Shown here piece by piece: positions 1 to 36,678 of a stretch of DNA of 36,678 nucleotides (position 1 is the stretch's first letter; every line of letters begins with the position of its first letter). This stretch comes from a virus. The notes below the pieces were generated by a model. That model ran no database searches. It was given only the letters and a program-made list of their open reading frames with translations, and had not been told where the DNA came from. The stretch spans positions 1 to 36,678 of IMG/VR virus record IMGVR_UViG_3300030450_002180; one strand, written 5' to 3'. The translations under genes and the position numbers were made by a program.

Positions 1-497
1 CCTTGTCCTGCTTGAGATGCTAATTTTTGAGCCTCGGCGGCTGCAACTTGTGCTCCCTCTACTTCGGCTAAACCAATATCAGCAAGCTTACCTGCAATAC
101 GAGCATCTTCTTTAGCAATTAATACATCTCTATCGTATAGTTGTTTGCTCATTAAATCTCTTATATTAGCTAAATTTTGTGTACCTGCTGCTCCTATTTT
201 TCCTACTGATGCCGCTACACCTCTTTGATCTCCTTCTTGTACAGCTTCTAGTAATTGTTTTTGTTGGGCTGTAGACTCACGCATAGCCCTTCTATAAGAC
301 TCTAACGGCACTTGAAGTTGTCTAGCGTAGTTTACATCCATTTTTTCTTTAGCTTCTTCTAACGCTTTTTCTGCTGCGTTCTCCGCTTGTCTTCTTAATC
401 TATTTTGTTTACCTAGTTGCGCAAAACCTGCCGCAGATGACCCTGCTGCTAATGCTAATCCTGTTAAGCTTATTGCTGTTGATGTTGCTAATGCCAT
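1..497 (-). CDS. Internal virion protein, T7 gp14-like (partial, C-terminus outside window)
   Basis: The reading frame is open from an ATG at 497 to the left edge, about 165 codons, so the C-terminus is missing. The N-terminus is small and hydrophobic (MALATSTAISLTGLALAAGS), like a membrane segment. It is followed by an Ala/Glu/Lys/Gln-rich stretch that reads as helical coiled coil (for example ENAAEKALEEAKEKM). T7 gp14, a core protein ejected into the cell envelope, has the same arrangement of a hydrophobic start and an Ala-rich helical body. The position supports the comparison: it follows a GNAT-like gene directly, as gp14 follows gp13 in T7. The preceding stop and this ATG are separated by one base, so translation is probably coupled. 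The gp14 assignment is inference from architecture and order, not from clear sequence identity. Confidence 0.5.
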   Translation of the reverse strand, partial: MALATSTAISLTGLALAAGSSAAGFAQLGKQNRLRRQAENAAEKALEEAKEKMDVNYARQLQVPLESYRRAMRESTAQQKQLLEAVQEGDQRGVAASVGKIGAAGTQNLANIRDLMSKQLYDRDVLIAKEDARIAGKLADIGLAEVEGAQVAAAEAQKLASQAGQ

Positions 498-498
498 A

Positions 499-909
499 TT
501 ATAATATTTTAATCATTTCGGTTGTATATTTACTTCCTTGTACGAACCCTAAATTTTCATACACATTTACCAAGCTTTTGTTATGTAATAAAGCATATAC
601 ATAACGCATGCCTGATTTTTGACAAACATTTGTTAACGTGTCTATTAAAAGACTAAATGCTTGTTGTCTGTTTTTTCTATTTTTATATTCCATATTTGAT
701 ATCACCCACTCACACCAACCTACCTTTGAATTGGTAATATAAAAAAACCCTGCACATATAGGGGTATCGTTATCTGACACCATAAAACCTCCTGTGCCGT
801 TGTCAGGTAAAAAATCTTTTGGTGGCGGCGTCCAACGCCAATCTTTCCACCATTCTACAAGCGTATCCTCGTAGTCACTTTCTGTGAGTGGACGTATATT
901 TAATTTCAT
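499..909 (-). CDS. GNAT-fold acetyltransferase-like protein in T7 gp13 position
   Basis: This 136-aa protein looks like a GCN5-related N-acetyltransferase. It starts with an N-terminal strand motif (IRPLTESDYEDTL), has a central strand region (GGFMVSDNDTPICAGFF), a long helix after RKNRQQAFSLLIDTL, and ends with the family's typical NKSLVNVYENLGFV pattern, where N and Y are the usual acetyl-CoA-side residues. The glycine-rich Q/RxxGxG/A loop is poorly kept (KNRQQAF), so catalysis is uncertain. Length and position match T7 gp13 (138 aa), an internal virion protein encoded between the tail tubular proteins and gp14 that also has a GNAT-like fold. The gene has its own -7 box five bases before the ATG. 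It may be a virion or assembly protein rather than a metabolic enzyme; this is inference. Confidence 0.7.
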   Translation of the reverse strand: MKLNIRPLTESDYEDTLVEWWKDWRWTPPPKDFLPDNGTGGFMVSDNDTPICAGFFYITNSKVGWCEWVISNMEYKNRKNRQQAFSLLIDTLTNVCQKSGMRYVYALLHNKSLVNVYENLGFVQGSKYTTEMIKIL

Positions 910-914
910 TTATG

Positions 915-922
915 CAAAGATA
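915..922 (-). promoter_or_regulatory. Bacteroidota -7 box (TATCTTTG), GNAT-like gene
   Basis: Exact TAnnTTTG match on the minus strand in the 20-base gap between two genes. The last G lies five bases before the ATG of the GNAT-like gene, so transcription should begin at or within a base or two of the start codon and give an essentially leaderless mRNA. No TTG is evident at the -33 position. Confidence 0.6.
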
Positions 923-929
923 CAAAAAA

Positions 930-1721
930 CTAAGGATAACTTTTAAATATATTTGCACCAACTGAAAAAAGTTCTACAGCTGTAGTCTCACTATTAGTTA
1001 AAGTAATTTCAGCATAATGTCCACGAATACCTAATGCTTGCGCTTCTGCGTTTTTCATAAACATAATATAGTCATTGTTTGTAGGCACGTTACCAGCTGC
1101 CGCTGTATTAACTGTAATAACATTAGTTGTGGTGTCAATAGCTGTAGATACACCTGATAAAGTAGGAGAGTTAGTACAATCTCCATCTGCATTTAAAGTA
1201 CAAAAATAAATTGTGTCTCCAATACTTATTTCTGTGCCTACTGATACATTAAAAGTTAAAGTAGTTGCTCCTAGAACACCACCTACAGTTGTTACTTTTC
1301 CTAGACCACCACCTGATCGTGCGTTCCAGTTTACTACTGAGCTGCTTGTTCTAATATAAGCAAAATATTCTGACTCTTTTTTAACAAAAAAACTACTATT
1401 TATCGTTCCGCTTTGAGCTGTGCCGTCACTATTTAACATATCACTAGTCATGCTTACACCCCACGGAGAATCTGATTCTAAAGAAATAGTTTTAAACAAC
1501 TTTACTTCTAAAGGACTTTGATTAAATACACTTTTAATACTTGATGCTGTATGTGTACCATAATAGGTATTTCGTAACGCATTGACGTTATGACGATAAA
1601 GATTTCCGTTTTTAAAAGAATAAAAATAATTATTCATTCCTATCATATAATCAGGATAATAAGAATAAAAAGAAGGAAACCCTTTTACAGATTCACTATA
1701 TGTTAATGTATAATTTGGCAT
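930..1721 (-). CDS. Tail/virion structural protein (263 aa)
   Basis: This is probably a tail protein of the nozzle or needle region. The first 60 residues hold a pattern seen near the ends of many podovirus tail proteins: SESVKGFPSFYSYYPDYM followed by NNYFYSFKNGNLYRHN. The middle part (about residues 140-220) is a beta-rich Gly/Thr/Val segment with an IGDTIYF motif, resembling the small beta modules in the neighbouring tail proteins. It follows the 1938-aa tail protein directly and precedes the GNAT-like gene. Its -7 box sits four bases before the ATG, so it can also be expressed from its own leaderless transcript. No enzymatic motif is visible. The exact virion position is not known. Confidence 0.55.
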   Translation of the reverse strand: MPNYTLTYSESVKGFPSFYSYYPDYMIGMNNYFYSFKNGNLYRHNVNALRNTYYGTHTASSIKSVFNQSPLEVKLFKTISLESDSPWGVSMTSDMLNSDGTAQSGTINSSFFVKKESEYFAYIRTSSSVVNWNARSGGGLGKVTTVGGVLGATTLTFNVSVGTEISIGDTIYFCTLNADGDCTNSPTLSGVSTAIDTTTNVITVNTAAAGNVPTNNDYIMFMKNAEAQALGIRGHYAEITLTNSETTAVELFSVGANIFKSYP

Positions 1722-1725
1722 GGTA

Positions 1726-1733
1726 CAAAGTTA
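1726..1733 (-). promoter_or_regulatory. Bacteroidota -7 box (TAACTTTG), 263-aa gene
   Basis: Exact TAnnTTTG on the minus strand, four bases before the ATG at 1721 and just after the stop of the 1938-aa gene. It leaves no room for a ribosome-binding site, implying leaderless translation. Confidence 0.55.
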
Positions 1734-1742
1734 TATAATATT

Positions 1743-4700
1743 TTATGTTGGACATGTTGGGCAACCAGGCGCTGTTGATGGCCATACTACTGTTCCTCCT
1801 GTTGATGTAGTAGGTAAAGTAGTTGTACATACATACGCAGTATCTCCGTTCGCTACTGTTGTCGTTTGAGGATTTCCATCTTCATCTGTCCAGCTAAAGT
1901 CAGACGTAGGATTAGGCCCGTCATTAAATAAGTCAGCACAAGCTGGGGTTACACAATATCCTGTTTCTATTACTACTCCACATGAGCTTACAAGCATGTA
2001 GCGATTGTATACATATAAGTAATACCCTGCAGCTAATGCTGTTGTTCCCGCAGAATCACTAAACACCCAGTCTCCTACTGCAGGAGTAGATGCGCCAGTT
2101 GTATGATAAGTAGTAGCAGAAGTATTAGTTTCAGCACACGCATCAGCTTTTACTGCTCGTACTACAGAGGCTGTAGCGCTAGTTAATGCTACCACACATG
2201 GAATATTAAATATAGGTGAAGAAGTAGATGCACCTGAATTAGGACAAATAGCCGCCATTTTAACTGTCATTGTTTTATCAACCACAGTAGCGTCAAAAGG
2301 AATTACCATTTTTAACACCCCTAAACTACCAGCTTGTAAATCTACGTCTGTAATAGTAAAGCTTTCGGTTGTTGCTCCATCCCACACAAACGTACTTGAA
2401 CCGCTGTCATACTCATAAGAGTTCATAGTTAATGTTCCTGCCGCGGCATTTGTACATGTGCTACCCGATAATCCTACTACATCTCCTACACAACCCGTCG
2501 GGTGAGCTGTTAAATCAACTGAAGGCCCTGCTAATGTATCGTATGTCGTGCCGTTATAAGTAATAGAAAGAGCAACAGGCTCTGAACCAGGTGTAAATAA
2601 CACGGTTACTGGGCCTGAAGACTGACCTGTAAAATCAACAGTCATAGTATATACTCCAGGTGAAGGAGTAGAAATAGTCACATTACCTGTATTACACGTA
2701 ACAGCACATCCTGTACAAGCTACCGCGCTAGTTAACGCGCCAGCTATTTGTTGTCTATAGCTAGTTGGAGATGGTGTAGTAGCATAATATCCATCAGCCG
2801 CTAATGTCGTAAGGTTTGCGTCAGTATAAATCGCAGTTGCTGTAGCTAAAGTAGATGAATCTAAATAATATGTAGAAGAAGAAGTACATGTACAGCACAC
2901 GTCTACAGGATCAGATACATGATAACATAACGTAACAGATGTCGGCTCACGGTAATCGCTTACTAAATATAAATATGGGTCAGGAGTAGCATTAGTATAA
3001 GTAAAGCTTGCTTGATATTTTCCTGTTGAAGGATTAGTAATAGGAGTAGCTGTACTTAATAAAGGAATAAGAGTGTTAATATCAGCGTCGGTATCGGTAT
3101 ACAACGTACTAGATACTAAATATTTAAATTTATCTTTAGCGCTATCAAAAACAAAATCATCCCCTACTTGTTTTTCAGATATCATCGTTATCGTTTCTCC
3201 TGTTAAAGGAAATACTCCTGTTCCTGCAGTTCCCGTTTGAGTTCTATAATTTGAAATTCCATCTGCTTCAAAAATAATTTGAGTTTCATCGTAAGCCGAT
3301 CCAAATGTAAAAGCATCGTGAATAAGCTGTCCTGACTCCCCAGGAACATTTAACGCTAATTGTATAATTGTTAATTCATTTGTAGCAGGACAAGATACTT
3401 TAAGTGTATAAGAAGCTTTTCCTCCTGCGCTTGGCGCAGTAACAGCTACATCTACTTGGTTTACAGTAGATAAACTTTTTGAAAACGTATAACTTCCTGA
3501 AGCAGAGATAGCCCCTGATGATCCTGCCGCTACGCCATTATAGGTAGTAGACACAGTAATAGTGTTTCCTACATCTATACTGTCTATAGTATAGGTTACG
3601 GTTATTAAACCTGTTGTTGCGCCTGCGTCTACACAATACACATACGAATCGGTAGTCTCATTTTGAGAGACCTCAGTATCACAAGCAATACAAACCGTTG
3701 GTGTAGGTATAGCATCTTCATTGTTTGATAATACATATTCATTCATATAAGGATCAAATCCACCTAGTTTTTGTGTATAAAAATTTGTATTAAATAAATC
3801 TCTAAACCATGACCTCATGCCCGCTTCAGAAATTACACTTAATTTGTCGGTGTTATAAGAAGAGCCTTTTAATTGTAGAACAGCTCCTCTTTTAGCGTCA
3901 GTAAAATATCTATTATACCCATAGGCAACAAAACTTTCAGCGTTGTGGCTAATACCATATTCTTCTGTTCTAGCAATTTGTGTTCCTAACACTGTAGGAG
4001 TAGATACAATCGCTCCTCCTGCCGCAGCGTCTGAAATTAAATTTTTGTCTGCAAGCACATACGATATTTTATCTTCTTGTAAGACTAATATATCTGTTTC
4101 TCTAGCGTGTAAAATTTCAATACTACCAAATGATTTTTCTAAATTTTTAAAATTTGCTAAGCTTAAATTAAACTCGTTTAAATTATTAATATTAGACTCG
4201 TCGTTATACACACCACTATAAGTAATTCCTGCAAACCTATCTGCTTCTTTATATTCTTGATTTGCAACTGTCGTTGTTCTTTCTCCTAGATTAAAAGAAT
4301 GCCCTGTAAGTGAATCAAATATTTTATAACTTTCTACTCCATTTCCAAAAGTAAAACAATCAAAAAAATCTAAATTTATAATTCCTTCTTGAGTTGATGT
4401 TTGAGGTTGATTGTCGGTGGCGCTAGCTGTTAATATCGTATAAGTTTCCCCTGAAACCATAATGTCAGCGTCTAAGCTAAGGACAGTTGCGCTGTCAATA
4501 GCAGTTATTTTAGCTGATGTATTATCAGTGGTATTAAACACCGTGTCTCCTATAGCTATGAACGGAGTAGCAGAATTTGGTATACTCGGAAAAGTTTTAC
4601 TGCTATCTACTAATTTATTAACAGTTGTTCCTGTAGTTGTTCCTGATAACAAAGTATGCCCGTCAGTATGATATCCATTTACAATATCATAATTTTTACT

Positions 4701-7559
4701 TCCATCATAATATAAATCTACATCTGCGTCTATAGGAACGGTTTCAAACACCATTGTTGTTTCTGCTCTAACCACTTCAATCTCACAACTTATTACTGAT
4801 GTTCTTTCTCGACCTCCAAAATCACCAAAACACGCCGCCACTCCTCCTCTTATTCTAAGCTCTAATTGTTTATCTACCGCATCTGTTCCATCAGTAGAAA
4901 AAAATTGATATTGATTATCATTATTTATAAAAGCAGGGTCATTTGGGTTTGTGGTGTTGTTTCCAATAGTAGAGTTAAAAGTATTAGAAACGGTAAATCC
5001 AGACTCAATACTAACTCCTCCTGTAAAATCTATTCCTTCTCCTATCACAAAATCATACAAGTTATCATAATCGGTTGATGCTGTAAAGGTTTTTTCATAT
5101 TCATAAGCAAGAAAAGGACATGTAGAAGCTCCTCTTTGTGCACGATTTCTTTCTAACATTATAGTAAATTTTACCCTAGAGCCTTGCGGTAAATCATAAT
5201 TAGCATAGGTAGTTGTGCCTGTCGCATCAGTAGAAGAAGTGTAACATGGATATTTTAATACTCCACTTGAAGTGTTTCGAGAAGGGTTTTCAACTTGTTT
5301 CAGCCCGTTATAAATAAAATAATCAGCATCAGCAGTATTGCCTGCAGAAAAATTACGAGGTTTTAATTGTAAATATACTCCCTTTAAAGGCTCAACTGCA
5401 TTCCCTGCAGAATCTGTTATTCCAGTTAAAAATCCTGCTGCTTGAGAAGATACATCTAACGCAACGGTAGTAACTAATTGACCTACTGGGCCGTTACAAT
5501 CTCGTTTTACTACAAGCCTATCTCCCGCCTTAACCATTGTTTGATTGTTGCTTTCTAGTTTAAAATAAACAGAATTATCACGGCTATCTTTATAAAAAAT
5601 ATTTGCATAAATAGTTTCGTAAGTTGCTTGAGAGCGTTTGACTACAAATTTATATTTGGTAGCCCACGTAGGAGCTAATAAAAGTGGGGTAATAGGAAGT
5701 TGCGCTCTAATATAATTTTGTCTTGTAGAGTTTCTTGCAGGAACAAACACGGTATTGTTTTGAGATACTAATGCGGTAGTTGCTCTATTGTACTCATCCA
5801 TATAAACAATACCCACCTCATAATCACGATTACTATGTAAGCTTTTTATGCTTCCGTCTTGAAGAAAATTTACATCAGGAGTAGTAGTAAATTTAAAATA
5901 TTGATATAACGGGCTAGCTGTACCTCCTGCGGGATTAGTATCTGTATATTTCATAGCAAGAAGTTGTATTTTTATTTCATCACTTCCTGGGGTAGTTATT
6001 AACGCTAATGCCGATGAATACGATTGGCCTACACCCGATATTCCACTATCATTTTTTACCCAGCTAATATTACTATCACTATCTGTAGGGTTAGTTACAC
6101 TACAATTAAAAATATCTGTAAGAGTTGTTCCTAAAGCACAATTGGCTACAGTTTGAATATTAGTCGGTGTTCCTAAAGCGTTAGCAAACTCTGCGCTTGA
6201 CGCCATGTCATAGGTGTTATTATAGCTGTTAGATAAAGTAAAAGTTAAAGTAAATTCCGTAGCCGCTTGACCTGTGCTTACTCCCCCTGATGTGCCACTC
6301 CATGTAGAATGAATATAAGTAAAATTAATAGTTAAAATAGACCCTGCCGTATAAGTTAACCCCGACATATCAATAGTAGCTTGAGAATCGGTAGTGGTAA
6401 CCGTTCCGTCAATCGTATAATTTGATCCATTAGTAAGAGTAGATGTGGGGGTGCTTAGTGTAATATCTTTTTCTTGTAAAGAAGTAGTGTAAGTTAAAGA
6501 TACCTTCTCGTCGTTTTTATCTATTAAATTGTAACCATCTACATAATTTCCATAAAACAAACGATTCCCCATCATTGTTTGAGCTTGAGCATAACGCGGC
6601 ACGTTATCATACAAACGCAGCAGCTCATCTGATCCTAATGTAGTATATATTTTACCGTTATCAAAAGTAATAGTTTGGGTGTTATTGTCTGCCCATCCTA
6701 CATCATCTTTAGTATAGCGTTCTATTACATTAATAGTTGTTTCGTCAGTCATTTTAAAACATAAATCTATTCCGACTACATTTTCTCCTCCCGTATCAAA
6801 ACTAATATTTACAGTATTGTAAATATTTTCCATCCCATTATTTTCATAAGTTGCGGGGTCTAAACGAAATGTTCCTGGAACAAATGCAGGCTCAGTAAAT
6901 TGAGACAGCGCGCTATATTCTCCGTCTTTATATTTATACCTATAAGCAAAAGCAATAAACCTATCTTCAATATAATTATCAGGGTTGCTGCTTTTAAACA
7001 AAGAAATTGTAGGAGCGGTTTTTGGAGGCGCAACTATTACGTTAATATCTTCGGCTTTTATATTATCAACACCAGCTACACTAGGAGCGGGATAAGAACG
7101 GGTAACATTTATTTTTCTAGGAGGATTATAATCGTCAGTAAAAAACAATAAATCATCTACTTTATTTACCCCTGTAATTAAATATTTTGTGTTAAAATTT
7201 AAAACAGTTTTAGACAACACATGATAAGTAAGAGTGTTGTCAGTTGTTTTAAAAGAAACAATCATATCTATATTAGAATTGTCATCGCCTTGAAACCCTT
7301 TTACAAACCAATATACAGTTTCATTTGCTCCGTCTTCATACACTCCAATACATTTACTGGTAGAAGCTAAATTAATTCCTAAATAACGTAAAGTAGTAAG
7401 TTGACTGTTTCCTTTAGAATTTTCTACTGAACCGATTTCTGTGTTTTCTGTAGAGCCTAGACGAACGTTCATGGCGTCTACATATTCTCCTTGACGAACT
7501 AAACGCTCATCAACGCTTTTATTCATTCGTCCTAATATAAAATTCTTTTGTATTTCCAT
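1743..7559 (-). CDS. Giant tail nozzle/DNA stabilisation protein (crAss-like 'stabilisation protein')
   Basis: At 1938 residues this is the largest protein in the window. The start, KNFILGRMNKSVDERLVRQG then YVDAMNVRLGSTENTEIGS, is characteristic of the tail stabilisation/tubular proteins of crAss-like phages, related in role to P22 gp10 and T7 gp12, which close the portal channel and form the tail nozzle. The first roughly 1,250 residues are beta-rich, as in beta-propeller nozzle proteins. A small beta module lies near residues 975-1045 (NKLVDSSKTFPSIP ... ITAIDSATVLSLDADI) and has a counterpart in the 333-aa ring protein. From about residue 1290 the protein becomes rich in paired cysteines and Ig-like strands, with a repeated domain near 1556-1620 and 1806-1880. 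The start follows the stop of the 307-aa gene by one base. The nozzle role is inferred from family and position; the C-terminal extension is probably surface-exposed. Confidence 0.75.
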   Translation of the reverse strand: MEIQKNFILGRMNKSVDERLVRQGEYVDAMNVRLGSTENTEIGSVENSKGNSQLTTLRYLGINLASTSKCIGVYEDGANETVYWFVKGFQGDDNSNIDMIVSFKTTDNTLTYHVLSKTVLNFNTKYLITGVNKVDDLLFFTDDYNPPRKINVTRSYPAPSVAGVDNIKAEDINVIVAPPKTAPTISLFKSSNPDNYIEDRFIAFAYRYKYKDGEYSALSQFTEPAFVPGTFRLDPATYENNGMENIYNTVNISFDTGGENVVGIDLCFKMTDETTINVIERYTKDDVGWADNNTQTITFDNGKIYTTLGSDELLRLYDNVPRYAQAQTMMGNRLFYGNYVDGYNLIDKNDEKVSLTYTTSLQEKDITLSTPTSTLTNGSNYTIDGTVTTTDSQATIDMSGLTYTAGSILTINFTYIHSTWSGTSGGVSTGQAATEFTLTFTLSNSYNNTYDMASSAEFANALGTPTNIQTVANCALGTTLTDIFNCSVTNPTDSDSNISWVKNDSGISGVGQSYSSALALITTPGSDEIKIQLLAMKYTDTNPAGGTASPLYQYFKFTTTPDVNFLQDGSIKSLHSNRDYEVGIVYMDEYNRATTALVSQNNTVFVPARNSTRQNYIRAQLPITPLLLAPTWATKYKFVVKRSQATYETIYANIFYKDSRDNSVYFKLESNNQTMVKAGDRLVVKRDCNGPVGQLVTTVALDVSSQAAGFLTGITDSAGNAVEPLKGVYLQLKPRNFSAGNTADADYFIYNGLKQVENPSRNTSSGVLKYPCYTSSTDATGTTTYANYDLPQGSRVKFTIMLERNRAQRGASTCPFLAYEYEKTFTASTDYDNLYDFVIGEGIDFTGGVSIESGFTVSNTFNSTIGNNTTNPNDPAFINNDNQYQFFSTDGTDAVDKQLELRIRGGVAACFGDFGGRERTSVISCEIEVVRAETTMVFETVPIDADVDLYYDGSKNYDIVNGYHTDGHTLLSGTTTGTTVNKLVDSSKTFPSIPNSATPFIAIGDTVFNTTDNTSAKITAIDSATVLSLDADIMVSGETYTILTASATDNQPQTSTQEGIINLDFFDCFTFGNGVESYKIFDSLTGHSFNLGERTTTVANQEYKEADRFAGITYSGVYNDESNINNLNEFNLSLANFKNLEKSFGSIEILHARETDILVLQEDKISYVLADKNLISDAAAGGAIVSTPTVLGTQIARTEEYGISHNAESFVAYGYNRYFTDAKRGAVLQLKGSSYNTDKLSVISEAGMRSWFRDLFNTNFYTQKLGGFDPYMNEYVLSNNEDAIPTPTVCIACDTEVSQNETTDSYVYCVDAGATTGLITVTYTIDSIDVGNTITVSTTYNGVAAGSSGAISASGSYTFSKSLSTVNQVDVAVTAPSAGGKASYTLKVSCPATNELTIIQLALNVPGESGQLIHDAFTFGSAYDETQIIFEADGISNYRTQTGTAGTGVFPLTGETITMISEKQVGDDFVFDSAKDKFKYLVSSTLYTDTDADINTLIPLLSTATPITNPSTGKYQASFTYTNATPDPYLYLVSDYREPTSVTLCYHVSDPVDVCCTCTSSSTYYLDSSTLATATAIYTDANLTTLAADGYYATTPSPTSYRQQIAGALTSAVACTGCAVTCNTGNVTISTPSPGVYTMTVDFTGQSSGPVTVLFTPGSEPVALSITYNGTTYDTLAGPSVDLTAHPTGCVGDVVGLSGSTCTNAAAGTLTMNSYEYDSGSSTFVWDGATTESFTITDVDLQAGSLGVLKMVIPFDATVVDKTMTVKMAAICPNSGASTSSPIFNIPCVVALTSATASVVRAVKADACAETNTSATTYHTTGASTPAVGDWVFSDSAGTTALAAGYYLYVYNRYMLVSSCGVVIETGYCVTPACADLFNDGPNPTSDFSWTDEDGNPQTTTVANGDTAYVCTTTLPTTSTGGTVVWPSTAPGCPTCPT

Positions 7560-7560
7560 G

Positions 7561-8484
7561 CTATTTTATCCACTTGGCTTGACCCCTAAGGTTCATTAAC
7601 AACCTGCTAGGGTGAATATTACTTAATCGTATTTTTGCATTGCGTAACAAAGAAGATTTATCTTTTTGCGCTCTTCTTACAATATACTCTTGAATCCCCA
7701 AGCGGCTATTTAAAATAGCATATTTTATATAAGCATAGACATATTCTTCAAATAACTTGTTAACATTTACATTTCCATCTGCTCCGCTTTCCATACCATC
7801 TGAAACGTATTCTAATATACATTTTTCTCCTTTCATTCCAGAGCTAAAGTTAATCACCCCACCTCTTTTGTTTATGCTAAACGTAGGATTAGAATTAGCC
7901 GTCTCAGTATTTAAACCGTATCGTTGTCCTACTCCGTATTCAAAATACCAATTTCCATCTATACACCACCCTTCGCAGTTATTGTAAGGGCTGTCTTCAT
8001 TAAGATAAAGGCTTTTTAACTTTCCATCTAAACGAGCTAAATCAATACCTGAGTTTTCTGGTTTTAAAACATTACCCTCTTGGTCAAATAATATTTTATT
8101 ATTATTATCTTGTAGGTAAGCGCCGCTCCAATTTGTTTGAATGTTTTCAGTTAACGGAAATAAGGTGTTGTCTTTAAATAAAGAAATACGCACATAATTT
8201 ACATAGTCTTGTGGAAGAATAAAACGAATATCATTTCCAATATCTAATTCTAAAATTTTTATTTCTTTTAACGCATCATAATTTAATTCTTGAATTGCTC
8301 TTTTTGCATGAAACAACACTTGATATCTGTTTAAATCATTTACTAATTTATCATTACCAACATACATTAACATAAAGTTGTTAACAATATCTGCTAATGA
8401 GACGTACTGATATGAACCCCAATTTTCATCGGTCGGCGTATTGCCGTTGTTTTCGTAATATTTGTAATCTGTTATATAAGCCAT
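7561..8484 (-). CDS. Tail ring/adaptor protein (crAss-like, 307 aa)
   Basis: This looks like one of the ring (adaptor) proteins that sit under the portal in crAss-like and related podoviruses. The N-terminal half contains SLADIVNNFMLMYVG, then FHAKRAIQELNYDALKEIK and LPQDYVNYVRISL; the last, with its QDYVNY core, is a recurrent signature of this virion family. The C-terminal part (YVYAYIKYAILNSRLG ... RRAQKDKSSLLRNAKIRL) is helical and basic, as in gp4/gp11-type adaptors. It begins one base after the 333-aa gene's stop and ends one base before the nozzle gene, so the three genes are read from one message. No catalytic motif is seen. Confidence 0.65.
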   Translation of the reverse strand: MAYITDYKYYENNGNTPTDENWGSYQYVSLADIVNNFMLMYVGNDKLVNDLNRYQVLFHAKRAIQELNYDALKEIKILELDIGNDIRFILPQDYVNYVRISLFKDNTLFPLTENIQTNWSGAYLQDNNNKILFDQEGNVLKPENSGIDLARLDGKLKSLYLNEDSPYNNCEGWCIDGNWYFEYGVGQRYGLNTETANSNPTFSINKRGGVINFSSGMKGEKCILEYVSDGMESGADGNVNVNKLFEEYVYAYIKYAILNSRLGIQEYIVRRAQKDKSSLLRNAKIRLSNIHPSRLLMNLRGQAKWIK

Positions 8485-8485
8485 A

Positions 8486-9487
8486 TTATTCTGCTACTTC
8501 TTCTTGGTTTTCTCTTGCTTCCTCTACTTGTCCAAATTTATACACTTCTCCTTCTCTAATAGAGATTCCAGCAAATTGTAATATTTTATTTACCAAATCA
8601 GGTTCGTCTGAGCTTGGTAATTCAAAGTCTTGATAGTCTGCTTTTGTAGGATCAAAAACAGGTGCTCCTGTAACCACATTAGTATATGTCCATTTAGGAG
8701 TAAGTGGATACCTAACATATTGTGCTTGAACTGCGCCTTTTTGTCTGATAGTGCTTGGGTATACCGTTACAGTATTTCCTGTTCCTGTAGAGGTTGCTCC
8801 ACCTAACACATAACACGGATACTCACTAGTAGGGGCAGTAAGCGATGAGCTAGTTAAATAAAAAATTTTGTTTTGTGTTACACGCTCTACTTCTCTTATT
8901 TGATCAGCGTTGTATATAACATAATTTTGTCCTGCTGCCATTATATCCTCACTTAAACTTAAAGTGGTGGCGCTATCAACTGCAGTAACATACGCCTTCG
9001 ATATAGGAGCGGAACTGGTGTTCACTACAATACTCCCGACAGCAGGTGAAATTGCAGGAATAGTAGAAAATGTTTGACCCCCATCAATAAGTTTGTATCC
9101 TTGTGCGCCTGTGGTTGTACCATTAAATAGTTCGGCGGGATAATAAAAAATTTTGTTTATAAAATAATAATCAGAAGGAAGGCTATATAAGTTAGCGTTA
9201 TTTAAGTTGGCTACAGTTTGATCTAAAAATACTTCTGCAGAAAAACTATCCATTACTTCTAATAACCCTTTGTTTATATCCGCATATCCTGAGTTATTTA
9301 CTGTACGTTTAGCAATGGCTGTACGTAGGTTTTCTGAGCTCAACCACTGGTTATATTGATAGAAATAATCTTCAAAAATATCGAGTTGTGCTTGTTGTGC
9401 AAACAAGTTAAAATCACCAGGAGAAATGTACCCGTAATTGTTTTTGTTTGCTATTGCCAATACAGTTTGTCTTACTGAATCAATCAT
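8486..9487 (-). CDS. Tail ring/adaptor protein (333 aa) with inserted beta module
   Basis: The N-terminal helices (GYISPGDFNLFAQQAQLDIF then YYQYNQWL-like aromatic residues) match a family of structural ring proteins found beside the 307-aa type in crAss-like and flavobacterial podoviruses. Around residues 130-195 a Gly/Thr/Val-rich beta segment appears to be inserted (YKLIDGGQTFSTIP ... VTAVDSATTLSLSEDI). It closely resembles a segment of the 1938-aa nozzle protein. The C-terminal part returns to the expected family pattern, with YPLTPKWTY and ADYQDFELPSSDEPDLVNKI. The gene is the first of the tail operon: its -7 box lies 16 bases before the ATG and a terminator separates it from the upstream gene. 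It is probably a head-tail connector ring; its stoichiometry and exact place are unknown. Confidence 0.6.
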   Translation of the reverse strand: MIDSVRQTVLAIANKNNYGYISPGDFNLFAQQAQLDIFEDYFYQYNQWLSSENLRTAIAKRTVNNSGYADINKGLLEVMDSFSAEVFLDQTVANLNNANLYSLPSDYYFINKIFYYPAELFNGTTTGAQGYKLIDGGQTFSTIPAISPAVGSIVVNTSSAPISKAYVTAVDSATTLSLSEDIMAAGQNYVIYNADQIREVERVTQNKIFYLTSSSLTAPTSEYPCYVLGGATSTGTGNTVTVYPSTIRQKGAVQAQYVRYPLTPKWTYTNVVTGAPVFDPTKADYQDFELPSSDEPDLVNKILQFAGISIREGEVYKFGQVEEARENQEEVAE

Positions 9488-9503
9488 AGAAATATCTTTT
9501 CTA

Positions 9504-9511
9504 CAAAGATA
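9504..9511 (-). promoter_or_regulatory. Bacteroidota -7 box (TATCTTTG), tail operon
   Basis: Exact TAnnTTTG on the minus strand, 16 bases before the ATG of the 333-aa ring protein and only four bases beyond the T-tract of the upstream terminator. It restarts transcription for the tail genes. No TTG lies at the usual distance upstream. Confidence 0.65.
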
Positions 9512-9514
9512 ATT

Positions 9515-9550
9515 AAAAAAAAAGAGGCTAAATTTTTTTAACCTCTTTTT
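9515..9550 (-). terminator. Rho-independent terminator after the 101-aa gene
   Basis: The arms GAGG (9524-9527) and CCTC (9542-9545) are extended outward by a five-base A/T pairing and inward by TAAA/TTTA past one C-A mismatch. On the minus strand the stem runs into a long T-tract. It closes the 101-aa gene's transcript just before the tail operon promoter. The A/T flanks are symmetrical, so it could also work on the other strand. Confidence 0.7.
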
Positions 9551-9571
9551 GATATTTAAAGCTATTAACTG

Positions 9572-9877
9572 TTATGAGAAGCTAATACCTGAAATTTCAG
9601 GCACTGCGCCACCAGCATCAGTTATTCCTGATAAACTTACCTGCACAGATGGCTTTTGCCAACTTAACTGTAGTGCTGACAAGATATTATCTTGAATTTT
9701 ATTCCTTATTTCTTCATTGTTAGCCGCCATTGTATCATGAGCAATAGTGCACTTTTTTCCTGAAGTATAATGAATATCAACCGCAGTTGTAGATGTTTGT
9801 TCAACAATAGCTACTTCGTTAATAAGAACAAGTTGATTGTCCTCATTCTTTACTGGGATACTTAAATACTTTTGCAT
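9572..9877 (-). CDS. Small beta-rich virion protein, possible capsid decoration protein (101 aa)
   Basis: I do not recognise the family with certainty. The 101-aa protein is predicted by eye to be strand-rich: KYLSIPVKNEDNQLVLINEV, then VDIHYTSGKKCTIAHDTM, then a short helix (NNEEIRNKIQDNILSAL) and a Gly/Ser/Val-rich tail. It lies between the capsid and ring genes, where decoration and head-completion proteins are often encoded. It is transcribed alone: its own -7 box, a 14-base palindrome at the expected transcript start and a terminator immediately after its stop. Such insulation fits a protein needed in many copies, so a capsid decoration protein is a reasonable guess. The decoration role is inference; a tail subunit is equally possible from sequence alone. 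Confidence 0.5.
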   Translation of the reverse strand: MQKYLSIPVKNEDNQLVLINEVAIVEQTSTTAVDIHYTSGKKCTIAHDTMAANNEEIRNKIQDNILSALQLSWQKPSVQVSLSGITDAGGAVPEISGISFS

Positions 9878-9900
9878 AGTAAAAAAATTTAAGGGTTTTG

Positions 9901-9914
9901 TGAGAATATTCTCA
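9901..9914. promoter_or_regulatory. Perfect 14-base palindrome at transcript start of the 101-aa gene
   Basis: TGAGAATATTCTCA is perfectly self-complementary. It begins three bases beyond the -7 box, so its first bases coincide with the expected transcription start. The mRNA would begin with a 5-bp stem and an AUAU loop. The dyad could be an operator for a dimeric repressor or a 5'-terminal hairpin that protects the mRNA. Confidence 0.5.
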
Positions 9915-9917
9915 TCA

Positions 9918-9925
9918 CAAAGATA
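9918..9925 (-). promoter_or_regulatory. Bacteroidota -7 box (TATCTTTG), 101-aa gene
   Basis: Exact TAnnTTTG on the minus strand directly after the stop of the 273-aa gene and 40 bases before the ATG at 9877. The expected start site falls at the edge of the palindrome at 9901-9914. Confidence 0.65.
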
Positions 9926-9926
9926 A

Positions 9927-10748
9927 CTAATCTTTTAGTTTCTTTTCTAGCATTTTTAATGTCTCTATTCCCTCATCCGATTGTAAATAAGAAGCTAATA
10001 TATAAACAGGCTGTTCTCCGTAAGGAACAGTAAGAATTTTGTTTTTATTTCCTTTTAGGTTAAAACAAATATCTTTATTGTTATTTTTTAATATTACCAA
10101 AGATTCACTAAAAAATTTAGCTGCAGTATTTTGTAAACGCAACATTGGATCATCTAACGCATTGAGAAAATCTTTTGGTTGGGTTTTAGCAAACACCAAC
10201 ACATCTCTTTTTAATTCTGCGTTTGATACGGTTTCTACATTTTGTCCAAGGTATACTCTTGCAATGCTTTCTACCATACCTATCTCTAAATCACGAGCCG
10301 CAATTAAAGCGTCTACCTCATAGTTAAGAGTATCCATTTCTACTTTAGCGTCTAAAGAATTGTCTACTTCTTTAAAAGCTTTTCCATTTAAAGGGTGTAG
10401 TTCTAAAAACTGTTGTAATACAGGATTGTTAGCAGGCACATGTAGTGAGCCGTCTTCAAACATAATAGGCTCTAAAATAGCATTTCCGTCTTGCTCATCT
10501 TCAAAAGGGCTTTTTTGATTACGCGCATAACGTAACGCCCTATTTACTTTACCATCAAAGTGCATTAAAGGAAATCTACGAGTATTTCGAGATGCCAACA
10601 TATAAGTTAAAGGTTGCATCTCATCAGTGAGAACGTAAAACCTATCTTTTATAGGAACTTCATTCTGTTCAGGAGCGGATTTTTTAACTGTTTCTGATTG
10701 AAACGCCTTCTCCTTTGATTTGTTTTTTTTTGATTTTATTTTTTCCAT
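9927..10748 (-). CDS. Virion-associated protein of unknown function (273 aa)
   Basis: The function is not recognised, though proteins of this type occur next to the capsid gene in other marine Bacteroidota phages as far as I recall. It starts with a Lys/Ser-rich basic stretch (KSKKNKSKEKAF) that is probably disordered. A compact region follows with MLASRNTRRFPLMHFDGK and RYARNQKSPFEDEQ, then LEPIMFEDGSLHVPANN and QQFLELHP. The C-terminal half is helical (KVEMDTLNYEVDALIAARD) and ends in a short basic helix. There is no signal peptide or membrane segment. It lies between the capsid-gene terminator and the promoter of the 101-aa gene; no -7 box is evident in its own upstream gap, so it may depend on read-through of that terminator. 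A head-completion or head-tail joining role is possible from position only. Confidence 0.45.
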   Translation of the reverse strand: MEKIKSKKNKSKEKAFQSETVKKSAPEQNEVPIKDRFYVLTDEMQPLTYMLASRNTRRFPLMHFDGKVNRALRYARNQKSPFEDEQDGNAILEPIMFEDGSLHVPANNPVLQQFLELHPLNGKAFKEVDNSLDAKVEMDTLNYEVDALIAARDLEIGMVESIARVYLGQNVETVSNAELKRDVLVFAKTQPKDFLNALDDPMLRLQNTAAKFFSESLVILKNNNKDICFNLKGNKNKILTVPYGEQPVYILASYLQSDEGIETLKMLEKKLKD

Positions 10749-10776
10749 TTGATAAAATTTAATTAAAGTTAAAAAT

Positions 10777-10815
10777 AAAAAAAGGGGGAGAGAAAAACTC
10801 TCCCCTTCTTTTTTT
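10777..10815 (-). terminator. Strong rho-independent terminator after the capsid gene
   Basis: An 8-bp perfect stem, GGGGAGAG (10785-10792) with CTCTCCCC (10798-10805), encloses a five-base A loop and is flanked by A and T tracts. On the minus strand it is followed by a run of seven Ts. It ends the scaffold-capsid message. Confidence 0.85.
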
Positions 10816-10833
10816 GTGTGATTATGCTAAATC

Positions 10834-12276
10834 CTAAGCTTCTTTAAATAAGAAGAAATTGTTAGCACCGAGAGTACATAGAGCTCTTTCTGATAAGAAA
10901 TGTACTTCCATTGCATCAAGATCGCTTGTAGCAGCGCCACCAGCAGAACCTGTGATCCAAGTTTTGTACCTTCTGTCTTCAGTCTCACTAGCTCTATATC
11001 TAACGTGTAAGAAAGGTCTCTTAGCATTTTTACCAAGAATTTGATCATACACAGATGTTGAACCAGCTGGAACAAGAACACCATTAATTTTACCCCCTAC
11101 AATACCGCCTCTAAGAGCAGCATCGTTTAAATATTTCCAGTCTGTTTTGTAGAAGTCGTAACCTCTTCTAAAACCACTGAATCCTAAATTCAACGCCATA
11201 TCTTCATCGTTGTCAAAAAGACCATAAGAAGTACCACCAGCTCCATGAGAATTTTGAGCTGCTAACATATCATCCATGTCAAAGATAAAATCTCTGTTTG
11301 CAAAGATGACATTTTCTTCTATTGCGCCTTGTTTGTCTAATCTTGAGATAATTGCATCAAAATCAGCTAGAGCAGTTGGGTTTCCACCGCCCCAAACGTT
11401 TCCTCTTGCATTAATTACATAGAACAATCCGTCTGAACCGTTTAAGTTAGCTGCAGAAGCTGCTGCTGCTACTCCTTGGAAGTAACCACCAGCTCCAGAA
11501 GCTGCATCCGCAGGCACTGCTTCAATCATTGCCATTTCAAGATAGTCGTCGAAACGTAATCTTGTTTCATGCTCTGATTTTAGATACCATAAGTATCCTG
11601 AAGCTCCATCTTCAGTAGTAATTTCTACCCATCCAATTTGAGCCATGTCTGATCCAGATACTGAATATTTGTCTTTGATGATAATAGGTTTATTATCAAA
11701 AAACACATCATCAGATTCTACTGATTCGGCCATTCCACTAGTTCCTTTGTTAAATTCAGAACCATACACATAAACAGCACATTGTACTCCTGCTCCCATT
11801 GTTTGGCCGCCAGCCTCATAGTATGCAGCTGTAAATGTTCCCGCAGCATAATTTACTGCAGTAACAACTGCTTTGTTTTCAAAAGTAGAACCAGCTGTGC
11901 TATCAGAGATAAATACAGTTTGTCCAATTCTAATGTTAATTCCTCCTGTGCCAGGGTCTAACGCATCGTTTACAGTCCATACTGCGCCGTCGTCAGTTCC
12001 TGCTACCGCAGCAGAAGTAACATTAGTATATTTAGTATGCAGTCTACCTTGCTCTGCCCATTTAATAAGGTCAGAGTTAGAAGGCATTTCTGCTCCTACC
12101 ATTCTTAAAAATGCGGCAATAGTTCTATTGCCATATCTTTCAAATTCTTTTTCATAAGTATCAGGTAGATACTGATTCAAAAAATTGAAATTATTTATAT
12201 AATTCGTCGAGAGGGCTACCCTCTCCGCACTTGGTTGTAAGTCAAAACCAGGTGCTGCTTGTACGCTTCCAGGCAT
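10834..12276 (-). CDS. Major capsid protein (HK97-fold, inferred)
   Basis: This 480-aa protein is assigned as the shell subunit from its size, its place after portal and scaffold, and its transcript ending in the strongest terminator of the region. The N-terminus has LSTNYINNFNFLNQYLPDTY and FERYGNRTIAAFLRMVGAEM, followed by SDLIKWAEQGRLH; this pattern recurs in marine Bacteroidota phage capsids. Residues about 88-165 form a Gly/Thr/Val-rich beta segment with GQTVFISDST and KAVVTAVNYAAGTF, perhaps an insertion domain. Later segments include FDDYLEMAMIEAVPADAA and IFANRDFIFDMDDMLAAQN, typical of the mixed helix/strand P and A domains. It follows the scaffold gene by about 20 bases and shares its promoter. 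The HK97 fold is assumed from the phage type; no motif alone proves it. Confidence 0.75.
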   Translation of the reverse strand: MPGSVQAAPGFDLQPSAERVALSTNYINNFNFLNQYLPDTYEKEFERYGNRTIAAFLRMVGAEMPSNSDLIKWAEQGRLHTKYTNVTSAAVAGTDDGAVWTVNDALDPGTGGINIRIGQTVFISDSTAGSTFENKAVVTAVNYAAGTFTAAYYEAGGQTMGAGVQCAVYVYGSEFNKGTSGMAESVESDDVFFDNKPIIIKDKYSVSGSDMAQIGWVEITTEDGASGYLWYLKSEHETRLRFDDYLEMAMIEAVPADAASGAGGYFQGVAAAASAANLNGSDGLFYVINARGNVWGGGNPTALADFDAIISRLDKQGAIEENVIFANRDFIFDMDDMLAAQNSHGAGGTSYGLFDNDEDMALNLGFSGFRRGYDFYKTDWKYLNDAALRGGIVGGKINGVLVPAGSTSVYDQILGKNAKRPFLHVRYRASETEDRRYKTWITGSAGGAATSDLDAMEVHFLSERALCTLGANNFFLFKEA

Positions 12277-12296
12277 AATTTATTTATTTTAAATGT

Positions 12297-13523
12297 TTAA
12301 CTTCTATTTTTATTGGCGCTCCTAATCTTTAATCCTCTACCGTGGTTTTGGCTTAAAGATACGACCTTGATTCCTTGAGATTTATTAATGCTTTGTGGTG
12401 ATTTTCGAATATCTAAATTTACATTTTTCGAATTTTTCACTACATCATCAATGCCCTCTGCTTTTCCTTGTTCATAAAAGAACTCAGCAAAGCGTTCTGG
12501 ATTCATTGCCAGAGCTAAAGCTTTGTGATATCCTGTGGCATCTTTCATTAAACCTTTATCGTCTAAAAATCTGTTTATAAAAACAGATATATCTGATTGA
12601 GATTTTTTTAATTCTGCCGCATCTCCTGGTGAATAAGTAATTTTTTTATTGTTGATATCGAACTCAAAACCTTTGAACTCATTGTTAAACACTTGATCTG
12701 TTTGGTTTAAAAACCATTCTGATTTGCGCTTATTCTCCTCTTGGATACTTTGTGCTTCATTTAAATATTGCTTATAAGCTTTAAGCTGCTCTGCGTCTTG
12801 CTCAGAAACAGTTCCTTTTGACTCAAGAGGAACTTTATATGTTTCTTGCATATCAGCAAAATACTTTTTAGCCTTAGCAAGTTCTCTTTTTTTAGCTCGC
12901 ATTCTTTTCTTCACTTCCCTTTCTTCATCTACCTCTTTATCATAACCAAATTTATCTTCCATTAAATCTTTGATATCACTATCATCCAACCCAACTTCTG
13001 TTTGTTTATAATAACGAGCTAATAAAGCATCAGCAGGAACATCTGAAATATCTTTTGTCATATTAACAAAATCTTCAATATTCCTACCAGTTTCTTTTTT
13101 ATACTTAAAGTAAGCCATAACGTCTTCAGGTAATTCTTCAGACTTTTCTTGCTCTTCAACTAACTCATTAATTGAGTTAATTTTCTTTCCGTATTTGTTT
13201 TCAATAAATGAAAGAACATCTTCTTCATTTAGTGGAGGTTGTTCGACAACTTCCTCTTTTTTTTCTTCTTTTACCTCAGGTGGTGCTTCAGGTATTTTTT
13301 TTTCTTTTTTACTTAAATCCACCTTTAGGTCTTTAGGAGGAGTAGAAGACTCTTCTTCTTTATTCTCTTTTCCTAAATCTTTTGCCTCTTTTATATTAGG
13401 CTTCTCTGGGCTATCTTTTTCCGCCCCTTCTTGTTTTTCTTCGTGTTTTTCTAAAAGTTCTTTTTCAACTTCTTGTTGGGATTTTTCTTCGACCATCCCT
13501 AGGTCTTTTACTTTTATTTCCAT
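12297..13523 (-). CDS. Capsid scaffolding protein (inferred)
   Basis: This 408-aa protein lies between portal and capsid genes, the usual place for scaffold. Its first 120 residues are extremely rich in Glu and Lys with Pro-rich spacers (QEVEKELLEKHEEKQEGAEK, PEAPPEVKEEKKEEVVEQ) and are probably disordered. The middle is helical with long charged coiled coil (EREVKKRMRAKKRELAKAKK). The C-terminal 40 residues are basic (KVVSLSQNHGRGLKIRSANK), as expected for the capsid-binding end of a scaffold, which in P22 and phi29-like phages is basic and helical. No protease motif is visible, so maturation cleavage, if any, must involve another protein. It has its own -7 box 15 bases upstream of the ATG. 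Confidence 0.65.
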   Translation of the reverse strand: MEIKVKDLGMVEEKSQQEVEKELLEKHEEKQEGAEKDSPEKPNIKEAKDLGKENKEEESSTPPKDLKVDLSKKEKKIPEAPPEVKEEKKEEVVEQPPLNEEDVLSFIENKYGKKINSINELVEEQEKSEELPEDVMAYFKYKKETGRNIEDFVNMTKDISDVPADALLARYYKQTEVGLDDSDIKDLMEDKFGYDKEVDEEREVKKRMRAKKRELAKAKKYFADMQETYKVPLESKGTVSEQDAEQLKAYKQYLNEAQSIQEENKRKSEWFLNQTDQVFNNEFKGFEFDINNKKITYSPGDAAELKKSQSDISVFINRFLDDKGLMKDATGYHKALALAMNPERFAEFFYEQGKAEGIDDVVKNSKNVNLDIRKSPQSINKSQGIKVVSLSQNHGRGLKIRSANKNRS

Positions 13524-13538
13524 TACATTAAATTTTTA

Positions 13539-13546
13539 CAAAGTTA
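13539..13546 (-). promoter_or_regulatory. Bacteroidota -7 box (TAACTTTG), scaffold-capsid transcript
   Basis: Exact TAnnTTTG on the minus strand in the gap between portal and scaffold genes, 15 bases before the ATG at 13523. It would give a two-gene message ending at the terminator at 10777-10815, allowing scaffold and capsid to be made in larger amounts than portal. Confidence 0.65.
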
Positions 13547-13574
13547 TACAAATTTTATCTACTTAATTTAAGCA

Positions 13575-16010
13575 TTATCTAGGCTCAAATTGTGCTAAAT
13601 CAAATCCATCTAAACTATCTTCGTTAGATTCAAAGTCAATAGGAGGAAGGTTGTTTTTACGTTGATTAATTAATTGTGATTGTTGCGTGTTCGCTTGACT
13701 AATTCTTTTATCTTTTGCTTTTTCTCTTTCTTTTTCTCGTGAATTAATTTGAGATTCTTGTATTCCTTTTAAGCCTAAGTTATATTGATATTCTTTTTCC
13801 ATTAACTGAGATTTTAATACCGCTTCATTTTTCATTTTTTCTATATCAAACGCAATTTCAGCTTGTTTTATTCTCATTTCATTTTCTGCTTCAAACTGCA
13901 TTTTTTGTGCTTCTTGTTGTGCTTGCATTTGTTGAACTTGCATTTTTGTTTGTGCATCCATTTGTTTTAACTCCATAGCTCGTTGTTGGTCTGCATCTTG
14001 TTTTTGTTTTCTTTTCAACTTTAAAAGTTGATTAGCCATTTTTACATTTTTTACTTCACGAATATCTATTGCGTCTTCTAGGTTTATATCATTCTTAGAT
14101 AACGCCATTTGTATATTTTGTTCTAATTGAGCTTTTTGTTCTTCATCGGGAGATATTTCTATAAAAATTCCAAAGTCATATAAATACAAATCTTTTATAT
14201 CATCTAAAATTGCTACATTATATTTTCCAATTTGTAACGTAAACTCTTCTTTGAAATTAGAATACTCTAAAATATCTGCTACTCTACACGCCAATCCTTC
14301 TGCTAGTCTTCGAGTTAAGAAAAGGCCTCCTTCTAAAATGTGACGAGTGGCTGTATTAGAATTTAAAGCAGCGAGTTTTTGAACCCCCACTAAAGCATTT
14401 GGATCAGGACTTGATCCGTCGCGCGCTTCATTTAAACCTGTGACACCACGCAGCATATCTAAATAATGATTATAACTACCAATTAAACTTTGAATTTTAG
14501 CTTGGCCGCTGTTAGAGGTTAATTGTTGAATAGGAACTCGAGCATTATTAAACTCACCATCTTGGGTATAACTTCTTCCCACCACACTACCTGTTTGGAA
14601 ATATAAACGCAACGCGTCTTCAGGATTGTAAGCGTTCCCTGTGCCTAAGTCTACTTCATTTAAACCGTCGGCATCTATGAACACACCATCAGGAACAACG
14701 CGAGCAATAACTTGTTGAAGTTTAAGATGAGTTATTTGTATTAAATCAGCAAATGTAATCATTCTTCTTACTAATGATTCAATCGCGCCTTTATACATAC
14801 GTGGAGCTACAGCTACATAATTAGCAACTGCATGCTGAGAAGCTGATTTAGGTCTGACCATGTTTTCTGCTAACTCCCACTTTAACATAATATTTGTTCC
14901 CATTACCATAATTCCCTCATACCACACTTCAATAGTTTTTTCTACTTTTTCGAAGTTGCCTTCTTCCATCATCTCTTCAGGAGGATTAAACGTGTCGTCT
15001 TTTTCAATAACACGAGACGCGTTACCTCCAAGGTTTTTCTTTTTATAAACAAACTTTTTAGTTGTCTTATAAGAAAAATACAATAGGGTAGCTGTATCTC
15101 TATAAAAAACACTATTCTCGTAATATTGAGCAACATTAAAATAATCATACCACGTTTGACTATGTAATGAAATTTCTTTTAAATCTTCAGTTGTTAAGCT
15201 TGGGTCAATTTTAATTAGCTCAGTTAAAGGAACAGTTTTAATTTCTCCCCAATAAAAACAATCTTTAAAGTAAGGATCTTCGGTGTAACTGTACACCACG
15301 TTAGCTGGATCTACATAACTTACTGTGACACCGTTACCAGGTAAAAACTCATGTTTTACCACCCCTAAACCTAAGACTGTTAAATCATAATCCACACGTT
15401 TTTTAATATCAATAAAATGATTGTCTTCTAAAATCGTGTTAATCGCTTCTTCTTCTGCAATTTCTATGCCAGGTTTATAATTTAACTGCATATATAAAGC
15501 TAATTCTTCATCGGTTTCAGGTAAGTTTTCTGGGTCAGTTAAAAAAGGGTCAACACCAAAGTCAGTTTGAATTTGGTCTAACAAAGGTTTTGCTATCATA
15601 TCACCTTCTATCATGTCTTGATAGGCGTTTCTTTTTTCTGCAGAAAGAGCATCTTGAGCATACGCTTTTACACTAAATAAACGGTCAGACATGCCGTTTA
15701 CCACAATGTCTACAAACTTAGGGATAATAGGTACAGGAGTCCAGTCTAAATTTAAATAAGATAAATCCCCATCTACAGCTAATTCATTTTTATATTTAGC
15801 GATTGACTGCTCACCTCTAGCATACAAACGCAATCTCATATAATCTCTCCATTGAGAATAAAAACGACATTGGTTGCTGTCTTTTCTAAACCACTCATAC
15901 TGAATTGCTTGTCCTATTTGCAAACCAAACTCTTCGGTAGCTTTTTCACGGTCAGAAACAAATTGACTAGGAAACCCAACATTTGATATTTCGATTTTTA
16001 TATCTTTCAT
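13575..16010 (-). CDS. Portal protein
   Basis: This 811-aa protein is the dodecameric DNA gateway at the capsid vertex. It follows TerL immediately (the TerL stop abuts this ATG) and precedes scaffold and capsid. The length and patterns fit the large portals of crAss-like phages: an N-terminal region with RFYSQWRDYMRLRLYARGEQ, a stem-like stretch around FADLIQITHLKLQQVIARVV, and GVTGLNEARDGSSPDPNALV, a segment commonly conserved near the wing/clip boundary. Residues about 640-770 form a long Gln/Met/Lys-rich coiled coil (QQMQAQQEAQKMQFEAENEM), corresponding to the barrel or a C-terminal extension projecting into the capsid. The C-terminus is acidic (FESNEDSLDGFDLAQF). Confidence rests on gene order and overall pattern. 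Confidence 0.8.
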   Translation of the reverse strand: MKDIKIEISNVGFPSQFVSDREKATEEFGLQIGQAIQYEWFRKDSNQCRFYSQWRDYMRLRLYARGEQSIAKYKNELAVDGDLSYLNLDWTPVPIIPKFVDIVVNGMSDRLFSVKAYAQDALSAEKRNAYQDMIEGDMIAKPLLDQIQTDFGVDPFLTDPENLPETDEELALYMQLNYKPGIEIAEEEAINTILEDNHFIDIKKRVDYDLTVLGLGVVKHEFLPGNGVTVSYVDPANVVYSYTEDPYFKDCFYWGEIKTVPLTELIKIDPSLTTEDLKEISLHSQTWYDYFNVAQYYENSVFYRDTATLLYFSYKTTKKFVYKKKNLGGNASRVIEKDDTFNPPEEMMEEGNFEKVEKTIEVWYEGIMVMGTNIMLKWELAENMVRPKSASQHAVANYVAVAPRMYKGAIESLVRRMITFADLIQITHLKLQQVIARVVPDGVFIDADGLNEVDLGTGNAYNPEDALRLYFQTGSVVGRSYTQDGEFNNARVPIQQLTSNSGQAKIQSLIGSYNHYLDMLRGVTGLNEARDGSSPDPNALVGVQKLAALNSNTATRHILEGGLFLTRRLAEGLACRVADILEYSNFKEEFTLQIGKYNVAILDDIKDLYLYDFGIFIEISPDEEQKAQLEQNIQMALSKNDINLEDAIDIREVKNVKMANQLLKLKRKQKQDADQQRAMELKQMDAQTKMQVQQMQAQQEAQKMQFEAENEMRIKQAEIAFDIEKMKNEAVLKSQLMEKEYQYNLGLKGIQESQINSREKEREKAKDKRISQANTQQSQLINQRKNNLPPIDFESNEDSLDGFDLAQFEPR

Positions 16011-18257
16011 TTATTGTAATATTTCACTAAGAGAACCTCGGTTGTTATATCTTGCAAAGTTAATGCTTATTTTTGATTTTTTTTCTTGGGGAGTATAAAC
16101 ATGTTTTTGGTTTGCCATAATCGCTAATCCCGCACTAATTGTAGCATCATATTTAGTTCTGTTATTAATATTAAACCGCGCCCAATCTTCTAACGTACGC
16201 GTAAAATACATTGTTCCCATATCTCCTTGTTCTCTGTATGACCCTGTCATATCTAAGCCCACATGTTTTTCTATATAAGACTCAATGGCAGTGGCGTGTG
16301 ACTGCTTGACATCTTCTGAGCTATTAGGTATTCCACCTAATTCTTTTTCACTTTTAGATAGTTTGTTGTAAGTTCTATCTGGACGGTTTAAACTAAAGTT
16401 GCGATAGCCTCTATTTTTAAAATGATACAACAAACGAGGTTTATTATTTTCCGCTAAAATAGGCATTCCATAAAACACACAAGCCATTAACACTTCTTCA
16501 AAAAATATCTCTGCAGTTTGAGGACGAGCTACGTATTCTAAAAAAAACTCTGAGCTAGGCGCATTGTCCATATTAAATTTTGTCATTCCATGTAACGCAC
16601 CATTTGACCCTCTACCTCCCACTGTTCCTGATATATCATAAGAGTCACAGCCAAATGAGCCAATATGTTCATTCCCTGGATATTTTTTTCCTTGTCGTAT
16701 GGATACATTATTTTGTAAAGATTTTTCAGGAAGCCATGAAACTAAAAACCTACCTTTATTATTAGGTGTCCAAATTACTTTACTATCTACTTCTCCATTT
16801 TGCCAATGAAACGATCCTCGTGTTAAAAAATGTTCTTTAATTAAAGAATCATTATAATCTATTTGTTGATAAATTTTAGTTAAGTTAAATAAAGACTGCT
16901 TGCTTTCATCCCTAAACGCATGTGATTCGGTGCGAGGAAATTGACGATAAAATTCATTTAAAGCATCAGCGTCACTTTTTAAAGAACTTACTTCGTTTTC
17001 CCAATAATTTATTGAACCTAAGTTTATATTTTCTTTATCTATTCCTTTCACACTTTTTTCAGGCGTATAAAAAACAGGCATGCCATGTTTGTCTATATAC
17101 CCTTCAAAGTTCCATTCCATAGGAATAAATAAAGAATATAATCCTGATTTTGTTTCCCCGTTTGCATTTCGTGTTGTTACATGGGAGTCATTAAATAATG
17201 TTTTAAAATTATTTCCTCCTTTATCTAACGCATTGGATGTAGAGCCCATCATACATTTTCCAATAATTTTACTTCCTAATCGTAAACATGTTTTTGTTAC
17301 CCTCCAGTTGTTTAAAATATTTTCTGGCTTTTCCCATTTTCCTGACTCGTCATGAATTAAAAGTTGTAATTTTTCTCCATCATAACTATTGTCTGAAGTA
17401 TTTTTCCAGTCTATGGTGGTGTCTAAACCTTCTAGCTCTTCTACTTCAACATTATACATGTTCTTTTTTGTAATCTTAGATGCAGGCACACGATAGGCTA
17501 ATTCTGTTTTAGGTTTATCCATACCATCCTGAATAGGTTTAAAAAAGAAAGGGTAGTTGTTAGATATAGGAACAACCTTATCCGTAAACATTTTTTTAGC
17601 ATCTCCCCCTGTTTTAGATAAAATTCCTATTCTAGCGTCTCTTGAAATAGTGGCTGTATTTACTCCCTCACAAGAACCCATAAAAGAAAATCCCGATCTT
17701 CTTATTTTTAAATAACACATTCCAAACGAACGGCTATCAGCTTTACATGCTTCCCAAAAAATATAAAATATTCTATTAGCTTCTCGATAATCAGGATATC
17801 CTACATCTATTTTTGTCCACTGTAAATACATATAGTGCGTTCCTGTGATGTAGGTGGGGATGCCGTTATTCATAAACCACATTCCTTTTTCTCTTCGGTC
17901 AAATTCTTTTTCAATGTAATTAATCCACTGCTGTTTAAACACGTTGCTCATTTCATTCCATTGAAATATAGATTTAATTCTGTCTAAGATTTTAGGATAA
18001 GAAAACCTTACCCAATATTGATTATGAGGTTTATCATTTCTTTTATAACAAATTTTAGGAGTATAAGGTAGTCCTATTAATAAACCATTGATGTTATATA
18101 TGTCTCCTAACGTTCCATCTTTAGAAATAATTACTATATCATATTTTTTATTATACCCATATTCCCAATTTTGACGTTTGTTTTTATTTTTTTTAACCCT
18201 ATTAGGAACAACCGTATTTTCTATAGTATAAAGATTATTTAGATTTTCTTTCTGCAA
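16011..18257 (-). CDS. terL: Terminase large subunit (packaging ATPase-nuclease)
   Basis: This 748-aa protein is the DNA-packaging motor. The ATPase part shows a Walker A-like segment near residue 184 (RRSGFSFMGSCEG, a variant without the standard GKT, as in several crAss-like and T4-like terminases), a Walker B near 298 (LQLLIHDESGKW, with the DE pair) and a coupling motif near 338 (GKCMMGSTSN). The RNase H-like nuclease part has an Asp-containing strand near 535 (GSFGCDSYDISG) and a later SHATAIESYIEKH segment. The frame has no upstream ATG: the most upstream start codon is a TTG at 18257, and the first in-frame ATG lies over 100 codons in, so a TTG start is likely. The gene overlaps the 90-aa gene by 23 bases, and its stop abuts the portal ATG. 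Confidence 0.85.
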   Translation of the reverse strand: MQKENLNNLYTIENTVVPNRVKKNKNKRQNWEYGYNKKYDIVIISKDGTLGDIYNINGLLIGLPYTPKICYKRNDKPHNQYWVRFSYPKILDRIKSIFQWNEMSNVFKQQWINYIEKEFDRREKGMWFMNNGIPTYITGTHYMYLQWTKIDVGYPDYREANRIFYIFWEACKADSRSFGMCYLKIRRSGFSFMGSCEGVNTATISRDARIGILSKTGGDAKKMFTDKVVPISNNYPFFFKPIQDGMDKPKTELAYRVPASKITKKNMYNVEVEELEGLDTTIDWKNTSDNSYDGEKLQLLIHDESGKWEKPENILNNWRVTKTCLRLGSKIIGKCMMGSTSNALDKGGNNFKTLFNDSHVTTRNANGETKSGLYSLFIPMEWNFEGYIDKHGMPVFYTPEKSVKGIDKENINLGSINYWENEVSSLKSDADALNEFYRQFPRTESHAFRDESKQSLFNLTKIYQQIDYNDSLIKEHFLTRGSFHWQNGEVDSKVIWTPNNKGRFLVSWLPEKSLQNNVSIRQGKKYPGNEHIGSFGCDSYDISGTVGGRGSNGALHGMTKFNMDNAPSSEFFLEYVARPQTAEIFFEEVLMACVFYGMPILAENNKPRLLYHFKNRGYRNFSLNRPDRTYNKLSKSEKELGGIPNSSEDVKQSHATAIESYIEKHVGLDMTGSYREQGDMGTMYFTRTLEDWARFNINNRTKYDATISAGLAIMANQKHVYTPQEKKSKISINFARYNNRGSLSEILQ

Positions 18258-18507
18258 AACCTTGAGTATTTTTAGTGTTAGAAATAGGACTGTCTATAAT
18301 TTCTTTTTCAGCTTCAATGCGAGAAAGAATTTCAAACGCATCAAAGATAGCTAGTTTTTTTGTTGCCGCAGCGTTTTTTAATCTATCAGCTGCCAACTCA
18401 TCATCAGGATCAGGTTTAATAATATCTTCTTTAGCTACTTTAATTAGTTGTTTTACAGCTTTTCTTCCTGCTTCAATAATTTGTAATTTTATATCTTCTG
18501 TTTTCAT
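18235..18507 (-). CDS. Possible small terminase subunit (90 aa)
   Basis: The 90-aa protein is helical and charged: KLQIIEAGRKAVKQLIKVAK, then the motif ELAADRLKNAAATKKLAIFD and FEILSRIEAEKEII. The ADR(L/M)KNAAA pattern occurs, as I recall, in short proteins just upstream of TerL in marine phages. It overlaps TerL by 23 bases and the preceding 187-aa gene by four bases (ATGA type), so the three are translationally coupled. Position and helical composition suggest the DNA-recognising small terminase subunit, although no clear helix-turn-helix is visible and 90 residues is short for the family. It could instead be an unrelated head protein. Confidence 0.45.
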   Translation of the reverse strand: MKTEDIKLQIIEAGRKAVKQLIKVAKEDIIKPDPDDELAADRLKNAAATKKLAIFDAFEILSRIEAEKEIIDSPISNTKNTQGFAERKSK

Positions 18508-19067
18508 AATTTAATTGTAATGTTATTTGTAAACATTCTATATAACTTTTCATCGTCTATATAAAACTCATATTCACTTTCTGGGGTAAAAGAAACTCTA
18601 TCATTAACTTTTACTCCTAATTTTTCTAACTCTACGTTTCCATAACGTATCGTTCCTAACAAAGGCTCTTCGTTTCCTCCCTTTAAAATTATAGAATCTT
18701 CTAACGGTATCGGCTTGATAAAACAATATTTAGAATGAGACCTCCATTCTCCTTTATGTTTGTATAAAAAAAACTGATCAAAATCTACAAAAAATAAATT
18801 TTCTTTAAAAAAACTTCTTCCGCTACGCTCTCTTCCCTTCATGTCGTAGTAGTATTTAAAAACATTATGATGCACCACCAAAGTATCTCCCTTTACTATT
18901 TCTCCTTTGTATCCTAAAGGAACTTCTACTACTGTACAAAAACGATTGGATGCTTTATGGTCTTCTTGAGACGTGCTTGTAATTAACTCTACTTTTCCTA
19001 CTTTTTTGGTGTTGTTATATCTTTTATTATTAACAGGAGTAACAATAAAATAAAAAGGAGATTGCAT
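18504..19067 (-). CDS. GroES-fold-like (Cpn10-like) protein next to terminase
   Basis: The 187-aa protein shows features of the GroES beta-barrel but is longer than the usual 95-100 aa. The central part, GEIVKGDTLVVHHNVFKYYY, resembles the GroES segment where a Gly-Asp turn precedes a strand. The C-terminal part, GVKVNDRVSFTPESEYEF followed by IDDEKLYRMFTNNITI, resembles the Cpn10 end (GDxVxF ... xxGxxYxxxxxxDI). Between them lies an extra segment with SGRSFFKENLFFVDFDQFFL. Similar proteins are sometimes annotated as co-chaperonin in marine phages, as far as I recall. A separate, standard GroES gene exists at 31555-31812, so this one may be a divergent second co-chaperonin or a virion protein using the fold. 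It overlaps both neighbours by a few bases. Confidence 0.4.
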   Translation of the reverse strand: MQSPFYFIVTPVNNKRYNNTKKVGKVELITSTSQEDHKASNRFCTVVEVPLGYKGEIVKGDTLVVHHNVFKYYYDMKGRERSGRSFFKENLFFVDFDQFFLYKHKGEWRSHSKYCFIKPIPLEDSIILKGGNEEPLLGTIRYGNVELEKLGVKVNDRVSFTPESEYEFYIDDEKLYRMFTNNITIKL

Positions 19068-19291
19068 TAAAAATTAATGTTATATTCTACTGAAACAGGC
19101 ATCACCTGGTTAAACTCTTTCCACAATACAATTTCATCTTCTTGTTGTATCCAGATTTTATAAGAACAAGAGTCTTTGTCATATTGAATAAGATGTATTT
19201 TATATGAGCCACCTAACACCTCTTGATTAGAGATATAGTGCATTGCCCCAGATTTGTAATCAGGGCCTATTGATATTTTTCTAATATCCAT
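19067..19291 (-). CDS. Conserved-looking phage protein of unknown function (74 aa)
   Basis: No family is recognised with certainty. The 74 residues look like a single small beta domain: KISIGPDYKSGAMHYISNQ, then GGSYKIHLIQYDKDSCSYK, then IWIQQEDEIVLWKEF. There is no signal peptide, membrane segment or metal site. The stop overlaps the ATG of the GroES-like gene by one base (TAATG), which suggests coupled translation and a shared task with it. The gene lies downstream of the 361-aa fibre-like gene. Confidence 0.45.
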   Translation of the reverse strand: MDIRKISIGPDYKSGAMHYISNQEVLGGSYKIHLIQYDKDSCSYKIWIQQEDEIVLWKEFNQVMPVSVEYNINF

Positions 19292-19308
19292 TTAATTTAT
19301 ATTAAATT

Positions 19309-20394
19309 TTAAATTGATGACCACAAATTAACCCCATTAGAAACTAACATTCTGTAAGGGGGAGCGCTCCATCCGTAAAGTATATTAACGCTAGTGTTTC
19401 CTTCTATAGTATCTGAACCTGCTCGTTGCACCGTAATATTATTAGCTGCGTTAGTAGCAATAAATATAAACACCATTCCAGAAACGCCTGTAGCTGCTGC
19501 TGAAGGTAAAGTAAAGGTATGTGCTCCTCCAGATGTGTCTACAATTTGTACTGTTGCGCTATCAGTATCTAATACTGTAGTAGCGCCTGCTCCTGTAGTG
19601 TTAGCTACTGAAAATTTAAGAGAGTTAGTCGTAAGGGCCTTACCAACACTAAATTTCTGCAGAACATTCATGTCTCCATTTTCCGCCATAGTAGAACGAA
19701 GGGTGTTGTTTGTGTATAATTGTATATAGCCTGTTGCTGAGGTTGTTCCAATTTGCATCGCCCCATTTGTGGCAGAAAAAATCTCAGTGTTTCCTGCTGT
19801 TCCTGTAAAAGAAATTTCAGTTTGACCTGTATTGACGATGTTTAAGGTTGACGCACTAGCTGCTCCATTATTAAGCGTAAGAGTATTTGTAATAGTTACG
19901 TCATCAGTAAGTCCGATAGTTAATGTTTGAGAGGGCACTACAGTAGTAGTTTCAATTTCGTTAGCAGTTCCTGCTATTGTAAAATTTTGAGAATCCAAAT
20001 CTACCGAGTTTATTGCCGTAAGATCGTCTCCCGTAAAATCTAAGTCGGATGCTGTAACTTGCGCGTCGATATATGTTTTAAGGGCTAAGGTTGAGCCAAT
20101 ATTTGTATTGGCTGCTCCTACTAAATTTACATCTGTAATTAAAGCCGTTCCCGCTATTGATCCGTTAAAATAAGCTACCCCTTTAAGATACAAATCTTTC
20201 CATTGCGCGGTAGTTGATCCAATATCATACGTGTCGTCAGTTGTAGGAATTAAATCTCCTAGAGATACAACAGCCAAATCAGCAATACTTTGTGCAGTAA
20301 AGTTTTTGGTTGCATTGCTAGAGCCTACATCTGTTCCTAATACTAAATCGGTAGCAGCAGGGGTAACGGTTTGATATGTACTAATTTTAGCCAT
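19309..20394 (-). CDS. Tail-fibre-like structural protein (361 aa)
   Basis: A beta-rich Thr/Ala/Asn/Gly protein typical of phage fibres or spikes. The N-terminus (MAKISTYQTVTPAATDLVLG ... NFTAQSIADLAV) has the layout of the anchor modules of the three large fibres further right: a short strand, a Leu-Val-Gly turn, then a helix. The middle has fibre-type repeats (DTYDIGSTTAQWKDLYLKG, a common phage fibre motif). The C-terminal 90 residues (AHTFTLPSAAATGVSGMVFI ... ANNITVQRAGSDTIEG) resemble a small beta domain found at the tips of many phage spikes. No S74 autoprotease or pectate-lyase motif is visible. It overlaps the end of the 91-aa gene by eight bases and is probably co-transcribed with it. 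Confidence 0.6.
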   Translation of the reverse strand: MAKISTYQTVTPAATDLVLGTDVGSSNATKNFTAQSIADLAVVSLGDLIPTTDDTYDIGSTTAQWKDLYLKGVAYFNGSIAGTALITDVNLVGAANTNIGSTLALKTYIDAQVTASDLDFTGDDLTAINSVDLDSQNFTIAGTANEIETTTVVPSQTLTIGLTDDVTITNTLTLNNGAASASTLNIVNTGQTEISFTGTAGNTEIFSATNGAMQIGTTSATGYIQLYTNNTLRSTMAENGDMNVLQKFSVGKALTTNSLKFSVANTTGAGATTVLDTDSATVQIVDTSGGAHTFTLPSAAATGVSGMVFIFIATNAANNITVQRAGSDTIEGNTSVNILYGWSAPPYRMLVSNGVNLWSSI

Positions 20395-20662
20395 CTATTG
20401 TTTTTGTTTCACTTTTTGGTTTTTCTTCTTCACTTTCTTTTTCTTTTATTTCTCCTGTTTGAAGATTAATTACTGTGTTCTCTCCATAATGTTGTATAAG
20501 TCCTTTTTCAATACTCATAAACTCTTCTCGTATCATATCCGCTTGGTGTAACAATATATGTTTTTGTATTGACACCTCTCCCAGCTGAGCTTTTAGTTTA
20601 ACAAACTTTTCGTTTATTTCTTGAATAGATTTTAATTCTTGTTCTGTTATTTTATTTGCCAT
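20387..20662 (-). CDS. Coiled-coil protein of unknown function (91 aa)
   Basis: The 91-aa protein is almost wholly helical with a heptad-like pattern (ELKSIQEINEKFVKLKAQLG then KHILLHQADMIREEF), followed by an NLQTGEI motif and an acidic/basic tail (KEKESEEEKPKSETK). Similar short coiled-coil proteins with a C-terminal N-x-x-TGEI motif are common in phage late regions, but no function is established that I can cite. It is the first gene after the -7 box at 20684-20691 and overlaps the fibre-like gene by eight bases, so it may help assemble or attach that protein. Confidence 0.5.
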   Translation of the reverse strand: MANKITEQELKSIQEINEKFVKLKAQLGEVSIQKHILLHQADMIREEFMSIEKGLIQHYGENTVINLQTGEIKEKESEEEKPKSETKTIDG

Positions 20663-20683
20663 TTTTTTTAAATTTAATTTCTA

Positions 20684-20691
20684 CAAAGATA
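20684..20691 (-). promoter_or_regulatory. Bacteroidota -7 box (TATCTTTG), 91-aa gene operon
   Basis: Exact TAnnTTTG on the minus strand, 21 bases before the ATG at 20662. The upstream side is a long T-rich run on the minus strand and has no TTG at the -33 distance. It could drive everything from the 91-aa gene through TerL and portal, since no other -7 box was found before 13546. Confidence 0.65.
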
Positions 20692-20713
20692 GTAAAAAAA
20701 AAAGATTGAAAAA

Positions 20714-21121
20714 TTATTTTTTTCTTATTTGTTGTCCTTTTTCGTATGACCTTCCTCCAAAAAAAGCTCCTACGGTTGTAATAAGAGTAAGTTGCAACAA
20801 ATCTACCCACTTGTCTGCCACCTCAAACTTAAGAGAACCTGAGTCTATAAAGACTAAAATCACTGTAGATAAAATTAAAAAAATCAACACCAAAGGTCTT
20901 ACTGAACGAGTAAGCCAGTTTCCATATCGTAAGTCTGCCTCCCACCTTCGGGTAACGTTTTCCTGCATTTTTGCTTCTGCTTCAATAAATAATGTTTCCA
21001 TTTCTTTTTGAAACTTTCTTTTTTCATCGCCTGTAGTTATAAACTTATCCGCTACGTTTCCTAGTTTTTCTACAATCCCCCCTGCAGCATTACCAAATAT
21101 TTTTCCTAATATATTAGTCAT
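20714..21121 (-). CDS. Holin candidate (135 aa, Holin_3TMs-like)
   Basis: The 135-aa protein begins with an amphipathic region (GKIFGNAAGGIVEKLGNVAD, then KFITTGDEKRKFQKEMETLF). A motif follows in which an Arg/Glu-Ala-Asp stretch precedes the first membrane span: RRWEADLRYGNWLTRSVRPL, then LVLIFLILSTVILVFI. A second hydrophobic segment is LLQLTLITTVGAFFGG, followed by a basic tail. This layout matches phage proteins described as three-TM holins (also known from gene transfer agents), which make holes in the inner membrane at lysis. The endolysin here has a signal peptide and lies 13 kb away, so the holin might act by depolarising the membrane. The neighbouring lipoprotein and membrane/coiled-coil genes support a lysis role. 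Confidence 0.65.
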   Translation of the reverse strand: MTNILGKIFGNAAGGIVEKLGNVADKFITTGDEKRKFQKEMETLFIEAEAKMQENVTRRWEADLRYGNWLTRSVRPLVLIFLILSTVILVFIDSGSLKFEVADKWVDLLQLTLITTVGAFFGGRSYEKGQQIRKK

Positions 21122-21204
21122 TGTTTTTTATTATGAGCAGAAACTAACGCATATACAATTAGCCCTGCGCTTAATACCATTAATGTTATTGCTAAGATAG
21201 TCAT
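21118..21204 (-). CDS. Tiny single-span membrane protein (28 aa)
   Basis: A 28-aa open frame reads MTILAITLMVLSAGLIVYAL then VSAHNKKQ: one membrane span with a short basic tail. Its ATG overlaps the stop of the 31-aa gene by one base (TAATG) and its own TGA overlaps the ATG of the holin candidate (ATGA). Such tight packing argues for a real, coupled gene. A role in lysis, such as modulating the holin, is plausible from position only. Confidence 0.55.
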   Translation of the reverse strand: MTILAITLMVLSAGLIVYALVSAHNKKQ

Positions 21205-21299
21205 TATCTTTTTTTCTTTTTATGTCTGTGCATCTTTAGTCTTTTTTTTCTAAGATGCTTTTTAACTTTTTTTTTCTTTCTTTTGCGTCCATTAGGCAT
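21204..21299 (-). CDS. Tiny Lys/Arg-rich protein (31 aa)
   Basis: A 31-aa frame starting MPNGRKRKKKKVKKHLRKKR and ending MHRHKKKKR; about two thirds of the residues are Lys or Arg. It starts three bases after the 93-aa gene's stop and its own stop overlaps the next ATG. A peptide of this composition would bind nucleic acid or anionic membrane. In a late region it could be packaged with the DNA or help lysis. Translation is inferred from the overlaps; composition alone would not prove it. Confidence 0.5.
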   Translation of the reverse strand: MPNGRKRKKKKVKKHLRKKRLKMHRHKKKKR

Positions 21300-21302
21300 G
21301 TT

Positions 21303-21584
21303 TTACCACTTTACTTTATTTGCCCAATATGCCGCACTCATTTTCCCTTTAGCTATATTTTTTGCGTGTCTTGCCTTAAAGCTTCTACGTCTAGCTTTTG
21401 ATTTAGCGTCTTGTTTCTTTCCTGCTGTTGTCACTCCTTGTTGACCAAACCTAATAAGCTTTATACGCCCTCCTGCTTTAGCTACCACCACGTGAGATTT
21501 GCGTGGGTGGTTAGGTGTTTTTTTAGGTTTGTTATAACCGCTTACACCCGCTTTTGTTAATCGGCTGTCACGTCGCTTGGACAT
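21303..21584 (-). CDS. Conserved basic marine-phage protein (DUF6321-like, 93 aa)
   Basis: The sequence is one I recognise as recurring in many marine phages: it starts MSKRRDSRLTKAGVSGYNKP, continues HPRKSHVVVAKAGGRIKLIR, and ends SFKARHAKNIAKGKMSAAYW followed by ANKVKW. The family has no established function; I believe it corresponds to DUF6321. It is strongly basic (many Lys and Arg, few acidic residues) and lacks a membrane segment, so binding to nucleic acid is likely. It sits between a lipoprotein gene and the 31-aa basic peptide in the lysis-like cluster. Confidence 0.7.
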   Translation of the reverse strand: MSKRRDSRLTKAGVSGYNKPKKTPNHPRKSHVVVAKAGGRIKLIRFGQQGVTTAGKKQDAKSKARRRSFKARHAKNIAKGKMSAAYWANKVKW

Positions 21585-21620
21585 TATTCTTTATTTATTC
21601 TTTTGGTAAAAATACTAAAT

Positions 21621-21974
21621 TTATTGGTTTATTCCCCTAGAGCTTCCTCCCCCTGATGATGAAGTATATGTGCTCTTTCTTATACGCCTACCCTTAGTGT
21701 TTAATTTATAGACGAAATTAGAGTTGAGTTGATTAAATTGTGAAGGATAATAAATAGAGCGCTTGCCTGTGTCGTGCTGCCAAGCATAGTTGGCTACAGG
21801 CAAATAACGCTCATAAGTTTGACTATTCACTACGTCTCTTTTTATATGATAATGTTGATACGCTAAACGGGAGTCGTGATGTTTAAAAAAATATAAATTA
21901 TCATAAAATACTTTTTGCATTGAGTGACAACCACTTAACACCAAAAATAAACTTAAAACAATTATTTTATACAT
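21621..21974 (-). CDS. Phage lipoprotein (117 aa), possible spanin subunit
   Basis: The N-terminus, MYKIIVLSLFLVLSGCHSMQ, is a textbook lipoprotein signal with lipobox LSGC, so the mature protein would be lipidated at Cys16. The remaining 100 residues are Tyr/His/Ser-rich, with KRSIYYPSQFNQLNSNF and a flexible Ser/Gly tail (YTSSSGGGSSRGINQ). The ATG overlaps the stop of the 48-aa basic gene by one base. An outer-membrane lipoprotein next to membrane/coiled-coil proteins and a holin suggests a two-component spanin that fuses the membranes at lysis. It is longer than most outer spanins and not Pro-rich, so this remains a guess. Confidence 0.6.
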   Translation of the reverse strand: MYKIIVLSLFLVLSGCHSMQKVFYDNLYFFKHHDSRLAYQHYHIKRDVVNSQTYERYLPVANYAWQHDTGKRSIYYPSQFNQLNSNFVYKLNTKGRRIRKSTYTSSSGGGSSRGINQ

Positions 21975-22120
21975 TATCTTCCTTGTCTATTATAAGGTTT
22001 TTTATATTGATGGTTGGCAGGATGCTTTCCTCTGCTTAAATTTTTAGAGTGGATTCCTCTTCTTTTTTTTTTAGGCTTTCTAAAATATGATGAGTTAAAT
22101 CCAATATTTCTGCGAGCCAT
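21974..22120 (-). CDS. Small basic protein (48 aa)
   Basis: A 48-aa frame starts MARRNIGFNSSYFRKPKKKR, continues RGIHSKNLSRGKHP and ends QYKKPYNRQGR. The ATG overlaps the TGA of the 95-aa gene (TGATG) and the stop overlaps the next ATG, so it is almost certainly translated. Short proteins with a RKPKKKR-x-G-x-HSK core and a KPY-x-x-QGR end recur in marine phage genomes as far as I recall, without known function. Its high charge suggests contact with nucleic acid. Confidence 0.65.
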   Translation of the reverse strand: MARRNIGFNSSYFRKPKKKRRGIHSKNLSRGKHPANHQYKKPYNRQGR

Positions 22121-22407
22121 CAGCGTTTATATACCTTGTCTTCAATATTTTCAATTTTTTTTTCTAGCTTTTCAATTTCTAGTTGCATAAACTCAATTTT
22201 TTGATTTACTACTTCGTCTTGTTTTATTTCTACAACAGGCAATTCTTTAGCAATTTCAATTTCTTGTTTAAGATTACTGTAAGACATTGCTCCTGAAATA
22301 AGGAATCCACCTACAATTAAAATACTTTTGATGTCTACTTTAATATCAGGTTTTTTATCTCCATCTAAATCTATTCCTACGGATTTTTGTAAAATTTCTT
22401 CTGGCAT
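22120..22407 (-). CDS. Membrane-anchored coiled-coil protein (95 aa)
   Basis: The 95-aa protein has one membrane span at about residues 27-43 (KSILIVGGFLISGAMSYS), preceded by a short acidic N-terminus with a DLDGDKKPDIKVD stretch. A linker LKQEIEIAKELPVVEIKQDE and a coiled coil (QLEIEKLEKKIENIEDKV) follow. It is a paralogue of the adjacent 99-aa protein: both have span, then a Leu-Lys-x-Glu-Ile segment, Ala-Lys-x-Leu-Pro-Val, then coiled coil. The topology resembles an inner-membrane spanin. It starts four bases after the 99-aa gene ends. Confidence 0.55.
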   Translation of the reverse strand: MPEEILQKSVGIDLDGDKKPDIKVDIKSILIVGGFLISGAMSYSNLKQEIEIAKELPVVEIKQDEVVNQKIEFMQLEIEKLEKKIENIEDKVYKR

Positions 22408-22411
22408 AATA

Positions 22412-22711
22412 TTATTGTTTACTTAAACGATATAACCTCTCGTCTAGTTTGTTTAACGTTTCTTTTATTTCTGTTATGTCTGATTTAACTTGGGTAACTT
22501 CTTTTTCAGTATTTATAATAGCAGAGCGAATCAACTCATCTTGAAACAACACTTCTTCTTGTGTGATGTTAGGTACGGGGAGTTTTTTAGCTTCTACAAT
22601 TTCTGCTTTAAGAGAAAAATACATTCCTATCAATGCTGCTAAAGATATAGCAATCCCAATTATGTTTTTAATAGATATAGGGATAAGAGTATTTTCGTTT
22701 ATCTCTTTCAT
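22412..22711 (-). CDS. Membrane-anchored coiled-coil protein (99 aa), paralogue of neighbour
   Basis: The 99-aa protein carries a membrane span at about residues 15-33 (KNIIGIAISLAALIGMYFSL), then LKAEIVEAKKLPVPNITQEE and a coiled coil (EKEVTQVKSDITEIKETLNK). The layout and the Leu-Lys-x-Glu-Ile ... Ala-Lys-x-Leu-Pro-Val linker match the 95-aa gene downstream, so the two look like products of tandem duplication and could pair with each other. It is the first gene after the -7 box at 22781-22788. Candidate roles are inner-membrane spanin or lysis regulator; both are inference. Confidence 0.55.
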   Translation of the reverse strand: MKEINENTLIPISIKNIIGIAISLAALIGMYFSLKAEIVEAKKLPVPNITQEEVLFQDELIRSAIINTEKEVTQVKSDITEIKETLNKLDERLYRLSKQ

Positions 22712-22780
22712 TTATAAGTATATAATTTACCTTTATTTTTGCTAACCAGCTGTTTGTTTGATAAAATTTCATTACAAATG

Positions 22781-22788
22781 CAAAGATA
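22781..22788 (-). promoter_or_regulatory. Bacteroidota -7 box (TATCTTTG), lysis-like cluster
   Basis: Exact TAnnTTTG on the minus strand in the gap between the 114-aa and 99-aa genes, 69 bases before the ATG at 22711. It would drive the 99-aa gene through the holin candidate. An ATGTCG hexamer, the box repeated in the control region at 34517-34757, lies just upstream at about 22802. Confidence 0.6.
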
Positions 22789-22817
22789 ATAAATCTTCTG
22801 ATATGTCGCTCAGACTA

Positions 22818-23162
22818 TTAAGATTCAATCTGTAAGGTAACTTCCGTAGGATTTATAAGATTTTCAATTTGTCTATCCAAAGTATCCTTTATAGCTTTTA
22901 CTTGATCCTCACCTAACGACTCTTCTGTTTGTGTGGTAGCCCATGTATTTGTAATATCTTTAAATGGTATAAAATCTTTAATATCATCGGTGTTAATCTG
23001 ACACGTGCCAATGCTCGTAGCTGAATAAAAATTATCATTTTTATCTTTTTGGTCTGAGGCTGCTGTAAGTCTATAATGAATACAGTATATCACATCTGAG
23101 TTACCGTCTTTCTCAATATACGCATTTACTGTTTTACAATCCCATGTGTATGTATTTGCCAT
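22818..23162 (-). CDS. Conserved marine-phage protein, probable tail-associated (114 aa)
   Basis: The start MANTYTWDCKTVNAYIEKDG, with IYCIHYRLTAASDQ after it, is typical of a family found near tail-fibre genes in many marine phages. Members usually read 'Thr-Trp ... aliphatic-Tyr-x-(V/I)-H-x-x-L-(T/A)', then an acidic loop and an FIPF/Y-x-D-(I/L) stretch; here this is DFIPFKDITNTW. The C-terminal half is a helix (EDQVKAIKDTLDRQIENLIN) with the family-typical ENLINP ending. The function is unknown to me. It follows the lipoprotein gene but has its own -7 box 23 bases upstream. Confidence 0.6.
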   Translation of the reverse strand: MANTYTWDCKTVNAYIEKDGNSDVIYCIHYRLTAASDQKDKNDNFYSATSIGTCQINTDDIKDFIPFKDITNTWATTQTEESLGEDQVKAIKDTLDRQIENLINPTEVTLQIES

Positions 23163-23185
23163 AATAAAGGGGTTTAAATTTTATA

Positions 23186-23193
23186 CAAATATA
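23186..23193 (-). promoter_or_regulatory. Bacteroidota -7 box (TATATTTG), 114-aa gene
   Basis: Exact TAnnTTTG on the minus strand in the 43-base gap after the 44-aa lipoprotein gene, 23 bases before the ATG at 23162. Confidence 0.6.
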
Positions 23194-23205
23194 ACTAATA
23201 TATTT

Positions 23206-23340
23206 TTAGTTTTTAATTGTGTCTTGAACGACTTCTACGCTATCAACACCCACAGAGTCAGCTTGGTCAGAGCTTGTAGTGTTTGAGGTAGGTAAAGCAC
23301 ACCCAGACAACAATACAAAAAGTATAATTATTTTTTTCAT
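23206..23340 (-). CDS. Tiny lipoprotein (44 aa)
   Basis: A 44-aa frame starts MKKIIILFVLLSGCALPTSN, a complete lipoprotein signal with lipobox LSGC, followed by only 30 Ser/Thr/Asp/Val-rich residues (SSDQADSVGVDSVEVVQDTI). It begins one base after the stop of the 684-aa fibre gene and is probably read from that message. Roles to consider are a superinfection-exclusion lipoprotein, which shields the receptor after infection, or a small outer spanin. The pairing with a receptor-binding fibre makes the first attractive, but this is inference. Confidence 0.6.
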   Translation of the reverse strand: MKKIIILFVLLSGCALPTSNTTSSDQADSVGVDSVEVVQDTIKN

Positions 23341-23341
23341 A

Positions 23342-25396
23342 TTATTTGTTTTTAAGTTCATCAATTTCTGCTTTTAATTCTTGTATAGCTTTTAATAAAA
23401 CTGGCATTGTTTCAGTATATTTCATAGCCAACTTTTCTTCTTCGTTTCTGTTTTTACTTTTATAAACTGTTTCAGCAAAATCATTTTCCCAATCCTGTGC
23501 TATAAATCCAATTTTTGTTTCTTTTTCTTCGTCATCTTTAAAATTAAATTTAACACATCTATAATCTTTAATTTTATCTAAAACACTATCAAGAGGTTTT
23601 ATATTTTCTTTTTCTGTTTCATCTGAAAAAGTACCCCACGAAGTTCCCCCAGCAGCTAGTTCTACACCGCCAGTTGTTCCAGAGTAAAGCCTTATACTTC
23701 TTATGTTAGAGTTTTGGGTTATATAATAAGCCGTGGCATCTAACCAATGAAAGGTACTATAGCCACTACCGTTAATATGAAATTGAGCTGTTGATTGAGT
23801 TCTGTTATTAGCATCTATTACATATAAAGCATAGTTTGTGTCTGGAGTTCCTCCTATTGTAACTTTTCCACCATTTGAAATTTGCATTTTAGTTGCAAAA
23901 GCATCGTCTCTTATTTGTAATCCATTTGAATCAGCGCCTATATACATTCCCCCAATAGAACTACCAGACCTAAATAATCCTAATTGAGCAGAAGCTCCAT
24001 TTAATGTTATTCTTGGGTAGCCGTTTGCATCATTTGTAACAATATTACCAGAGTTTCCTGTTACTAAAGTTGCATAACCATCTCCATCTAGTTGTAAAGC
24101 ATTTATATAGGTGCTACTAGCATTTCTTGTATAAATTGCATACCCACCATTTACATTAGCGTTTGTAAGTTGAAATGTGCCAGAAGCATCGGTTGCACTA
24201 CAATATAAGCCACCAAAATAAACAGCACCATCATTTCTTACAAGAAATTTTGTTGCACCTGCACTATCGCAGCCTTCTATTGAATAAGCTGTTGTATCTG
24301 TTGTGCTGCCTCTAGCTGTAAACCTCACAGCAGAGCCACCTACACCACCAATATCTACATTTCCACTTGAATCAATAGTCATTCTTACTGCACCACCTGT
24401 TTCAAATTCCATAGGCACATAACTACCAGCACTTCCATAAGTTGCTGATATATTTGTTTGTGTAGAAGTTGCAGCCATTAAAAGTTGGTTATCTCCACTA
24501 TCTGATGCAAAAGCTGCTATTTCTCCTTTTACTAATAATTCTCTATTAAATTGTGGGGTTGTGCCAATTCCAACATACCCACCATCTTGTTGTAAAACAA
24601 GGTTTCCTGCATTAGCAACCCCTGATTCTAAGGTTTGGAATACCCATTTTCTATCTGCTGCTGATGCACCACCTACACTATAAACTTGCAATGCGGCATA
24701 ATTAGATGCCTCATTGGATTGTCCTATATAAAGTGATTCTTGAGCACCTGTATTTGTTTTAGCCACACCTGTTCCAATAGCTAATTTAGGTACTGGAGTG
24801 GTGGTTATTCCAATTCCCACATTTCCACCACTATTAATTCTCATTCTCTCGTTAGTATGTCCGTCGGTGTAGAACCTCATGTCTGCTGTTGCTCTTGTCA
24901 TTATAGATAAACCGCCACTTGCGCCTGTACCTGAACCTATGGCAGCACCATCTTGAACAAAACCACCAGCTGTTGTCATTCCAGTTCCATTTGCACCTAA
25001 AAACAAACCGTCTGCTGCTGCACTTGAATTGCCTACATAAATAGTTGCTTGTGCTGCTGCTCCTGCATTAGCATTATATAATTGTATTATAGAATCAGCA
25101 TTTTGATCTTTAACAAAAGTAGCTGTAGTTCCTGTTAGTGTTCCTGTAAGATCAATATTTCCTGCTACACTAATTGTTGGGCCAGTAGGATCTTCTGTCA
25201 TGATAGAGTCAGTCAATGTCTCAGCGTCTACCCATTTAGGAATTTTTTGTGCAGTTCCACTTCCGTCAATAATTGAAGACGACGCAATTAAGTTAGCAGG
25301 TGTAATCTGAACGTTATCTGTCCCATCATATCCTACTAGATACCCTACGTTTGCTACGTCTGTCTCTACGTTAAACTGTGAAAATTTTACCGCCAT
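23342..25396 (-). CDS. Tail fibre with C-terminal S74 autoprotease chaperone (684 aa)
   Basis: The first about 70 residues are an anchor module shared almost identically with two further fibres (MAVKFSQFNVETDVANVGYL ... ASSSIIDGSGTA, then KWVDAETLTDSIMTEDPTG). A long Gly/Ser/Asn/Thr-rich beta region with NVGIG-type repeats follows (MRINSGGNVGIGITTTP, VGIGTTPQFNRELLVKGEI). From about residue 590 there is a peptidase S74 intramolecular chaperone: SDETEKENI with the Ser and Lys of the dyad, then NFKDDEEKETKIGFIAQDWE and a C-terminal coiled coil (VLLKAIQELKAEIDELKNK). Such domains trimerise the fibre and cut themselves off. It is the last of the fibre genes and has its own -7 box overlapping the previous stop. 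Confidence 0.85.
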   Translation of the reverse strand: MAVKFSQFNVETDVANVGYLVGYDGTDNVQITPANLIASSSIIDGSGTAQKIPKWVDAETLTDSIMTEDPTGPTISVAGNIDLTGTLTGTTATFVKDQNADSIIQLYNANAGAAAQATIYVGNSSAAADGLFLGANGTGMTTAGGFVQDGAAIGSGTGASGGLSIMTRATADMRFYTDGHTNERMRINSGGNVGIGITTTPVPKLAIGTGVAKTNTGAQESLYIGQSNEASNYAALQVYSVGGASAADRKWVFQTLESGVANAGNLVLQQDGGYVGIGTTPQFNRELLVKGEIAAFASDSGDNQLLMAATSTQTNISATYGSAGSYVPMEFETGGAVRMTIDSSGNVDIGGVGGSAVRFTARGSTTDTTAYSIEGCDSAGATKFLVRNDGAVYFGGLYCSATDASGTFQLTNANVNGGYAIYTRNASSTYINALQLDGDGYATLVTGNSGNIVTNDANGYPRITLNGASAQLGLFRSGSSIGGMYIGADSNGLQIRDDAFATKMQISNGGKVTIGGTPDTNYALYVIDANNRTQSTAQFHINGSGYSTFHWLDATAYYITQNSNIRSIRLYSGTTGGVELAAGGTSWGTFSDETEKENIKPLDSVLDKIKDYRCVKFNFKDDEEKETKIGFIAQDWENDFAETVYKSKNRNEEEKLAMKYTETMPVLLKAIQELKAEIDELKNK
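25187..25396 (-). repeat. Fibre N-terminal module, copy 1
   Basis: Codes for the shared anchor of the 684-aa fibre. It is nearly identical in protein to copies 2 and 3. In DNA it matches copy 2 over long exact stretches (for example the part coding for YLVGYD), so these two copies separated recently or exchange sequence. Confidence 0.8.
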
Positions 25397-25408
25397 AATT
25401 TTTTTTTA

Positions 25409-25416
25409 CAAAGTTA
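25409..25416 (-). promoter_or_regulatory. Bacteroidota -7 box (TAACTTTG), 684-aa fibre
   Basis: Exact TAnnTTTG on the minus strand, 12 bases before the ATG at 25396. Its first three bases are the TAA stop codon of the 726-aa fibre gene. The third fibre can therefore be transcribed independently of the first two. Confidence 0.6.
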
Positions 25417-27594
25417 TTTATTTTCTAATTCTTTTACTCTAGCTTCTAATTCTTGTATAGCTTTAACTAAAATAGGAACTAATACTGAAGATTTAATTGC
25501 TTTAGTTTTTTCTCCTGTTTTTTCTATTGAACCATCTTCTTTATCTTGTGTATCATCAGTTTCATAAACTAAAGAAGGAAAAACTTCTTCTAGTTCTTGA
25601 GCTACAAAGCCAATTTGATTTTCTTTTGTTTCTTTTAAATCAAAATTTCTAACTTTTAATTTACAAACATCTTCAAGTTTTGGGGTTGCGTCTTCAATAT
25701 TTTCTTTTAATTTAATATCAGAATACACCCCATAACTTCCGTTTACATTTGCTAAATCTCCATTTCCATATATAACACATTTATAAACTCCTGCGTTTGT
25801 TCTAAATCCACCTGCCACATAACTATTTGTACCATCTGTAGAATCTACTAAAAGTCCGTTTCCTGTTGCGCTTACATTTTGTAATACCGTTCCAAATGTA
25901 GATAAGTTTCCATATACTGCAAGACTATAATTAACAGCAGCAGTGCCCATTCCAACTTTTGAATCACCCCTAACTGTTAAAAGTGGAGTGCTTCCTGCTA
26001 GATTTTCTACATACAATGCGTGATTAGAACTTGATGTACCCGCGGAAATATAAGCACCATTATCTAAGGTAGCATCACTTAAAATCCTTAATTTATACGA
26101 ACCAGATGTTTGTCCAAGACCGAGGTTTCCAAGGTTTGTGAGGTTCATTTTCTCCGTTGTTCCTATGGTAGTTCCCACAGCAACACTTGCTTGTAATCCA
26201 GCTGTTTGAAAAGAAATTCCTCCTGCGGCATCGTTGTTAATAGAGCTATAAAATACGTTGTTTGTAGCCGCGTCCCCTACGTTTTTAAATACTAAGGCGG
26301 GTGATGGATATGCAGCCCCTGTAAATGTGTTTTCTATTAAAACATATCTATTGGCTAAATAGCTTGTTGCGCCGTTTACGCCTGTTTGAAAGTGAGCTAA
26401 GAGCTCTGTTGTTTCGGGATAAGATGTTCTTGCAACATGAAGCGCTCCGTCAGGACTCGTTGTTCCAATTCCAACATTTCCATCTGGCTCTATTCTCATA
26501 AACTCTACAACACTTCCACTTGTTCCGCCATTGAAAGTAATTGGATATCCTGATCCTGCGGCATCTGCTGTAAACTCAAACCCGCCACTATCAAAGTCTA
26601 TAATGCCTGCTTCTGCATTTGTTGTACTACGTTCAACAGTTATAGAGCCACCATTTATGTTTATATCACCATCAGATTCAATTCTCATTCTTTCTGTTGC
26701 TGCTGTAAACATTACCATTGAATCTGATGACTGTTCATATCTTAATATTCCTCTATATTGTTCATCGCCTGTTGTTCCGTCTGCAAAAAATATCTGACTA
26801 TCCCCTCCACTTGAGCTATAAATAGTCATCCCCCTACTTGTACTACCATCTCCAATAACTAATTGAGAAGCATTTGCGAAAAAAGAACCTGGTGAAGTTT
26901 GATTTATTCCAACCTTTTGACCATCATCAATAACTACAGCATCTAACGCCGTGTCTCCATTTCTTTTTGTTTGAAACACCATCTTTCCCCCAGTGCCCGC
27001 GTCAGTAGTTACGTTAATAAGGCCTAATACATCGGCGCTACTTGCTTTTTTAAAATTAATTGTAGGGGTGTCGTCTACGGCTATTGTAATATCTCCCGAT
27101 GATAGCGTGCCTGCTAACGTTGCATTACCTGTATTTGTTTCTAATATCAGGGCGTTTACTCCAGCTGTGTCTTCTCTTATAAAGAAATCTCCTTGGTTAC
27201 CACTAATTTCATCGCCTCTATTTGTTTTTAATAACCATGTTGTATCGGAGCTTTTTAATCCTAAATACACATCATTTCCATTAGCGCCTGTAGATTCAAT
27301 AAGCAACTTTGCGGTACTACTAGTTACTATAGTATTTGTGCCGTTACCTGTAATTTCAATTTCTCCTGCAAGTGTGATAACCCCAGTGCCTTCTGTCATA
27401 ATAGAGTCGGTAAGCGTTTCACTATCTACCCACTTAGGAATTTTACCAGCCGTACCTGATCCGTCAATAATAGATGAACTAGCGATAAGGTTTGCAGGAG
27501 TAATTTGCACATTGTCTGTGCCATCATATCCTACTAGATACCCTACGTTTGCTACGTCTGTCTCTACATTAAATTGTGAAAACTTTACTGCCAT
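25414..27594 (-). CDS. Tail fibre with C-terminal S74 autoprotease chaperone (726 aa)
   Basis: Same plan as the 684-aa fibre: the shared N-terminal anchor, then a different beta-rich shaft, then S74. In the shaft, the segment from EAGIIDFDSGGFEFTADAAG to EFMRIEPDGNVGIG (residues about 318-378) is nearly the same as a segment of the 667-aa fibre. The S74 domain starts near residue 626 (SDIKLKENI, with the catalytic Ser and Lys), continues NFDLKETKENQIGFVAQELE and ends in a coiled coil (LVKAIQELEARVKELENK). It precedes the 684-aa gene by 17 bases and follows the fibre assembly gene. The shaft is presumably the part that recognises the host surface. Confidence 0.85.
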   Translation of the reverse strand: MAVKFSQFNVETDVANVGYLVGYDGTDNVQITPANLIASSSIIDGSGTAGKIPKWVDSETLTDSIMTEGTGVITLAGEIEITGNGTNTIVTSSTAKLLIESTGANGNDVYLGLKSSDTTWLLKTNRGDEISGNQGDFFIREDTAGVNALILETNTGNATLAGTLSSGDITIAVDDTPTINFKKASSADVLGLINVTTDAGTGGKMVFQTKRNGDTALDAVVIDDGQKVGINQTSPGSFFANASQLVIGDGSTSRGMTIYSSSGGDSQIFFADGTTGDEQYRGILRYEQSSDSMVMFTAATERMRIESDGDININGGSITVERSTTNAEAGIIDFDSGGFEFTADAAGSGYPITFNGGTSGSVVEFMRIEPDGNVGIGTTSPDGALHVARTSYPETTELLAHFQTGVNGATSYLANRYVLIENTFTGAAYPSPALVFKNVGDAATNNVFYSSINNDAAGGISFQTAGLQASVAVGTTIGTTEKMNLTNLGNLGLGQTSGSYKLRILSDATLDNGAYISAGTSSSNHALYVENLAGSTPLLTVRGDSKVGMGTAAVNYSLAVYGNLSTFGTVLQNVSATGNGLLVDSTDGTNSYVAGGFRTNAGVYKCVIYGNGDLANVNGSYGVYSDIKLKENIEDATPKLEDVCKLKVRNFDLKETKENQIGFVAQELEEVFPSLVYETDDTQDKEDGSIEKTGEKTKAIKSSVLVPILVKAIQELEARVKELENK
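26460..26640 (-). repeat. Fibre shaft module shared with 29380-29556
   Basis: Codes for a segment running from RSTTN through IIDFDSGGFEFTADAAG to GNVGIG. A near-identical segment is found in the 667-aa fibre although the flanking shaft sequences differ. This indicates module exchange between fibre genes. Confidence 0.7.
27385..27594 (-). repeat. Fibre N-terminal module, copy 2
   Basis: Codes for the anchor of the 726-aa fibre, nearly identical to copy 1 in protein and close to it in DNA. Copy 3 encodes the same residues with many synonymous differences. Confidence 0.8.
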
Positions 27595-27629
27595 TAGTTT
27601 TTATTGTTTATTATTTTCATTTCATATTT

Positions 27630-28001
27630 TTATTGTGGGGGCACAGGCCATTTTATATTATACGGGTCTGCTTGATTTGTTACATCCCTAAGTTCTTGTC
27701 TGTAACTTTCCCAAAGCTCTTTAGTTTCTTTAGGAACATCCCCTAGCTGCGTCCAATCACTTTCTGTAAGTAGTTTATTTCTTTTTGCTCGTACCTCTGC
27801 CCACTGTACCTCTGTCCTTTGTTCTGTAGTTAAAGTTGGGGCATCACCCGTAACGGTTATTTTTCCATCTACAAGAGCATAAGTTTTTGTTAAATCAGGT
27901 TCTTCTTCTGATTCTATTATAACAAAATCTTTAGGAGCACTAAATTTTACATTAGTGCTTGTGTATTGAAAGGTGTCGTTTTTAAAATACCAATATACCA
28001 T
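27630..28001 (-). CDS. Tail fibre assembly protein (Phage_tail_APC-like)
   Basis: The C-terminal half has the tail fibre assembly chaperone pattern: VRAKRNKLLTESDWTQLGDV, then ESYRQELRDVTNQADPYN and a WPVPP end. This is a well-known motif set in proteins encoded beside fibre genes that help the fibre fold or attach. The N-terminal half is a small beta domain (YFKNDTFQYTSTNVKFSAP). I chose the ATG at 28001 (protein begins MVYWYF). An in-frame ATG at 28025 would add eight residues (MLHKTNKT) and overlap the previous gene by 11 bases; this is possible but those codons look like the A-rich leaders seen elsewhere here. It lies between the 667- and 726-aa fibres. Confidence 0.8.
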   Translation of the reverse strand: MVYWYFKNDTFQYTSTNVKFSAPKDFVIIESEEEPDLTKTYALVDGKITVTGDAPTLTTEQRTEVQWAEVRAKRNKLLTESDWTQLGDVPKETKELWESYRQELRDVTNQADPYNIKWPVPPQ

Positions 28002-28014
28002 AGTTTTATTTGTT

Positions 28015-30018
28015 TTATGAAGCATATACTCTATTTCCGTTTATTTTTACATACCACGCCCCTGAGCCCGCATACGAGCCTGCGCTTTTACTTACTACAA
28101 AAGTTGTTCCGTTAGTTCTACTTATTGACCAAGCACCTCCATTAGCAGTATCTGTGCGTTGAATTTCTTGACTTGATAGGTTTGGCCCATTAGCAAATAA
28201 AGCCACTAAACTACATCCATACGCAGCTATATATCCGTAGTGATTAAAAACACATTCAATATACAATGACGAATCATCAACATTCGTAAAAGTTAAAGAT
28301 ACCGTTGCATTTCCCGCTACTACTCCGCTATTGCCTACTTGAGAAATTCCATTAAAATAAAATCCCGCTGCTCCTGTATTTATATAACTAGCTTCTACAG
28401 TTCCGTCTGTGTGAAGGTGTAGTCTGTTTTGGCCATTTAAATAAAAGTAGTGAGGTATTGAGCCGCTTGTTTCTAAAGATAAACTAGTTGTTGTTGCAAC
28501 CAATCTACCGCGCATGACATCTCCTTGAGATAAGTCTAATATACCCCCATTTGTTGGATGATTTATTTCTAATGATGTATATCCTGCTATAGCAGTTGGG
28601 CTTGTCGTTCCGAGCCCCGCATTACCATTAGGATCTAAATAAAACCTTGTAGAAGCCGCAACAACATCTACAAAATATAAACTATCTGACCTCGCGCCTA
28701 AGTACCATTTTCCAGTTCCACTTCCTGTAGCCTCTAATATTAATTGGTCTGTTGATGAAGCTGCTTCAATGTGTATTCCACCCGTACCAGAATTGTCTGC
28801 TGCTCCGTGCCCAACTCCTAATGCCTTTCCTACAAATGCTCCTGCAATAGTAGGACTACTCATATTAGTATAGAAATCAATGCCACTATGCCCATTCATA
28901 AACAAATGAGTGTCCGTATAATCAATTCCCATTAAAGCTCTGTTACCACCAGCATCTTGAAATAAAATATGTGGATTAAGATTTGAAGCTGTTGTGCCTG
29001 TATTGGTAACATATAAAGGTGCAATGGTATCACTATCTGTAACAAAAGCACCTATTTTTCCACCATTACAATTTACTTCAAATCTTTGTAGTGAACTTAC
29101 TGAGTGTGTAGTTGCACCTATTAATACTTTTCCATCATTTGTAATTCTCATTTTTTCTGACCAAGTAATTGTAGAATCAGCACTATCTGATGATGCAGTT
29201 GACCAAGCGTGATATCCGTCTTGTTCATATTGTGTTGCTAAACCAGTACCAATTCTTTTATAAGAACCATCATAATAAGTGTTTGCAAACATTCTAAAAT
29301 TAGTTGTGCTTGTACCTGTTAATGCACCACCTGTGCCTACTCTTAAAACAGGACTAAATACTGTCCACGCTTCAGGTGTAACTCCTATTCCAACATTTCC
29401 ATTAGGCTGTATTCTCATAAGCTCGGCCACACTACCACTTGTTCCGCCATTAAAAGTAATAGGGTATCCTGTTCCTGCGGCGTCTGCTGTAAACTCAAAG
29501 CCGCCGCTATCAAAGTCTATAATGCCTGCTTCTGAATTGGTTGTAGAACGGTTAATAGTAAGTGAGCCTCCGTTTAGAGTCACATTTTGAGATTTGTCTA
29601 AAGCAATTACATCTGTGCCATCAACCCTAATTCTTGATCCTGCCGTAGTATGACTGCTTACAAAATCTAATATTGGAAATATAGTTGTTCCACTTGTTGT
29701 TTCAATACTAAAAGTAGTATCTGTTGAAGAACTTGTTATTTTACTTCCTGTATCAGCTGTTACATTACCTGTAATTACACAATTTCCCCCTACAGTAATA
29801 AAACCCGTTGGGTCTTCGGTTAAGATAGAATCGGTAAGGGTTTCTGCGTCCACCCATTTTGGGAGCTTGGTGGCTGTGCCGCTGCCATCAATAATTGAAG
29901 AGCTTGAAATAAGATTTGCGGGGGTAATTTGTACGTTATCCGTACCGTCATATCCCACCAAGTATCCTACATTAGCGACATCAGTTTCTACATTAAATTG
30001 CGAAAATTTTACTGCCAT
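28015..30018 (-). CDS. Tail fibre without S74 domain (667 aa)
   Basis: The N-terminal anchor is the same as in the 684- and 726-aa fibres (MAVKFSQFNVETDVANVGYL), followed by KLPKWVDAETLTDSILTED. The shaft is beta-rich with GNVGIG-type and GNAGLGTTSP repeats, and one segment (residues about 155-213) nearly matches the 726-aa fibre. The C-terminus lacks the S74 Ser-Lys motif. It ends instead in a different tip: LTFTNVDDSSLYIECVFNHY, then SLVALFANGPNLSSQEIQR and SGAWYVKINGNRVYA. This tip may be a receptor-binding domain that trimerises by another route, possibly with the fibre assembly protein encoded just downstream. Confidence 0.75.
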   Translation of the reverse strand: MAVKFSQFNVETDVANVGYLVGYDGTDNVQITPANLISSSSIIDGSGTATKLPKWVDAETLTDSILTEDPTGFITVGGNCVITGNVTADTGSKITSSSTDTTFSIETTSGTTIFPILDFVSSHTTAGSRIRVDGTDVIALDKSQNVTLNGGSLTINRSTTNSEAGIIDFDSGGFEFTADAAGTGYPITFNGGTSGSVAELMRIQPNGNVGIGVTPEAWTVFSPVLRVGTGGALTGTSTTNFRMFANTYYDGSYKRIGTGLATQYEQDGYHAWSTASSDSADSTITWSEKMRITNDGKVLIGATTHSVSSLQRFEVNCNGGKIGAFVTDSDTIAPLYVTNTGTTASNLNPHILFQDAGGNRALMGIDYTDTHLFMNGHSGIDFYTNMSSPTIAGAFVGKALGVGHGAADNSGTGGIHIEAASSTDQLILEATGSGTGKWYLGARSDSLYFVDVVAASTRFYLDPNGNAGLGTTSPTAIAGYTSLEINHPTNGGILDLSQGDVMRGRLVATTTSLSLETSGSIPHYFYLNGQNRLHLHTDGTVEASYINTGAAGFYFNGISQVGNSGVVAGNATVSLTFTNVDDSSLYIECVFNHYGYIAAYGCSLVALFANGPNLSSQEIQRTDTANGGAWSISRTNGTTFVVSKSAGSYAGSGAWYVKINGNRVYAS
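29380..29556 (-). repeat. Fibre shaft module shared with 26460-26640
   Basis: Partner of the shaft module in the 726-aa fibre: same protein segment around IIDFDSGGFEFTADAAG with a few substitutions (VEFMRIEP against AELMRIQP). Flanks are unrelated. Confidence 0.7.
29809..30018 (-). repeat. Fibre N-terminal module, copy 3
   Basis: Codes for the anchor of the 667-aa fibre. The protein matches copies 1 and 2 almost fully, but codons differ at many third positions, so this copy is older or evolves separately. Confidence 0.8.
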
Positions 30019-30020
30019 GG

Positions 30021-30167
30021 TTAATATTCGGTTATTAAGTCATTCGACCCTGTTTCTGTAACCATCTGCACACCTGTTTCGGTTACAATTTCATCACTCC
30101 CTGCAGGAGGAAATCCAGGGGGGACGTTCCTTGAAATAAGATTTCCTATTATAATCGCTAAACCCAT
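30021..30167 (-). CDS. Small protein of unknown function (48 aa)
   Basis: A 48-aa frame starts MGLAIIIGNLISRNVPPGFP, continues PAGSDEIVTETGVQ and ends MVTETGSNDLITEY. The beginning is hydrophobic; the rest has two similar VTETG segments. It starts one base after the stop of the 85-aa gene and ends two bases before the 667-aa fibre ATG, so it fills the gap exactly and is very likely translated. It may be a small tail or linker protein. I know of no family function. Confidence 0.55.
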   Translation of the reverse strand: MGLAIIIGNLISRNVPPGFPPAGSDEIVTETGVQMVTETGSNDLITEY

Positions 30168-30168
30168 T

Positions 30169-30426
30169 TTACCACAACGCTAATATATTAGAAGCAGTAG
30201 TTCCAGTAGCGTAGACTCTCATTACTTGAACAGGAATAAACGCTCCTGTATTGAGTCCGTTGAATGTCACGTCGTCTCCTCCTACGGTTAACACACGCGC
30301 ATTGCCTGCTGTTCCAATATATAACACGCAACCGTTGTTTTCACCTCCTGTTATCGCTGGTATGTTTACCGTATCAGAAGGAGTAACTGAAGCTGCTCTA
30401 TAGGCTTGTAATTTTTGATATGCCAT
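30169..30426 (-). CDS. Small beta-rich structural protein (85 aa)
   Basis: The sequence (MAYQKLQAYRAASVTPSDTV, then GGENNGCVLYIGTAGNARVL and VRVYATGTTASNILALW-like end) is a pattern I recall from short proteins next to fibre genes in many marine phages. It reads as a single beta-sandwich, with the VLYIG and VTVGGDDVTF strands and a C-terminal LALW. A virion role such as decoration or fibre attachment is likely, but the exact place is not established. No -7 box was found in its upstream gap, so it may be transcribed with the three tiny genes before it. Confidence 0.6.
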   Translation of the reverse strand: MAYQKLQAYRAASVTPSDTVNIPAITGGENNGCVLYIGTAGNARVLTVGGDDVTFNGLNTGAFIPVQVMRVYATGTTASNILALW

Positions 30427-30446
30427 GTTACTTTTTGTTTTATACT

Positions 30447-30608
30447 TTAATTTTTATCTTTATAAGGAACGGCACGATTTAACGCTTCTTTCCTTTTAGC
30501 GCAGCCACAATCACTATTTGTCGCTGTTGCCACTGCGTCGACTACTTTTTTTATACCAGTAGCCTTGGTGATTTTTTCTATAGTATCACCTAGTCCTTTT
30601 GATTTCAT
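30447..30608 (-). CDS. Small Cys-containing phage protein (53 aa)
   Basis: A 53-aa frame starts MKSKGLGDTIEKITKATGIK, continues KVVDAVATATNSDCGCAKRK and ends EALNRAVPYKDKN. The pattern GLGDxIExxTxATGIKKVVxAxA followed by D-CGC-xxRxxxLN recurs in marine phage genomes as I recall it. The CGC pair is suited to metal or disulphide chemistry, but no function is known to me. The last codons fit a real gene, and the next gene upstream ends ten bases before. Confidence 0.65.
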   Translation of the reverse strand: MKSKGLGDTIEKITKATGIKKVVDAVATATNSDCGCAKRKEALNRAVPYKDKN

Positions 30609-30618
30609 TGAATTAAAT

Positions 30619-30780
30619 TTATCTTCCTTTTCTAGCTCGTCTTCTTCCTGCCGCTGCTTTTCTTGCCATTCCTGCTTTGCCGTATTTTTTTACGCCAATA
30701 GAATAAGCAATTTTTCTTGCAGAGCTAGGAGACTTACCTTGACCTATAAGTTTGTTTACTAACGCTTGAAATCTGCTCAT
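30619..30780 (-). CDS. Small Arg/Lys-rich phage protein (53 aa)
   Basis: A 53-aa frame starts MSRFQALVNKLIGQGKSPSS, continues ARKIAYSIGVKKYGKAGMAR and ends in a polybasic tail KAAAGRRRARKGR. The SIG(V/R)KKYGKAGM(A)xK motif is common in small marine phage proteins. The fold looks like a short helix pair with a nucleic-acid-binding tail. It follows the 68-aa gene by five bases and precedes the 53-aa Cys protein, so these tiny genes form one transcript. Confidence 0.65.
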   Translation of the reverse strand: MSRFQALVNKLIGQGKSPSSARKIAYSIGVKKYGKAGMARKAAAGRRRARKGR

Positions 30781-30785
30781 CGTTA

Positions 30786-30992
30786 TTAACTTAAACGGTC
30801 AATAGCATGGTTTTTCATAGGAATCTTATTATAGTCCATTCCTTTGTCTGCGCCATAAGCGTGACCAGAAAATTTTTTAGACATAGCTTTTGATTCATCT
30901 CTACGATCTTTTAAAGATTGTGAATGCCCTCCTCTGTGTCTACCACCGATGGATTCATCAAGTCTTGCGTTGTATCCTTGTTTGTTAGCCAT
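30786..30992 (-). CDS. Small charged phage protein (68 aa)
   Basis: I take the ATG at 30992, giving MANKQGYNARLDESIGGRHR at the start. A longer frame beginning at a TTG (31052) is possible but adds residues without the family pattern. The core NARLDESIGxRHRG with SLKDRRDESKAM and KKFSGHAYGADKGMDY recurs in short marine phage proteins of unknown function. The sequence is rich in Arg, Lys, Asp and Ser with no hydrophobic segment. A -7 box 94 bases upstream of the ATG (31087-31094) probably starts this transcript. Confidence 0.6.
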   Translation of the reverse strand: MANKQGYNARLDESIGGRHRGGHSQSLKDRRDESKAMSKKFSGHAYGADKGMDYNKIPMKNHAIDRLS

Positions 30993-31086
30993 TGTTTTGT
31001 ATTTTATATTATACCTTCCTAATTTAAAATATGGGAGGAAGATTTCGCCCAATTAGTTTTATTCTGTACTTTTACAAATACTAATG

Positions 31087-31094
31087 CAAATATA
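31087..31094 (-). promoter_or_regulatory. Bacteroidota -7 box (TATATTTG), small-gene and fibre transcript
   Basis: Exact TAnnTTTG on the minus strand in the divergent gap before the rightward winged-helix-like gene at 31107. It would make a leader of about 90 bases before the 68-aa gene and could continue through the small proteins and the first two fibres. Confidence 0.5.
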
Positions 31095-31106
31095 CTAATA
31101 AATTTA

Positions 31107-31589
31107 ATGACACGTTTTGAAAAAAGATTCCGCAAAAACTACGATAGAAAAGAACCTACACACGATTATTTAAAATACTGGCGCGTGGTAAGGTTTTGGG
31201 TAAAAGCCGTCCATGGCATTAGTACCCCTGACTTAGAGATGATGTTGTTTTTATATAGCGAAGAAATTTTTGATAAAAAAAAATTTAAAGATTTCGGGCA
31301 AATTATGTCGTGGGATAAAAATAGGTTTGACAGGTTGTTGCGTGACAACTGGATTATTGTATGGAGAAAACGTTACAAAAACCAAAAGACATTATACGAG
31401 CTTTCATTTAAAGGAAAAAAATTAATTAATACCGTATACAAAAAACTTAATGGAGAAGAAATCGATGAAGCGCCAAGCAACAATGTTTTATTTCGTGGTA
31501 ACGTGTCGTATGCGGGAAAGGTATATAGAAATAGAATAATTGAAATGAACCAGGCTATACAACGACAACGACGTCGCGCTCAAGAATAA
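31107..31589 (+). CDS. Winged-helix-like protein, possible regulator (160 aa)
   Basis: This is the only clear rightward gene between 1 and 35655. The N-terminus is very basic (TRFEKRFRKNYDRKEP). The middle looks like a winged helix: STPDLEMMLFLYSEEIFD (first helix), KFKDFGQIMSWDKNRFDRLL (second and recognition helices), then NWIIVWRKRYKNQKTLYELS as the wing strands, followed by a helix KGKKLINTVYKKLNG, as in MarR-type proteins. It is DNA-binding by inference. Its opposite orientation among late genes fits a control protein. The 3' end runs 35 bases into the 3' end of groES on the other strand. A weak rightward -7-like TACTTTTA lies at about 31067. Confidence 0.6.
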   Translation: MTRFEKRFRKNYDRKEPTHDYLKYWRVVRFWVKAVHGISTPDLEMMLFLYSEEIFDKKKFKDFGQIMSWDKNRFDRLLRDNWIIVWRKRYKNQKTLYELSFKGKKLINTVYKKLNGEEIDEAPSNNVLFRGNVSYAGKVYRNRIIEMNQAIQRQRRRAQE

Positions 31590-31812
31590 TAGTATAAGGC
31601 TTGTCTTCTAAAAGCATCATGTGGCCTGCGTGCCTGTCATAGTAAATTATATCTCCTTCGTTTATAACCGTTACCTCTGTACCAGGTTTTATTACTTTAC
31701 CTTTGTTGTATCGTACATTGTCTTTGTCGTCTCCTGTAAGCAAGAGTCCTGAGTTTGTTTTTAGCTCCTCTTTTATTTGCTCTACAATAATATATTTATT
31801 TATCGCTTTCAT
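31555..31812 (-). CDS. groES: Phage GroES co-chaperonin
   Basis: A co-chaperonin subunit that caps the GroEL cage. The start KAINKYIIVEQIKEELKTNS and GLLLTG form the first strand and the mobile loop, as in bacterial GroES (KPLHDRVIV ... GGIVLTG); the rest (YNKGKVIKPG, INEGDIIYYDRH, KPYTIILERDVVVVV) follows the Cpn10 barrel. I choose the ATG at 31812 because it overlaps the upstream stop (ATGA) and is preceded by GGGAGAA, one of the few Shine-Dalgarno-like sites here. An in-frame ATG at 31821 would add MGE. The protein is about 85 residues, shorter than usual, with a compact roof loop. It is the last gene of the chaperonin operon. Confidence 0.85.
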   Translation of the reverse strand: MKAINKYIIVEQIKEELKTNSGLLLTGDDKDNVRYNKGKVIKPGTEVTVINEGDIIYYDRHAGHMMLLEDKPYTIILERDVVVVV

Positions 31813-32147
31813 TTCTCCCATTTGTCTTTACATACCAACAAAGAAATTACGCTATAGTTAGCTAAATCTAAAAAAGAATCTTCTAACGACTCGTTCTTCG
31901 CTTTAAACCCTGTGGTCAATAAGTTGTCTACACGACACAGCTTGTCGTTGCTTCTAAACCATATACCTGTAAGTGATTTTGTTTTGTTCTCTTTTTTAGA
32001 CAGGTCTCTACCTAATGATATGTTGGTTGGGCCGTAGTCATGTTGTTTCTCACAGAAGGTGGTATACATCTGGTTTAATATATCTTTAAATGCGGCCGTT
32101 GTCTCAGGATATTTATTTTCACAAAACTCTATAGACTTATTTTTCAT
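31809..32147 (-). CDS. DUF1599/Nmad1-like protein inside the chaperonin operon (112 aa)
   Basis: The protein carries the pattern of the nucleotide-modification-associated domain 1 (DUF1599): MYTTFCEKQHDYGPTNISLG, where the HDYG is diagnostic, then GIWFRSNDKLCRVDNLL and KNESLEDSFLDLANYSVISL, where ES-x-x-D-x-x-x-D-x-x-NY is typical. The family occurs in phages and is linked to nucleotide or DNA modification by genomic context; a precise reaction is not established. The gene overlaps groEL by 11 bases and groES by four, so it is translated as part of the chaperonin message. The coupling could mean it needs GroEL to fold, or simply shared timing. Confidence 0.7.
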   Translation of the reverse strand: MKNKSIEFCENKYPETTAAFKDILNQMYTTFCEKQHDYGPTNISLGRDLSKKENKTKSLTGIWFRSNDKLCRVDNLLTTGFKAKNESLEDSFLDLANYSVISLLVCKDKWEK

Positions 32148-33735
32148 GGCGCGCTAATGTTATGATTGCGTTGGTAGATAAAATTGTCGTGGCTACAGAC
32201 ACTGCGTTACGCAACGCTTTTTTGGTAACCTTTAACGGGTCAACGATACCGAGCTCAAACATGTCTCCATATACGTCAAGCTTTACGTCATACCCTCCCG
32301 AGTCCATAATGTCAGTGGTCATCTCAGAGGGATTTTTGCCTGCGTTTACAAGAATCTGAAAAAACGGTTCTTGTAGCGCCTCGGACAATATCTCTACACC
32401 TAAGCGGTGGTCAAGATTTTTTTCATCGGGCTTATCGCCATACGCGTCAGCTACACGGAAAAGAGCTAGCCCTCCTCCTGGTAAGATCCCTTCCTCCAGT
32501 GCGGAACGCACTGCGCACACCGCGTCATCGACGCGGTCAAATTTTTCTTTCTGCTCTACATCACTGTTTGCCCCTACATAAATCACGCCTATACCTCCTG
32601 TCAGCCCAGCAATACGCTGCAACACAAACTCTCTGTCGTCAGGTTGTTTGGTTGTCTTATGCTGCTCCCACAACTCCTTCACTCTTTCTTTCAGCTCTTC
32701 GTCGTTATTTTTGTCTTTAATAATAATGGTTGAGTCTCTTCCCACAATAACTTTCTTTGCTTTACCTAAATCTTCAATACGCATGTGGCTTAAGTCATCA
32801 CCTGTCTTCTCAGAAAAATAGGTAGCCCCTACCGCTAGCGCGATATCGCTCATCAGCTCGTGTTGTTTGTATCCAAACTGAGGGGGGATGATACTGCATA
32901 TCTGCAAATTGTTTTTCATCACGTTGGCAGCGAGGGTATTAATTAAGTTTTGTGTACACGTTCCAATAATTAAAAGCTTATGGTTGTTATTGATAATAGG
33001 CTTTAAAACATTTTCAATAGACAAAATATTGTTTATCTCTTGGTCTGCTACTAAAATGTGTACGTCTTCTAAGACACACTCGTCTTTCTTTTGGTTGTTT
33101 ACAAACAAAGGAGAGCTGTATCCTCTATCGATCTTCATTCCGTTTGTTACCTCGTAGTATGTGTTGGCGTCGTCAGACTTCTCTACCGTCACTATCCCGT
33201 TCTTCCCAACCTTCTGGTATGTCTCACTTATAATTGATCCTATCTCGCTGTCATTATTACACGAGATAGTCGCTACATCAAGTAGTCGTTTCTTTGTAAG
33301 TTTTTTTGTTTGTTTTGTAAGAGCCTCTATTACCTTCTCTGTCTCTTTTTTTATGTACTTTATCACCTCAGTGCTGTTATGAGAAGCAGTTAGCTTCTTC
33401 ATCCCCTTCTTCACGATGGCTTCAGTAAGCACAATAGCTGTCGTTGTGCCGTCACCAGCTTGTGACGCTGTCCTGTCGGCTGCTCCCTTCATCATTTGAA
33501 CGGCTAAGTTCTCAACAGCATCTTTTAGCTTCACCGCTTTGGCTACTGTCACGCCGTCTTTTGTTACTGTTATCCCATGTGTATGTGTTGGTGACTCAAT
33601 AAGCACGGTCTGTCCTCGCGGCCCTAGTGTGCTTTTGACTGCTTTGGCAATAGTGGATATCCCTTCAATTAGTTTATCTCTGCCCTGATCATCAAAACAT
33701 AAGTCTCGATGAAGAGTTGGTTGTATTTGATTCAT
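32137..33735 (-). CDS. groEL: Phage GroEL chaperonin
   Basis: The 532-aa protein is a complete group I chaperonin. ATP-site motifs are present: TLGPRGQTVLI (residues 36-46), TKDGVTVAK with the metal-binding Asp (about 60), GDGTTTA with the catalytic-region Asp (about 95), and near 395-414 RVDDAVCAVRSALEEGILPG followed by GG, matching the chaperonin signature and the Asp needed for hydrolysis. The C-terminus ends ITLARHEK and lacks the Gly-Gly-Met tail of bacterial GroEL, so the cage floor differs. The apical region (FGYKQHELMSDIALAVGATY) keeps the expected helices. Its -7 box is 16 bases upstream. It probably folds phage proteins such as the capsid protein, as known for phage-encoded chaperonins; GroES is encoded two genes downstream. 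Confidence 0.95.
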   Translation of the reverse strand: MNQIQPTLHRDLCFDDQGRDKLIEGISTIAKAVKSTLGPRGQTVLIESPTHTHGITVTKDGVTVAKAVKLKDAVENLAVQMMKGAADRTASQAGDGTTTAIVLTEAIVKKGMKKLTASHNSTEVIKYIKKETEKVIEALTKQTKKLTKKRLLDVATISCNNDSEIGSIISETYQKVGKNGIVTVEKSDDANTYYEVTNGMKIDRGYSSPLFVNNQKKDECVLEDVHILVADQEINNILSIENVLKPIINNNHKLLIIGTCTQNLINTLAANVMKNNLQICSIIPPQFGYKQHELMSDIALAVGATYFSEKTGDDLSHMRIEDLGKAKKVIVGRDSTIIIKDKNNDEELKERVKELWEQHKTTKQPDDREFVLQRIAGLTGGIGVIYVGANSDVEQKEKFDRVDDAVCAVRSALEEGILPGGGLALFRVADAYGDKPDEKNLDHRLGVEILSEALQEPFFQILVNAGKNPSEMTTDIMDSGGYDVKLDVYGDMFELGIVDPLKVTKKALRNAVSVATTILSTNAIITLARHEK

Positions 33736-33751
33736 ATTAAATTTATTTCTA

Positions 33752-33759
33752 CAAAGATA
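33752..33759 (-). promoter_or_regulatory. Bacteroidota -7 box (TATCTTTG), chaperonin operon
   Basis: Exact TAnnTTTG on the minus strand between the 57-aa gene and groEL, 16 bases before the ATG at 33735. No CIRCE-type inverted repeat is seen, so the operon does not appear to use the usual heat-shock repressor site. Confidence 0.65.
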
Positions 33760-33770
33760 GAAATTTTATT

Positions 33771-33944
33771 TTAATATCCGCTTGATCTCATCTTTTTCTC
33801 CATACCCACTCCTGGATTGTACTTTATCGTACCGTCCATAAGCTTTGCATAGGTATTTGCTTGCGCCTTCCCTACAGCATTATAAGGAAAAACTTTTGTC
33901 TTCTTTTTGCCCGTATCAGGACAAGTGTGTGTTACTGTTGGCAT
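33771..33944 (-). CDS. Small basic phage protein (57 aa)
   Basis: I choose the ATG at 33944 (MPTVTHTCPDTGKKKTKVFP), because the -7 box at 33961-33968 lies inside the longer frame and would make an upstream start impossible. The protein continues YNAVGKAQANTYAKLMDGTI and ends in a basic tail with MEKKMRSSGY. The pattern GKAQAN(T/A)YAKLM is shared with other short Bacteroidota phage proteins as I recall it. The single Cys-Pro pair does not make a zinc site by itself. Function unknown. Confidence 0.6.
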   Translation of the reverse strand: MPTVTHTCPDTGKKKTKVFPYNAVGKAQANTYAKLMDGTIKYNPGVGMEKKMRSSGY

Positions 33945-33960
33945 AATTGTATTTTTTTTA

Positions 33961-33968
33961 CAAATATA
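33961..33968 (-). promoter_or_regulatory. Bacteroidota -7 box (TATATTTG), 57-aa gene
   Basis: Exact TAnnTTTG on the minus strand, 16 bases before the chosen ATG at 33944 and just after the stop of the lysozyme-like gene. Confidence 0.55.
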
Positions 33969-33983
33969 ATCATTTCTCACTAC

Positions 33984-34514
33984 TCACTCAATACCCTTGA
34001 CGCTAGCAAACTTTGCCATGTAGTCAGAGCATTTTGTCTTGTACGCATCAGCCTTGTCAATACGCCCACCGCTCTCAAGGTATGCCATGACGTTGCCTGC
34101 TCCTACAAGATGTGCTGCCGCCAGTATCCCCGCCTCACTCACCACAACACCTTTGATGGTTGTGCCTGTGTACTTACGGATATGCCTTCTCAGCACCTTT
34201 TTGTTATGGGCTGTCAGCACTCGCACGCTCCGCTCTTGAAGCACCGTATCTTTTAGGTACTCACCCCTACTCACCTCTATCCCTATGGCTTTTAAGGTTG
34301 CTACACCAAACTGATACTTACCCATGTAACCAAATGTGTTGACCGCACTGTAGTCACCACCACTCTCAAGAAACCCAAGCTTACTATAGAACTCACTCTC
34401 ACTCACCTCACTCTTCACCTCACGCGTCTCAAGCTCCAACGGTAAGTTGAGGCCGAACGACGTAGGACTCCCGAGCATAGCAAGCATCGAGAGGAAAAAA
34501 ACGGATTTATTCAT
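33984..34514 (-). CDS. Secreted lysozyme-like endolysin (176 aa)
   Basis: A lysozyme/transglycosylase-type muramidase. From the ATG at 34514 the protein begins MNKSVFFLSMLAMLGSPTSF, a signal peptide or signal-anchor; the longer frame would need a TTG start. The catalytic region is KLGFLESGGDYSAVNTFGYM then GKYQFG, with Glu50 as the likely general acid in the E-S-G-G-x-Y pattern. The C-terminal part (GVVVSEAGILAAAHLVGAGN then AYLESGGRID) matches the conserved helix and AAHLxGAG motif of the family. Its base composition is unlike most of the window: two 60-base lines I counted by hand had 50-52% G+C, against 38% in a line I counted in terL. A secreted enzyme would be exported by Sec and wait in the periplasm. 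Confidence 0.8.
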   Translation of the reverse strand: MNKSVFFLSMLAMLGSPTSFGLNLPLELETREVKSEVSESEFYSKLGFLESGGDYSAVNTFGYMGKYQFGVATLKAIGIEVSRGEYLKDTVLQERSVRVLTAHNKKVLRRHIRKYTGTTIKGVVVSEAGILAAAHLVGAGNVMAYLESGGRIDKADAYKTKCSDYMAKFASVKGIE

Positions 34515-34616
34515 ATATGTCGTTTTTATGTCGAAAAAATAGCTGTTTAAATGCAATAGACGCAGTTATGTCGATTATGTCGTTTTTGTTGCTGCATTTT
34601 GCTATATAGTTTTTTA

Positions 34617-34624
34617 CAAAGCTA
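34617..34624 (-). promoter_or_regulatory. Bacteroidota -7 box (TAGCTTTG), lysozyme-like gene
   Basis: Exact TAnnTTTG on the minus strand, in the middle of the box array and 102 bases before the lysozyme ATG at 34514. Four ATGTCG boxes would lie in the mRNA leader, a natural place for a repressor. Confidence 0.45.
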
Positions 34625-34761
34625 TAAAAATTTTTTTATAATATATCTACTTTAAAATCGACATTTTCGACATAGAAGATATAAGTAATTGATTATGAGT
34701 AAGTTATGAAATTTAAAATCGACATATTCTTGTCATATTTATGACGATTATTGTCATATAA

Positions 34762-34798
34762 AAGGAAAAAGGTAGCATTTCTACTACCTTCCTTATGA
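34762..34798 (-). terminator. Rho-independent terminator after the 58-aa gene
   Basis: The arms AAGGTAG and CTACCTT pair over seven bases and are followed on the minus strand by a T-rich run (TTTTTCCTTTT). A further four pairs can form past a small bulge. It would end the short leftward operon before the box array and keep it separate from the lysozyme gene. Confidence 0.6.
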
Positions 34799-34835
34799 AA
34801 AACAACTATATAGAACTTTACAGGGTAAAGTATTT

Positions 34836-35012
34836 TTAATCTCTTTTTAAAGTATTTCTCGCTTCAGCTACTGCAATTCCGTCTGCGATCATTTCTATCT
34901 TTCTTGCCCTTTTAACTTCTTTTCTAAATCTAGCTGCTTGTGCAATTCCTGTTTCGCCAGGAGGACGAAGATTTATTAACCTACCATCCTTTACTATTAA
35001 TCCGTCTACCAT
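34836..35012 (-). CDS. Small basic protein of unknown function (58 aa)
   Basis: A 58-aa frame starts MVDGLIVKDGRLINLRPPGE, continues TGIAQAARFRKEVKRARKIE and ends MIADGIAVAEARNTLKRD. It is probably one short strand pair followed by two helices, with net positive charge. It starts five bases after the 52-aa gene's stop and is closed by a terminator, so the two form a short operon beside the control region. A regulatory role is possible by position; no recognisable family or helix-turn-helix is seen. Confidence 0.55.
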   Translation of the reverse strand: MVDGLIVKDGRLINLRPPGETGIAQAARFRKEVKRARKIEMIADGIAVAEARNTLKRD

Positions 35013-35017
35013 GATGT

Positions 35018-35176
35018 TTATATTTTATGCCAACACTTTATGTGTAAGCTGATTAAACCTAAAAATATTATGACCTCAGAAAAATTATATTCCTTGTCAG
35101 GTTCGTAAATTGAGAACCCTATCGCAGGCCCTATATACAACCTATTTTGAAATTCAACTTCCCAACGAGTAGTCAT
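35018..35176 (-). CDS. Small protein with hydrophobic C-terminal half (52 aa)
   Basis: A 52-aa frame starts MTTRWEVEFQNRLYIGPAIG, continues FSIYEPDKEYNFSE and ends VIIFLGLISLHIKCWHKI. The last 20 residues are strongly hydrophobic and could lie in a membrane. The -7 box is three bases before the ATG, so the transcript would start at the initiation codon. It is the first gene of the operon with the 58-aa gene. The function is not recognised. Confidence 0.55.
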   Translation of the reverse strand: MTTRWEVEFQNRLYIGPAIGFSIYEPDKEYNFSEVIIFLGLISLHIKCWHKI

Positions 35177-35179
35177 ATA

Positions 35180-35187
35180 CAAAGATA
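35180..35187 (-). promoter_or_regulatory. Bacteroidota -7 box (TATCTTTG), 52/58-aa operon
   Basis: Exact TAnnTTTG on the minus strand with only three bases between it and the ATG at 35176, the shortest such distance in the window. No TTG is found at the -33 distance; the upstream bases are an A-run. Confidence 0.6.
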
Positions 35188-35582
35188 CATTTTTTTTGTC
35201 AGATATTTAGAGGGTGGGGGTTATATACATACCACAAGACACTGCCTCAAAACGAAAACGATTTTTTTTAAACTGTTTTGCTAAATAAATTTTTTTTTCA
35301 TCGGATTTTTTTGGCTTTTTTTCTAGGCTTTCCCTCTATCCCTTTGGTTCTCTTATCCCTTCCTTCCTTTCTACCTCTCAAACCTTTTCCCACCTCTTAA
35401 AGTCTTAACGCCTTTGGAGGTGTGGAATTACCTCACTAAATTCCACGAAGAAAGAAAACAAAATGAGGGGTTTTCTTATTTAGAACAATTCTAAATTTTA
35501 TATTTATTAAACATCTAACTAACTGATTATCAAACAGTTATAAAATTATTTTGTTTTGTAGTAAAAAATAATTATTGATTGT

Positions 35583-35614
35583 TTTGGATTTCTTAATTAA
35601 TTAGACTAGAATTG
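35583..35614 (+). promoter_or_regulatory. Candidate rightward promoter TTTG-N20-TAGAATTG
   Basis: A TTTG at 35583-35586 is separated by 20 bases from TAGAATTG (35607-35614), one mismatch from TAnnTTTG. The spacing fits the -33/-7 layout known for Bacteroidota. Transcription would start near 35619, about 37 bases before the first rightward gene. Confidence 0.5.
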
Positions 35615-35655
35615 TGCAAGATTTAAATAAATATTATTAACTTAAATTAAAAATT

Positions 35656-35874
35656 ATGAATGATTTAAAAGTATATTTCATGCAAGACGTAAACAGCGAA
35701 AGTAGAGGAATAAACGTATTTAAAAATGATAATTTAATTGCTCATGGGCATTTAAATTTATGTTCAAATATGGCACATATAACGACAATAAAGAAATACG
35801 AAGATATGAGTTTCGATATTGAAAAGGCTATTGAAGAGCGTAATATATGGGATAATAGAATATTAATTGACTAA
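35656..35874 (+). CDS. Small protein of unknown function, rightward operon (72 aa)
   Basis: A 72-aa protein with no recognised family. It starts MNDLKVYFMQDVNSESRGIN and continues VFKNDNLIAHGHLNLCSN, then ends in an acidic helix (FDIEKAIEERNIWDNRI). It reads as a short beta sheet followed by a helix. It is the first gene of the rightward operon. The leader contains AACTTAAATTAAAA just before the ATG, an A/T-rich element repeated before the following genes in place of a Shine-Dalgarno site. Its small size and divergent transcription suggest an early gene that alters host functions. Confidence 0.55.
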   Translation: MNDLKVYFMQDVNSESRGINVFKNDNLIAHGHLNLCSNMAHITTIKKYEDMSFDIEKAIEERNIWDNRILID

Positions 35875-35904
35875 ATAAATTTTTTTAACTTAAATATAAT
35901 TAAA

Positions 35905-36195
35905 ATGACTAATAAAAATAAATTAGCGAATAAAGTAAGAGTAGAAAATATGACTTCTACAAACGGCAATAAAATTGCAAATCAATTTATAATTTACACG
36001 GATAAAGGGGCATATTTTCAAAGTTATGAATCAATTATAGCTTTTGAAAATATGGGTAAAATAATGCTTGATTCTTATTATTGGGATTATAGCCGTACAA
36101 CTTCAAAATATAGGAATATATTTTTAGGCATGACTACGGCAGAAGTAAAGAAAAGAATTAAAGAGGGTAGTATTAAATTAACAAACTTAAATTAA
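35905..36195 (+). CDS. Conserved phage protein (DUF8033-like, 96 aa)
   Basis: The protein matches a small family common in phages of Bacteroidota: VENMTSTNGNKIANQFIIYT, then KGAYFQSYESIIAFE, then YYWDYSRTTSKYRNIFLG and a final helix with KKRIKEGSIKLTNLN. I believe this is the DUF8033 type; the NGNKIANQF and FQSYxSIIA motifs are characteristic. The function is unknown. The 5' leader repeats the AACTTAAAT-type A/T element. The stop is followed after seven bases by the next ATG. Confidence 0.7.
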   Translation: MTNKNKLANKVRVENMTSTNGNKIANQFIIYTDKGAYFQSYESIIAFENMGKIMLDSYYWDYSRTTSKYRNIFLGMTTAEVKKRIKEGSIKLTNLN

Positions 36196-36202
36196 AACAG
36201 AT

Positions 36203-36433
36203 ATGAAAACTTTTAAAGAACAGCCGTTAAGAAATTTTGAATTTTGGAGTGGCGCAAAATGGGTAGATAAATATTTGAGTGATGAGCAATTAGATGAAAT
36301 AGAGTTTCAATTAGAAGAACTTTATCCAAACGGAGTAGATGAAACGACTATAAATGATTTATTTTGGCATGATACCGAATGGGTATTAGAATTAATTGGA
36401 ACAGATTTTGACACAATAAGCGAAACAGATTAA
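36203..36433 (+). CDS. Small acidic phage protein (76 aa)
   Basis: A 76-aa protein rich in Asp, Glu and Trp: PLRNFEFWSGAKWVDKYLSD, then EQLDEIEFQLEELYPNG and TTINDLFWHDTEWVLELIGT. The FEFWSGA ... IEFxLEExxP ... T-x-IND-L-F-W-x-D pattern recurs in small proteins of Bacteroidota phages and mobile elements as I recall, without known function. Strong negative charge would suit a DNA mimic or an inhibitor of a host DNA-binding protein, but that is speculation. The leader AACTTAAATTAAAACAGAT precedes the ATG. Confidence 0.6.
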   Translation: MKTFKEQPLRNFEFWSGAKWVDKYLSDEQLDEIEFQLEELYPNGVDETTINDLFWHDTEWVLELIGTDFDTISETD

Positions 36434-36449
36434 TTAAATTAAAACAACT

Positions 36450-36635
36450 ATGAAAAATTTAAAACAAAGTGTAATTAATAAAGGTTGGATAGATATTCAA
36501 AATGAATTTCTAGGAACTATAACAATCCATAAGAATAATTTTTGGTTCTCTATAATGATAGATAATCAAACTGTGATGGTTGTTAAAAGTTGGGCAACAA
36601 TTAGAAAATGGTTAAGTAAACATAATATTAAATAA
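36450..36635 (+). CDS. Small protein of unknown function (61 aa)
   Basis: A 61-aa protein: MKNLKQSVINKGWIDIQNEF, then LGTITIHKNNFWFSIMIDNQ and a helix VKSWATIRKWLSKHN. It reads as a short beta hairpin with a C-terminal helix. No family is recognised. The leader has AATTAAATTAAAAC before the ATG, as for its neighbours. The stop is followed after one base by the next ATG. Confidence 0.5.
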   Translation: MKNLKQSVINKGWIDIQNEFLGTITIHKNNFWFSIMIDNQTVMVVKSWATIRKWLSKHNIK

Positions 36636-36636
36636 C

Positions 36637-36678
36637 ATGAAAAACACAAAGGAAATAATAATAGATATAATATTTTTA
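36637..36678 (+). CDS. Start of a further small gene (partial)
   Basis: An ATG at 36637, one base after the preceding stop, opens a frame that runs off the right edge after 14 codons (MKNTKEIIIDIIFL). It continues the rightward operon; nothing can be said of its function. Confidence 0.4.
   Translation, partial: MKNTKEIIIDIIFL

Follow-up and report, generated by a model that had tools for sequence, protein, structure and literature searches.

Which job could two adjoining genes for short, look-alike membrane proteins do in a phage lysis cluster, and does a lipoprotein encoded beside them share it? The question is raised by two reading frames, for proteins of 95 and 99 aa (P95 and P99), in the window (the whole stretch of 36,678 nucleotides analysed here, IMG/VR record IMGVR_UViG_3300030450_002180). 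The initial annotation had read them as tandem paralogues with a common membrane span, linker and coiled coil inside a lysis-like cluster, and had suggested a heteromeric inner-membrane component that might work with a 117-aa lipoprotein as a three-part spanin. We consider the best explanation to be that P95 and the lipoprotein form a two-component spanin in a lysis cassette, with P99 co-assembling or working in parallel, and give this a probability of roughly 0.4. It draws on the paralogy and architecture of the two proteins, their cassette context, recurrent pairing in other phages and the linkage of the P95 family to lipoproteins in relatives, all of them read from sequence.

The gene pair and its lysis slot

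Table 1. Window features discussed in the text, in order of position (G001 is a near-identical record).
Feature	Coordinates	Strand	Remarks
135-aa holin, phrog_3427	20714..21121	-	phrog_3427 E 1.8e-21; Pfam GTA_holin_3TM below cut-off
117-aa lipoprotein, candidate outer-membrane spanin subunit	21621..21974	-	lipobox LSGC, tail GGGSSRGINQ
48-aa basic ORF	21974..22120	-	1-nt overlap each with the P95 end and the 117-aa lipoprotein gene start; present in G001, dN 0.068, dS 0.444
P95, class A, candidate inner-membrane spanin subunit	22120..22407	-	95 aa; DxDGDxxxD loop in beta hairpin, span, LKQEIEIAKELP linker, 30-aa coiled-coil helix, end KVYKR
P99, class B	22412..22711	-	99 aa; N-terminal span, LKxEI...AKxLPV linker, 48-aa coiled-coil helix
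44-aa small lipoprotein, alternative candidate outer subunit	23206..23340	-	starts MKKIIILFVLLSGC; present in G001, dN 0.045, dS 0.088
190-aa transglycosylase-like protein, possible endolysin, 11 kb from the pair	33984..34556	-	PF06737 E 0.002 (below cut-off); phrog_27932 E 9e-7; phrog_26675 endolysin E 0.0013

P99 is transcribed ahead of P95, with 4 bp between the two genes. The stretches around the linker (NLKQEIEIAKELPV in P95, SLKAEIVEAKKLPV in P99) carry LKxEI and AKxLPV exactly in both proteins. BLASTP aligned the two at 42% over 48 aa (E 1e-6 as a single comparison), and their Smith-Waterman score of 84 was reached by 1 in 5000 shuffles of P99 that kept the N-terminal part, span, linker and C-terminal part each apart. 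Profiles of the two families matched with 97.9% probability (E 5e-13), and the C-terminal heptad pattern was equalled by 2/5000 shuffles for P95 and by 0/5000 for P99. These tests bear out the common span, linker and coiled coil first described; by sequence comparison, the likeness across span and linker is real and beyond chance. AlphaFold2 models from family alignments gave P95 a beta hairpin round its DxDGDxxxD loop and, besides the span helix, one further helix (mean pLDDT 69, pTM 0.27), and P99 two helices at 14-42 and 51-98 (mean pLDDT 82, pTM 0.38); with the heptad pattern, these helices amount to the build of an inner spanin, in which a single span near the N-terminus leads into a coiled coil. 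Against G001, P95 has dN 0.013 and dS 0.24 (14 differences) and P99 dN 0.013 and dS 0.16 (12 differences), and from this comparison both look to be under purifying selection.

Overlaps of 1 nt link P95, the 48-aa ORF and the 117-aa lipoprotein gene in a row. The cluster has a holin but no endolysin gene, and a profile scan of the neighbours found no amidase or M15 peptidase near the pair; judging by its matches, the transglycosylase-like protein may be the endolysin of this phage. A colinear 37-kb record (G050; terminase 75%, portal 75%, a 480-aa structural protein 70%) holds in the same slot a syntenic ortholog of P99 (48%), an amidase and a two-span putative holin that gave no phrog_3427 match, and in it we found no P95 relative and, by a rule-based scan, no lipobox gene. 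In MW202828.1 (terminase 73%), the slot is filled by Phage_holin_4_1, an N-terminal-span protein of 207 aa and an M15 peptidase. These gene contents mark it as a lysis slot in which the genes are exchanged, the window carrying a version that has no amidase. The lysis-like cluster of the initial annotation is thereby upheld, as it also is by the endolysins and holins found around P95 relatives (below).

In four phages with related terminases, N-terminal-span proteins of ~180-215 aa, in which no clear lipobox was visible by eye, are encoded beside an endolysin gene (L200 9503-10126, L201 12159-12704, L203 7464-8063, L204 23366-24013), the one in L201 about 1.7 kb from it, and are possibly an alternative spanin for the slot. 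The ~200-aa N-terminal-span proteins of MW202828.1, elemo, Calle_2 and Gundel_1 had no match at E <=1 among the ORFs of our loci.

At E 1e-10, 86 of the 87 phage records matched by the terminase were Flavobacterium, Cellulophaga, Tenacibaculum or Maribacter phages, the remaining one being an unassigned phage, MW202828.1. On terminase sequence, the window is from a phage of Bacteroidota, and the nearest named terminases are those of Flavobacteriia phages. No PF00589 integrase was found in the window. It encodes GroES (31555-31821; PF00166 E 1.2e-10), GroEL (32137-33735; PF00118 E 1e-58) and, before the terminase genes, a second GroES-like protein of 187 aa (18504-19067; phrog_13932 E 4.1e-20), all matched in G050, MW202828.1 and elemo. 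Three fibre-like genes (23342-25396, 25414-27594, 28015-30018) share a near-identical N-terminus, and the middle one, which was scanned, has a C-terminal endosialidase-type chaperone domain (PF13884 E 1.9e-11).

Class A, its cassettes and their lipoproteins

Profile scans of viral contigs yielded 103 relatives of P95 (class A) and at least 352 of P99 (class B), 80 of each being kept, and a third group, class C, is marked by a KWPRGE motif. In a tree built on 97 columns, with a long-branch warning that extends to the branch of P99, class A (support 99/100) and class C (100/100) are clades and P99 lies inside class B with L122 and L119 (99/92); monophyly of class B was unsupported (p-AU 0.226). 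As P95 and P99 thus belong to long-separated families, the tree, within the limits of its 97 columns and long branches, gives no support to a recent tandem duplication, and the pair looks, from sequence, like long-diverged families brought together. The two remain adjoining paralogues, as first noted, with the refinement that they come from old, separate families.

The DxDGDxxxD loop is present in 13/13 nonredundant class A, 1/38 class B and 0/5 class C proteins; we take it to resemble the calcium-binding loops of extracellular repeats. A class B protein with this loop (L152 5929-6249) is a possible intermediate or A/B fusion. When P95, P99, three relatives and two lipoproteins of the LIPO157 type (below) were compared by tblastn with 50,697 named-phage records, no match was better than E 1 (matches at E 1 or worse: 226 records in one search, one in another), and a genome-collection search (class B only) gave six contigs, all titled metagenome-assembled genomes.

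Neighbours of class A were counted in the 20 of 40 nonredundant loci with full 3-kb flanks, among them the window. Within 3 kb there was an endolysin in 16 loci (M15 peptidase or Amidase_2, as confirmed on examples), a phrog_3427-type holin in 11, a paralogue in 12 and a LIPO157 lipoprotein in 10, counted by profile, since single-linkage cluster labels put the wrong name on some small ORFs (the window's 48-aa ORF as holin, a 93-aa ORF as SEC740). By this gene context, class A is a resident of lysis cassettes. The gene order is M15 endolysin, two small ORFs, class A and lipoprotein in L076 and L105, and amidase, class A and short lipoprotein in L111; the holin comes next after the lipoprotein in L076 and L111. 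L007 also encodes a 106-aa protein with a heavy-metal-associated domain and a hydrophobic start (6294-6614; PF00403 E 1.2e-7); two loci, L007 and L014, have such a protein encoded between class A and the endolysin, and its family occurs within 3 kb of class A in 7/20 loci.

LIPO157 was found in 13/20 class A records and in 1/29 records with B or B and C (Fisher p 3e-6), in records that are not independent and with a profile that favours class A records, having been built from eight lipoproteins, six of them from class A loci. It was absent from 7/20 class A records. Its gene and the end of class A share 4 nt in L076, L105 and L111, a layout common for inner and outer spanin genes. The lipoprotein of L111 is only 57 aa long, and none was seen in L098, L100, L101 and L113, which have the amidase-A-holin order in common, so the lipoprotein partner of class A can apparently be lost or replaced. 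Among 14 picked loci, most of them chosen as lipoprotein-negative in earlier scans, 9 had no lipobox ORF over up to 6 kb. Lipobox genes, called like spans by simple rules and not by a trained predictor, were more frequent near the anchors than far from them both with class A (18/373 vs 1/178) and without it (21/470 vs 1/349), and this enrichment near class B without class A weakens a special link to class A.

The window's own lipoprotein is more isolated. It was found solely in the window phage and G001, by single-sequence patterns that miss distant kin, and conservation alongside the pair was seen no further than this; full-length kinship with LIPO157 was looked for and not found, the match being confined to the low-complexity C-terminal tail. 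Its weak PHROG matches fall within the signal region and are to Cor superinfection exclusion (E 0.0041) and to Rz-like spanins (E 0.06, E 0.22). A C-terminal GGGSSRGxN occurs in 9/9250 ORFs, namely the window lipoprotein and eight LIPO157 proteins, some of them near-identical to one another. The DNA of the tail is identical at 27-29 of 42 nt between the window and five LIPO157 genes, which indicates that it is common at the protein level and not by recent DNA transfer. The tail, with its differing codons, is suggestive of GGGSSRGxN, a low-complexity sequence, being a conserved contact tail on exchangeable lipoprotein bodies. Conserved C-termini are also seen in class A (KVYKR) and in most LIPO157 proteins. 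The lipoprotein part of the initial annotation therefore survives in a changed form: the link is to class A in relatives, through the three gene overlaps and the LIPO157 counts, and extends to the 117-aa lipoprotein through the common tail only.

The best placed of the alternatives, though in our view unlikely, is that P95 and P99 regulate the holin as antiholins or single-span accessory holins and do not act on the outer membrane. Class A matches to phrog_10340, named holin/anti-holin (P95 E 2.1e-4, over profile positions 4-39 of 77; L015 E 2e-7, over 4-62 of 77), point this way, as do the class A genes that adjoin a holin gene in several loci, with 4-nt overlaps in L079 and L098, and the occurrence of both class A and class B in cassettes with no visible lipoprotein. 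However, 'holin/anti-holin' is an annotation label, phrog_10340 is not among the matches listed for the class A relatives L018 and L021, and the matches to it and to phrog_20984, labelled unknown (P99 E 3.4e-4), are weak and cover the N-terminus, span and linker, with the coiled coil largely uncovered. Many cassettes also hold a separate multi-span holin candidate, and holin regulation accounts neither for the conservation of the coiled coil nor for the overlaps with lipoprotein genes. As the LIPO157 profile comes mainly from class A loci and the L015 match covers most of phrog_10340, we rated the two-part spanin lower, and holin regulation higher, for these two reasons.

Class B and the pairing of paralogues

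Profiles of A together with B or C were found in 36/192 sequences (191 loci and the window, overlapping stretches of one contig included). Of 82 contigs bearing class A, 60 were scanned whole and 25 of these also encode a class B or class C protein, with its gene on the strand of A and in either order; the remaining 22, shorter and known only from the stretch around A, show A with B or C in 7. Of the 35 records in which A has no partner, at least 14 offer full 3-kb flanks around it, in counts that include near-identical phages and many unpaired A genes close to contig ends. Obligate pairing was dropped as an idea, the first batch having given 15/20 A records and the second only 10/40. As far as these records go, pairing of A with B or C is recurrent, yet optional.

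Next in standing, and likewise improbable to us, is that P95 is the sole lysis protein and P99 has a separate envelope role, the two being neighbours through cassette mosaicism and forming no heteromer. Class B stands alone in 27 of the 30 B-bearing records without A (class C is also present in the other 3). Of the 72 class B loci, 56 have full 3-kb flanks; a thioredoxin-like gene is found within this distance in 52 of them and an outer-membrane-protein-like gene in 38, both named by eye, and an endolysin in only 21. Several loci with both A and B, L007, L021 and L051 among them, retain the thioredoxin-like neighbour beside B, and some A-B pairs are up to about 1.2 kb apart. On the other hand, L122 and L119, in the backbone slot of the window, have B beside an amidase and a putative holin with no thioredoxin-like gene, and the paired genes adjoin or overlap in the window, in L103 (B, 4-nt overlap) and in L112 (class C, 4-nt overlap). 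Pfam gave no match for one thioredoxin-like member (L007) and only a weak SH3 match for one outer-membrane-protein-like member (L144). Examples of these class B neighbours are a ~360-aa outer-membrane-protein-like ORF (L144 4898-5980) and a ~120-aa secreted thioredoxin-like ORF (L145 6288-6653).

We consider it doubtful, more so than either alternative above, that the three proteins form a three-part spanin, in which a P95/P99 hetero-oligomer of the inner membrane would recognise an exchangeable outer lipoprotein by its short conserved C-terminal tail. Cassettes in which no lipoprotein was seen speak against such a machine being obligatory. That the outer subunit is the 44-aa lipoprotein instead is very improbable: it does have a lipobox, a size near that of Rz1 and a counterpart in G001 but lies upstream, with a DUF7936 gene between it and P99, and has no LIPO157 tail.

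A proposed two-component spanin among known lysis systems

For the two-component spanin that we prefer, the 20.7-22.7 kb cluster would be the lysis cassette of a Bacteroidota phage. P95 would be the inner-membrane half, with its short N-terminus in the cytoplasm, a single span and the coiled coil in the periplasm, and a lipoprotein, in this phage the 117-aa one, would be the outer-membrane half, probably joined to it C-terminus to C-terminus. Once the endolysin had removed the wall, the P95-lipoprotein complex would bring the two membranes together. P99, an old paralogue with the same architecture, would have come from a B-endolysin-holin cassette and beside P95 would most likely co-assemble in the inner membrane or do a parallel job. 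Topology, partner choice, membrane fusion and the P95-P99 heteromer are thus predicted features of the model. By K+R bias, class B proteins divide into 28 N-in, 9 ties and 1 N-out (n=38), and class A is undecided, with 6 N-in, 4 N-out and 3 ties (n=13).

Two-component spanins, lambda Rz/Rz1 and other SpaninDB entries, have the same N-terminal span and coiled coil in the inner protein, the same overlap with a lipoprotein gene (seen here in three relatives) and the same place in a lysis cassette. The span-then-coiled-coil order of P95 and P99 fits the inner-spanin build given in the parts of PMC6139136 that we drew on; the periplasmic parts here add up to about 55-60 plus about 100 aa, within the 62-300 range stated there, and the mature periplasmic part of Rz1 is put at 40 aa (PMC6139136, same parts). 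Unlike those systems, the present one gives no sequence match, has two paralogous inner proteins in one cassette and is not always accompanied by a lipoprotein; in the PHROG search, the sole spanin matches of class A and B proteins were at E 0.02, 0.13 and 0.99. Unimolecular spanins serve the same outer-membrane lysis step in Gram-negative hosts and need a lipobox and a C-terminal span in one protein, whereas in P95 and P99 the span is N-terminal, and the lipobox scan flagged neither protein.

Bacteroidetes phages are credited with unimolecular spanins only in the consulted portion of one survey (PMC12596118), and excerpts of another place Croceibacter and Bacteroides phages among the spanin-less (PMC6139136). 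Sections of PMC8776804 describe span-bearing proteins near flavophage endolysins and report a unimolecular spanin for Ingeline and a potential one for Nekkels. Among named phages, Nonlabens phage P12024L has at gp13-gp15 an 88-aa span and coiled-coil ORF directly before an endolysin, together with a phrog_3427 holin; this ORF reaches only E 0.052 with the class B profile, which makes it at most a candidate homologue, and no paralogous pair was seen there. The available parts of PMC6139136, PMC12596118, PMC8776804, PMC10136315 and PMC10367356 hold no description that we found of two paralogous inner spanin subunits, and a phrase search of the literature found no paper on a heterodimeric i-spanin or a three-component spanin.

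Little is known of the way in which Bacteroidota phages breach the outer membrane, and a widespread coiled-coil family that is often paired and linked to lipoproteins could fill this gap and gives named genes to work with. If the three-part reading were true, it would be the first spanin of the two-component type reported for Bacteroidota phages, as far as the portions of the literature consulted go, with an inner subunit drawn from an A/B/C family that phages mix and match. The tail common to otherwise unlike lipoproteins, if real, would help to locate the contact joining the two membranes.
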